A program made the translations under genes and the position numbers. A DNA stretch of 43,440 bases, from NCBI GenBank assembly GCA_003166955.1, contig PMUI01000043.1, forward strand, positions 1 to 43,440, given 5' to 3'. The notes beneath the pieces were generated by a model that was given only the letters and a program-made list of their open reading frames with translations, was not told the DNA's origin and did not search any database. The stretch is from Acidobacterium sp. (lineage in GTDB: Bacteria > Acidobacteriota > Terriglobia > Terriglobales > Acidobacteriaceae). Below are positions 1 to 43,440 of this stretch, in pieces. Every line of letters starts with the position of its first letter. Position 1 is the first letter of the stretch.

Positions 1-12
1 CACCCATTTCGG

Positions 13-1404
13 TTAAGGGCAGTCCGCACAGCTGGCATTGGCGTTGCCGTTGATGGCAATCCCCGCCGGCGACGCTATTCCCGCCCCCGTGAACGGCGAC
101 CCGCTCACCGTCCCACCCCCGCTGGTAAACGCGCTCACGCTGTTGGCGCCGCTCCCGCTGTTGACCACCCACACGTTGCTCGACGGATCGATCGCAATAC
201 TCGTCGGCAGGTTCAGTCCGTTGCCCGTGTACGCCTGCGTCTGCGTCCCCGCCGAGTTCAGCTCGTACAGCGTCTCGTTCGACGCCGTCACCCACGCGTT
301 TCCCGTCAGGTCGATCGCGATCCCTCCAGGCGTGCCCCCCAGCACCGTTCCCGTCGTCCCCAGCAGCGAGTTCCCCAGGTTGTCGAACTTCGACACCGCG
401 TCGCCCACGCTGTTGCCTACCCACACCCCGCCCGCCTGGTCCACCGCGATCGTCGTCGGCGCGTCCAGCCCGCCCCCCGTGTACTGGATCGCCAGCGTCC
501 ACGCATTCGGACCCGGGGGCGGCAGCGCCGGCTGAAACGCCGGGCCCGGCGTAATGATGTCGTACAGATTGCTCACGTTCCGCGCCGGATTCTGCGCGAT
601 GTTCATCGCCGCCGTGATCGTGTCCGTCGGATATACCGTCCCCGTCCCCGAGGGCGCCTGCCCGAACAGTATCCCGCACGCGGTCGAGTCGTTCGCCGTC
701 CCTCCCCCCGAGTTTATGCACGCTTCCAGAATGTCCGCCAGGCTGTTGATCGCGTACGTCGGCAGCACCGCTCCCGCGGGCAGCGTCCCCGGCATCGTCC
801 CCGTCGACGTGTTCACCACCTGCGCCGCCGCGTTGAATGCCAACCCAAGCCCGACTGTATTCGTCGCCGACGTCCCTACATTCGTGTAGCTCGTCGGGTT
901 CCCGCTCATGAACGGCGCCAGCGCCCATACCCCTGCCACCGTCGTCAGCTCGTTCATGTGGATGTGGGTGCCCGCGTTCAGATTCGAGCACGTGCCCAAT
1001 GCCACCATCAGCCCAAGGTTCGCATTCGTCTCGGCCCCCATCGTGTTCGCCAACGGCTGGCCACCCGTTCCCACCAGATACACCTGATCGGTCCCATTGA
1101 TGCAGTGCCACGTCGGGGGGAAGCTGAAGCTGCCCGTCGCACTCGTCGTCGGCAACGTCAGCCCTTCGCTCGTAAACACATTGGTCGCCCCCGATCCATA
1201 CCCTGTAGTCCCCGCCGCAAACAGCTGCAGCGTCATCGCCACCACCGGCTGCTGGCCGCCCGTCGCTTCCCCATGCGGACCCGAAAACACCGCCGGCGTC
1301 ACCGGATTCTTCGCCACGGTCGCCGTCCCGCTCCCGCATCCCGCCAGCGCCACCATCATCCCCGCCGCCACCAGCCCCAGCCCCGCTCTCCACCCTGCCC
1401 TCAT
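13..1404 (-). CDS. NHL-repeat surface lipoprotein
   Basis: Predicted lipoprotein of 463 residues. I chose the ATG at 1404 over the upstream TTG at 1431 because a GGGAGGT ribosome-binding site precedes it by about 7 bases and the protein then starts with a short basic, hydrophobic signal peptide ending in the lipobox LAGC (Cys at residue 23). The middle (about 30-300) is Gly/Thr/Ala-rich and unrecognised. The last third (about 305-463) holds Vgb/NHL-type beta-propeller repeats with the recurring pattern P-x-x-IAID-x-x-G-x-xWV. The last repeat stops short (GIAINGNANASCADCP), so the propeller looks incomplete. The same repeat type ends the neighbouring metalloprotease, suggesting a shared surface or binding role. 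No catalytic residues are seen. Confidence 0.8.
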   Translation of the reverse strand: MRAGWRAGLGLVAAGMMVALAGCGSGTATVAKNPVTPAVFSGPHGEATGGQQPVVAMTLQLFAAGTTGYGSGATNVFTSEGLTLPTTSATGSFSFPPTWHCINGTDQVYLVGTGGQPLANTMGAETNANLGLMVALGTCSNLNAGTHIHMNELTTVAGVWALAPFMSGNPTSYTNVGTSATNTVGLGLAFNAAAQVVNTSTGTMPGTLPAGAVLPTYAINSLADILEACINSGGGTANDSTACGILFGQAPSGTGTVYPTDTITAAMNIAQNPARNVSNLYDIITPGPAFQPALPPPGPNAWTLAIQYTGGGLDAPTTIAVDQAGGVWVGNSVGDAVSKFDNLGNSLLGTTGTVLGGTPGGIAIDLTGNAWVTASNETLYELNSAGTQTQAYTGNGLNLPTSIAIDPSSNVWVVNSGSGANSVSAFTSGGGTVSGSPFTGAGIASPAGIAINGNANASCADCP

Positions 1405-1536
1405 CGCCAACCTCCCACACACGCGTACCAATCCACATCACGTGCCGAACCGTGGTCCGTACACGTCCACAAAGTCCTTAATAAACCGGGACGCCAACTT
1501 TAGCACATTCCGGTTAGCCGTAGAAGACATTCCTGC

Positions 1537-4500
1537 CTACGGCTTCGAACCCGTTGTATTGTTCTTCGCTCCCTTCGCCAATGGGGCCGCTGGAGCCGCG
1601 GCGCCCAGAATTCTCGTCACGCTGTTATTGCCTTTGTCAGCGATCCAAACACTGCCGGCTACATCGATCGCAATCCCTCGCGGCGTCGACAGCGACCCCG
1701 CCGTAAAGCCAGTAGATGGTGACAACGCCGCGCCCGCATTCGAAAACAGGCTCACCGAGTTATTTCCGTTAGTAACCCATATCTGACTGTTACCGTCGAT
1801 GGCTATACCCACCGGTAGGTCAAGCCCACCGGCGCCGGAAGCAATCGCGTTCTGCGTCGAGCCTCCCTGACTGATCTCCTCCAGCAGCGTCGATCCCGTT
1901 CCCACGCTCCATACATTGCCGCCGCTGTCGATGGCAACAGCCATATTCCCGCCGGGATAAGCGCTCGAGTTCACGGCCGTTCCGTTTCCGGCCAACCCGC
2001 TTACGCCGCCGCTGCCATCGGCAATCCGAACCGTCTCTTCCGTCACCGTCAGGCTGCTGGTCGCGCTCGTAGATTTGTATTGAGGATTCATGGGATTAAA
2101 CGTCGCTGTCAGTGTGTACTTGCCCACCGGCAGGCTCGTCGTCCCCCCTGTCACGTCCACAGCAGACCCGCCGCCAGTCGGTGTCGCCGAGTAACTAAAG
2201 CCGCCTATATCCGGAGGAGCCGTAGTCGCATTCAGCACGGTTTCCCCGCCGCTGCCATAAGCGATCACCGTCGCAGGCGTCCAGTTAATGGTGGGCGTGA
2301 TCGTACCGCTCCCCGAAGCTGTCACCGTATAGGTGTCGTACGCAAAGACTGCGCATCCGTTCCAGCCCGGCGGGGAGGTCGGGAAGTTCTCCACATAAAC
2401 GTCAAAATTGCCGGTAGACGAGACCCAGGAATTACTCACCTGCGCCTGTATCTCCGTTGAGCTAACAACTGTGCGCGTCGCACCGTGGCCATTCACAACA
2501 ACGTTCGAGGCCGAACTGAAGCCCGTTCCGCTGATCGTCAGAGTGAACGTGGAGGCCCCCGCAACCGCCGAGCTCGGGCTCAGACTCGTAATAGTCAGCG
2601 GAGAATTTGTCGTGTTGAAGTTCGCATAGACCAAGGTTTCATCTTTGGCCGTCAAGCTCGCGGGATTCGTCGTTCCGTTCAGATCAAACGTCCAGCCAGC
2701 GAAGCTCCAGCCATCCGCAGTATCGGGGGTCGCCGTGAAAGTGAGTTGTGTTCCCCACGGATAAAAGCCGTTGTTGGTCGAAGCCGGAGTAATACTCGTC
2801 GTCCCTCCGCATGGAGGGCAACCGAAATTGGTGGCCGGCTGATACTGCGGAGTCACCGTGGCCGTGTAATTGGTGCTGCCGGATGGAAGAGAAGAAATCG
2901 TGTGCTGTACCGCGCCCCCATCACTCCAGTTCAGAAAGGCAAAGCGCGTGTTGTAACTGTACGGATACTCCGGTCCTTCTGCAGTAGGGAAGGAAAATGG
3001 ATTGAAATCCAGGGTATGCGATGTACCGGCGTTCCAAGTGGTCCCGTCGAGGGCGGGGTCGGGCGAAAAGCTCTTCGGCGTGTTCCAGTAACCGCTGTCG
3101 ACATAGGCCCATAGATTGTCGCTGAACTCATTCTGGATCGCATCCGCCGGAATCACGTTGACCGTATGCACCGGGTACTGGGTGAACTCAGCGTTGACCG
3201 CCTCAGGATTCCCGGTATCCGGCACATAAAACGTCTTGGGATTCGCCGAGATTCCGCCCGGAAGCCAGAGATACGGATACGTCGCGTTGAATTCGTAAAA
3301 ACTCCAGCCCGGATTCGGAGTCGCCGTTAGCGTCGCCTCCTGCCGAGCCACAAAGAACTCACCACTAGCACCGGTGTACGTCTGCGGCGCCGGAGACACG
3401 TTTACGCCGCCCTCGCCGGTCGGGAACGCAGTCTCGGTGTACGGAACCAGCTGAATGAAATTCGCGGAATAGGTAGCGACTGCCGGCGCAGTCGTTGGAA
3501 ACGCAGGACTGCCATCTCCCGGCGCCACCGTAATCGTGTGGGTCTGCGCGGTCGAATCGCTCCATCGCCCGTACGTGTAGTAGAAGCCTGGAGCTTCAAC
3601 CCCGGGATCACCGCTGTTTTCGATAATTCCGCTCAGCGTCTGCACATCAGTGCCGACGCTTAGCGTGTGCGTCGTGTTCAGCGCCCACGAACCACTGACG
3701 GCAAATTGCACCGGAGTGGTATAGGACGTGCCATCGACACTCACCGACAGCCCCACTGGGTTCGACGTGATCGTGACCTTCGTCGGCGCACTGCCATACA
3801 GCCGCAGAATGGCTTCCTTGTCTCCCGCGGAATAATCCTGGTTCCCCAAGCCCGGCAATCCTTCCACTCCCTGCAGTGGAATGCCGGGAGGGATCGTCTC
3901 GATCACCGGACCACCATCACGCGAGTCCACATAGGACGGATACTGCATCACCGAGGCGTAATCGTAGGGCGCTAGCAGCTGCTGGTTCTGCGTGTTGATC
4001 GCAAACTCCCCCGCCCACGATCCCTTGATCACGTTGTCGTAATTCATCGTCACAAAGCTGTCGCGGTCCGTGCGCGTCTGCTCGTGATAGAGCCCAACAA
4101 TGTGTCCCATCTCATGCAGGAGAGTTGCCATGTTGCAATCCGTGTTGCAATTCAGATTGACGGGAACAGGGTTGTAGTAGGGATATCCGACCGAGGTGAC
4201 ATCGCCGGCGCCGCCGGTGCCGCTCAAAGTAATGTCCACATAGACTGTCGGAGGGGTGCCTACCACCAGATCAATATTCGTCCACTGCAGCGTAGGGCCG
4301 AAATCGGAATTGAACTGGTCGATCGCTGCGATCAGATTGGTGCCCTGGTCCGAGTTGTTTTCGATCTTGTAATAGATAGGGTTCGGCCACAGTGAAGCCG
4401 AATTGGCGACTCCCACCGCTTGAGGCGCAGGGCCTACGGTTGCCGGCCGAGGCGCGCCGCTTGTTGACTGGGCTATGGAAATCGCGTTCACAACGAGAAC

Positions 4501-4560
4501 AGCCACAGCGGCAAGGCAGAGCCGCACGGACCGTGACACAAGTCCTGTAGACCTGAACAT
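1537..4560 (-). CDS. Secreted astacin-type metalloprotease with Ig-like and NHL domains
   Basis: Exported zinc protease of about 1007 residues. Residues 1-31 form a signal peptide (hydrophobic run then AISIAQS). The extended astacin zinc motif HEMGHIVGLYHE lies at residues 149-160, followed by QTRTDRD and a Met-turn SVMQY near 205, so the metzincin site appears complete. Residues about 300-620 hold repeats of the InlB B-repeat kind (GWSFxxWxxDxxx, HTLSVGT). A TIG/IPT domain starts near 656 (LTITSLSPSSAVAGASTFTL), an Ig-like/MBG domain lies about 760-840, and roughly three NHL repeats end the protein. ATG 4560 is chosen for its signal peptide. An in-frame start at 4662 would add 34 residues without a signal, and its AAAGGAG sits directly against the ATG. 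Probably degrades external protein or remodels the surface. Confidence 0.85.
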   Translation of the reverse strand: MFRSTGLVSRSVRLCLAAVAVLVVNAISIAQSTSGAPRPATVGPAPQAVGVANSASLWPNPIYYKIENNSDQGTNLIAAIDQFNSDFGPTLQWTNIDLVVGTPPTVYVDITLSGTGGAGDVTSVGYPYYNPVPVNLNCNTDCNMATLLHEMGHIVGLYHEQTRTDRDSFVTMNYDNVIKGSWAGEFAINTQNQQLLAPYDYASVMQYPSYVDSRDGGPVIETIPPGIPLQGVEGLPGLGNQDYSAGDKEAILRLYGSAPTKVTITSNPVGLSVSVDGTSYTTPVQFAVSGSWALNTTHTLSVGTDVQTLSGIIENSGDPGVEAPGFYYTYGRWSDSTAQTHTITVAPGDGSPAFPTTAPAVATYSANFIQLVPYTETAFPTGEGGVNVSPAPQTYTGASGEFFVARQEATLTATPNPGWSFYEFNATYPYLWLPGGISANPKTFYVPDTGNPEAVNAEFTQYPVHTVNVIPADAIQNEFSDNLWAYVDSGYWNTPKSFSPDPALDGTTWNAGTSHTLDFNPFSFPTAEGPEYPYSYNTRFAFLNWSDGGAVQHTISSLPSGSTNYTATVTPQYQPATNFGCPPCGGTTSITPASTNNGFYPWGTQLTFTATPDTADGWSFAGWTFDLNGTTNPASLTAKDETLVYANFNTTNSPLTITSLSPSSAVAGASTFTLTISGTGFSSASNVVVNGHGATRTVVSSTEIQAQVSNSWVSSTGNFDVYVENFPTSPPGWNGCAVFAYDTYTVTASGSGTITPTINWTPATVIAYGSGGETVLNATTAPPDIGGFSYSATPTGGGSAVDVTGGTTSLPVGKYTLTATFNPMNPQYKSTSATSSLTVTEETVRIADGSGGVSGLAGNGTAVNSSAYPGGNMAVAIDSGGNVWSVGTGSTLLEEISQGGSTQNAIASGAGGLDLPVGIAIDGNSQIWVTNGNNSVSLFSNAGAALSPSTGFTAGSLSTPRGIAIDVAGSVWIADKGNNSVTRILGAAAPAAPLAKGAKNNTTGSKP

Positions 4561-4930
4561 GGAAGGACACCCGCGCTGAGGAATAGGGTCCGCACTACCA
4601 CTGCAGAGTGCCAGGATCCTGCAACGCGCCATTGCCTCTGTCAATCTTGTGAGCAAATGCATCTCCTTTGCGACATCTCGAATCTCCAGTCACTGCACGC
4701 CTCCGCGCTCTCCCTTCATTTCCACACTCAACCCGGAATTTGCACACAAATAATCCCAGGAACACCGAACCTTCACATGCCATAATCGCGAGCAACGGAA
4801 GAGAAATCTTCCTGGAGAAGAGAGCAGGCTGTCGCCTCACGAGGATCGGCAACGACCCTCATGGACCCTCCGGGAAACTGGGCGTTTCAGACGGCGGCCA
4901 GCAGGCTCTCGCAGCATGGGCTCTCGGGGC

Positions 4931-5060
4931 GTTCGGGTCAGTGGGCTCAACCCCGCAGTACCCGAACAGCTTCGGAGTACGAAGTTGTGATCCGGTAGCC
5001 GAAGCCGGATCTTCGCAAGTTCGGACAGAAGGGGCGAAATCCCGCGAGGAGTTTCGCCCC
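4931..5060 (+). ncRNA. Candidate structured RNA or riboswitch-like leader
   Basis: Four helices follow each other on the plus strand. GTTCGGGT (4931-4938) pairs with ACCCGAAC (4960-4967). CTTCG (4970-4974) pairs with CGAAG (4980-4984). GATCCGG (4989-4995) pairs with CCGGATC (5005-5011). GGGGCGAAA (5031-5039) pairs with TTTCGCCCC (5052-5060). GTTCGG recurs at 5019-5024 and could compete for CCGAAC at 4962-4967, which would close a junction around the two middle hairpins. Mutually exclusive pairing before a terminator-like stem is what a switch looks like. I do not recognise a known class. The next gene downstream on this strand is the Ig-like protein at 5266. A stand-alone small RNA is equally possible. 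Confidence 0.4.
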
Positions 5061-5066
5061 TTCGCT
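5031..5066 (+). terminator. Terminator-like hairpin without a clean U-tract
   Basis: Perfect 9-bp stem GGGGCGAAA/TTTCGCCCC with a 12-base loop (5040-5051), followed by TTCGCTTTCT. The T-rich tail is interrupted, so intrinsic termination is plausible but not certain. The stem is the last of the hairpin chain starting at 4931. Confidence 0.45.
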
Positions 5067-5265
5067 TTCTCCTCGAATAGCAATCCGGCGCATTCTCCGC
5101 TACAACTCCGGTAACCAAATCAGGGGTACGCCCTCCCTGAAAGTGGGATACCACGGTCACCAACCCCTCCCTATAGTCCAGACAGATTCCAGCCAGGTAG
5201 ATGGAAGATACAAGCCGCCCAGGCTTTCCCCTCTCCCGGCGACGGCAATCTCGGGGCATCGTTCT

Positions 5266-5970
5266 ATGAAAAAGCTGTTCGACCTTTCTGCTTTGGTCTC
5301 TCCGCGTGTGCTGCTGGGCGTGGGGCTCGTCACAGTCACGTCGTTCTTCGGTGGAACGGGCTGCAGCACTGGGTACTCGCTCACCGGCATCAACGTTCAG
5401 CCAACGCAGGCCTGCGTTTACCCCGGCACAACGGCCCAGTTCAAGGCCTACGGCACCTTTACCGAAGGCAACCACGCCGTGAGGGTCGAGGATGTCTCTA
5501 GTCAGGTCACCTGGTCCACGAGCCTTCCTGACCTCGCGACTGTCAGCACTTCCGGTATGGCAACCTCCACCGGCAACTATGTTGGAAACACTCCCGTCAT
5601 CGCCACCACCACCGGCGAATTTGGCTTCCTCACGAATAGCGGCAACCTTGTGGTCTCAACTACATGCGTTACCTCATCCATTACAAAGCCCTTCTCGCTG
5701 AACATTATTCCTGGTAATCAGAATCTCACCGTCGGCCAGACACTGCAGCCCCTCGCCATCGCCACTTACAGCAACAATGGATCGCCCGCGGATCTCTCTC
5801 GTCAGGTGACCTGGGAATCCAGTGACGCAACCGTCGCCACCGTCGATGCCTCTGGTCTCATCGCCGCAGTGGGCGCCGGTGACGCTGTCATCACCGCTCG
5901 GGCGCGTACCGCCGACGGCGCAATCGTGACCGCTACGCAAACCGTTCACCTTCAGGCCGACAGTCAATAG
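5266..5970 (+). CDS. Exported Ig-like (BIG2) domain protein
   Basis: Protein of 234 residues. ATG 5266 is chosen over an in-frame start at 5143 because MKKLFDL begins a normal signal peptide with a hydrophobic run (VLLGVGLVTVTSFF) ending at GGTGCS. The Cys may be lipidated, although the -3 position is not the usual Leu. Residues about 40-130 look like a divergent Ig-like domain (VYPGTTAQFKAYGTF). Residues about 144-230 are a clear BIG2 domain with the usual sequence marks (LTVGQTLQPLAIATYSN, VTWESSDATVATVD, GLIAAVGAGDAVITA). BIG2 domains act as stalks or adhesive modules, so a cell-surface structural role is likely. It is single-gene: a strong terminator follows at 6014. Confidence 0.85.
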   Translation: MKKLFDLSALVSPRVLLGVGLVTVTSFFGGTGCSTGYSLTGINVQPTQACVYPGTTAQFKAYGTFTEGNHAVRVEDVSSQVTWSTSLPDLATVSTSGMATSTGNYVGNTPVIATTTGEFGFLTNSGNLVVSTTCVTSSITKPFSLNIIPGNQNLTVGQTLQPLAIATYSNNGSPADLSRQVTWESSDATVATVDASGLIAAVGAGDAVITARARTADGAIVTATQTVHLQADSQ

Positions 5971-6013
5971 CGAAGTTCAACCCGCAGCAGCACGTAACAA
6001 GTGTGGGTTTGCG

Positions 6014-6050
6014 AAGCGTCTGCTAAACCGCAGACGCTTTGTCGTTTTCC
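6014..6050 (+). terminator. Rho-independent terminator of the BIG2 gene
   Basis: AAGCGTCTGC (6014-6023) and GCAGACGCTT (6030-6039) form a perfect 10-bp stem with a 6-base loop, followed by a T-rich run TTGTCGTTTT. It lies 43 bases after the stop codon of the Ig-like gene. Confidence 0.8.
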
Positions 6051-6187
6051 CCGGACCAAATCCGCCTTCCAATTTCCAGCCTGCCGTCGTAGTAACGAGA
6101 TGAATACAGGAACCTCCCAAGTACACCCTTTCGTGATTGACAGCAGGTAACTTTCGATACACTGATCTCCCCCGTGGAAAAGAACGA

Positions 6188-7207
6188 ATGGAACGGAACG
6201 AACAGAAATACGCGCAAGACCTTTATGACGGCCTGACGGGTCGTTTTTCTCCCGTCGCGGATCAGTCTCAGATTGCCACCACCGGCGGCGGCGTCCAGTG
6301 GCGTTGCTCCGCACAGCGCGGCTCTCGATCCTGCTGGGTGGGTTGTTTTGAAGTCGGCGGCCCCGAATTCCTCACCTTCTTCGAGACCGACGCAAAAAAA
6401 CTCGCAACCGCCAGAACCTCGTCTCAGTCTGAAACCATCGACGCCATCTGGACCTGGCTCGACGGCGCACCCCTCTCCCTCATGTACGAACGCTATTGCT
6501 TCGTCGACTGGGAAAGGCGCAGGCTCATGTCGATTCGCGACCAGGCGCTGAAGACCTTTCCGAATCTGGCATCGGCCGCCCGCAACGAGCTCACCGTCAC
6601 CCCTTCCGGTGTCTCCCATCTTTGGTTTCGCACCGGCTCACGATCCGCCCACGTCCATTTCCCTTCCCGCCACGACATTCCCGAGGCCCTCTTCTACTGG
6701 GACGACTGCGAGCTGTTCCGCTTTGACGCTCCGGACCGCGCCGCCCTGGCCACCGTCCTCTCCTGCTGGCTCGTCGAAAACGCCCCGCCCTCTGCCCTGC
6801 GCAAAGAATTTCCCTGGCTTCACATCGGCCGCCTCGCCGACTTCTACGAAAACGGCAATCCCGTGGAAGGCGAGTTCCTCGAGAGCTGGGATCAGATGGA
6901 GGGCGTCTATGAAGGGTCGCGCTTTCCACCCAGGACCCTGGTTCTGCCCTTCATCGCTGAGCTGCGCCGCGCCGGTTACGACCGCAAGCTCCGTGCCGGT
7001 CAGTCCATCTGGTCCCTGATCGTCTCACGATCGCGCCGATCGCGCCTGCGTCCAGAGCAGCCCCTGGTCTCGTTTCAGTTCCGTGAGAGCACCATGGAAG
7101 TCTTCTCCAGCAATCAGGGCGAGGAACGCATCTTCGAGATCCCCATTGCCCTTTCCGACACGGTGCAGCGCGTCCTCCAGCGCCTCCTCGAGCGTCCCAT
7201 CGACTGA
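6188..7207 (+). CDS. Hypothetical protein, soluble, 339 residues
   Basis: I do not recognise this protein. The ATG at 6188 follows GGAAAAGA and is preferred to a TTG at 6137. It has no signal peptide or membrane segment and is rich in Arg, Trp and Phe, with aromatic stretches such as LWFRTGS, YWDDCELFRFD and EFPWLHIGRLADFYENG. Cys occurs in CSAQRGSRSCWVGC (about residues 38-52), a CxxC-like spacing that could bind metal, but no known motif is complete. Codon use resembles the neighbours, so it is probably a genuine resident gene. It is transcribed alone, after a terminator and 165 bases before the Gfo/Idh gene. Confidence 0.7.
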   Translation: MERNEQKYAQDLYDGLTGRFSPVADQSQIATTGGGVQWRCSAQRGSRSCWVGCFEVGGPEFLTFFETDAKKLATARTSSQSETIDAIWTWLDGAPLSLMYERYCFVDWERRRLMSIRDQALKTFPNLASAARNELTVTPSGVSHLWFRTGSRSAHVHFPSRHDIPEALFYWDDCELFRFDAPDRAALATVLSCWLVENAPPSALRKEFPWLHIGRLADFYENGNPVEGEFLESWDQMEGVYEGSRFPPRTLVLPFIAELRRAGYDRKLRAGQSIWSLIVSRSRRSRLRPEQPLVSFQFRESTMEVFSSNQGEERIFEIPIALSDTVQRVLQRLLERPID

Positions 7208-7372
7208 TCCCGCTCTCCGGTCCTCACGCCTTCCCGCCGCTGCTCTGCCTCTGCGCCGCGGGACTATACTGGCCTCTGCTCTTTCGCCGCGGCAGAAAAC
7301 ACGCTTCGGCCACTGCTGCAAAAAAGCCGCCCGCCAGACCGGCCGCTCAGTTCACGCTTCCATGGAGACAGC

Positions 7373-8695
7373 ATGATCACTCGTCGCGAATTCCTGGACA
7401 CCATGGCGATCGGCGCTGCCGGCCTCGCCGTCGGCAACACTGCGAAAAGCTATGCGCAGATCGTCGGCGCCAACGACCGCCTCAACTTCGCCATCATCGG
7501 GCTCCACAGCCGCGGCTTTGCCCATCTTTCCGCCCTCGCCGCCAACCGCGACACCGCCCGCCTCGCCTGCATCTGCGACGTCGAGACCAACTTCATGGGC
7601 AAGTTCGCGGCCGAGGCCCAGAAGGAACTCGGCTACACACCGCAGTCCGAGGGCGACTTCCGCAGAGTTCTCGAGCGCAAGGATATCGACGCCATCTCCA
7701 TCGCAACTCCCGACCACTGGCATGCGCCCATGGCCATCGCTGGTGTCCAGGCCGGCAAGCACGTCTATGTCGAAAAGCCCTGCAGCCATAACCCCGCTGA
7801 GGGCGCGCTGCTGATCGCCGCGCAAAAGAAATACGGCAAGCTCGTGCAGATGGGCACCCAGCAGCGCTCCTCGCCGCACACCATCGAAATCGTCCAGAAA
7901 ATTCACGACGGCCTCATCGGTCGTCCCTACTACGCCATGGCCTGGTATGTGAACACGCGCAAGTCCATTGGCTACGGCAAAGAGGTGCCCGTCCCGCCCA
8001 CGCTCAACTGGGATCTCTGGCAAGGCCCCGCTCCGCGCCAGCCTTATAAGGACAACGTCCAGCCCTACAACTGGCACTGGTTTCGCGTCTGGGGCACCGG
8101 CGAGACCCTCAACAACGGCACCCACGAGGTCGACGTCTGCCGCTGGGCCCTCGGCGTCGACTATCCCAACCGCGTCTCCGCCAACGGTGGACGCTACCAG
8201 TTCAAGGATGACTGGCAGTTCTACGACACCCTGGTCACCAACTTCGAATACGACGACAAACTCATCTGCTGGGACGGCCGCTGCTGTTCCGGCACAAGAA
8301 TCTACAACCGCGACCGTGGCTCCAGCATTCTCGGCACCACCGGCTCCGTCATCGTCGACCGCGATGGCTACGAGGTCTACGATCTCGGCGGCCACAAGAC
8401 CGGGGAGTTCAAAGTGCAAAAGGAAGCGACCTCCTCATCCGACCTGGTCGGCCGTGACTCCATGACCGACGCCCACTTCGCCAACTTCATCGCCGGCGTC
8501 ACTAAAGGCGAGAAGCTCCGCTCTCCGGTCGAAGTCGGCAACGTCGCCGTCACCATGCTGCAGTTGTCGAACATCGCCTGGGAAGTCCAGCGCGAGCTCA
8601 AGCTCGATGCCAGCAACGGCAAAATCGTCGGCGATGATGAAGCCATGAAAGGCTGGAACCGCGAATACGAAAAAGGCTGGGAGCCGCATCTGTGA
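7373..8695 (+). CDS. Tat-exported Gfo/Idh/MocA-family oxidoreductase
   Basis: NAD(P)-dependent oxidoreductase of 440 residues. ATG 7373 follows GGAGA. The N-terminus has a Tat-type signal (TRREFLDTMAIGAAGLAVG). A Rossmann segment (LNFAIIGLHSRG) starts near residue 38, and the family's EKP motif appears as YVEKPCSHNP. The C-terminal half has the expected substrate-domain features, including GTGETLNNGTHEVDVCRWAL with the conserved His and Asp region. Exported members of this family occur next to TIM-barrel isomerases in gene sets for carbohydrate breakdown, including 3-keto-glycoside routes. The next gene on the same strand is such an isomerase. The exact sugar substrate cannot be told from the sequence. 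Confidence 0.9.
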   Translation: MITRREFLDTMAIGAAGLAVGNTAKSYAQIVGANDRLNFAIIGLHSRGFAHLSALAANRDTARLACICDVETNFMGKFAAEAQKELGYTPQSEGDFRRVLERKDIDAISIATPDHWHAPMAIAGVQAGKHVYVEKPCSHNPAEGALLIAAQKKYGKLVQMGTQQRSSPHTIEIVQKIHDGLIGRPYYAMAWYVNTRKSIGYGKEVPVPPTLNWDLWQGPAPRQPYKDNVQPYNWHWFRVWGTGETLNNGTHEVDVCRWALGVDYPNRVSANGGRYQFKDDWQFYDTLVTNFEYDDKLICWDGRCCSGTRIYNRDRGSSILGTTGSVIVDRDGYEVYDLGGHKTGEFKVQKEATSSSDLVGRDSMTDAHFANFIAGVTKGEKLRSPVEVGNVAVTMLQLSNIAWEVQRELKLDASNGKIVGDDEAMKGWNREYEKGWEPHL

Positions 8696-8781
8696 CGGGT
8701 TCGAGCAATCATGAAACACGGCCCGCGGGCGCCAACTGGATGACCCAAATTGGGGCAACAATGATCGCTTTGAAATGCTCT

Positions 8782-8834
8782 GTCATCCTGAGCGAGCCTT
8801 CCGATAAATCAGCGCGCGTGCTTTTCGCGCGCTG
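8782..8834. repeat. Dispersed repeat: GTCATCCTGAGCG plus GCGCGC hairpin
   Basis: The 13-mer GTCATCCTGAGCG (8782-8794) recurs exactly at 31430-31442 and with one change at 30494-30506. It is followed here by a 9-bp hairpin, CAGCGCGCG (8810-8818) with CGCGCGCTG (8826-8834) and loop TGCTTTT. A very similar hairpin with GCTTTT loop follows the 30494 copy. The hairpin may also terminate the Gfo/Idh transcript, and it separates that gene from the isomerase gene. Confidence 0.65.
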
Positions 8835-8915
8835 AAACAATTCAGCCGCGAGTCGAATGGACCTGCATTTCCTCGCTCGTCGAGCCGCAATCGTTTCTCA
8901 GAGAAGAGGCACTTG

Positions 8916-9773
8916 ATGGAAACCAAACTCTCTCGTCGCGAACTCCTCCGCTCCGCTGCCCTCGCCTCGGCCGCCGCCATCCTTCCCGCCTCATCCTTCG
9001 CCGAGCCTACCGCCGCGCCCAGGGAACCCGCCTCTCCCGTCCGTCTCGGCCTCGCCAGCTATACCTTCCGCAACTTCACGCGCGCTCAGATGATCGGCTT
9101 CATGAAGGATCTCAACATCCTCGACCTCAACGCGAAGGACGCGAAAGATCATCTGCCCATCGATCCCGCCGCCGAGGCCCAGGCCCTCGCCGACTACACC
9201 GCCGTCGGCATTCGCCTGCACGCAGCCGGAGCCATCTATTTCCAGCAGGCCACCGACGACGATATCCGCACCAAATTCGAATACGTTAAACGCGCCAACA
9301 TTCCTGTCATCGTTGCAGGCGATCCGTCGCCCGAGACCCTCCCGCGGATCGAAAAGTTCGTCAAGGAATACGACATCCGCCTCGCCATCCACAACCACGG
9401 TCCGGAAGATAAGCTCTGGCCCTCGCCCCTCGATATCCTCAAAGATATTCACCGCATGGACCCTCGCATCGGCTGCTGTATCGATGTTGGACACACCGTC
9501 CGCGCCGGAACCGATGTCGTCGAGGCGATCCACGCCGCCGGTCCGCGCCTCTTCAATGTGCACATGAAGGACCTGACCGATTTCCGCGCCAAAGAGAGCC
9601 AGGTTGCCGTGGGCGATGGAAAAATGCCTGTCCGCCCGATCTTCGAAGCTCTTATCGCCTTGAAATATCAGGGCTTCGTCGACCTCGAATATGAGGTGCA
9701 CGCCGACGATCCGATGCCCGGTGTCACCAGCAGTTTCGCCTTTATGCGCGGCGTCCTCGCCGGCATGGGTTAA
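8916..9773 (+). CDS. Tat-exported sugar phosphate isomerase/epimerase (TIM barrel)
   Basis: Protein of 285 residues of the xylose-isomerase-like TIM barrel family (AP endonuclease 2 fold). ATG 8916 follows AGAGG. A TTG just before it is not preferred. The signal is Tat-like (SRRELLRSAALASAAAILPAS). Barrel marks are GLASYTFRNF at the first strand, IPVIVAGDPS, RLAIHNHGPEDKLW with the metal/substrate His residues, IGCCIDVGHTVRAG, RLFNVHMKDL and GFVDLEYEV. The His, Asp and Glu ligands typical of the family are present. Together with the upstream oxidoreductase it suggests an extracytoplasmic sugar-conversion pathway. Substrate unknown. Confidence 0.88.
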   Translation: METKLSRRELLRSAALASAAAILPASSFAEPTAAPREPASPVRLGLASYTFRNFTRAQMIGFMKDLNILDLNAKDAKDHLPIDPAAEAQALADYTAVGIRLHAAGAIYFQQATDDDIRTKFEYVKRANIPVIVAGDPSPETLPRIEKFVKEYDIRLAIHNHGPEDKLWPSPLDILKDIHRMDPRIGCCIDVGHTVRAGTDVVEAIHAAGPRLFNVHMKDLTDFRAKESQVAVGDGKMPVRPIFEALIALKYQGFVDLEYEVHADDPMPGVTSSFAFMRGVLAGMG

Positions 9774-9782
9774 CCCGCCTAA

Positions 9783-9901
9783 GGAAACTCTGATTAAGCC
9801 GCTGTTTTGAAGGGGCACGGCTTCAGCCGTGCCGTAAAGATCAGTGAAAAATGGGCTTTAGCCCCTGAGGGATGATTTTCGAAGGCTTAATCAGAGCTTC
9901 C
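9783..9901. repeat. Palindromic REP/MITE-like element, 119 bp
   Basis: The ends are 18-bp inverted repeats with one mismatch: GGAAACTCTGATTAAGCC (9783-9800) and GGCTTAATCAGAGCTTCC (9884-9901). Inside are two smaller palindromes: GGCACGGC/GCCGTGCC around TTCA (about 9814-9833), and GGGCTTTAGCCC (9853-9864). The unit carries no gene. This nested architecture is typical of REP/BIME elements spread by RAYT transposases or of small MITEs. No transposase is in the window. It sits 9 bases after the isomerase stop codon and would form a long hairpin in that transcript. Confidence 0.75.
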
Positions 9902-10080
9902 CTAACTTCCGGCAGACTTTGCCCCGTGCGGGTCCTGTTCGCTGCCCCAACAAATGCCCCGGCAATTAAGTCCTACCTAAGTGGTACCCTGTCCACCCAT
10001 GGTTGACTTATACTTACCCTCGCGTACGCCGATAACTTCCGTAGGAAGGTGCGCGCGTGGCGCGCAAAAGGGGAAACCGG

Positions 10081-12246
10081 ATGGATGCAGTCAGCGGAGT
10101 GACTGGTCCCCAACCAAAGTGTGGGCGTTCCGTGGTGGCTCGTCGACGCGTCTCCCTGGAGTGTGCTCCGGGATCGTTCATTCCCTTCATCCTGCTGGCC
10201 TTTCTCTCCCTCTCCGTGCATGCGGCCCAGCCGCCACTCGCTGTGATCCGCACCGTCCGCCAGGCTCACACCCTCCCCAACAGTGAGGCCGTAAAGGGAT
10301 ATCCCGTCCATCTCGATCACGCTCAAATTACCTTCTTCGATTCCACCATCCAATCCATGTTCGTGATGGACGACAGCGACGGCATCTTTGTGGATGCGCG
10401 CGGCGATCAGGTGCCGGATGTGCGCGCCGGCGACGTCGTCCAGCTCGACGCCGTCAGCGGCCCAGGGGACGTCGAGCCCGTCCTCCTGCATCCCCACTTC
10501 CGCATTCTGCGCAACGCTCCGCTTCCCGACGCGCCCCTGATCGGCTTCGACCGCCTCTCCCTCGACTTCTACGATTCCCGCTGGGTAGCCATCCAGGGCA
10601 TCGTCCGATCCGTCCGCAGGCCGCAACAAGTCACCTATTACGCCGGCCACGCCGCTTCCAGCAGTGCCAATCTCATCGTCACCCTCGCCTCCGGCCAGGA
10701 CCTCATGGATGTCATTACTCTCGACCCTCGCGGCGGCGACCACAGCAACCTGATCGACGCCACCGTCCGCCTGCGAGCCGCCTGTGGAACCCGATTCAAT
10801 CAGCGAAAACAGATCATCGGCGTTCACCTGTACATGCCCGACATCTCCTATATTCAGGTGCTCGAACCCGCCCCCGCTGATTCCTTCTCGCTGCCCGTCA
10901 GCGATACCGCCGACGTCATGCGCGCCAGCCAGCATGAGCGCGGCCATCGCGTTCATGTTCGCGGCGTCGTCACTTCCACCTGGGGACCAAACCAGTTTTC
11001 CCTCATGGATGCCGCTCACGGCATCTTTGTGCATACCGAAAGCCCTGCCGCCGTTTCCGTCGGTGACCTCCTCGATGTCGTCGGGTTCCCTAACCTCGGC
11101 GACTATACCTCCGTCCTCGACGAGGCCATCTATCGCCGCATCGGCATTGCCCGCCCTCCCCTGCCTGCCAAAATTCCCGCCGCTCAGGCGCTCGACGGCG
11201 AGCACGACGCCGAGCCCGTCCAGATCGATGGGCAACTGCTCTATAAATCACGCACCGCTGACGAAAAAACTCTCCTCCTCACCGATGGCGGTCTCACTTT
11301 CTCGGCGGCGCTTCCCGCTGATACTCCCCAGGGCTTTGACCAACTGCAGCCAGGCAGCCGCCTTCGCATCACTGGGATTTGCTTCATCGAAGTCTCTCCC
11401 AACAAGCGGCCCAAAGCTCTGAAGATCCTTCTGCGTTCCCCCGCCGATGTTCTCGTCCTCTCCCGCCCCTCCTGGTGGACACCGCGCAATACCCTCGTCC
11501 TCGCGTCCCTGCTCTTCGCCATCGCCGCCACTGTTGTGACCTGGAACCTCGGACTGCGCCGCCGGGTTCGCGGCCAGACCCGCGTCATCCGCTCCCAGCT
11601 CGAGGAAGCCCACTCTCTGCGCCTGCAGGCTGAAGCTGCCCATCATGAAAAAAGCGAGTCCCTGGCCAATGTCCTCTCCCTGCAGCGCGACCTTATCGCC
11701 GCCCAGGAGAAACTACGCTATCAGGCCACGCACGATGTCCTCACCGGCCTCTGGAGCCGCGGTGCTCTGCTCGATCTGTTGCGCAGCGAAATCGAGCGCA
11801 CTCTGCGTACCGGAAACTCGTTCGGCATCCTCATGCTCGACGTCGATCACTTCAAACCCATCAACGACACCCATGGCCATCTGGCCGGCGACGCCGCCCT
11901 CAGGGAAATCGCGCACCGCATCAGTCATGCCATTCGCCCCTACGACATGGCCGGCCGCTACGGAGGCGAGGAGTTTCTCGTCGTTCTCCCCGACTGCGAG
12001 CGCAAACAAACCGAATCCAGCGCCGAACGCATTCGCGACGCCATCTCTTCTTCCCCCTTTGTGGTTGGCAATTGTGCAATCTCGCTGACCGTCAGCATCG
12101 GCGCCACCGTCGCTCCCGATTGCGCCCGGACGGAAACCGAGCTTCTCAGCCTGGCCGACCTGGCTCTTTACCAGGCCAAGAATGCCGGCCGCAACTGCAC
12201 CATTCTCAGAAGTTCCTTCGAGGAAGAGCACGCGGAAACAACGTGA
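10081..12246 (+). CDS. Membrane-bound diguanylate cyclase with periplasmic sensor
   Basis: Makes cyclic di-GMP from two GTP. Length is 721 residues from ATG 10081 (AAGGGG 7 bases upstream). GTG 10057 also has an AGGAAGG site and would add 8 residues. After a signal/transmembrane segment (FIPFILLAFLSLSVHA) comes a long periplasmic region (about 45-460) with repeated OB-fold-like units (GxVxS...DAAHGIFVHTE...VGDLLDVVG). A second membrane helix (TLVLASLLFAIAATVV) leads to a coiled coil (about 510-560) and the GGDEF domain. The active motif GGEEF is at 628-632, and RPYD, the inhibitory I-site RxxD, lies exactly five residues before it. The enzyme should therefore be active and feedback-inhibited. 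The sensed signal is unknown. The gene is convergent with the acyltransferase, 9 bases away. Confidence 0.92.
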   Translation: MDAVSGVTGPQPKCGRSVVARRRVSLECAPGSFIPFILLAFLSLSVHAAQPPLAVIRTVRQAHTLPNSEAVKGYPVHLDHAQITFFDSTIQSMFVMDDSDGIFVDARGDQVPDVRAGDVVQLDAVSGPGDVEPVLLHPHFRILRNAPLPDAPLIGFDRLSLDFYDSRWVAIQGIVRSVRRPQQVTYYAGHAASSSANLIVTLASGQDLMDVITLDPRGGDHSNLIDATVRLRAACGTRFNQRKQIIGVHLYMPDISYIQVLEPAPADSFSLPVSDTADVMRASQHERGHRVHVRGVVTSTWGPNQFSLMDAAHGIFVHTESPAAVSVGDLLDVVGFPNLGDYTSVLDEAIYRRIGIARPPLPAKIPAAQALDGEHDAEPVQIDGQLLYKSRTADEKTLLLTDGGLTFSAALPADTPQGFDQLQPGSRLRITGICFIEVSPNKRPKALKILLRSPADVLVLSRPSWWTPRNTLVLASLLFAIAATVVTWNLGLRRRVRGQTRVIRSQLEEAHSLRLQAEAAHHEKSESLANVLSLQRDLIAAQEKLRYQATHDVLTGLWSRGALLDLLRSEIERTLRTGNSFGILMLDVDHFKPINDTHGHLAGDAALREIAHRISHAIRPYDMAGRYGGEEFLVVLPDCERKQTESSAERIRDAISSSPFVVGNCAISLTVSIGATVAPDCARTETELLSLADLALYQAKNAGRNCTILRSSFEEEHAETT

Positions 12247-12255
12247 ACCGTCGTC

Positions 12256-13353
12256 TCAACGCGGCAACAATACCGCCTTGATCAACCTCTGCGCCGGCCG
12301 CTCAATCCACACCATCGCCAGCACCGCCGCTCCCACCAGCAATCCATAACTGAGCCACGGATCGAACCGCGCCAACCCCGTCACGTTCAGAATGTTCGAG
12401 TTGTGGATGAGATTCCACAGATTAAAATGCAGAATATACAGGCAATAACTTGCCTGCCCCACTGCCACAAACGGGAAGAACCCAAAGAACTTCGCGATCA
12501 GATTCTGCCCCGCCAGCCCCAGCACCGCCAATCCAAACAGCGGCATCATCAACCCGTCATGCATCATCGGATACGGAAAATGGTCGCCGAAATAGAGCAC
12601 CGCATAGATGCCCGCCATCCCCAGCGCGCCCAGCAGCAGCCGCTTGCGCGCCGCCCTCGGAATCAGCCCATCCAGATCCGCCAGCACAATCCCGAACAGG
12701 AATGACGGCACATGCGGAGGTGGCGAAAATTTCAGCGCCCGCATCCAGAAGCCCTCCGTGTATCGTCCCGGATGCATATCGCCATCCGGATGCAGCCCCA
12801 TATACAGGCTCGGCAGCACCATCCCCAGGCACCATAGCCCCAGCAGGATCCCCACCAGCGCCCCAATCCTCTTCGGGCGCTTCCACAAAATCACCAGCGG
12901 GAAAATCAGATAGAAAAACGCCTCGGTGCACATCGTCCACGCCGGCGTGTTCCAGAACGTCGACAGGGACGGGCTCCAGCCCTGCAGCAACATCGGCGTG
13001 AGCACCACGCCCCACGCAAACTGCCCGTGGCTGCGCGCATGCCACTCGTCCATCAGCATGCCCACCGAAATCAGCAGCGCGAACAGATAAATCGGATACA
13101 GCCGCGACAGTCGCGCAATCCAGAAATTCCGCGTGCTCAGCTGCCCCTTCTGCGCCTTGTCAGAGTAGTTGTAAGCCAGCACAAAACCCGACAGCAGCAG
13201 AAAAAAGCTCACCGACGTATACCCGTTGTCCACGACCGGGGCAAACGGTCCAAACCACTTCGGATTCCCAAAATGAAAGAACACGATGTTCAGGGCCGCG
13301 AAGGCGCGCAGCCCTGTCAGCGCCGGCAGGCGCTCCTTCTTCGCCTTCACCAC
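12256..13353 (-). CDS. Acyltransferase 3 family membrane protein (OafA/YrhL type)
   Basis: Integral membrane O-acyltransferase of 365 residues that moves acyl groups onto cell-surface sugars or other acceptors. The N-terminus carries the family signature LPALTGLRAFAALNIVFFHFG, with the conserved RAFAA and catalytic-type His. About ten hydrophobic helices follow (SVSFFLLLSGFVLAYNY, YPIYLFALLISVGML, AFFYLIFPLVILW, AVLYFGD and others). Start is GTG 13353 with a weak ribosome-binding site. It lies 83 bases after pyrH on the same strand, so the two may be cotranscribed although their functions are unrelated. Acceptor not predictable. Confidence 0.9.
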   Translation of the reverse strand: MVKAKKERLPALTGLRAFAALNIVFFHFGNPKWFGPFAPVVDNGYTSVSFFLLLSGFVLAYNYSDKAQKGQLSTRNFWIARLSRLYPIYLFALLISVGMLMDEWHARSHGQFAWGVVLTPMLLQGWSPSLSTFWNTPAWTMCTEAFFYLIFPLVILWKRPKRIGALVGILLGLWCLGMVLPSLYMGLHPDGDMHPGRYTEGFWMRALKFSPPPHVPSFLFGIVLADLDGLIPRAARKRLLLGALGMAGIYAVLYFGDHFPYPMMHDGLMMPLFGLAVLGLAGQNLIAKFFGFFPFVAVGQASYCLYILHFNLWNLIHNSNILNVTGLARFDPWLSYGLLVGAAVLAMVWIERPAQRLIKAVLLPR

Positions 13354-13436
13354 TACCGGCTTGCCTGCCGGTGTCTGTCGTGGGGGACCCGGGCTCCACG
13401 TCTCCGCAGGCCGGGGTACGACTTGTGCTTGTGCGC

Positions 13437-14141
13437 TCAGGCCGTCACCAGTGAGCCGACTTTCTCCCCGAGTATGACTCGGCGGATATTACCCGTCTCG
13501 TTCAGATTGAAGATGATCATGGGCAGATTGTTGTCCTTGCACAGACTCACTGCCGTGGTGTCCATCACCTTTAACCCCAGCCGCAGGATTTCCATGTAGG
13601 TAATCTGCTCAAATTTCACTGCGTCCCTTGTGATGACCGGATCGGCATCGTAGATGCCCTCAACTTTGGTTGCCTTAAGCAACACGTCTGCCTTGATTTC
13701 CATCGCCCGCAGCGACGCCGCCGTATCTGTGGAAAAGTAAGGGTTTCCGGTCCCGGCCGCAAAGATCACCACGCGACCCTTCTCCAGATGCCGGATCGCC
13801 CGCCGCCGGATATACGGCTCGCAAACCTGATTCATCTCAATGGCCGACATCACCCGGCAATACACGTCCTGCTTCTCCAGCGCATCCTGGATCGCCAGCG
13901 CGTTGATCACCGTCGCCAGCATCCCCATGTTGTCGGCAGAAACGCGGTCCATCTTCTTCGCCTGCTCGGCCACCCCGCGAAAGAAATTGCCGCCGCCCAC
14001 CACGATGGCCACTTCCACGCCCAGCTTGTGAACTTCAGCCAGTTCCGCAGCGATTTCGTGGATGCGAATCGGATCGACGCCGAAGCCTTTGCCCGCTGCC
14101 AAAGCCTCGCCGGATAGCTTGAGAACCACGCGTTTGTACAT
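13437..14141 (-). CDS. pyrH: UMP kinase
   Basis: Phosphorylates UMP to UDP with ATP, an essential step in pyrimidine nucleotide synthesis in the cytoplasm. 234 residues, the normal length. ATG 14141 gives the family start [14 protein letters not shown]. Further marks are [34 protein letters not shown]-equivalent [30 protein letters not shown] and the C-terminal [15 protein letters not shown]. Amino acid kinase fold. An upstream in-frame start at 14216 is rejected because the extra residues are not family-like. In most bacteria pyrH follows rpsB and tsf and precedes frr. None of these is next to it here, which is an unusual placement. Confidence 0.96.
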
Positions 14142-14372
14142 GCCAAAGGCAGTATCGCACGCCGGGTGACTGCGGCGAAGGCTACCCTGGTAACCCTCCT
14201 GGAGCCGCACTTCCACGCCGTTCCGCTCATCGATTGCCGCCCTGGAAATGCAACCCTCACCGCTGTAGTACTATGCCAGGAAGCGTTCTCTCCATCCCCA
14301 AAATCTCGCGCTGGCCATGCATGCCGTTCCCGGCCTTCGCGGCAATCTTCATGCTGTCCGGAGGTCATCCTG

Positions 14373-15734
14373 ATGGGTCTTCGCCGTTCGCTCCGCACTC
14401 CCCCTTCGCGCCTTCTTCCCTTCGTGCTCATTGCAGCGTCCGCGACAATCGTCCCGATCCTCGCCCACGCCCAGCAATCCCCGCCCACGGATATTGTCTT
14501 CCGCGGCGCCACGGTCATGACCGCCAGCCACGGCACCCTTTCGCCCGGCGCCGTCTGGGTGCATGCCGGAAAAATCGCCGGAGTCGGCGCCACCGTCTCC
14601 GCCCCCGACTCGGCCACCGTGGTCGACGCCACCGGCCTCTGGCTCACGCCCGGCATCATCGATCCCCACTCCCACTCCGCGCTCGACGGCGATGTCAACG
14701 AGGCCACCAGCCCCGTCACCCCCTCGATGCACATGATCGACGCCTTCGACAACCGTTCCGCCGACCTCTACCGCGCGCTCGCCGGCGGCGTCACCACCGA
14801 GCTACTGCTTCACGGCTCGGCCAACATGATCGGCGGCCAGGCCGTGGTCATCAAGAACAAGTTCGGCCTCGACCGCGATGCCATGCTCTTCCCCAATGCG
14901 CCCGGCTCCATCAAGTTTGCCTCCGGCGAAAACCCCAAGCGCGTCTACGGAAGCCGCGACCAGCTCCCCTCCACCCGCATGGGCAACTTTGAAGTCATGC
15001 GCATGGCCTTCGAAGACGCCAAACACTACATCGCCGACTGGGACGCCTACGACGCCAAGGTGAAAAAAGGCGACAAGGACGCCGTCGCTCCCAAGCGCGA
15101 CCTCAAACTCGAAGCCCTGGCCGACGTCCTCCGCGGCAAGCTCTACGTCCAGATCCACTGCTATCGCGCTGACGAGTTCCTCACCGAAGAAGCCATCGCC
15201 AAAGAGTACGGCTATAAGATTCGCGCCTTCCACCACGCGCTCGAAATGTACAAAGTTGGCCCGCAGATCGCGGCCGACGGTACCGCCATCGCCACCTTCA
15301 CCGACTGGTGGGGCTTCAAGGACGAAGCCTGGGACGCCATTCCCTGGAACGCGGTCATGTCCATGCGCCAGGGCGTCCGCGTCGCCCTCAAAAGCGACTC
15401 CGACGACCACATCCGCCGCCTCAACGTCGAAGCCGGCAAGATGATTCACTACGGCGGCGCCACCGAGGACGAAGCCGTCCGCATGGTCACCCTCAACCCC
15501 GCATGGATCATCGGCGTCGATGACCGCACAGGCTCCATCGACGTCGGCAAGGACGCCGACCTGGTCCTCTGGAACCACGATCCCCTCTCCACCTATGCCC
15601 ACGCCATGAAGGTCTACATCGACGGCGATCTCTTCTTCGACGCCTCCCTCCCCGGCTGGGGCACCACGCACTTCACCGGCGTCATGCACGAGGGCGGCGG
15701 TTTCGGCTCTGACGACGAGGAGGACGGACAGTGA
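14373..15734 (+). CDS. Exported amidohydrolase, metal ligands intact
   Basis: Metal-dependent hydrolase of 453 residues. ATG 14373 follows an excellent CCGGAGGT site. The frame extends upstream to 14166 but without protein features. Residues 1-30 form a signal peptide (LLPFVLIAASATIVPILAHAQ). The imidazolonepropionase/urease-like fold shows the HxH metal pair at H99 and H101 (DPHSHSALDGD), a further His at 262 (VQIHCYRADEF), His in IRAFHHALEM, and the catalytic Asp region ALKSDSDDH. The C-terminal composite domain has GSIDVGKDADLVLWN. Its stop overlaps the start of a second amidohydrolase, implying translational coupling. Substrate unknown; related exported enzymes act on small amides or peptides. 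Confidence 0.9.
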   Translation: MGLRRSLRTPPSRLLPFVLIAASATIVPILAHAQQSPPTDIVFRGATVMTASHGTLSPGAVWVHAGKIAGVGATVSAPDSATVVDATGLWLTPGIIDPHSHSALDGDVNEATSPVTPSMHMIDAFDNRSADLYRALAGGVTTELLLHGSANMIGGQAVVIKNKFGLDRDAMLFPNAPGSIKFASGENPKRVYGSRDQLPSTRMGNFEVMRMAFEDAKHYIADWDAYDAKVKKGDKDAVAPKRDLKLEALADVLRGKLYVQIHCYRADEFLTEEAIAKEYGYKIRAFHHALEMYKVGPQIAADGTAIATFTDWWGFKDEAWDAIPWNAVMSMRQGVRVALKSDSDDHIRRLNVEAGKMIHYGGATEDEAVRMVTLNPAWIIGVDDRTGSIDVGKDADLVLWNHDPLSTYAHAMKVYIDGDLFFDASLPGWGTTHFTGVMHEGGGFGSDDEEDGQ

Positions 15735-17041
15735 TCAAGGCTCTGGCTCAAGTAACTATAACTGTTACGTGTTTGGCAATTCCCGCTGCCCTGCTCGCGG
15801 CAGACACCCCCACACCTAAGACCATCGCCATCGTCGGCGGCAAGCTCCTCACCGTCAGCCACGGCGCCATCGAGAATGGCGTCCTCATCCTCGCTGACGG
15901 CAAAATCGCCGCCGTTGGCGCCGCCGCCGAAGTGAAAATCCCCAAAGGCGCGCAGATCGTCGACGCCAAAGGCCTCACTGTCTATCCCGGCCTCATCGAC
16001 CCTGAGTCCAACTTTGGCCTCACCGAAATCAGCGCCGACGCCATGTCCAACGACCTCGAGGAGCGCTCCGACGAGATCATGCCCCACATGCACGTCGCCG
16101 ACGCTTTCCACTCGGAAACCGAGCTGATCCCCGTCGCCCGCCTCAACGGCATCACCAACGCCGTCGTCGCTCCCGCCAGCGACGACTCCATTGCCGGCCA
16201 GGACATCTTCATCCAGCTCTACGGCAGCCGCCAACAAATGATGCTCGCCGCCGACGTCGCCCTCGCCATGAACTACGGCGCCGAGCAGCGCCGGTCCAAT
16301 GGCTTCCGCGGCGGGCACGCGACCTATCCATCTACCCGCATGGGCCTCATCACCGAGCTTCGCCAGACCTTCCTCGATACCCAGGACTACATAGCGAAGC
16401 GCGACGCCGCCGCAAAGAAAAGCGATGCGGCTTTCAAGCGCGACCTCAAATTCGAAGCTCTCATTCCCTACCTCAAAGGCGAGCGCCCGGTCGTTATCGG
16501 CGTCTACGAGTCCTACGACGTCGAGACCATCATGAAGCTCGCCCAGGAATTCCACCTCAAGATCATCCTGAACCACGTCACCCAAACCCAGGAAATTCTG
16601 GATGAGATCGCCGCGTACAAAGTCCCCGTCATCATCGGATCCATCTATGACGCGCCCCGCGCCAACGAGCGCTACGACTCCGTCTACACGCTGCCCGCGG
16701 AGTTGGCGAAGCGCGGCGTCAAAATCGCCATTTCCTCAGCCGATGGAGGTGGTCCCGCCAGCAGCCACTCCGCGCGCAATCTCCCCTATGCCGCCGGATT
16801 CGCAGTCGGCTACGGCCTTCCCTACGACGACGCCCTGAAAGCCATCACGCTGAATGTCGCCGAGATGTTCGGTTTTGGTGACAAACTCGGCTCCCTCGAC
16901 GTCGGGAAAATGGCCAACGTCGTCCTGGCCAACGGCGACCCCCTCGACGTCCGCACCGACGTAAAGCAGGTCTATATTCAGGGCGTCGCCGTCCCCATGG
17001 TCAGCCGCCAAACCCAACTCCGCGACGAGTACAGCAAGTAA
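15731..17041 (+). CDS. Exported amidohydrolase-like partner lacking HxH
   Basis: 436 residues, starting at GTG 15731 inside the overlap GTGA with the preceding gene, after GGAGGACGGACA. Signal peptide about 1-24 (VTITVTCLAIPAALLAAD). It has the same fold as its neighbour: GGKLLTVSHGAIENGVLILADGKI at the start, LTVYPGLIDPESN where the metal site begins, and GSLDVGKMANVVLANGDPL at the end. The metal-binding HxH is replaced by E92-S-N94, and the third-His segment VQIHCY reads VVIGVYESYD. LNHVTQTQE keeps one His. The canonical binuclear site therefore cannot form, and this chain may be a regulatory or structural partner, or use another chemistry. Coupled expression suggests a hetero-oligomer with the upstream enzyme. 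Confidence 0.88.
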   Translation: MIKALAQVTITVTCLAIPAALLAADTPTPKTIAIVGGKLLTVSHGAIENGVLILADGKIAAVGAAAEVKIPKGAQIVDAKGLTVYPGLIDPESNFGLTEISADAMSNDLEERSDEIMPHMHVADAFHSETELIPVARLNGITNAVVAPASDDSIAGQDIFIQLYGSRQQMMLAADVALAMNYGAEQRRSNGFRGGHATYPSTRMGLITELRQTFLDTQDYIAKRDAAAKKSDAAFKRDLKFEALIPYLKGERPVVIGVYESYDVETIMKLAQEFHLKIILNHVTQTQEILDEIAAYKVPVIIGSIYDAPRANERYDSVYTLPAELAKRGVKIAISSADGGGPASSHSARNLPYAAGFAVGYGLPYDDALKAITLNVAEMFGFGDKLGSLDVGKMANVVLANGDPLDVRTDVKQVYIQGVAVPMVSRQTQLRDEYSK

Positions 17042-17058
17042 GAAAGCGTCGGCTCAGG

Positions 17059-17106
17059 GGTGCCCCATTCAAGCCCGGTTTTGGCTTGAGTGGGCTTGGG
17101 GGCACC
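17059..17106. repeat. Nested palindrome after the amidohydrolase pair
   Basis: GGTGCCCC (17059-17066) pairs with GGGGCACC (17099-17106), and inside it CAAGCC (17070-17075) pairs with GGCTTG (17083-17088). The phrase GGGTGCCCCATTC recurs at 30561-30573, which marks it as a dispersed repeat. It may also act as a bidirectional terminator between the amidohydrolase operon (plus) and the convergent DUF4252 operon (minus). No T-run follows. Confidence 0.6.
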
Positions 17107-17147
17107 GGTCAACCTCTTGCCCGTTGCGCTTCCTGCTTCCAGCTCTC

Positions 17148-17675
17148 TTAGTCAGGGACCTTCTCATTCGCGCCGTAATCGTGCCGCCGCGCGCTCCCCT
17201 CCGGATCGTGGATCCAGTGCTTCAGCCGATTCGCGTTGACCTCGATCCGCACCACATCCAGCTCCCCATGCTCGTCGTAGTCCGCAATGAGCATACGCAT
17301 CGCAGAGCCGTTCGGCTGCACGTAAATAATGTTGACCTCCCCATTCCGCTCCCGCTCCACGACAAAGCGCTCCCATCCGCCTCCCAGAGAATCCCCAACC
17401 AACTTCTCCAGCTCCCCTGTATCCGAAACTTTGTTCAGGTGATCGAACTCCGCGATCTTCATCCCCTTCACGCCGCCGCCCGTCGCCACCCACGCGCAGA
17501 AGTTCACAAACCCCATCATCGGCAGGCGCTCCGCATGCGCGTCGTAACACTGCTCTACGGCGAATACCACAGCATCAAAATCGTGGCCAGAAGCAGCCCG
17601 CACCGTCATCGGCAAAACCACAGCCGCCGCCACCACCACAAGAGCCCCGCCAGCAACCAAACTCGCCATTCTCAT
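17148..17675 (-). CDS. Exported hypothetical protein of the DUF4252/sigma operon
   Basis: 175 residues, not recognised as a named family. Begins with a signal peptide or anchor (MRMASLVAGGALVVVAAAVVLPM). The mature part has one notable Cys-containing stretch (FAVEQCYDAH, VNFCAWVAT) and a region resembling the C-terminal half of DUF4252 proteins (GGWERFVVERERNGEVNIIYVQPNGSAMRMLIADYDEHGELDVVRIEVN). The two proteins may be distant relatives by duplication. Its ATG (17675) overlaps the stop of the DUF4252 gene by 4 bases, so translation is coupled. Probably a periplasmic factor of the sigma-factor regulon. Confidence 0.75.
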   Translation of the reverse strand: MRMASLVAGGALVVVAAAVVLPMTVRAASGHDFDAVVFAVEQCYDAHAERLPMMGFVNFCAWVATGGGVKGMKIAEFDHLNKVSDTGELEKLVGDSLGGGWERFVVERERNGEVNIIYVQPNGSAMRMLIADYDEHGELDVVRIEVNANRLKHWIHDPEGSARRHDYGANEKVPD

Positions 17676-18307
17676 TGCTCCTGGTCCTCCTTCTGCGCTT
17701 TATCCGCTGTCTTCGCTTTCTCATCGGCCTTCTTCTGCGTCTTGTCCTTGGTCTTCACGCCCAGATCGTAGCTGCCCGCCGGAATCCCGAAGTTCCCGCT
17801 CAGGTCCTTCAAATCCTCCGGACGAATCGGTCCCGAGATGTACACGAAATTCAATTCCTTCGCTTCCGCGTCCAGAATGAACATCCCCTGCACCTCGCCG
17901 TTCACCAGCTTCATGTAGATATCCGCGTCGTCCGACCCATTCCGCGACCGCGTCTTTACCAGCGAGCTCCATTCCGGCGTATCGAACTGCCGCCGCACTG
18001 CCTCCAGATCCGTCGGCGTATATTGGCCCGGCTTGTCGAACTCATAGCTGCGCACGTAAACGCCGTTCAGCTTCGCGACAATCCGCTTCCCTTCCGCGTC
18101 GTCCTTGTCGTTCATGAAGTGGCTGGCAAAGTCCAGCATCTTCCGGTCCAGCGACACCTCCGTGTAGTTCGACGCCCGCTCCGCCAGTTGCTTCTCGATC
18201 GTCACCGGGAACGGCGATTGCGACGATGATTGCGCCACCGCTGGCAGCCCCATCCCCGCAACGGTTGCAAGACTCCAAATCGCAATCCCAACCAAAACTC
18301 TCTTCAT
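17672..18307 (-). CDS. DUF4252 exported protein
   Basis: 211 residues. ATG 18307 follows GGAGAGGGG by 7 bases. A longer frame from 18376 lacks a signal. Signal peptide MKRVLVGIAIWSLATVAGMGLPAVAQ. The DUF4252 core runs about residues 45-170, with VSLDRKMLDFASHFM, LNGVYVRSYEFDKPGQY, EWSSLVKTRSRNGSDDADIYMK, MFILDAEAKELNFVYISGPI and EDLKDLSG. The tail is Lys/Asp/Gln-rich (about 185-211) and likely flexible. DUF4252 genes commonly sit with ECF sigma factors, as here. Its biochemical function is unknown. It is the third gene of the sigma operon. Confidence 0.88.
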   Translation of the reverse strand: MKRVLVGIAIWSLATVAGMGLPAVAQSSSQSPFPVTIEKQLAERASNYTEVSLDRKMLDFASHFMNDKDDAEGKRIVAKLNGVYVRSYEFDKPGQYTPTDLEAVRRQFDTPEWSSLVKTRSRNGSDDADIYMKLVNGEVQGMFILDAEAKELNFVYISGPIRPEDLKDLSGNFGIPAGSYDLGVKTKDKTQKKADEKAKTADKAQKEDQEQ

Positions 18308-18341
18308 GACTGACCCCTCTCCTCTTCCTGATCCCGTGCTG

Positions 18342-18719
18342 CTACTCATCTCTTTCAAGAACCGCTCTCCCTGCACCCTTCTGGCTCAGCTTCTCCCCGC
18401 TGCTTGCGCTCACTTTCGTCTGCACATCCCGCAACGTCGATCCCGTGATGCGCAGCGCCAGCAGCACCTGCTCCCGCGCCCGCTCACCGGCGATACGCTG
18501 TTGCCGGTCATGCTCCACACCGCCCACCACCATTCCCGCTACCAGCAGCGCCGCCACTGCCCACCTCCACACAGGCATCCCAAAGCCAAACCACTTCCAG
18601 CTCGATGCCCGCCGCTCCGGGACCCGCGCCATCACCCGCGCGGCAAATCCCGCCGGTGTCTCCCGCGTCCGCAACTGCTCCCGCAGCTCTCGCTCGAAAT
18701 CGTCCATCTTCTCAACCAC
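18342..18719 (-). CDS. Probable anti-sigma factor, single-pass membrane protein
   Basis: 125 residues from GTG 18719; ATG 18707 is an alternative. Cytoplasmic N-terminus (DDFERELREQLRTRETPAGFAARVMARVPERR), one transmembrane helix about 50-69 (VWRWAVAALLVAGMVVGGV), then a short external Arg/Ala-rich tail. It overlaps the sigma gene by 8 bases. Gene order and topology match small anti-sigma factors that hold an ECF sigma at the membrane, but no ZAS-type HxxxCxxC motif is present. The role is inferred from context. The start of the next gene lies 34 bases on. Confidence 0.7.
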   Translation of the reverse strand: MVEKMDDFERELREQLRTRETPAGFAARVMARVPERRASSWKWFGFGMPVWRWAVAALLVAGMVVGGVEHDRQQRIAGERAREQVLLALRITGSTLRDVQTKVSASSGEKLSQKGAGRAVLERDE

Positions 18720-19227
18720 GGCTGTACTCCTTCAGCGTCCGTTCCGCCTTCGCCCGCAGCATCTTCACTCCCCGCTGCAGATAACTCCTCACCGTCGCCA
18801 GCGGCATCTTCAGTTCAAGCGCGATGTCCTCCGGCTCCAGGTCCTCCTGATACCGCAACAGCATCACCGCCCGCTGCTGCGGCGGCAACGTCAACAGCAA
18901 CTGCTCCACCCGATTCATCAGCGGCATAAAATCCCGCACCACCGGCCGCAACGCCATCCCGTCCTGATATTCCTCCGCCGCCGCATCGCCCCGCGCTGCT
19001 CTTCTCCGCAGCGCATCGGTCGCCCGATGGCAAGCCACCCTTCGCACCCAGGCCGCGACGTGCTCCTCGCTCTCCAGCCGTGCCAGACTGCGATGCAGTT
19101 CCAGAAACACATCCTGAGCAACCTCCTCCGCCACGCCGCTCTCCCCCAGAATCCGAAACGCAATCGAGAAAACCCGCCCCTGATGGCGCTCGACAAGACC
19201 TCGAAATGTCTCCGGCAAATGGTCCAA
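18712..19227 (-). CDS. ECF-family RNA polymerase sigma factor
   Basis: 171 residues. Region 2 is at about 5-75 (FRGLVERHQGRVFSIAFRIL, VAEEVAQDVFLELHRSL, AAWVRRVACHRATDALRRR). Region 4 is at about 108-165 (LLTLPPQQRAVMLLRYQEDL, EDIALELKMPLATVRSYLQRG). The start is a TTG at 19227; an in-frame stop five codons upstream leaves no better choice. It directs transcription of a small regulon and heads a four-gene operon with its likely anti-sigma and two exported proteins. A GGAAAAA motif on the minus strand near 19310 could be part of an ECF -35 element for autoregulation, but no clear -10 is seen. Confidence 0.93.
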   Translation of the reverse strand: MDHLPETFRGLVERHQGRVFSIAFRILGESGVAEEVAQDVFLELHRSLARLESEEHVAAWVRRVACHRATDALRRRAARGDAAAEEYQDGMALRPVVRDFMPLMNRVEQLLLTLPPQQRAVMLLRYQEDLEPEDIALELKMPLATVRSYLQRGVKMLRAKAERTLKEYSRG

Positions 19228-19361
19228 CGAGGCACGCCCTCAACCGCTGTACCCGCATATACGCAAATCGCCGCCCCGGCTGATGCAAAATCCGCGTAGT
19301 TTTCAGATTTTTCCGGAACGATTGCGCCGGACCGAGAACCGGCCCGCGTCGACCCGCGGCC

Positions 19362-20630
19362 TTACCGGCCGCCCTTGGCCGTCCCGCCACCCACCGTGAT
19401 TCCCAGAGCAAAGTCCGCATCGTCCGAACTCCGGCTCATCACGGGATGCTGCCCCAGCGTCTGCCCATCCTTCTTCCCGTCCGCCGCGACGCGGTCCGAC
19501 ACCTGCTGCGCCACCGAAGAAAACACCTGACTCATCGGCGTCATACCGTTGCCGCTTTTCATTGCCTGCAACAAGAAGTATGTGAAATACCCATGCCGCA
19601 GTTGATCGCTTTCCAGCGATTCCTCATTCGAGCTCGCCGCCGCAATCACAATTCGCCCCGTGCCCTGGCTCATCCGGTCCAGGTTCGCCTGCGACGGCGA
19701 AACGTTAGCAATGCCCGCTCCCATCTTCTTCGACACGTTCGTCACCGCGCCGCCGCTGTAGCAGGTATCCAGAATCACCGCCGTCCGCAGCGATTTCATG
19801 CGCGTCGCCACCGCGTTCGCCAACTCCACCATCGGCAGGGCCGTCGCATACAGCGAATCTTCGTCCGGGCTATCCGCGTTCTTGATCTCCGTGTCGTAGG
19901 TCACGATGTAGTTCACGCCGCCCGCCGAGTCCAGCTCTCGCGGCGACCCATGCGTGGCCACGTAGATCACCACCAGGTCATTCGGCTGCGCGTTCCTCGC
20001 GATCCAGTTCAGCTGCTCTTTGATGTTCTTCGTCGTTGCCTGATCGTCCGTCAGTACCTTGACGTTGGCCGCCGGGAACCGCCCAATCGCCGGGTCCTTC
20101 AGCTCCGCCGCAAACGCGCTGGCGTCCGCCGTCGTGTAATTTAGCTGCGGCACCGCGCGATCCGCAAAGCGGCTGACGCCCACGATGAGAGCCCATTTCT
20201 GCTGAACCGGTCCCGCGGTCGCAGGCCCGCTCGCTGCTCCCTGCCCCTGCGGCGCATTCGCTGTCAGTGCCCGGCTCCGCGCCGGCGGTGTCGCCAGCAC
20301 AAACGGATTCAGCCCCTGCTGCATCGCCTCCGAGCCAAACATCCGCGCCTTGTCCATCGAATACTGCGCCAGATTCGCGTGTCCCAGCTTCTGCTCCACC
20401 AGGCTGCGGAAGTACCACGCGTCGCCCAGCTCGCTGCACGTCTGAACCGCGTGCTTCAGCAGCTGCAGCGCATCTTCGAATGCGCCGTCGCTACTGCCCG
20501 GTGGAACCCGCTCCAGCGCCTGCACCACCAGGTCCTTGCCCGCCCCGCAGCGATCGCCCTGCGCGTAGGCACACGTGCAGGCCACAACCCCCAGCAGCAC
20601 AACCACAGCCGCGCGCGATCCAGCCTTCAT
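19362..20630 (-). CDS. Exported caspase-like cysteine protease (C14, orthocaspase)
   Basis: 422 residues. Signal peptide about 1-23 (AAVVVLLGVVACTCAYAQ). A TPR-like helical part (about 30-100, YFRSLVEQKLGHANLAQYSM) and an Ala/Gly/Pro linker precede the caspase domain from about 140 (KWALIVGVSRFADRAVPQLNYT). The catalytic dyad appears complete: His227 in YVATHGSPRE and Cys290 in VILDTCYSGG. The domain ends near 400. Caspase-like enzymes of bacteria usually cut after basic residues. Export of this one points to action outside the cytoplasm. Its start overlaps the stop of the TPR protein (20627-20630), so the two are translationally coupled. The sigma operon begins 134 bases downstream. Confidence 0.92.
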   Translation of the reverse strand: MKAGSRAAVVVLLGVVACTCAYAQGDRCGAGKDLVVQALERVPPGSSDGAFEDALQLLKHAVQTCSELGDAWYFRSLVEQKLGHANLAQYSMDKARMFGSEAMQQGLNPFVLATPPARSRALTANAPQGQGAASGPATAGPVQQKWALIVGVSRFADRAVPQLNYTTADASAFAAELKDPAIGRFPAANVKVLTDDQATTKNIKEQLNWIARNAQPNDLVVIYVATHGSPRELDSAGGVNYIVTYDTEIKNADSPDEDSLYATALPMVELANAVATRMKSLRTAVILDTCYSGGAVTNVSKKMGAGIANVSPSQANLDRMSQGTGRIVIAAASSNEESLESDQLRHGYFTYFLLQAMKSGNGMTPMSQVFSSVAQQVSDRVAADGKKDGQTLGQHPVMSRSSDDADFALGITVGGGTAKGGR

Positions 20631-22015
20631 TTCGCCAGCTCCTGCGCCGCCCGCGCCTTCATCGCGCTCAGCACGCCAGAGCTCACTCCGCCTGCCAGCA
20701 GCTTCTTCTGCCCCGCCGAGCTCAGATCGAAATCCACGGCCTTCGCGTTCTTCACAATCTGCTCCACTGAGTCATCGGCGATCCCATTCTTCACCATCGC
20801 GATCACCTGCGAATCCGTAAGCGCGCTCGATCCCGAAGCGGTCGGCCGCGCTGTGCCCGTCGTGGTCGAGGCGGGCGCTGGGGTCTTCGCCGGCGGGGTG
20901 GCTGGCGGCTTCGTCGAAGCCGCCGGGGGTTTCCCCGGCGTGCTGGCGAGTCGCTTGCTGGCTGCCGGCGCACTGGCAACCGTCGGCGGCCGCGGTTCGG
21001 ACGACGGCGGTGGCGGTGGTGGCGGTGGATTCTTCGCCTCTTCCAGATTCCTGTAGTGCGTGATCGCCGTCTCGATCCGTTTCTGAGGCTCCAGGAAGTA
21101 CTTCTCGCCAGGCTTCGCGTCGACCGCCTTGCCATAGTCGATGGCGGCCTCATCGAGGAACTTCATCGCCGATTTGGGATCCTCGGCAGCGTAGCCCAAC
21201 GCTTCGTTGGCGACTCCGATGTTGTAGAGCCGATACGCATCCTCATCCTTCTTGGTCAGCGGCGGCGCGGTTTCGAACGTCTCCAGTGCGCGCTCCCAAA
21301 GGCCAGCCTCCGCCTGCTTGTCGCCTTCATCGATCGGACCCTTGTTTCTCGCGAGAAAGACGTCAATCGCCTCATTCGTCACCACGATCTGCTCGGCGAC
21401 CTGGTGCACCGCATCGGTCAGCAGAATCTTGCGCAGCTGGGGTTCGGTAGGCTGCTTGTCACCCTGGTCATCGTTCCCCGACTTCCCCTTCATCCCGTGA
21501 AACGGGTTCTTCAGGTCGTTCATCAGGCCGTGCGACAGATTGTTCCCCGCCGCGTCGAACTGCTGATCGTACTTGGCGGACACGTTTTCCGAAGCCAGCG
21601 CGCGCCCGCCGCTGGTGCGCGCCTGGAACGAGACGTCGAGCGAACCGGTAACACGGACGATGACCGTGACCGAATTTCCGAACTGCTGCCGGGTCTCGGT
21701 GGGGCGCGGATGATCGAAGCTGATGATCTGGCAACTGATCGTCGTTGCCGGGTTATTCTCGTCAACCCGCAGCCGCGGGTCGTCCTTCAGCAGCTCGGTC
21801 TCCAGCAGCGCCTCGAGATCGTGAGCAAGATCCGCCTGGTCCTGGTGGCCTGTGACTTTCACCCGGATCGTATCGCCAGGCAGATGCACCAGCGCCGGCA
21901 GCTTGCGCTTCAGCGTAACTTTGGTTTTTGCCATCCCGAAGTTCTGGGCCTGGACCGTGAGTGTCATGGCCGCCAACGCCATTGCGGTCACAACCCCAAT
22001 TCCGCGTACCGTCAT
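20627..22015 (-). CDS. Exported TPR protein coupled to the caspase gene
   Basis: 462 residues from ATG 22015 (GAGGAG 8 bases upstream). Signal peptide 1-24 (IGVVTAMALAAMTLTVQAQ). Residues about 30-170 (TLKRKLPALVHLPGDTIRVK, LLETELLKDDPRLRVDENNP, TTISCQIISFDHPRP) resemble the fold of CsgG/LpoB-like periplasmic proteins, but I cannot assign a family. Residues about 230-330 contain TPR-like helices (AYRLYNIGVANEALGYAAED, MKFLDEAAIDYGKAV). A Pro/Ala/Thr linker follows, including eight consecutive Pro. The C-terminus (about 400-462) is a small helical domain (LTDSQVIAMVKNGIADDSVE). Likely a binding partner or scaffold for the caspase. Confidence 0.82.
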   Translation of the reverse strand: MTVRGIGVVTAMALAAMTLTVQAQNFGMAKTKVTLKRKLPALVHLPGDTIRVKVTGHQDQADLAHDLEALLETELLKDDPRLRVDENNPATTISCQIISFDHPRPTETRQQFGNSVTVIVRVTGSLDVSFQARTSGGRALASENVSAKYDQQFDAAGNNLSHGLMNDLKNPFHGMKGKSGNDDQGDKQPTEPQLRKILLTDAVHQVAEQIVVTNEAIDVFLARNKGPIDEGDKQAEAGLWERALETFETAPPLTKKDEDAYRLYNIGVANEALGYAAEDPKSAMKFLDEAAIDYGKAVDAKPGEKYFLEPQKRIETAITHYRNLEEAKNPPPPPPPPSSEPRPPTVASAPAASKRLASTPGKPPAASTKPPATPPAKTPAPASTTTGTARPTASGSSALTDSQVIAMVKNGIADDSVEQIVKNAKAVDFDLSSAGQKKLLAGGVSSGVLSAMKARAAQELAK

Positions 22016-22045
22016 TGCCAACTCCTCGGATCGAAGGCCCTCCAC

Positions 22046-23290
22046 TTACTGGGGCTGACTGCTGCTCTCAGGTTTACTGTTGTCGTCTGGCTTGCTGCTG
22101 CCTTCGGGTGTGCTGCTGGCTGCCGGCTTGGTACTGGTTGCACTCTTGCTGCCGCTGCTTGTGGTGGTGGTCGCACTCTTCTTCTTGGTAGTGCTGCTGC
22201 TACTGCTGCTGCTCGAGCTGCTGCCGGAACTGCCGCTGCTCTCGCCGTTGCCATACTCCGTCATCGGCGTCACGCTCAGATGAATCGTGATGTAGCTGAT
22301 GTCCGGCTGCGCCTTGGCCGCCGTCTCGTACACCGAACTCGTATCCGGCGCGTCCTTTGGAATCATGTAGCCGTTCGCGAGCTTCAGGTTATCGAGATAC
22401 GGTTTCAGATCGTCGGTGTGCGACTGCGGCACCAGCACGTAGTCGCCGGTGGGAACATTAATTCCGATCGTCGAGTTCGCCTGCTCCCGCGCTGCCTGCG
22501 TTGCGAATGCCTGCTGCGGCCGTGCCTGAAACAGAAACACCGACCGGTTCGCCAGCACCCCGTACAACTTGCTGAAACCGGCCAGCGCCGTCATGCTGAT
22601 TGCCGGGAACCCAAGCACCGGCGCCACTCGCGACGCGTCATTCACCAGCGTCTTGATCACTGTCCAGAACTCCGACTCCTTGTGCACCATCGAGACGTTC
22701 ACCGCCATGTGGCCCACGCCGCCCGGCAGCAGGATCTTCTGCATGTTTTGCGCCGAGGTCGATGGATCGAAGCTCAGGTTCTGCAGCGGTGGCAGCTTAC
22801 CACCCTCATCTGGGAAAATCGCCGCCAGTGCCATCCATGCCAGCGGATCGATCATGTTGAACATCGGCTTGCCCTGCATCATGTCGATCCGCAACTGCGC
22901 CGACTGCAGCTGCTCGAACTTCTGCCGATCCGCGCTCGACAGCCGGATCCCGCCCACCTGCATGCTCACCGCAACGTCGCCCGGATAATCCGGCAACTCG
23001 TCGTTGGGGATCTGGTCTGCGTAGCGCAGCCCCTGATCGCCAAAGTGCAGGTAGTTCACCTGCCGGTCTGCATCCGTCCCCGGCAGTTTGTGGCCCATCA
23101 GCCCGCGCTCGTGCGGCGCCTTCGCCAAAAAGCTGCCCCAGAACGCCGCCCCAGTGCCCGCGCTCGTATCCGTAACCGGGTCGTCCAACGCCGCGGTTAA
23201 CGCCGCCGCCGTCTCCGGCTTCGTCAACAGCCCCGCCAGCGCCCCGCTGGCCGCCAGTTCGCCCAAAAATGTCCTTCGTGAGATTGTCAC
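22046..23290 (-). CDS. Tat-exported hypothetical protein with Ser/Thr-rich tail
   Basis: 414 residues from GTG 23290, which follows GGGGAGCGGCT and starts directly at a Tat signal (TISRRTFLGELAASGALAGL). A longer frame upstream to 23395 has no support. The body (about 40-345) is not recognised. It has several hydrophobic, Ala/Met-rich helices (FNMIDPLAWMALAAIFP, PVLGFPAISMTALAGFSKLY) and the phrase PGDVAVSMQVGGIRLSSADRQ. The last 70 residues are low-complexity Ser, Thr, Lys and Pro, with a run of ten Ser, as in flexible or glycosylated stalks. First gene of the caspase operon, 30 bases before the TPR gene. Function unknown; Tat export suggests it folds before secretion. Confidence 0.78.
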   Translation of the reverse strand: MTISRRTFLGELAASGALAGLLTKPETAAALTAALDDPVTDTSAGTGAAFWGSFLAKAPHERGLMGHKLPGTDADRQVNYLHFGDQGLRYADQIPNDELPDYPGDVAVSMQVGGIRLSSADRQKFEQLQSAQLRIDMMQGKPMFNMIDPLAWMALAAIFPDEGGKLPPLQNLSFDPSTSAQNMQKILLPGGVGHMAVNVSMVHKESEFWTVIKTLVNDASRVAPVLGFPAISMTALAGFSKLYGVLANRSVFLFQARPQQAFATQAAREQANSTIGINVPTGDYVLVPQSHTDDLKPYLDNLKLANGYMIPKDAPDTSSVYETAAKAQPDISYITIHLSVTPMTEYGNGESSGSSGSSSSSSSSSSTTKKKSATTTTSSGSKSATSTKPAASSTPEGSSKPDDNSKPESSSQPQ

Positions 23291-23874
23291 AGCCGCTCCC
23301 CTCTCCTCCGCCTTCACGGCGACTCCGGCCAGGTCCCCCTCACCTTGCTCAGGGAGGGCAACATCATAGCAATAACTCTTCAGCCTCGGGCGCACTTTTG
23401 CCCGCTACCCAAACTTTGTGGCCCGCCTGCTCGTCATCTCGGACACGGCCACCAACTAATTGTTGCGTTGTTCACGGTACGCATGGCAAATCCGCTTTTG
23501 CGCAACTCCAGGGAGTTCCCCCCTCTTCGCTCAATCGCTCTGCTCACTCAGTTCTTAGCGGTGCCCGAAGGGCCAAAGGAGCCCATAAAGTCGACCCTCG
23601 GGGCTTGCGGTCCGAGACTATGTTTGGATGGGAAAGCTTGCCTGCATCCACACGGCTGCGCCTTGCGCCGCCGCTTCTGAACGACTCATCCAGTTTTTTT
23701 ACGATTCCTTCACCAAGCGGCCGGACGACAACCGTCCAACGGTCTTGCTATCCGTGCAGGAAATAAGACCAAGCCCGGCCGGAATGCCGGAATCGAGCGG
23801 AGATTGACCTCATCCTGACATGTACCTGCCAGAGCACGCAATAGATTTGTCACTGGCCCGGGCAGTTTTGGGAA
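23291..23874. other. Gene-free stretch upstream of the caspase operon
   Basis: About 580 bases with no convincing gene. Open frames have atypical codon use and no ribosome-binding sites. It must carry the minus-strand promoter of the caspase operon. I see no clear palindrome, repeat array or known RNA. A run of seven T at 23695-23701 and moderate base composition set it apart from the coding DNA. Confidence 0.5.
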
Positions 23875-24048
23875 CTATTGCTCGCCGATCGTGAACGAAG
23901 CCGTCAGCACCGAACCCGGTTTACCCAGCCCTCCCTCGCCCCACCGCATCACGGCGCCGGCCTTCGCATTCTTGAAGACCGACACGTAAAACTGCACCGC
24001 CTCCTCGGCGTCGTCGTCGAACCACAAAAACGGCTTGATCTTCTGCAC
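23875..24048 (-). pseudogene. Truncated VOC/PhnB-like protein fragment
   Basis: 57 codons from GTG 24048, with AGAGG upstream. The sequence VQKIKPFLWFDDDAEEAVQFYVSVF is the classic N-terminus of the VOC subfamily annotated as PhnB or 3-demethylubiquinone-9 3-methyltransferase-like. The expected second strand GSVLTASFTIGEQ follows, then a stop where intact members continue with F-x-ALNGGP and roughly 100 more residues. Reading on past the stop in the same frame does not recover the rest of the family, so this looks like a 3' truncation and not a point mutation. A full-length relative lies at 26403-26822. Confidence 0.75.
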
Positions 24049-24094
24049 AGGAATCCTCTTCGAAACGAGCGCTCGCGCCGAATCCGCCCGCAAC

Positions 24095-24171
24095 CAGCGA
24101 CCAGCCGTCAACGACCAGCTACCGCTACGGGCTACAGCCTCCCAGCTCCCGGCTCCCAGCTCCCAACTGCT
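24095..24171. repeat. Heptamer tandem array, 11 units
   Basis: Eleven consecutive 7-base units: CAGCGAC, CAGCCGT, CAACGAC, CAGCTAC, CGCTACG, GGCTACA, GCCTCCC, AGCTCCC, GGCTCCC, AGCTCCC, AACTGCT. Unit sequence drifts along the array but the period stays at seven. The array reaches the DinB stop codon (24170-24172). The 23 bases at 24143-24165 are identical to 26371-26393. Confidence 0.85.
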
Positions 24172-24691
24172 ACTTGATCTTCCCTTCCTTACCCGCGATC
24201 CGCCGCAGCAATCCGCTTTGCCCCACGTGATACGCCTGATGAAACATCACCAGCGAAAGCAGCGAACGCACTGTCTCATCCGCCCTCTTACGCGGCGAAA
24301 ACGGCGCTGGCTCATCGAGCCTCTCTTCCGTCAGGCTCGCCAGTCCCTCCTCCATCCGCTTCGCCGCCTCATCGCAGGCGTTCAGCAGCATCTCGAGCGG
24401 CAAAGCCTCTCCAGCCTCGTGCAGTTCCGCCGATCCGCGGTCGTACCGCTGCAGCGTCTCGTTTCCCAGCACCGGCTTCTGTCCCACCACAGGAAGGACC
24501 TTGTCCCAGGTACACGCCGGATGCCCCACCACCCAGTTCAAACAATTCCCGCCCGGCTGCGGCTGAACCATACAGTCCGCCTGTGTGAGTCCCTCCATAT
24601 TGCCGCGCAGCACTCCCTGAATCGCCTTCACCTGCTCGCGCAATACCCGAACCTCGCCTACTTCCGCATGTGTTGCCGCTGCTGTCGCCAT
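24170..24691 (-). CDS. DinB-family putative metal-dependent enzyme
   Basis: 173 residues of the DinB/YfiT four-helix fold, which usually binds a divalent metal through three His. Likely ligands are His57 in NWVVGHPACTW, and the two His in MFHQAYHVGQ near 150-154. Such proteins include damage-inducible proteins and thiol-dependent transferases, and the exact reaction is unknown. Start ATG 24691 gives MATAAATHAEVGE; the upstream GAGAGG on the minus strand is a suitable ribosome-binding site. It lies in a minus-strand run of small enzymes behind an HxlR regulator. A heptamer array begins at its stop codon. Confidence 0.85.
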   Translation of the reverse strand: MATAAATHAEVGEVRVLREQVKAIQGVLRGNMEGLTQADCMVQPQPGGNCLNWVVGHPACTWDKVLPVVGQKPVLGNETLQRYDRGSAELHEAGEALPLEMLLNACDEAAKRMEEGLASLTEERLDEPAPFSPRKRADETVRSLLSLVMFHQAYHVGQSGLLRRIAGKEGKIK

Positions 24692-24776
24692 GATTCCTCT
24701 CCTTCATTCAGTCGTTGATTTTGGCCGGCCCCAGCCAACTCGCTTGCCGTTTCCAAGATGACCGGCTTTTTGGTAA

Positions 24777-24838
24777 CCGCATCTTAGCTAGCCGCCTCAT
24801 CGCTGACCGCATTTCCAGCTGACCGCCTCTTAGCTGCC
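24777..24838. repeat. Degenerate tandem array, four units of 15-16 bases
   Basis: Units start at 24777, 24792, 24807 and 24823 and follow the pattern CCGC(A/C)T-x-x-x-x-GCTGA, for example CCGCCTCATCGCTGA. The spacing of 15-16 is about two heptads plus one base, so it may be a decayed relative of the heptamer arrays. The final unit contains the stop codon of the MoaD-like gene (24830-24832). Confidence 0.65.
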
Positions 24839-25129
24839 TCCGGCGATCGCCCCAATCACCAGCAACGGCTCCTTCCCCGTCGCCACCGCCTCCGGCAGCG
24901 GAGCATCCACCGGCTCGTGTGACCAATCCTGTTCGCAGGCGAAGAACCGCAGAAACGCCCGCCGCTGCTGCGTCCCATGATCCCGAATCGTCCCTCGCAA
25001 CACGGGATACTGCGTCTCGAGCGCATCCAGAACCCGTCGCAGCGTCACCGGTTCGTCCACCTCCAGCGTCACCGCCCCGCCCACTTGCGCCAGCGTCCGC
25101 AAATGGTGCGGCAACTCCACAAGGATCAT
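24830..25129 (-). CDS. MoaD/ThiS-family small sulfur-carrier-like protein
   Basis: 99 residues with a ubiquitin-like beta-grasp fold: [24 protein letters not shown] at the start, [21 protein letters not shown] in the helix, and [12 protein letters not shown] at the end. Sulfur carriers end in Gly-Gly, which is thiocarboxylated. Here a Ser follows the Gly-Gly, so the tail would need trimming or the protein does not act as a sulfur carrier. The ATG overlaps the stop of the BNR-repeat gene (25126-25129), implying coupling and a functional link. No MoaE or ThiF partner is in the window. Confidence 0.82.
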
Positions 25130-26304
25130 GAAATCGTCTGCACCTCAACCGACAACACCGCCGGCAAATCCCGCACAATCGGCTTCCAGTGATCTCCGCC
25201 GTCGGGCGAAACATACACCTGCCCGCCCGTGGTCCCGAAGTACACGCCGCAATCGTCGAGCGCGTCTACCGCCATCGCATCGCGCAGCACGTTTACGTAG
25301 CAATCCTTCTGCGGAAGCCCGTCCGTCATCGCCTCCCACTCATGGCCGCCCGTCCTGCTGCGCCAAACCTGGAGCTTCCCGTCCATCGGATAGTGCAGCG
25401 AGTCGCTGGTGATCGGCGCAACATAGATCGTCTCCGGCTCGTGCGCGTGCACGTCGATGGCAAACCCAAAATCCGTCGGCAGATTCCCGCTTACCTCCCG
25501 CCACGAATCGCCCGCATCGTCGCTCCGCATCACATCCCAGTGCTTTTGCATAAACAAAACACCCGGCCGCCGCGGACTCATCGCGATGTGGTGCACGCAA
25601 TGTCCCACCTCCGCATCCTGATCGGGAATAAACGGCGAGCGCAGACCCTTGTTGATCGGCTTCCACGTCTTGCCGCCATCGTCGGTGCGAAACGCGCCCG
25701 CCGCCGAAATCGCGATGTAGATCCTCTCCGGATCCTTCGGATCGAGCACGATGGTGTGCAGACACATCCCACCCGCGCCCGGCTGCCACTGCGGACCCGT
25801 GCCGTGTCCACGCAGCCCCGGCAATTCCTGCCACGAGTGCCCGCCGTCCTTCGACTGAAACAGCGCCGCGTCCTCCACCCCCGCGTACACCGCCTCCGCA
25901 TCCGTCAGCGATGGCTCCAGATGCCACACCCGCTTGAACTCCCACGGGTGCTGCGTCCCGTCGTACCACTGATGCGTCGTCAGCGGCGCTCCGCTCTCCG
26001 CGGAAGTGTCGTACACAAATTTATTGCTCTCCCCCATCGGCATGCCCTCAGGCGACTTCTGGACTCCACCGCCCGGCGTCGTCCACGTCTTCCCACCGTC
26101 GTCAGACCGCTGAATAATCTGCCCAAACCATCCGCTCGTCTGCGAAGCATAAATTCGATCGGGATTTACCGCCGACCCCTTCATGTGATAAATCTCCCAC
26201 CCCGCGAAGAAAGGCCCGCTCACCTCCCAGCTCTCGCGCTTCCCGTCCGCAGTCAGAATGAACGCGCCCTTCTTCGTCCCCACCAGCACCCGCACTCGAC
26301 TCAT
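25126..26304 (-). CDS. BNR/Asp-box beta-propeller protein (sialidase-like fold)
   Basis: 392 residues. Five Asp-box motifs mark propeller blades: [32 protein letters not shown] and SPDGGDHW. The N-terminus ([20 protein letters not shown]) has no signal peptide, so the protein is probably cytoplasmic. The catalytic Arg triad and Tyr/Glu pair of true sialidases cannot be identified, so the sialidase label should be read as fold only. The pairing with a MoaD/ThiS-like gene, with overlapping stop and start, suggests a two-protein unit. Upstream of its ATG lies a heptamer array at 26365-26399. Confidence 0.85.
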
Positions 26305-26364
26305 GCATCGCTCCTGTTTCTGATTTGCCCTCCCACCACACGCAACTACATCCGCCGGGCATCA

Positions 26365-26399
26365 GCCGCTCAGCTCCCGGCTCCCAGCTCCCAGCTGTC
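26365..26399. repeat. Heptamer tandem array, 5 units
   Basis: Units GCCGCTC, AGCTCCC, GGCTCCC, AGCTCCC, AGCTGTC. A 23-base stretch (26371-26393) is identical to 24143-24165. The array lies 3 bases from the stop codon of the VOC gene (26403-26405) and about 60 bases upstream of the BNR gene start. Confidence 0.8.
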
Positions 26400-26402
26400 T
26401 TG

Positions 26403-26822
26403 TCACGCCGCCGCGTACGCCGGCTGTGACACATTAATCATCCACGGCGTACCGAACCGGTCCACTACATGGCCAAACCGCTTCGCCCAGAACGTTTCCT
26501 GGATCGGCATCCTTACATCGCCGTGCTCTGCCAGCGCGCTGAAGATCCGCTCCGCCTCGGCAGTATCGTCCAATTCGAGCATTACCGATGACCCCTGCGG
26601 CTGCTGGAAAAGCTCCGGCGGCGCATCCGCTCCCAGAATCATCTGATCCCCGATGTCCAGCCGCGCGTGCATCACCTTCTTCGCCATCTCTGGATACTTC
26701 GCCGCCATCGGACTGTCGCCGAAGTAAAACGTCGCCACAATCTTTCCGCCCAAAACCCGCTCGTACGTTTTGAACGCCTCTTCGCACTGCCCGTCGAAAT
26801 TCAAATATGGGGTGACTTTCAT
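26403..26822 (-). CDS. VOC/PhnB-like (glyoxalase superfamily) protein
   Basis: 139 residues from ATG 26822, preceded by AAGGAGAAAGCGAG. Typical PhnB-like sequence: MKVTPYLNFDGQCEEAFKTYER, GGKIVATFYFGDSP, KVMHARLDIGDQMILGADAPPE, SVMLELDDTAEAERIFSALAEHG and the end WAKRFGHVVDRFGTPWMINVS. Two beta-alpha-beta-beta-beta modules form one VOC unit. Family functions vary from lyases and dioxygenases to binding proteins, and none can be assigned. It follows the HxlR gene on the same strand with 121 bases between them and is the likely first target of that regulator. Confidence 0.9.
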   Translation of the reverse strand: MKVTPYLNFDGQCEEAFKTYERVLGGKIVATFYFGDSPMAAKYPEMAKKVMHARLDIGDQMILGADAPPELFQQPQGSSVMLELDDTAEAERIFSALAEHGDVRMPIQETFWAKRFGHVVDRFGTPWMINVSQPAYAAA

Positions 26823-26943
26823 CTCGCTTTCTCCTTTTCGCAATTGAAATTGCCAGGCCCGCTTCACTTCCGTTTACCACCACTGCAACCGTCAATAGTC
26901 ACCGTCATGCAGGACTCCCATCCATGACCACTTTCCTCTGACC

Positions 26944-27474
26944 TCAGCCATGAGACCTGCCAGCCTGGCGCGAAGCGCGTCCGCCTGGATGGCCAGTCCT
27001 CGGGCCCCCTAACCACGGCAACAGCGGCGCGGCATCTCGTTCCCGCCACCGCCTCCTCGTCTCTTCCACCACCGCCCTCCGGTTCTTCGCCAACTCCGCG
27101 ATCACCGCGGGCGGCGCACCCGTCTGTTCGTGCTGCGCTCCCCAGATCAACACCTCCAGCATCACCGGAGCCAGATCGATCCCCTTGTCCGTAAGCCGGT
27201 AAATCACGCGCCGCCCATCGTTCTTGTCGCGCTCGCTCGTCACAATTCCTGACTTGCATAGGCGCTTCAGCCGGTCCGCCAGCATGTTCGTCGCAATCCC
27301 TTCCCCCGATTCCAGAAAATCCTGAAACGTCGTGAATCCCCGCACCATCAGGTCGCGCACGATCAGCAGCGACCATCGGTCCCCAAACACCTCCAGAGAG
27401 ATGTTGACCGGACAACCGGAACGATGTTTGGGGCCGACCTTTCGCGCCACGCCCGCCAAATTAGCAAGAGTCAC
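26944..27474 (-). CDS. HxlR-family transcriptional regulator
   Basis: 176 residues. The winged-helix HxlR core (about 18-110) is clear: RSGCPVNISLEVFGDRWSLL, IVRDLMVRGFTTFQDF, IATNMLADRLKRLCKSGIV and DGRRVIYRLTDKGIDL. The conserved Cys of CPV, redox- or electrophile-sensing in some members, is present at about residue 21. The last 40 residues are Arg-rich and beyond the usual family length. The start is GTG 27474, which falls within the inverted repeat at 27472-27490. A start further downstream is possible, since the first 15 residues are not conserved. Probably regulates itself and the VOC-DinB run. Confidence 0.9.
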   Translation of the reverse strand: MTLANLAGVARKVGPKHRSGCPVNISLEVFGDRWSLLIVRDLMVRGFTTFQDFLESGEGIATNMLADRLKRLCKSGIVTSERDKNDGRRVIYRLTDKGIDLAPVMLEVLIWGAQHEQTGAPPAVIAELAKNRRAVVEETRRRWRERDAAPLLPWLGGPRTGHPGGRASRQAGRSHG

Positions 27475-27490
27475 TTGTGATTTACAAGTG
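27472..27490. promoter_or_regulatory. Inverted repeat at the HxlR start, candidate operator
   Basis: CACTTGT (27472-27478) and ACAAGTG (27484-27490) form a perfect 7-bp inverted repeat around GATTT. A further TTTGTGA follows at 27492-27498, giving a partial third half-site. Its place at the start of the regulator gene fits autoregulation. Binding by the HxlR protein is inferred. Confidence 0.55.
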
Positions 27491-27519
27491 ATTTGTGACG
27501 AATTCGAATCTCATCCCAG

Positions 27520-27548
27520 GACAAAAAGGCCGCCTGCGAAGGCGGCCT
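27520..27548 (-). terminator. Rho-independent terminator of the ompA-like gene
   Basis: On the minus strand AGGCCGCC, loop TTCGCA, GGCGGCCT form an 8-bp GC-rich stem (27548 to 27527) followed by TTTTTGT. It lies 39 bases beyond the stop codon of the OmpA-family gene. It also separates that transcript from the HxlR promoter region. Confidence 0.88.
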
Positions 27549-27586
27549 CTCTGGATTTGGTTTCTGCGCCCGAAAGGGGCGAGCCC

Positions 27587-29272
27587 CTACTGCGGTGGCC
27601 CGCTCGCCACGCCACTCGTATTGCTGGTCTGCACTGGCCGCTCCGTCGGCGGAGGACCAGGCATCGGTTCTGCACTCGAACTCGTCGGAGCCTTTTGCTG
27701 AACCCCAATCGACTGCCCAGATACCACCAGTTCCACACGACGGTTCTCCGCTCGTCCGGAATTCGTCCCGTTATCCGCCACAGGATCCGCCTTCCCGTAT
27801 CCCTGCGACGAAATACTTCCCGGCTGCACGCCCTGCGAAATCAGAAACGCCTGCACCGCCGTCGCGCGCTGTTGCGAAAGCCTCAGGTTGTATTCATCCG
27901 TTCCAACGCTGTCCGTGTAGCCTTCCACCTGCAGCGTCAGGTTCGGATAAGTCACCAGAATTCCCGACACCTTCGCCAGCTTGACCTGCGCATCCGGTTT
28001 CAGCTCGTATTTGTTAAACGCGAACAGCACGTCCGACATGTTCACGATCAGCCCACGCGCCGTCTCCTGTGTATTCAGCACCTGGTTCAGTTGCGTACGG
28101 AGCCGTTCCCGCATCTCCGCGGTCTGCTGCGCCGCCTGCGCTGCCGCTGCCTCCGCAGCCTGCTGCTGCGCGCGAGCCAGAGCCGCCGCCGCCTGGGCCT
28201 GTTCCGCCTGTTGCTGTGCTGCAGCTGCCTGCGCCTGCGCCGCTGCCTGCTGATCCGCCGCCTGCTGCGCGGCCGCCGCGGACTGTTGCGCCTGAGCCTG
28301 TGCAGTCTGCGCCTGAGCCTGTGCAGTCGCCGCGTCCTCCTGAGCCTTGCGCCGCGCTTCCTCGATCCGCGCCTTCTCCGCCGCCTCGTCGCCCGCCTTG
28401 ATCTTCCGGATCGTAATCAGCCGCGAATCCTCCGCCGTCTGCACCGCCTCGCGCGCGTACGTGATCTCCTGCTTCATCTCTTTCTGGTGGATGTCCATCT
28501 GCCGCGCGTTATCGAGATCCTGTTTCGCATTCGCCATGCTCTCCGCCGCATATTGATCCGCCCCCGCGGCTTCAGCGATCTGCACCGCGTTAATCGCCTC
28601 ATACAACTCCAGCGGCGAACGGTCGTTGCGCGTAATCGGATTCAAAACCGTGTGCCGTCCCGCCGTATCCGTGTACGCGCCACGTGGCAACAAAGTGTAA
28701 TGGGCGTTAATCGTCTCCAGCACTCCAGTGGTCTTGTCATTCAGCACGACATTCTGCATGATCACCAGATCGCTCGGCATGGTCACCGCAAAATACGGCT
28801 CCGCCGTCACAATCAGCCCGAACGACTGCAGACCCGTCGTCACCGTTGTGTCCGCGTGATCGTGGTTCCACAGTATCTCGCCCAGATTCACCGGCCGTCC
28901 TTCCGGCGAAATCGCCCACAGCACATACGTCAGATACTCAACCCCGAAACCGTTCGCAGGTCCCAGCCCTTCGAAACGAGCCTTGATCTCCGTCCGCCCA
29001 TTCAGGCTGTTCACCTCAGCCGAACCCTTCGCCATCGGCAGCAGCGGAGTCCCCTCGAACCCAATCTTCGTCGCGCCGCTCCGATGGAAGTAGTTGATCG
29101 CGGGAATATCGCGCGCTACCACCTGAATCTTGTAAACCGGAATCCCCGCATCCGTCTGCCCCGAGGGCTGTTGGTTCTGCGGCCAGTGGTCCGTCGCCGT
29201 AGGATTCTGCTCCTGCGCACAGAGATAACCGCAGCTCGCAAGGGCCATCGCTGCAACCCAAAGTTTCTTCAT
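27587..29272 (-). CDS. OmpA-family peptidoglycan-binding protein with Ala/Gln coiled coil
   Basis: 561 residues from ATG 29272 (AGGAG 9 bases upstream). Signal peptide MKKLWVAAMALASCGYLCAQ; the LASC could also be a lipobox. Residues about 30-230 form an unrecognised domain (IPVYKIQVVARDIPAINYFH, FEGLGPANGFGVEYLTYVLW). Residues about 240-420 are a long helical region rich in Ala and Gln, including a DUF4398-like start (ADQYAAESMANAKQDLDNAR) and two 21-base direct repeats (28287-28328). The OmpA C-terminal domain (about 430-545) has LFAFNKYELKPDA, VEGYTDSVGTDEYNLRLSQQ, RA and NSGRAENRRVELVV, with the peptidoglycan-binding Asp and Arg. It probably tethers the outer membrane or envelope to the wall. 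Confidence 0.9.
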   Translation of the reverse strand: MKKLWVAAMALASCGYLCAQEQNPTATDHWPQNQQPSGQTDAGIPVYKIQVVARDIPAINYFHRSGATKIGFEGTPLLPMAKGSAEVNSLNGRTEIKARFEGLGPANGFGVEYLTYVLWAISPEGRPVNLGEILWNHDHADTTVTTGLQSFGLIVTAEPYFAVTMPSDLVIMQNVVLNDKTTGVLETINAHYTLLPRGAYTDTAGRHTVLNPITRNDRSPLELYEAINAVQIAEAAGADQYAAESMANAKQDLDNARQMDIHQKEMKQEITYAREAVQTAEDSRLITIRKIKAGDEAAEKARIEEARRKAQEDAATAQAQAQTAQAQAQQSAAAAQQAADQQAAAQAQAAAAQQQAEQAQAAAALARAQQQAAEAAAAQAAQQTAEMRERLRTQLNQVLNTQETARGLIVNMSDVLFAFNKYELKPDAQVKLAKVSGILVTYPNLTLQVEGYTDSVGTDEYNLRLSQQRATAVQAFLISQGVQPGSISSQGYGKADPVADNGTNSGRAENRRVELVVSGQSIGVQQKAPTSSSAEPMPGPPPTERPVQTSNTSGVASGPPQ

Positions 29273-29486
29273 ATCCCAAATCTCCTGTTTCTCTTCATCC
29301 CGAAGAGGTGGGCCCATTTTGGCTCACCGTCCCGTGGGATGTGGAAGCTGCGGCGGAAGATGGCCACCCGCGGCGAATAAGACCGTATTCTCTGCGCATC
29401 CTGCATCGGCCTTTCAGCATCGAAGCATCGCCTTACGTGATCCGTACCATGCGCCCCGCAAGCCAGCGGTAAGATGAATCTCGCCC

Positions 29487-29789
29487 ATGCCCGTAGCCGC
29501 CATGTTCCTCGAGCTTCGCATCGAGCACGCCCACTCCCTCAAGGACCGCCGCCAGGTCGTTCGCAGTCTCAAAGAAAAGCTCGCCCACGGATTCAACATC
29601 TCGATCGCAGAAATGGACGACGCCCCTACCTGGCAATCCGCCACTCTCGGCATCGCCGCCATCTCCGGCTCACGCGACTACCTCTCCGGCCTCATGCACC
29701 AGCTCGAATCCGCCGCCGTCCGCATCGCCGAAGGCCTCGGCGCACAGATCGCCATCTCCTGGGACTTCCTCGACACCCCTGAGCCATAA
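29487..29789 (+). CDS. DUF503 (YlxP-like) protein
   Basis: 100 residues. The family sequence is clear: FLELRIEHAHSLKDRRQVVR, SLKEKLAHGFNISIAEMDD and TWQSATLGIAAISGS. ATG 29487 is used; ATG 29502 (MFLELRI) is a shorter alternative that matches the usual family start. DUF503/YlxP genes often lie in the nusA-infB-rbfA ribosome-maturation cluster, where YlxP is an RNA-binding-like protein. Here it stands alone, divergent from the OmpA gene, so the usual context is lost. Confidence 0.85.
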   Translation: MPVAAMFLELRIEHAHSLKDRRQVVRSLKEKLAHGFNISIAEMDDAPTWQSATLGIAAISGSRDYLSGLMHQLESAAVRIAEGLGAQIAISWDFLDTPEP

Positions 29790-29922
29790 TCCCCCGCCAA
29801 CCCCGCGCTCATTTCCCGCATGTATCATAGGCGTGCCGCGAATATCCCTTCCCACGTAGCGCGGCCGCACGGCCTTTGCAGTCCGCTCCGTCCTTAGCTG
29901 ACCAGTTCCCCCGGAGGAATCT

Positions 29923-30489
29923 ATGAAAAAGCTCATCGGCCCATTGGCAGTTCTCACATCTCTTGCGTTTTTCGTGCTCGCACTTCCCCTCCACGCGCAA
30001 CGCCCCGCCGGCGGACACCCTGCGCCCGCAGCGCACCCCGCGCCCGTCGGACCCGCTCGCCCGCCCGAGGTCGGCGGTGGACACATTCCGCCTCGCGGCC
30101 CCTCCGGCCACTTCCCGTTGCCCTCGGGCGGCCAGCCCGACCACCCCGGTCATCCGACAGCCCCCCACGTCGACGCCGGTACCGACCGCTGGGTCGGCCA
30201 CGTTCCCAACCCCACGGCCTACCACCTCGATCATCCCTGGGAGCATGGCCGCTTTCCAGGCCACATCGGCGCTGGCCAGGTCTGGCGTCTCGGTGGCGGA
30301 GCACCCACGCGCTTCTGGTTCGGCGGCTTCTACTTCAGCGTCGCCCCTGCTGACATCGGCTTCTGCGATGGCTGGGACTGGAACACCGACGACATCATCC
30401 TCTATCCCGATCCGGACGACGACGGCTGGTACCTCGCCTACAACGTCCGCCTCGGTACCTACGTCCACGTCCTCTACCTCGGCTCCTAA
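29923..30489 (+). CDS. Secreted His/Pro/Gly-rich hypothetical protein
   Basis: 188 residues from ATG 29923, with a good GGAGGAAT site. Signal peptide MKKLIGPLAVLTSLAFFVLALPLHAQ. Residues 27-95 are Pro, Gly, Ala and His-rich, with repeated HPAP and GGHxP phrases, likely unstructured and possibly metal-binding. The C-terminal part (about 100-188) is compact and aromatic: VGHVPNPTAYHLDHPWEHGR, WFGGFYFSVAPADIGFCDGW, DDIILYPDPDDDGWYLAYNV, RLGTYVHVLYLG. Such short exported domains are common in this phylum and have no assigned function. It seems to be a single-gene unit, followed at once by dispersed repeats. Confidence 0.82.
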   Translation: MKKLIGPLAVLTSLAFFVLALPLHAQRPAGGHPAPAAHPAPVGPARPPEVGGGHIPPRGPSGHFPLPSGGQPDHPGHPTAPHVDAGTDRWVGHVPNPTAYHLDHPWEHGRFPGHIGAGQVWRLGGGAPTRFWFGGFYFSVAPADIGFCDGWDWNTDDIILYPDPDDDGWYLAYNVRLGTYVHVLYLGS

Positions 30490-30493
30490 CCCC

Positions 30494-30608
30494 GTCATTC
30501 TGAGCGACGCGCACAGCGCGGAGTCGAAGAACGGGGGCCCCATTCTGATTGCGAATCACCGGGTGCCCCATTCTGGTGCGCGTCGCTTTTCGCGCGCCAG
30601 GGTGGGGT
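30494..30608. repeat. Dispersed repeat block: GTCATTCTGAGCG and nested hairpin
   Basis: GTCATTCTGAGCG (30494-30506) is one base different from the copies at 8782 and 31430. Further on, GGGTGCCCCATTC (30561-30573) matches the phrase at 17058-17070. CTGGTGCGCG (30573-30582) pairs with CGCGCGCCAG (30591-30600) around TCGCTTTT, the same hairpin type as at 8810-8834. The block begins four bases after the stop codon of the secreted protein. Confidence 0.7.
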
Positions 30609-30613
30609 AGTTC

Positions 30614-30686
30614 CTGTTCCCTGCACACTGTTCCCTGTAACCCGTCCTCTGTAACCTGTAACTCGTAACCGGTCCCCTCTACCCTG
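30614..30686. repeat. Heptamer tandem array in front of the ABC ATPase gene
   Basis: Ten 7-base units and a partial one: CTGTTCC, CTGCACA, CTGTTCC, CTGTAAC, CCGTCCT, CTGTAAC, CTGTAAC, TCGTAAC, CGGTCCC, CTCTACC, CTG. The array runs directly into the ATG at 30687, so there is no Shine-Dalgarno sequence before that gene. Confidence 0.88.
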
Positions 30687-31439
30687 ATGTCCATCCTCGC
30701 CGTCTCCGATCTCTGCAAACAATACGGCCCAACCACCGCCGTCAACGGCCTCTCCTTCCAGGTCGGTTCCCACGAAATCCTCGGCCTCCTCGGCCCCAAC
30801 GGCGCCGGAAAAACCACCACCATCAACATGATCCTCGGTGTCCTCGAGCCCACCTCCGGCTCCATCACTATCGGCGGCTGCGATCTCGCCAAGCGCCGTC
30901 GCCAGGCCCTCGGTCGCACCAATTTCGCCGCCGTCTACGCGCCCCTCCCCGGCAACCTCACCGTCGCGCAAAACCTCCGCGTCTTCGGCATGCTCTACGC
31001 CGTGTCACATCTCCGCGACCGCATCGAAACCGTCCTCCACGACTTCGACCTCCTCCAGTTTCGCGACACCAAATGCGGCGTCCTCTCCTCCGGCGAGCAA
31101 GCCCGCGTTGCCCTCGCCAAGGCCATGCTCAACCAGCCGCGCCTGCTTCTCCTCGACGAGCCCACCGCCTCCCTCGATCCCTCCATCGCCCGCGAAATTC
31201 GCGCCACCATCCGCCAGTTCGCTGAGCGCAACGGCGTCGGCGTCCTCTGGACCTCCCACAACATGATCGAAGTCGCAGAAGTCTGCCACCGCGTCCTCTT
31301 CCTCTCGAAAGGCAAAGTCCTCCTCGAAGGCGATCCCCGCACTCTCCCGCAGGAAAACAACCACCCCACCCTCGAAGACCTCTTCGTAGCCGTAGCCCGC
31401 GAGCCCCTCACCATCCGCCCCACTGACATGTCATCCTGA
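30687..31439 (+). CDS. ABC-2 exporter ATP-binding protein
   Basis: 250 residues, the cytoplasmic ATPase that powers the permease encoded next. Walker A GPNGAGKT near residue 36, Q-loop region YAPLPGNLTV, signature LSSGEQ near 133, Walker B LLLLDEPTASLDP near 153, and switch His in LWTSHNM. Its closest general type is the NodI/drug-exporter group (AVNGLSFQVGSHEILGLLG). The ATG follows a heptamer array with no Shine-Dalgarno. The stop codon TGA is part of the dispersed repeat GTCATCCTGAGCG, so the repeat supplies the natural end of the gene (PTDMSS). Cargo unknown. Confidence 0.93.
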   Translation: MSILAVSDLCKQYGPTTAVNGLSFQVGSHEILGLLGPNGAGKTTTINMILGVLEPTSGSITIGGCDLAKRRRQALGRTNFAAVYAPLPGNLTVAQNLRVFGMLYAVSHLRDRIETVLHDFDLLQFRDTKCGVLSSGEQARVALAKAMLNQPRLLLLDEPTASLDPSIAREIRATIRQFAERNGVGVLWTSHNMIEVAEVCHRVLFLSKGKVLLEGDPRTLPQENNHPTLEDLFVAVAREPLTIRPTDMSS

Positions 31440-31442
31440 GCG
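31430..31442. repeat. GTCATCCTGAGCG repeat copy supplying a stop codon
   Basis: Exact copy of the 13-mer at 8782-8794. Its internal TGA is the stop codon of the ABC ATPase gene (31437-31439). A similar GAGTCGAAGA/GCAGTCGAAGAG phrase follows both this copy and the 30494 copy, so the repeat unit is probably longer than the 13-mer. Confidence 0.7.
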
Positions 31443-31538
31443 AAGTCCGGTTCCGTCAGGAGCCGGACGCAGTCGAAGAGCCTGGCCTGAGCGAGTCGGC
31501 GAAGCCGGTGAGCCGAACGGCACCTCCCGAGCGTCAGC

Positions 31539-31567
31539 AATCCCGACGAGCCTCGCTCGTCGGGATT
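31539..31567. repeat. Perfect 12-bp inverted repeat between the ABC genes
   Basis: AATCCCGACGAG (31539-31550) and CTCGTCGGGATT (31556-31567) with loop CCTCG. A strong hairpin with no T-run, so it is more likely an mRNA-stabilising or attenuating element, or part of a dispersed repeat, than a terminator. It lies 31 bases before the permease start. Confidence 0.7.
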
Positions 31568-31580
31568 CGCGAGGGGCGAA

Positions 31581-31601
31581 CCCTGTACCCTGTACCCTGT
31601 G
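31581..31601. repeat. Three CCCTGTA heptamers ending in the permease start codon
   Basis: CCCTGTA, CCCTGTA, CCCTGTG. The final GTG (31599-31601) is the start codon of the ABC permease. The unit is nearly the same as CTGTAAC of the array at 30614. Confidence 0.85.
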
Positions 31602-32435
31602 TTCTCCCTCCGCCGCACCGCCGCCCTGCTCCTCCGCCAGTACTATCTCCTCCGCGGCTCGCCCGCCCGCGTCGTTCCCCTCTTCGCCTGGGTCGCCATC
31701 GACATCGTCCTCTGGGGATTCATCACCCGCTACCTCAACTCCGTCTCCCAGGCCCGCTTCAACTTCGTCCCCGCCATGCTCGGCGCCGTCCTCCTCTGGG
31801 ACTTCATGGCCCGCGTCATGCAGGGCATCACCACCGCCTTCCTTGAAGACGTCTGGTCCCGCAACTTCCTCAACCTCTTCGCCTCGCCCCTCTCCGTTTC
31901 TGAATACCTCGGCGGCCTCGTCCTCTCCTCCATCGCCACCAGTTCCGTCGGCCTCGTCGTCATGGTCGCCCTCGCCACCCTCGTCTTCGGGCTCTCCTTC
32001 TTCGTCTACGGTGCCACACTCGCCGCCTTCGTCCTCATCCTCTTCCTCTTCGGAATCTCCCTTGGCATCTTCGGCAGCGCGCTCGTCCTCCGCTTCGGCC
32101 CCGCTGCGGAATGGTTCATCTGGCCCATCCCCGCCTTCATCTCCCCGCTCGCCTGTGTCTTCTATCCACTCGCCACGCTCCCAACGTGGATGCAAGCCCT
32201 CGCGCGCATCATCCCGGCCAGCTACGTCTTCGAAGGCATGCGCCAGATCCTCGCGCGCCAAACCGGCGACCCCGCTGCACCCACGGGACACGCCTCCGCC
32301 CTAACGCCGCTCCTCACCGGCAGCGTCCTCGCCCTCCTTTATCTGTTCCTGATGGCCCGCGCATTCACTGCGGTCTACAAACACGCCGTCCGCACCGGCC
32401 TAATCGCCCGCTACTCCGCCGAGACTGTCTCATAG
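31599..32435 (+). CDS. ABC-2 type transporter permease
   Basis: 278 residues with about six membrane helices (VVPLFAWVAIDIVLWGFITR, AMLGAVLLWDFMARVMQG, LVVMVALATLVFGLSFFVY, AAFVLILFLFGISLGIFGSA, FISPLACVFYPLATLPTW, TGSVLALLYLFLMARAF). The ABC2 membrane signature region ASYVFEGMRQ lies near residue 208. It pairs with the ATPase 159 bases upstream. The start is a GTG inside a heptamer repeat, without a ribosome-binding site. The first in-frame ATG lies well inside the protein, after the first helix, so the GTG is the only reasonable start. Probably exports a lipid-linked or drug-like compound; cargo not predictable. Confidence 0.88.
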   Translation: MFSLRRTAALLLRQYYLLRGSPARVVPLFAWVAIDIVLWGFITRYLNSVSQARFNFVPAMLGAVLLWDFMARVMQGITTAFLEDVWSRNFLNLFASPLSVSEYLGGLVLSSIATSSVGLVVMVALATLVFGLSFFVYGATLAAFVLILFLFGISLGIFGSALVLRFGPAAEWFIWPIPAFISPLACVFYPLATLPTWMQALARIIPASYVFEGMRQILARQTGDPAAPTGHASALTPLLTGSVLALLYLFLMARAFTAVYKHAVRTGLIARYSAETVS

Positions 32436-32456
32436 AAGAAGCAAGGGACCGCGCCC

Positions 32457-32738
32457 TCACGCCGCCCGCGGAAAGGGCTGAACCCTGCCCCTCTTCCTGC
32501 GGCTGGCCCGCCACAGATCGAACTGCGTCTGCAGATCCATCCATAGCGTTGCCTCCGTGCCCGTCGCTTCGGCCACCCGCAGTGCCATGTCGGCCGAAAT
32601 GCCCGCCTTACCGTTGAGCACGCGCGAAAGCGTCGTGCGTGCAATCCGCAGCCGAGCCGCCGCTTCACCCACCCGCAGATCCCCCAGATACTGCCGCAAA
32701 ATCCGCCCCGGATGGGCCGGGTTATACATCGTGGCCAT
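32457..32738 (-). CDS. higA: HigA-family antitoxin, orphan
   Basis: 93 residues, a helix-turn-helix antitoxin of the HigA/VapI group. Marks are MYNPAHPGRILRQYL, LRIARTTLSRVLNGKAGISA and DMALRVAEATGTEATLWMDL, followed by a basic C-terminus (RASRRKRGR). ATG 32738 and an internal ATG three codons on are both possible. No HigB-type toxin lies on either side (upstream is the divergent RhaM gene and downstream the convergent ABC permease), so it is an orphan antitoxin or a repurposed regulator. Confidence 0.85.
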   Translation of the reverse strand: MATMYNPAHPGRILRQYLGDLRVGEAAARLRIARTTLSRVLNGKAGISADMALRVAEATGTEATLWMDLQTQFDLWRASRRKRGRVQPFPRAA

Positions 32739-32822
32739 TGTTCTTCCCTCGCCAATGGTAATCCTGGAACTGCAGGCTGCGGCCTTGCGCGCTTATACAC
32801 GCCTCAGTACGATCCAACTGCC

Positions 32823-33149
32823 ATGTCCGAACCCCTCGAAACCATCGCCTTCCGCATGAAGATCTTCCCCGGCAAAGCTGCCGAGTACCGCCGCCGCCAC
32901 GATGCCATCTGGCCCGAGCTCGTCGTCGCCCTCCACCAGGCCGGCGTCTCCGATTACCGCATCTTCGTCGACGAGCAAACCCTTTGCCTCTTCGCGATCC
33001 TCCAACGCCGCCGGAACCACACCATGGACGCGCTCCCACAGACCGACATCGTCCACCGCTGGTGGGCCATGATGTCCGACATCATGGAGACAAACCCGGA
33101 CCACTCCCCCATCGAGCAGCCCCTCATCCCAATGTTCTACATGGAGTGA
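32823..33149 (+). CDS. rhaM: L-rhamnose mutarotase
   Basis: 108 residues of the RhaM/YiiL family, which interconverts alpha and beta anomers of L-rhamnose. Family marks are IAFRMKIFPGKAAEYRRRHD, IWPELVVALHQAGVSDYRIF and VHRWWAMMSDIMETNPDHSP, with the active-site His in RRRHD, Tyr in YRIF and Trp-Trp. ATG 32823 is chosen because the upstream frame to 32712 is not family-like. The other rhamnose genes (isomerase, kinase, aldolase) are not in the window, so it stands alone. Confidence 0.9.
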   Translation: MSEPLETIAFRMKIFPGKAAEYRRRHDAIWPELVVALHQAGVSDYRIFVDEQTLCLFAILQRRRNHTMDALPQTDIVHRWWAMMSDIMETNPDHSPIEQPLIPMFYME

Positions 33150-33199
33150 AACGTCGTCAGGTGCGGACCGCCGAACCGCGTCTGGGATTCAGTCCGCCG

Positions 33200-33529
33200 T
33201 CACTTCGCTGCATTCCTGCGGCTGCGCTTCAGCCAGTCACGCAGGGCCTCGTCCATCCGCGTTTGCCATCCGCCGCCTTCCGAACGGAAATGCTCCACGA
33301 TATCCTGCGAGAGCCGGATTGTGATGCGTTCCTTTGTTGGCGCCTTCTGTGGACCCCGTTGCCCCGGACGACGCGCGATCGTCGCCGCCTTCCAGTACTT
33401 CTCAACCGCGGCATCGTCGTTCGGATCGTACGGCCCATCCTCGGGATCGTAAGGAATCGGAGCATTCGCCTCCGCCTCGCGCTTCACCCGATCCCAGTTC
33501 GTCCGGCTCTTAGCTTTTTGCTGCCGCAT
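33200..33529 (-). CDS. brnA: BrnA-family antitoxin
   Basis: 109 residues from ATG 33529 (AAAGGAGACTGT upstream). The C-terminal ribbon-helix-helix has the typical phrase TKERITIRLSQDIVEHFRSE followed by GGGWQTRMDEALRDWLKR. The N-terminal part (NWDRVKREAEANAPIPYDPE) is the toxin-neutralising segment of the family. It overlaps brnT by 20 bases and is translated after it, the normal order for brnTA. It should bind the toxin and, with it, repress the operon from the palindrome at 33786. Confidence 0.92.
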   Translation of the reverse strand: MRQQKAKSRTNWDRVKREAEANAPIPYDPEDGPYDPNDDAAVEKYWKAATIARRPGQRGPQKAPTKERITIRLSQDIVEHFRSEGGGWQTRMDEALRDWLKRSRRNAAK

Positions 33530-33785
33530 ACAGTCTCCTTTCCTTTCGCGAGGCACGACGGAACGAAATAACTCGGATATTCTCTCCCCGCTCGGTATGG
33601 ACAACACAAAGAAGTTGGCCGTGCACTTCAACCAGCGCAAGATCCATTTTTCGCCGCTCCCCGCGCTGTGCCGAAATCAACGTCAGCCTCTCCGGGTTTT
33701 CGCAAACCAGCCAGGCGTCCGCAAAATCGAGACCGTGTTTCTTCAGATTGGCCTCTCGTTTTGCCTCATCCCATTCGTACACCAT
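33510..33785 (-). CDS. brnT: BrnT-family ribonuclease toxin
   Basis: 91 residues of the BrnT family, RelE-like endoribonucleases that slow growth by cutting RNA. Marks are YEWDEAKREANLKKHGLDFA, LVCENPERLTLISAQRGERR and IRVISFRRASRKERRLYAAA. The catalytic-type basic and acidic residues near EWDEAK and the C-terminal RRASRKERR are present, so the toxin looks intact. The ATG at 33785 is directly preceded by a 20-bp palindrome. Confidence 0.92.
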   Translation of the reverse strand: MVYEWDEAKREANLKKHGLDFADAWLVCENPERLTLISAQRGERRKMDLALVEVHGQLLCVVHTERGENIRVISFRRASRKERRLYAAAKS

Positions 33786-33805
33786 TTAATTGTACATACA
33801 TTTAA
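33786..33805. promoter_or_regulatory. Palindromic candidate BrnA operator
   Basis: TTAATTGTA (33786-33794), CA, TACATTTAA (33797-33805): a 9-2-9 inverted repeat with one mismatch, touching the brnT start codon. BrnA proteins are known to autoregulate brnTA through inverted repeats at the promoter. The right arm overlaps the -35 element proposed for der, so binding could affect both directions. Confidence 0.65.
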
Positions 33806-33830
33806 CCGCCTCGCCGCATCTCCCTATAAT
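33802..33830 (+). promoter_or_regulatory. Candidate sigma-70 promoter for der
   Basis: TTAACC (33802-33807), 17-base spacer, perfect TATAAT (33825-33830). Transcription would start near 33837, about 60 bases before the der start codon. The -35 overlaps the right arm of the brnTA palindrome. Confidence 0.6.
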
Positions 33831-33895
33831 GAACAAGCGAGCTAGCCCGGCTCCCTCCATCCGCACCCCTCCGCAACGTCACAGGTGAGCCACCC

Positions 33896-35692
33896 TTGAA
33901 ACCCGTTAAGCGAAACCGCGAAGGCGCAAAGAAAACGAAGCGCAAAGTCCAGGCAAAGTGGAAAGCCATCCGCCGCGGCCACGCTCCCGCGCCCGATAAC
34001 CAGCCCCAACCACGCGCCGAAGAACGCGGCCGCCCCCGAGCCGCCCGCAAATCCAACATCGCCTCGCGCCCATCACCTTACGCAGGCAACGACCGCACCT
34101 CCACCCGGCGCGAGACTACGCCCGCAACGATCGATACGCACATCGGCGCGGCCGCCGTTGCAACATCCTCCGGTGCGAAGCCGCCTCACCAGCCTGCCCA
34201 GACCGAACCAAAAGGCCCAGTCATCGCCATCGTCGGCCGCCCCAACGTCGGCAAATCCACCCTCTTCAACCGCCTCACCGGCTCCCGCCGCTCCATCGTC
34301 GGCGACCAGCCCGGCATCACCCGCGACCGCATCTACGGCGAAGTTAACTGGCAAGGCCGCACCGCACGCGTCGTCGACACCGGCGGCATCGTCCCCGACG
34401 ACGAAGCCCATATCCCCGCGGAAATCTTCCGCCAGGCCCGCTTCGCCCTCGACGAAGCCGACGCCATCATCATGGTCGTCGACGGCCGCACCGAGCTCGC
34501 CGCCCCCGACATCGACCTCGCCCGCCTCCTCCAGCGCACCGGCAAGCCCCTCTTCCTCGTCGTCAACAAAATCGACACCGAAAGCATGGAAGCCGCCGCC
34601 GAAAACTTCCGCCGCCTCGGCATCCGCAACCTCATGCCCATCTCCTCCGAGCACGGCCTCAACATCGGCGACCTCCTCGACGAAGTCTTCGCCGTGCTTC
34701 CGCCCGAATCATCGAGCGAAACTCCTTCTGCCGAAGATGACCTCGCGTCCGAACCCGGACTTGAACCTTCAGAGGATGGCGGCGAAGCCGCGTCTGCCTG
34801 GACGGCGAGTCCTCCCCACCGCACCCACGCCGCCTTCGAGCAGCACGAGACAAGGGTAGCCATCATCGGCCGCCCCAACGTCGGCAAATCCACCCTCCTC
34901 AATTCCCTCACCGGATCCGCCCGCGCCATCGTCTCCCCCATCGCCGGAACCACCCGCGACGCCGTCGACGAAGTCATCGACTACAAAGGCCACGACCTCC
35001 GCCTCGTCGACACCGCCGGCATCCGCCGCAAAGGCAAGACCCACCTCATGGCCGAGAAGCTCTCCGTCGTCATGGCCCGTCGTCATCTCGAAGCCGCCGA
35101 CGTCGCCCTCCTCATCATCGACGCCACCGAGGGTGTCACCGCCTCCGACGCCACCATCGGCGGCTACGCCCACGAGAGCGGCCGCTCCGTCATCCTCATC
35201 GTCAATAAGTGGGACCTCGTCACCACCGCCCGCAACGATGGCAAGCCGCCCGCCGACCGCGCCATCTTCGAGCGCCAGCTCCGCTCCGTCCTCAAATACC
35301 TCAGCTACGCGCCCGTGCTTTTCATCTCCGCCACCGAAGGCCGCAACGTCCCGCGTGTTCTCGACACCGTCCTCCGCGTCGCCGCCGAACGCCGCAAGCG
35401 CGTTTCCACCGGCCAGATGAATCGTTTCCTCGACCGCATCGACTTTCAGCGCGCCAGCGTCCCCATGTCGAAGCGCATCCGCATTTACTACATGACCCAG
35501 GCCGCCGTCGCCCCGCCCACCTTCGTCCTCTTCACCGACCGCGCCGTCAAACTCCACTTCTCCTTCGAGCGCTTCCTCGAAAACCAAATCCGCGCCGCGT
35601 TCGGCTTTGAAGGCACACCCATCTGGTTCAAGGTCCGCCCTCGCAACGAAGCCGCGCACACCAGCAAGTCCGCCGGCAAATCACAAAAGTAA
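33896..35692 (+). CDS. der: Ribosome-assembly GTPase Der (EngA), long basic N-terminus
   Basis: 598 residues, with two GTPase domains in tandem and a KH-like C-terminus, required for 50S ribosome assembly. The first G domain starts at about 109 (GPVIAIVGRPNVGKSTLFNR, DTGGI, NKID), the second at about 318 (RVAIIGRPNVGKSTLLNS, DTAGI, NKWD). Both P-loops and NKxD motifs are intact. The C-terminal domain begins near 500 (RKRVSTGQMNRFLD, TPIWFKVRPRN). An extra 105 residues precede the first domain, rich in Lys, Arg and Pro (KRNREGAKKTKRKVQAKWKA), and a linker of about 45 acidic and Ser residues joins the domains. The start is TTG 33896 after AGGTGAG. No later ATG precedes the G1 motif. Confidence 0.95.
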   Translation: MKPVKRNREGAKKTKRKVQAKWKAIRRGHAPAPDNQPQPRAEERGRPRAARKSNIASRPSPYAGNDRTSTRRETTPATIDTHIGAAAVATSSGAKPPHQPAQTEPKGPVIAIVGRPNVGKSTLFNRLTGSRRSIVGDQPGITRDRIYGEVNWQGRTARVVDTGGIVPDDEAHIPAEIFRQARFALDEADAIIMVVDGRTELAAPDIDLARLLQRTGKPLFLVVNKIDTESMEAAAENFRRLGIRNLMPISSEHGLNIGDLLDEVFAVLPPESSSETPSAEDDLASEPGLEPSEDGGEAASAWTASPPHRTHAAFEQHETRVAIIGRPNVGKSTLLNSLTGSARAIVSPIAGTTRDAVDEVIDYKGHDLRLVDTAGIRRKGKTHLMAEKLSVVMARRHLEAADVALLIIDATEGVTASDATIGGYAHESGRSVILIVNKWDLVTTARNDGKPPADRAIFERQLRSVLKYLSYAPVLFISATEGRNVPRVLDTVLRVAAERRKRVSTGQMNRFLDRIDFQRASVPMSKRIRIYYMTQAAVAPPTFVLFTDRAVKLHFSFERFLENQIRAAFGFEGTPIWFKVRPRNEAAHTSKSAGKSQK

Positions 35693-35818
35693 CCCGTCCT
35701 TGTCGAATTCCCCTACCGCGCCGCCTCAAAAGCTGGCAACGTAGTCTCTATCCAGGCATCAAATTAGATATAAGGCGGAAACGCTTTACAACCCGAAGAA
35801 GGAGGATGAATGTCCCCA

Positions 35819-36230
35819 GTACGGAGCAACGTACGGACGCAACCTGCGGAATCGGAACGAAAACGTCTGCAGGCCCGCATGGGAAGAGTGACTCGAGCCG
35901 AGTCCTTCACCACGGGGCCGCTCCTCGAATACACTCGCCCCTCTGGAGGTCACCTCAAATGGTGCGACCTCTATTTCGGAGGCGAATCCAGGGCGGGCGT
36001 CTAAGCTTCCAGTCCGCGCACGCCGCAAATGGTCATGTCCGCAGGCCCATCCCTCCAAAAGATTGGCTATGCGTGACCCGTGCGGGACAGCGCGCACCGC
36101 GGAAGCAGCAGAGAGGCAGGAACCGAAGCCAGAAACTTCGCCTGCCGATGCAATCCTGACCCGGGTGCAGTATAAACCCGAGCCAAAATCGAGCGGGCTG
36201 TTCGGAAACGGACAGCCCGCTCTCATTTTC
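35819..36230 (+). ncRNA. Candidate structured RNA: chain of hairpins ending in a terminator
   Basis: Perfect or near-perfect hairpins follow each other on the plus strand. GTACG/CGTAC (35819-35834). GACTCG/CGAGTC (35890-35904, 3-base loop). GAGGTC plus ACC with GGT plus GACCTC (35946-35971). GGCAGG plus CGAAG with CTTCG plus CCTGCC (36115-36146, one 3-base bulge). CGGGT/ACCCG (36162-36180). Finally the terminator at 36191-36222. I found no conserved core of RNase P RNA or tmRNA. It may be a small RNA or a leader controlling the efflux operon 180 bases downstream. The evidence is structural only. Confidence 0.4.
36191..36230 (+). terminator. Strong terminator hairpin with GAAA tetraloop
   Basis: GAGCGGGCTGT (36191-36201) pairs perfectly with ACAGCCCGCTC (36212-36222). 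Three more pairs (TCG with CGG, including one T-G) close a GAAA loop at 36205-36208, giving 14 bp in all. The tail is TCATTTTC. There is no gene directly upstream on this strand within 490 bases, so it ends either an RNA or an attenuated leader. Confidence 0.8.
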
Positions 36231-36410
36231 CGAGCTTCCTCGACTCTCCTGTGCTTGCAACAGCACTCGCATTCCGCATTTTCTGAAGCGCCAGTTCCGC
36301 CCGAGGAATCCAATCACAAACTAACCAGGAATCATCGCAGAACCTGTATCCTGAGTTGTTTCCTTGTCATTCGATTTCGGTCCTTATCGACCCTGGTTCG
36401 AGGTCCCGCA

Positions 36411-37550
36411 GTGAATTCGCATTCCATCCTCCCATTTTTTGCGCTGCCTTTGTTGCTCGCTGGAGCAGTCGGCTGCAACAAGGCCCGGCCGCAGCAGCAG
36501 CCCGGCGCCGGCATGCAGGCCCTCCCGGTCCAGACACTCACCGTCGCGGCCATTCCCGTCCCCCAATCCGATGAATACGTCGCCACCATCAAGTCGCGCC
36601 GCTCCGCCACCATCAACCCGCAGGTCGACGGCACCCTCACGAAGATCCTCGTTCAGTCCGGCAATCACGTCACCGCCGGCCAGCTGCTCATGCAGATCGA
36701 TCCCATGAAGCAGGAAGCTACCCTCGCCGCGCAAGCCGCCACCGCGCAGCAGAAACTCGCCGTCTATCAGTACAACCAGCTCCAGGTCGAACGCCAGCGC
36801 AAACTCTTCGCCGCTGGCATCATCAGCAAGGACGCGCTCGATCAGGCCGAGCAGGCCTACTCCAATTCCAAAGCCGACTACGAGTCTTCCACCGCCTCAC
36901 GCAACGAGCAGGAAAAGGAGCTCGCCTACTACCGCATCACCGCGCCCTTCGAGGGCATCGTCGGCGACATCCCTGTCCATGTCGGTGACTACGTCTCCTC
37001 TTCCACCATGCTCACCACCGTCGACGAAAACAAAGACCTCGAAGCCTACATCTACATTCCCACCGAGCGCGCAGCTCAGGTTCGCAACGGCCTCGGCGTC
37101 CAGATTCTCGACAACAACGCCAACCCCGTCGAAACTACCTCCGTCGACTTCGTCTCGCCCCAGGTCGACAATCAGCTCCAGGGCATTCTCGTCAAAGCTC
37201 CCATTCACTCGCCGCTTCTGCGCACACAGCAACTCGTCAAAGCTCGCGTCGTCTGGGGCATGTCGCCTAAACCCGTCGTCCCGGTCCTCGCTGTCACCCG
37301 CCTCGGTGGCCAGGCTTTTGTGTTCGTCGCGCAGGATGCTGGCGGTGGACACTTCATCGCCCACGAACAGGCCATCTCCCTCGGCGACACCATTGGCAAC
37401 AACTATGCCGTGCTCGCCGGTCTCAACAACGGCGACAAAGTTATCGTCTCCGGCACGCAATTCCTGCAGGACCACATGCCCGTCATGCCCCTGCCCTCCG
37501 GCCCGCCCGCCGGACCGCCGCCTGCCGCTCAACACCACGCGGGCAGCTAA
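36411..37550 (+). CDS. RND efflux membrane-fusion lipoprotein (AcrA/MexA type)
   Basis: 379 residues, the periplasmic adaptor between the inner-membrane pump and an outer-membrane channel. GTG 36411 (GAGGT upstream) gives a lipoprotein signal (ILPFFALPLLLAGAVGC). The frame upstream is open but not family-like. HlyD-type segments are SDEYVATIKSRRSATINPQV, DGTLTKILVQSGNHVTAGQL, a helical hairpin at about 110-170, and YRITAPFEGIVGDIPVHVGD. The beta-barrel and membrane-proximal part follows (VIVSGTQFLQDHMPV). The C-terminus is Pro-rich. The pump gene follows after 75 bases. No TolC-like gene or regulator is in the window. Confidence 0.92.
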   Translation: MNSHSILPFFALPLLLAGAVGCNKARPQQQPGAGMQALPVQTLTVAAIPVPQSDEYVATIKSRRSATINPQVDGTLTKILVQSGNHVTAGQLLMQIDPMKQEATLAAQAATAQQKLAVYQYNQLQVERQRKLFAAGIISKDALDQAEQAYSNSKADYESSTASRNEQEKELAYYRITAPFEGIVGDIPVHVGDYVSSSTMLTTVDENKDLEAYIYIPTERAAQVRNGLGVQILDNNANPVETTSVDFVSPQVDNQLQGILVKAPIHSPLLRTQQLVKARVVWGMSPKPVVPVLAVTRLGGQAFVFVAQDAGGGHFIAHEQAISLGDTIGNNYAVLAGLNNGDKVIVSGTQFLQDHMPVMPLPSGPPAGPPPAAQHHAGS

Positions 37551-37625
37551 GCAACAATTGCCCGGATCGACCGCATGAACGAATCAGCATCGGATCAGGA
37601 TCAGTGATGTACTGCGAGGCCCACC

Positions 37626-40600
37626 TTGGTTGATTTCTTTATTCACCGCCCGGTATTCGCCACTGTTTGCGCGCTCCTCATCATCCTCGCCGGCGCCGTC
37701 GTCATTCCGTCTCTGCCCATCTCGCTCTACCCGCAGCTTGCGCCGCCCCAGGTCACCGTCGCCACCGCCTACATTGGCGCCAACTCCAGCCAGGTCGAAT
37801 CCGCCGTTACCGTTCCGCTCGAAGAAGCCATTAACGGCGTCCCCGGCATGCGCTACATCCAGTCCACCAGCGCCAACGATGGCAGCTCCATCATCACCAC
37901 CACCTTCAACACCGGCTACAACCTTGACATCGCTGCGGTCGACGTGCAGAACCGCGTCACCTCCGCCTCCGGCCTGCTCCCCGCCGAAGTCAACCAGGCC
38001 GGCATCACCGTCAGCAAGGCCAACAGCAATTTCGTCCTCGGCGCCGGCATCTACTGCGAACACGGCGAGTACAGCAATCTCTTCATGAGCAATTACCTCG
38101 ACGTCTACGTTAAGGATGCCCTCAAGCGCGTCAAGGGCGTCGGCGACGTCACCATCTTCGGCGTCGGCCAATACGCCATGCGCGTCTGGCTCGACCCGGT
38201 CAAACTCGCTGCCCGCCAGCTCACCGCAACCGACGTCGTCGCCGCGCTGCAGGAGCAGAACGTCGAAATCCCGGCCGGCCAGCTCGGCGCTCCGCCTTCC
38301 GACCTGAAACAAGCCTTTCAGATCAGTGTCAACGTCCAGGGCCGCCTCACCACCCCCGAACAGTTCGACAACATCGTCGTCAAGAACACCCCCTCCGGCA
38401 TCGTCCAGATCAAAGACGTCGGCCACTCCGAGCTCGGCTCCAGCAGCTACGGCAGCACCCTCACCTTCGACGGCATCCCCGCGGTCGGCTTCGGCATCCA
38501 GCAGCTCTCCAACGCCAATGCCCTTCAGGTCGATCGCGATGCCAAGGTCGAGCTTGAGCGCCTCTCCAAATCCTTCCCGCCCGGCATGAAATACGCCGTC
38601 GCCTTCGATACCACCACCATCGTCGGCGCCTCGATCCACGAAGTCATCAAGACTCTCATCGAAGCCATCATCATCGTCATCCTCGTCATCTTCTTCTTCC
38701 TCCAGGACTGGCGCGCCACCCTCATCCCCGCCGTCACCATCCCCGTCTCCCTCATCGGAACCTTCGCCTTCATCAGCGTCTTCGGCTTCTCCATCAACTC
38801 CCTCACCCTCTTCGGCATCACCCTCGCCACCGGCCTCGTCGTCGACGACGCCATCGTCGTCATCGAAAACGTTCAGCGCCACATCTCCGAAGGTGACAAC
38901 GAGCCGCACCACGCTACCTCCGCCGCCATGGGCGAAGTCACCAGCGCCGTCATCGCTACCTCTCTCGTGCTCATCGCCGTCTTCGTGCCTGTCTCCTTCT
39001 TCCCCGGAACCACCGGCATCCTCTACCGCCAGTTCTCGCTCACCATCGCCTTCTCTATCGCGATTTCCGCCTTCAACGCGCTCACGCTGTCGCCCGCACT
39101 CGCCGCCCTGCTCCTCCGCCGAGAAGACGACAAACATGGCCTCCTGCACGCCGCCGAGCGTGGCATCAAAGCCCTGGGCCGCGGCTACGCGAGCGCCATC
39201 CACGGCGTGCTCCGCATCCGCTGGGTCATTCTCCTGCTGTTCTTCGTCGGTCTTTTCGGAGCCTGGTGGGAGTACACCCACGTCCCCACCGCCTTCGTCC
39301 CGCAGGAGGACCAGGGCTTCCTCATGATCCTCGTCCAGGCCCCGCAGGGCGCCTCGCTGGCCTACACCACCCACATCGAATCCGAAGTCAGCGCGATTCT
39401 CAACCAGAACAAAGACTTCCTCGGCTCTTTCGCCGTCGGCGGATTCAGCTTCTCCGGCAACGCCCCCAACTACGGTATGATCTTCTGCGCGCTCTCTCCC
39501 TGGGATCAGCGCAAGGCCAAAGGCCATTCCGCAGCCGAGCTTGTCACCACCCTCCGCCCCCAGTTCTTCATGATCCCCGGCGCCCTCATCGTCCCCCTTG
39601 AACCACCCGCCATCCAGGGCCTCGGCACCTTTGGCGGCTTCCAGTTCGAACTGCAGGACCGCGGCGGCAACACCCTCACCGACCTCGACCGCACAGCCCA
39701 CATGATCGCCGCGCGCGGTAGCCAGCGCAAAGACATCACCGGCCTCTTCACCAGCTTCACCTCCAACGATCCCCAGGTGCTGGTCCGCATCGACCGCGAA
39801 AAAGCCAAAGCCCTCGGCGTCCCCTTCAATCAGATCTCCGACGCTCTCAATGTCTTCATGGGCTCCGTGTACGTCAACAACTTCGACTTCAACAACCGCA
39901 GCTACCGCGTCTACCTTCAGGCCGCGCAGCAGTTCCGACAGAACGCCGCCGACATCCGCCAGTACTACGTTCGCTCCGCCACCAATCAGATGATTCCGCT
40001 CGACAACCTCGTCTCCCTCGAGAACACCTCAGGCCCACAGGTCATCAGCCACTACAATCTCTTCCGCTCCGCCGAAATCGACGGCTCCGCCGCTCCAGGC
40101 TACAGCACCAGCGAAGGGTTGGACGCTATGCAGCAGGTCGCCCAGCAGAACATGCTGCACGGCATGGCCTATGAGTGGACCGGCCTCTCCCTCGAAGAAA
40201 TCGAGTCCGCCGGCAAAGCCGTCGTCATCTTCGCCCTCGGCATTCTCGTCGTCTATCTCACCCTCGCTGCTCTCTATGAGAGCTTTGCCCTGCCCTTCAT
40301 CATCCTGCTCGCCGTCCCCATGGCTGTCCTCGGCGCCCTCCTCGCCCAGTCTCTCCGCGGTTACGCCGACGATATCTACTGCCAGATCGGCCTCGTCATG
40401 CTCATCGGTCTCGCCGCCAAAAACTCCATCCTCATCGTCGAGTTCGCCGAGCAGCTCCGCCGCAAAGGCCGCTCCATCGTCGACGCCGCCATCGAAGCCG
40501 CCGAGCTCCGCCTCCGCCCCATCCTCATGACCTCCTTCGCCTTCATCCTCGGCGTCATTCCCCTAGCCATCGCCTCCGGCGCAGGAGCAGCCGGCCGCCG

Positions 40601-40796
40601 CTCCGTCGGCACGACGATCATCGGCGGAATGCTCCTCTCCACCGTCTTAAACCTCGTCTTTATCCCTGTGCTGTATGTAATGCTCCAGACATTACTTGGA
40701 GCCTTCGGCGGCAAGAGCAACTCCCGCCGCCCCGCGCAGAGCACACGTACGTCGGACCTCTATCAGCCAACCGCCGTCGGAACCCATCAGCCCTGA
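37626..40796 (+). CDS. RND multidrug efflux pump (AcrB/MexB, HAE1 family)
   Basis: 1056 residues, the normal length. Proton-driven inner-membrane exporter of toxic compounds. Start is TTG 37626 (GAGG upstream), giving MVDFFIHRPVFATVCALLII. Twelve membrane helices in two sets; helix 4 carries the proton-relay pair Asp-Asp in TGLVVDDAIVVIENVQRH. Pore-domain marks include SLPISLYPQLAPPQVTVATA and VESAVTVPLEEAINGVPGMR. The second half has GLAAKNSILIVEFAEQLRRK with the relay Lys. The C-terminus is short and polar. Part of one operon with the adaptor and the small protein at 40827. Substrate range unknown. Confidence 0.96.
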   Translation: MVDFFIHRPVFATVCALLIILAGAVVIPSLPISLYPQLAPPQVTVATAYIGANSSQVESAVTVPLEEAINGVPGMRYIQSTSANDGSSIITTTFNTGYNLDIAAVDVQNRVTSASGLLPAEVNQAGITVSKANSNFVLGAGIYCEHGEYSNLFMSNYLDVYVKDALKRVKGVGDVTIFGVGQYAMRVWLDPVKLAARQLTATDVVAALQEQNVEIPAGQLGAPPSDLKQAFQISVNVQGRLTTPEQFDNIVVKNTPSGIVQIKDVGHSELGSSSYGSTLTFDGIPAVGFGIQQLSNANALQVDRDAKVELERLSKSFPPGMKYAVAFDTTTIVGASIHEVIKTLIEAIIIVILVIFFFLQDWRATLIPAVTIPVSLIGTFAFISVFGFSINSLTLFGITLATGLVVDDAIVVIENVQRHISEGDNEPHHATSAAMGEVTSAVIATSLVLIAVFVPVSFFPGTTGILYRQFSLTIAFSIAISAFNALTLSPALAALLLRREDDKHGLLHAAERGIKALGRGYASAIHGVLRIRWVILLLFFVGLFGAWWEYTHVPTAFVPQEDQGFLMILVQAPQGASLAYTTHIESEVSAILNQNKDFLGSFAVGGFSFSGNAPNYGMIFCALSPWDQRKAKGHSAAELVTTLRPQFFMIPGALIVPLEPPAIQGLGTFGGFQFELQDRGGNTLTDLDRTAHMIAARGSQRKDITGLFTSFTSNDPQVLVRIDREKAKALGVPFNQISDALNVFMGSVYVNNFDFNNRSYRVYLQAAQQFRQNAADIRQYYVRSATNQMIPLDNLVSLENTSGPQVISHYNLFRSAEIDGSAAPGYSTSEGLDAMQQVAQQNMLHGMAYEWTGLSLEEIESAGKAVVIFALGILVVYLTLAALYESFALPFIILLAVPMAVLGALLAQSLRGYADDIYCQIGLVMLIGLAAKNSILIVEFAEQLRRKGRSIVDAAIEAAELRLRPILMTSFAFILGVIPLAIASGAGAAGRRSVGTTIIGGMLLSTVLNLVFIPVLYVMLQTLLGAFGGKSNSRRPAQSTRTSDLYQPTAVGTHQP

Positions 40797-40826
40797 TCTC
40801 CGTATAGGATTCACAAGGAGGCATTC

Positions 40827-41012
40827 ATGATCGGACGTCTCTTCCTGATCCCCGTCGTCGGCCTGGCTCTCTTCGCCGGCCTGATCGCTGCCCAGATCAC
40901 GTGCGTCGTTGTGCCGAAAGTCGTCGGCACCGTCGTCCCCAAAGTCGTGCAGACCGTCGTCCCCATCGTGGTCCGCACCGTCACGCGAGCCACCGACTGC
41001 AAAGCCGACTGA
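40827..41012 (+). CDS. Small exported or membrane protein with triple 8-residue repeat
   Basis: 61 residues with a strong AAGGAGG site 6 bases before ATG 40827, 30 bases after the pump gene. N-terminal hydrophobic segment (LFLIPVVGLALFAGLIAAQ) is a signal or single helix. Residues 28-51 are three tandem 8-mers, VVPKVVGT, VVPKVVQT and VVPIVVRT, also visible as a 24-base repeat in the DNA. Cys26 and Cys58 flank the repeats and could form a disulfide. Not a known family. Its position suggests an accessory peptide of the RND pump, comparable in size and place, not in sequence, to small pump-associated proteins such as AcrZ. It is convergent with the DUF1800 gene, 9 bases away. Confidence 0.75.
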   Translation: MIGRLFLIPVVGLALFAGLIAAQITCVVVPKVVGTVVPKVVQTVVPIVVRTVTRATDCKAD

Positions 41013-41021
41013 TCGCCCGCA

Positions 41022-43253
41022 TTACCGCCTTTGAAAATCAGGCGATCCCAGCAGCAGCCCACCCAGCAAAGCCGCCTCCTGATCTCCCGGCGGAGGCAGC
41101 GGCGCCACACTCTGCAGCAACTGCCCAAACTCCCGCGGCCGCACGAAATTCACCGGCTTCGCCATCTGCGGCCTCTGCCCATTCTGCCCCGCCGGACCCT
41201 GCTGCTGCGCAAGCTGCGCCAGAACCGCATTCCGCGTATGCTCCGCCACCACCCCGTCCAGCAGCAGATTCTCCAGCTTCCCTTCCTTCGCGTCCGGCGT
41301 CACGCCCGGCTGACCCTCAATGCCCATCAGCTTGTCCCACCCCATCACCGTTCCGGCATTGTTATCCGCCAGCGCCAGGCTGAAGTTCATCCGGTCCAGC
41401 AACTCGCCGCTGTTCAGCCACGCATTCGCCATCCATGAATACCCATTCGGCGTCTGGCATCCGTACAGCGGCATCCCCAGCTGCCCTATCGCCTCCACCA
41501 GCGCCGCCGGATGTACTACCTCGCCGCCCGTCGCACGCACCGCCGAAATCACGTACTCCTCCGGCGTCTTCACCTTCGCGCGATACGCATCCTGCGACCA
41601 GAACTGCGGCGACTCGAGCATCGTCCGCATCACCTCGCGAATCTCCCCGCCTGTCTTCACCCACGTCGCCGCCATCGCGTCCACCAGCGCCGGTGGCGGA
41701 TTATCGCTCACAAACCTCTGCGCAATCTCGAGCGATACATGGTGCGCCGTCACCGGACTCACCGCCAGCATGTGCAGCACCTGCATCCCTTCCGATTCGC
41801 CGTTGCCCGTGAATTGGTGCCCCAATGCCAATTTCTGCCCCGGCTCATGTCTCCGCGGATTGAACTCAAACTCCCCGCCCTGGTCGGGCCTGTCGATCCC
41901 CCACCCCGTGAAGATCTTCGCCACTTCCGTCACGTCGCGCTGCGTGTAGCCGCCATCCACGCCCAGCGTGTGCAGCTCCATCAGCTCGCGCGCATAGTTC
42001 TCATTCAGTCCCAGTGGCCGCTGCCGCCCATTCGGCCCCGCCGGCGCCATCGACGCACGCCACGCCGCCAGCGAATGAGGCCCCACGCTCTCCGTCTGAT
42101 CCAGATAGAACAGCATTGCCGGACTCCGCGCCGTCGCCACCAGCAAATCCTCGAACTTTCCCATCGCGTGCGGACGGATCACCTTGTTCTGATAATCCGC
42201 CAGATACCACGGCGCAAACTCGCCCTTCCGCAGAAACACATTGAAGTGGTTCAGCCAGAAATCCGTCATCACCGCTTCCATCTGCCGCTCGCTGTAAACA
42301 TCGCGCAGCAGCCTGGTCACCAGAACCTCCCCGCCCACCACCAGCTGTGGGTTGATCAGCGCAAACATGGTTTCCCTCTGCTCCGGCGTCAGGTTCGCGA
42401 ACATCGCCACGCGATCCGGCTTGCTCAAACGCTGCAGAAAATCGCGGAACTCCCCCGGCTTCATTTCGATCAGCTTTTTCACCCTCTGATCCGCCGGCAG
42501 ATTCACCACGTTCGCCGCATCCAGATCCGCATACAGCTTCTTTTCCGTCTCCTCAATCGGCGGAGCCGGCTTCGCAGAAGCCATCATGTCGGGAGCAGGC
42601 GGCGGCCCCATCCCCACCCCCTGGTTGCCCTGATTCGCCATCATCGAACTCGAAGGCGCACCAGCGGTGTTCTGCCCCGCGCTTTGCGGAGCCATTGCCA
42701 TTCCCGGCTCAGTGCTCCCGGTGCCCGGTGCCCGGAACCCGGTGCCCTGTCCTGTGCTCTGCGCTCTGAGCTCTGTGCTCTTCTTCTGCTCCTGCCTCTC
42801 TCTGAGCGCCGCAATCTGATCCTCATAGATCGCCTTCTCTACCGGGTTCCACGGAATCCCCCGCCTTCCCTGCTCCGCCTGCCGGATCATCGCAGGCGAA
42901 GGGAACCGCTCCACCAGCTCATGCTGGCTCAACCGCATCGCCGGATAATCCGCCAGCCGCGCCTCCAGGGCCGAATCGTCAATCGTCTCGGGATTCAGCT
43001 GCGCATCGATCCACTTCTCCAGCCCCATCGCCTCCACCGCCGCCACATCGCCCGGCCTCGGCCCGAACGTCAACCGGTTCAGAGCGTGCAGCGCGCGCTG
43101 ATCCGCCGTCAACGGCGACGCGCTCAGCGCCGTCGCCTCCTGCTTCTTCTTTTTGCGCGCAAAGGCAAACGGTTCGCCCGGTGGCAGAACCATCAGGGCG
43201 ACAAGAAACACGGCGAGAAAACGCTGAAGGGAGGCCAGGAAGCTCGTGGGCAT
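41022..43253 (-). CDS. DUF1800 secreted protein with in-frame heptamer array
   Basis: 743 residues. Signal peptide MPTSFLASLQRFLAVFLVALMVLPP. Typical DUF1800 sequence: HALNRLTFGPRPGDVAAVEA at the start, MEAVMTDFWLNHFNVFLRKG, LGLNENYARELMELHTLGVD, GGYTQRDVTEVAKIFTGWGI and TPEEYVISAVRATG. Function unknown; in many genomes a DUF1501 gene follows, but the upstream and downstream sides here do not show one. Residues about 155-240 form a long low-complexity insertion after the N-terminal part, which includes ten heptamers (42712-42781) read as ELRAQSTGQGTGFRAPGTGS. Gain or loss of one unit would shift the frame. The start has no clear ribosome-binding site. Confidence 0.9.
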   Translation of the reverse strand: MPTSFLASLQRFLAVFLVALMVLPPGEPFAFARKKKKQEATALSASPLTADQRALHALNRLTFGPRPGDVAAVEAMGLEKWIDAQLNPETIDDSALEARLADYPAMRLSQHELVERFPSPAMIRQAEQGRRGIPWNPVEKAIYEDQIAALRERQEQKKSTELRAQSTGQGTGFRAPGTGSTEPGMAMAPQSAGQNTAGAPSSSMMANQGNQGVGMGPPPAPDMMASAKPAPPIEETEKKLYADLDAANVVNLPADQRVKKLIEMKPGEFRDFLQRLSKPDRVAMFANLTPEQRETMFALINPQLVVGGEVLVTRLLRDVYSERQMEAVMTDFWLNHFNVFLRKGEFAPWYLADYQNKVIRPHAMGKFEDLLVATARSPAMLFYLDQTESVGPHSLAAWRASMAPAGPNGRQRPLGLNENYARELMELHTLGVDGGYTQRDVTEVAKIFTGWGIDRPDQGGEFEFNPRRHEPGQKLALGHQFTGNGESEGMQVLHMLAVSPVTAHHVSLEIAQRFVSDNPPPALVDAMAATWVKTGGEIREVMRTMLESPQFWSQDAYRAKVKTPEEYVISAVRATGGEVVHPAALVEAIGQLGMPLYGCQTPNGYSWMANAWLNSGELLDRMNFSLALADNNAGTVMGWDKLMGIEGQPGVTPDAKEGKLENLLLDGVVAEHTRNAVLAQLAQQQGPAGQNGQRPQMAKPVNFVRPREFGQLLQSVAPLPPPGDQEAALLGGLLLGSPDFQRR
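42712..42781. repeat. Ten heptamers inside the DUF1800 coding sequence
   Basis: Plus-strand units are GTGCTCC, CGGTGCC, CGGTGCC, CGGAACC, CGGTGCC, CTGTCCT, GTGCTCT, GCGCTCT, GAGCTCT, GTGCTCT. The array is 70 bases long with an unbroken 7-base period. It codes for a flexible Gly/Thr/Ser/Pro linker on the minus strand. Confidence 0.88.
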
Positions 43254-43396
43254 ACCGGGGATGTCCTCTGGGACAGTCTGTCCTCATCGTGGTAACCCGC
43301 GCAACTCCCCAATAGTCGCGCCGACACCCGCCATCTTTTAGCGGAACAGTTCTTCGCTCGTACTTACTCGGCTTTTCGCTCGTCTCCAGCTCGCCG

Positions 43397-43424
43397 TTCC
43401 CTACTCCCTATTCCCTACTCCCTA
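43397..43424. repeat. Four heptamers upstream of the DUF1800 gene
   Basis: TTCCCTACTCCCTA occurs twice in a row (43397-43410, 43411-43424), that is TTCCCTA, CTCCCTA, TTCCCTA, CTCCCTA. No gene is seen between 43254 and the end of the window. Confidence 0.85.
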
Positions 43425-43440
43425 TTTGTGGAGGCTCAAC

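Follow-up and report, generated by a model that had tools for sequence, protein, structure and literature searches.

Background

To our knowledge, prokaryotic relatives of caspases have mostly been studied in the cytoplasm. Metacaspase operons with sigma-70 factors were reported in 2012, together with metacaspases carrying either N-terminal helices that are possible signal peptides or domains judged to be extracellular (PMC3501461). A neighbourhood of the EACC2-caspase with an ECF sigma factor and a TPR protein was described in 2021 (PMC8195603), and runs of sigma, anti-sigma and DUF4252 genes are given for Porphyromonas gingivalis (PG_0214-PG_0216 and PG_0985-PG_0987; PMC10101095).

Here we consider a locus of Acidobacterium sp. 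where a caspase-fold peptidase gene adjoins an ECF sigma operon. The analysed stretch, the 43,440-nucleotide contig PMUI01000043.1, is referred to as the window. A sequence-only reading had called the locus a new arrangement. This is too strong, as sigma-caspase operons and possible metacaspase export are already in print (PMC3501461, PMC8195603), and so are sigma/DUF4252 gene runs. The novelty is inside the caspase module, where a family of probably Tat-exported proteins recurs beside caspase-fold peptidase genes.

Structure of the locus

Seven genes on the minus strand form two groups, with coordinates, gap and overlaps as proposed earlier and borne out by the open reading frame positions. 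Module A (19362-23290) contains the genes of a Tat-exported protein (22046..23290, GTG start, SRRTFL motif), an LptE/TPR-like protein (20627..22015) and a caspase-fold peptidase of the Peptidase_C14 family (19362..20630). The gap between the first two genes is 30 bases, and the last two overlap by 4 bases. Module B (17148-19227) contains the genes of an ECF sigma factor (18712..19227, TTG start), a putative anti-sigma factor (18342..18719, overlapping the sigma gene by 8 bases), a DUF4252 protein (17672..18307) and a distant DUF4252 relative (17148..17675, overlapping the preceding gene by 4 bases). Heuristic export signals were found in both latter proteins. The 134-base gap between the caspase and sigma genes holds a promoter-like motif of the sigma operon, TTTTGCATC-N18-CGTATA (19259..19290, minus strand), which is absent from the earlier reading. 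Those relatives that carry a name are from Acidobacteriaceae/Terriglobia.

The original gene labels are firm for the caspase (Peptidase_C14, 8.4e-19, 68.6 bits versus the curated cut-off 21.4), the sigma factor (Sigma70_r4_2, 6.1e-15; Sigma70_r2, 2.3e-14) and the DUF4252 protein (2.5e-15), all of which exceed the family cut-offs. The other three are weaker. The anti-sigma protein has no match over the Pfam cut-off (DUF5056, 0.12) and sub-cut-off matches in NCBIfam (antisigma, 5.5e-5), and thus its identity is mainly positional. Sigma regions 2 and 4 followed by anti-sigma and DUF4252 genes nevertheless constitute the layout of an ECF sigma/anti-sigma/DUF4252 operon. The last gene of module B matches DUF4252 at only 0.27 in Pfam, its best row being the chance-level MBD (0.0059), and its kinship to DUF4252 is backed by tblastn in another genome (6e-5). 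The supposed TPR protein matches LptE (0.0054; 17.8 bits versus the Pfam cut-off 23) and TPR_11 (0.39), neither of which reaches its curated cut-off.

The caspase-fold peptidase and its partner

The peptidase is probably exported. Its His227/Cys290 dyad was confirmed by alignment, and domain and dyad together mark it as a C14 caspase/orthocaspase and a candidate protease. Inactive residues in most orthologues would have spoken against the earlier reading; instead, the dyad is kept in 10 of the 11 TPR-paired caspases, the exception being G295, where the Cys motif is lost. In G126, a relative that is not paired carries Ser in place of the catalytic Cys; for the distant caspases, four neighbourhoods were considered in addition to G126.

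The N-terminal part of the caspase has putative TPR-like helices with a conserved pair of cysteines (28, 65). In five caspases, one of them a fragment, this pair and the catalytic Cys are the only cysteines after the predicted signal, as would fit a location in an oxidising compartment. The structural model of the caspase (6 rows) has mean pLDDT 45.1, and similarity to TPR structures is confined to its N-terminal helices (best E 0.011, TM 0.78 on target). A search against sequences of solved structures gives a weak match to metacaspase-1 chains (0.005). The AlphaFold model of the Tat protein core (7 rows) is also poor, with mean pLDDT 47.6, and no PDB entry reaches E 0.001. Since both models are of such low quality, no fold is claimed for the Tat core or for the rest of the caspase. 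Profiles of the Tat and TPR-like families retrieved nothing among sequences of solved structures, and nothing when compared with the C-terminal half of long caspases.

The LptE/TPR-like protein, probably Sec-exported, combines a weakly LptE-like N-terminal half with a TPR-like half. Its gene is immediately followed by that of a caspase in seven of the eight testable strong matches, and six of these pairs overlap by 4 bases. The exception is G187, where the gene (contig 108) has no adjoining caspase. This count is over strong matches only; set aside are G253, in which the gene reaches the contig end, and seven weak matches (2e-17 to 6e-12).

The predicted Tat-exported family

Export signals on all three module A proteins, as claimed earlier, are plausible by a heuristic that combines motif and hydrophobicity and is not SignalP. 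In the window protein and its signal-bearing relatives, an RR motif near the start is followed by a moderately hydrophobic stretch, as expected for a Tat substrate; the NCBIfam TAT signal model gives 15.4 bits, just below the cut-off 16.7. The window protein has no Pfam family match, and nine relatives produce two chance-level rows (Arg_repressor_C, 0.063; YdaS_toxin, 0.14). We found no description of the family in the literature searched or in Pfam, NCBIfam, PHROGs and PADLOC scans, and no paper on a metacaspase operon with a Tat signal or on TPR-S with a caspase. Searches with the Tat protein in plasmids and with the family alignment in viral contigs returned nothing.

The family is found repeatedly next to exported caspase-fold peptidases of several types, in varied gene orders and orientations. 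Among 15 testable loci, a caspase gene lies within 3 kb in nine, and exported caspases lie 5-8 kb away in one. Two adjoin genes of TPR-CHAT proteins, CHAT being a caspase-like domain; one, the relative in G463 that lacks a Tat signal, belongs to a trypsin/TPR-S operon; and two have none of these. TPR-CHAT genes adjoin the family in three genomes in total (G816, G831, G365), and no caspase or CHAT match lies in the 12-16 kb available for the loci in G243 and G796. Identical loci (L049/L013, L053/L035, L054/L036) were counted once, and L051 (PKVY), whose contig ends shortly past the gene, was left out. Complementary matches suggest that two fragments in G310, at the end of C96 and the start of C170 on unjoined contigs, are parts of one gene.

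In 7 of 10 genomes, the Tat gene has a caspase gene no more than 3 kb away, versus 0.045 expected by chance. Excluding G129, which was found via its caspase, the count is 6 of 9 (P about 3e-13). These values leave out the later-found loci of G796, G831 and G816, all with no C14 caspase nearby; among the 12 genomes found by the Tat search, the Acidobacterium sp. genome included, six have a caspase within 3 kb.

Possible function of the caspase module

The best explanation, to which we assign a probability of about 0.5, is that modules A and B are independent and that module A encodes a caspase-fold protease acting outside the cytoplasm, together with a scaffold and a Tat-exported client or regulator. 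The overlapping LptE/TPR-like and caspase genes would form its core, both products being exported via Sec, as predicted from their signals. The Tat protein, which accompanies several kinds of exported caspase-fold peptidases (C14, CHAT), is predicted to cross the membrane already folded. In the most likely mechanism, the LptE/TPR-like protein would act as scaffold or anchor for the protease, whose dedicated client or regulator would be the Tat protein. As their export routes differ, protease and Tat protein would meet only once both had left the cytoplasm, and the output would be limited proteolysis of the Tat protein or its dissociation from the protease. Speaking against this explanation are the Tat loci of G243 and G796 with no caspase or CHAT match, the Cys motif lost in G295 and the Ser in G126, the TPR-like gene of G187 that stands without a caspase, the poor model of the Tat core and the rarity of the Tat family. 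Thus the original proposal of a proteolytic complex outside the cytoplasm retains the apparently exported protease with an intact dyad and conserved, apparently exported partners, and loses the link to the sigma factor.

One doubtful alternative is that the Tat protein is a pro-effector, cut and activated by the exported caspase in a device for defence or competition outside the cytoplasm. Activation by cleavage has been proposed for EACC and NucA-trypsin conflict systems, and the distribution of the Tat family is indeed sparse and patchy. The best NCBIfam model of the caspase is EACC1-associated; however, the score of 104.8 bits is under the NF047832 cut-off of 140, and relatives score 101, 96 and 43.9. 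The relative in G463, which has no RR motif and whose homology to the Tat family has 97% probability (8.5e-11), opens a four-gene run with alpha/beta-hydrolase-like (below cut-off), TPR-S/trypsin (over cut-off) and TIR-like (below cut-off)/CBS genes. However, this cytoplasmic case comes from one locus only, the sole match among 41 genomes of its class, and a search for the relative in plasmids gave nothing. The lack of any Pfam domain in the Tat protein also speaks against this explanation, and PADLOC assigns the caspase to a generic caspase model and gives nothing for the Tat and TPR-like proteins.

It is equally doubtful that the Tat protein is an inhibitor or chaperone, restraining or assisting the exported caspase in envelope protein quality control or remodelling. 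The Tat family accompanies long caspases, short caspases and CHAT proteins alike, as would be possible for an inhibitor or adaptor. In the 12-row alignment of the family, six residues are invariant (D, G, P, A, G, Y) and nothing resembles a catalytic set, consistent with such a role. On the other hand, a housekeeping function would predict a wider spread, whereas the family is rare, being seen in 8 of 299 and 11 of 399 class genomes.

A bolder and unlikely extension of the client reading is that the module is the counterpart, outside the cytoplasm, of caspase/trypsin conflict systems. The C14 or CHAT protease and its prefolded Tat client would then leave by separate routes, and cleavage outside would trigger the response. 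In the Tat family, an exported bacterial caspase has a concrete candidate for its substrate or regulator.

The sigma operon

Modules A and B behave as two independent units, and the sigma operon looks like a mere neighbour. It is most likely transcribed from its own putative promoter, as suggested by motif conservation. The spacer of the motif has the same length of 18 bases in 8 of 12 upstream regions, these eight having been picked by eye. The strict form of the motif occurs twice in the genome, both times before sigma genes. The pattern TGCATC-N14-20-CGTA has a sole match in the window, at the sigma gene, with 0.39 expected by chance. The motif matrix, which includes the window's own site, reaches 31.7 bits before the sigma gene and does not exceed 6.1 before the module A triad and Tat gene. 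In 13 genomes, the strict pattern has 12 matches in 8 genomes (six directly upstream of a sigma orthologue, six elsewhere; 2 matches for the reversed control), and apart from the sigma matches none is upstream of either triad in this set. Hence the suggested ECF promoter common to both groups was rejected. The triad may still be preceded by a sigma target site that is weaker or of another kind. A general sigma-70 scan found 0 promoters, and there are 8 terminator-like sites versus 4.9 (sd 2.2) in shuffled sequences.

Conservation of the seven-gene order, checked as the sequence-only reading had proposed, was not observed. None of ten other sigma loci (8-16 kb each) has a profile match to the Tat, TPR-like, caspase or CHAT families; a scan with caspase and CHAT profiles, the latter built from three CHAT neighbours, over these ten loci and the caspase-less Tat loci agreed with the absences. 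The modules are close only in the genome considered and in the congener G129, where they are about 2.8 kb apart and separated by another ECF sigma gene, an NrsF-type anti-sigma gene and a 339-aa gene. Two other congeners, G033 and G149, retain the sigma operon and have no caspase match at E 1e-20. In G149, the interval from the DinB gene to the sigma gene is occupied instead by a VOC-like gene, an S9-peptidase-like gene and a toxin-antitoxin-like pair (names other than DinB are from sequence inspection).

Conversely, the triad has no sigma match in the available sequence in G064 (16 kb) and JAJYZE (7-kb contig). Sigma and caspase matches are both present in seven genomes, and share a contig in two, both of one genus. 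The clear case for separation is G064, with the triad on contig C1 (171 kb of the 669-kb contig) and the closest sigma match on C4, since the other five genomes include four whose caspases are all distant, two of these four being in hundreds of contigs. This is the situation, groups far apart in a related genome, that had been named as evidence against the linkage. A single seven-gene unit, with the ECF sigma factor sensing envelope stress and driving or being informed by the exported caspase, is therefore highly improbable: the shared strand, the adjacency here and the proximity in G129, along with the caspase neighbourhoods containing sigma-70 or ECF sigma and TPR genes (PMC3501461, PMC8195603), are outweighed by the rarity of shared contigs, the ten sigma loci with no module A match, the lack of a shared motif and the sigma/anti-sigma pair intervening in G129. 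Separating the caspase from the adjoining sigma factor matters, as the latter would have misdirected an experimenter.

Comparison with known systems

The P. gingivalis runs, as tabulated in PMC10101095, have the gene content and order of module B, but belong to another phylum. One of the best matches of the sigma factor is to the PG_0214-type model of NCBIfam (1.4e-22), with a score of 80.2 that is below the cut-off of 130.

The EACC1- and EACC2-caspase systems, as far as the available text of PMC7159879 and PMC8195603 goes, resemble module A in combining a constant caspase with a constant partner, and EACC2 loci often add an ECF sigma factor and a TPR protein. In contrast, the window has no EACC1 or DUF1822 match, the partners look exported and the caspase is under the EACC1-type cut-off. 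Both genes 5' of the caspase lack an EACC1 match in Pfam and NCBIfam, libraries that possibly contain no EACC1 model, and the TPR-like protein yields only the LptE and TPR_11 matches in place of DUF1822. The region before the caspase domain has no Pfam match; its helices are TPR-like in the low-confidence model.

TPR-CHAT proteins, found beside the Tat family in three genomes, differ from the module of the window, where the caspase is of the C14 type and the LptE/TPR-like protein is encoded separately. Finally, prokaryotic metacaspases and orthocaspases share with module A the Peptidase_C14 fold, the His/Cys dyad and possible export; Tat-family and LptE/TPR-like partners are not among the features described in the accessible part of PMC3501461, whereas module A has both.

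Gene content of the locus

The genome (GCA_003166955.1, 5.4 Mb; named relatives in Acidobacteriaceae and Terriglobia) carries all seven minus-strand genes that the sequence-only reading had joined into one caspase and ECF sigma arrangement; ORF calls place them where claimed, with the claimed gap and overlaps. The triad comprises genes for a Tat protein (22046-23290), an LptE/TPR-like protein (20627-22015) and a caspase (19362-20630). The sigma operon (17148-19227) encodes an ECF sigma factor, a putative anti-sigma factor, a DUF4252 protein and a DUF4252-related protein. The caspase, sigma factor and DUF4252 protein each score above the Pfam cut-off. The Tat protein has no family in the Pfam scan, and the so-called TPR protein has only LptE and TPR matches, both below the cut-off. 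The claimed catalytic dyad of the caspase, His227 and Cys290, is borne out by alignment. On the plus strand (14166-17041), two tandem amidohydrolase genes with a 4-base ORF overlap are convergent with the DUF4252 operon.

Two modules

The triad and the sigma operon are two modules, not one. The caspase and the sigma factor were each searched in 150 genomes of the family. At E 1e-20 or better, the caspase had matches in 11 of these; the sigma factor, at E 1e-25 or better, had matches in 39. Both occur in seven genomes, and on the same contig in two of these, the present genome and its congener G129. In G064, from another genus, the orthologous triad lies on contig C1 (669 kb) at 171 kb, and the sigma match is on contig C4. 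The remaining four genomes are less informative, as they have distant caspases only (about 32-34% identity) and some of the assemblies are fragmented. In G129 the triad lies about 2.8 kb from the sigma operon, with genes for a second ECF sigma factor, an NrsF-type anti-sigma factor and a 339-aa protein without a Pfam match between them (locus L013, 7885-10318, minus strand). Two other congeners, with gene names except DinB assigned by inspection, have genes other than the triad between a DinB gene and the sigma operon (G149) and an S9-peptidase-like gene upstream of sigma (G033). In ten other sigma loci of 8-16 kb each, the Tat, TPR-like and caspase proteins of the window had no matches, and neither did profiles for caspases, CHAT, TPR-like and Tat proteins. 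Eight of these loci contain the sigma, DUF4252 and related genes; the other two lack the related gene.

Upstream of the sigma gene there is a candidate promoter motif, TGCATC (or a close form) and CGTATA separated by exactly 18 bases. It was found in 8 of 12 upstream regions, these eight having been chosen by eye; they come from four genera and comprise the present genome plus seven more. The strict form is absent from the other four regions. The motif matrix gives 31.7 bits at the sigma-gene site, which is itself part of the matrix, 16.1 bits at the next separate site in the window, and at best 6.1 bits upstream of the Tat gene. Since the motif is present at the sigma gene but not upstream of the Tat gene, the test for a promoter common to both groups is negative. 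A similar pattern has 12 matches in 13 genomes, six at the sigma gene and six elsewhere.

In the whole genome the strict form occurs twice, in the window and upstream of a sigma paralogue (48% identity) on contig C67 (36583-37259, in locus L059). The 7 kb surrounding this paralogue contain no match to the DUF4252 protein of the window.

The Tat family and its neighbors

Single-sequence and profile searches detected the Tat family in 8/299 and 11/399 genomes of the class (overlapping samples) and in 3/396 genomes of the phylum, besides six named loci; the G129 locus was met through its caspase. We did not find any description of this family. The surroundings are readable in 15 of the 16 loci left after removal of duplicates. 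In nine of the 15 (the present genome, G129, G064, PMAD, JAJYZE, G256, G365, G310 and G187), the Tat gene has a caspase gene no more than 3 kb away, and its placement relative to the caspase gene varies: upstream, downstream, divergent or convergent.

In the ten Tat-family genomes of the chance test, which have 0 to 10 C14 caspases each, seven close pairs were observed versus 0.045 expected by chance. The values are 6/9 with G129 left out (P about 3e-13) and 5/8 with the window type counted once (P about 9e-11), by a simple Poisson model that ignores shared ancestry beyond this single counting. The later finds G796, G831 and G816, without a C14 caspase nearby, are outside the test; with them the ratio is 6/12. 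The module caspase is the sole C14 caspase in G129 and in G064.

The other loci contain various genes. In G070, a same-strand run (locus L058, G070:C29:637000-652000; 403-11924, minus strand) includes the Tat-family gene, a ceramidase-like gene (Pfam match just below the cut-off) and two caspases that look exported, located about 5 and 8 kb from the Tat gene. RlpA/SPOR-like and NlpC-like genes, named by inspection, also belong to this run. In G816 and G831 the Tat gene lies next to a TPR-CHAT gene whose start, by inspection, resembles an export signal, and in G365 the Tat gene is flanked by a caspase on one side and TPR-CHAT on the other. In G243 and G796 no caspase or CHAT match was found in the surrounding sequence examined. 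Finally, the G463 relative has no Tat signal and belongs to a four-gene run (locus L044, G463:C1:2992000-3008000; 3200-8378, minus strand) with alpha/beta-hydrolase-like, TPR-S/trypsin and TIR-like/CBS genes, the hydrolase and TIR matches being below their cut-offs. This run looks like a cytoplasmic conflict-type operon.

The LptE/TPR-like protein and two types of caspases

The LptE/TPR-like gene is paired with the caspase gene. The TPR-like profile has nine strong matches in 299 genomes of the class, eight with readable surroundings; in seven of these a caspase gene directly follows, the exception being on contig 108 of G187. Four more pairs (G129, G139, PMAD, JAJYZE) were met via other searches. 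Judged by ORF starts, six pairs, including that of the window, have a 4-base overlap. Both catalytic residues are retained in 10/11 paired caspases; the G295 caspase has no Cys motif. In five caspases checked, one of them a fragment, the part following the predicted signal contains the catalytic Cys and, in the N-terminal domain, two paired Cys, spaced by 37 in four of the proteins and by 43 in that of G139; the pair is absent from the G161 caspase. A low-confidence model suggests that the N-terminal domain resembles TPR. Among the paired caspases seen, only that of G161 (locus L078, 6861-8006) has a Tat-signal-like twin-arginine stretch at its start.

A common C-terminal half is found in the long caspases that neighbor the Tat gene in G256, G365, G187 and G070, and in one long caspase of G310; one of three scanned has a DUF4384 match, below the cut-off. 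No sequence similarity was found between this half and the LptE/TPR-like protein, which accompanies the short caspases as a separate gene. G256 and G187 have both types, at separate loci.

Possible mechanism and comparison with known systems

The triad combines conserved linkage, dyads intact in most caspases, and export motifs identified by heuristic. The caspase, predicted to be Sec-exported, may be held by the LptE/TPR-like protein; the Tat protein would fold before export and then act as a client or regulator of the caspase. The single signal-less relative in a protease operon suggests that the Tat protein could be a pro-effector. Its use with several peptidase types fits a role as an inhibitor or adaptor.

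Sigma-70 factors occur in metacaspase operons of Myxococcus and others, and some metacaspases have domains judged extracellular, or helices at the N terminus as possible signal peptides (PMC3501461). Runs of sigma, hypothetical and DUF4252 genes are listed for P. gingivalis (PMC10101095). Caspase systems of the EACC1 and EACC2 types have been described, and those of the EACC2 type often include an ECF sigma factor and a TPR protein (PMC7159879, PMC8195603). In the tests made, the module in the window showed no EACC1 features and, unlike the EACC2 loci, no DUF1822. We regard the triad as a new form of exported caspase module, the export being predicted heuristically.
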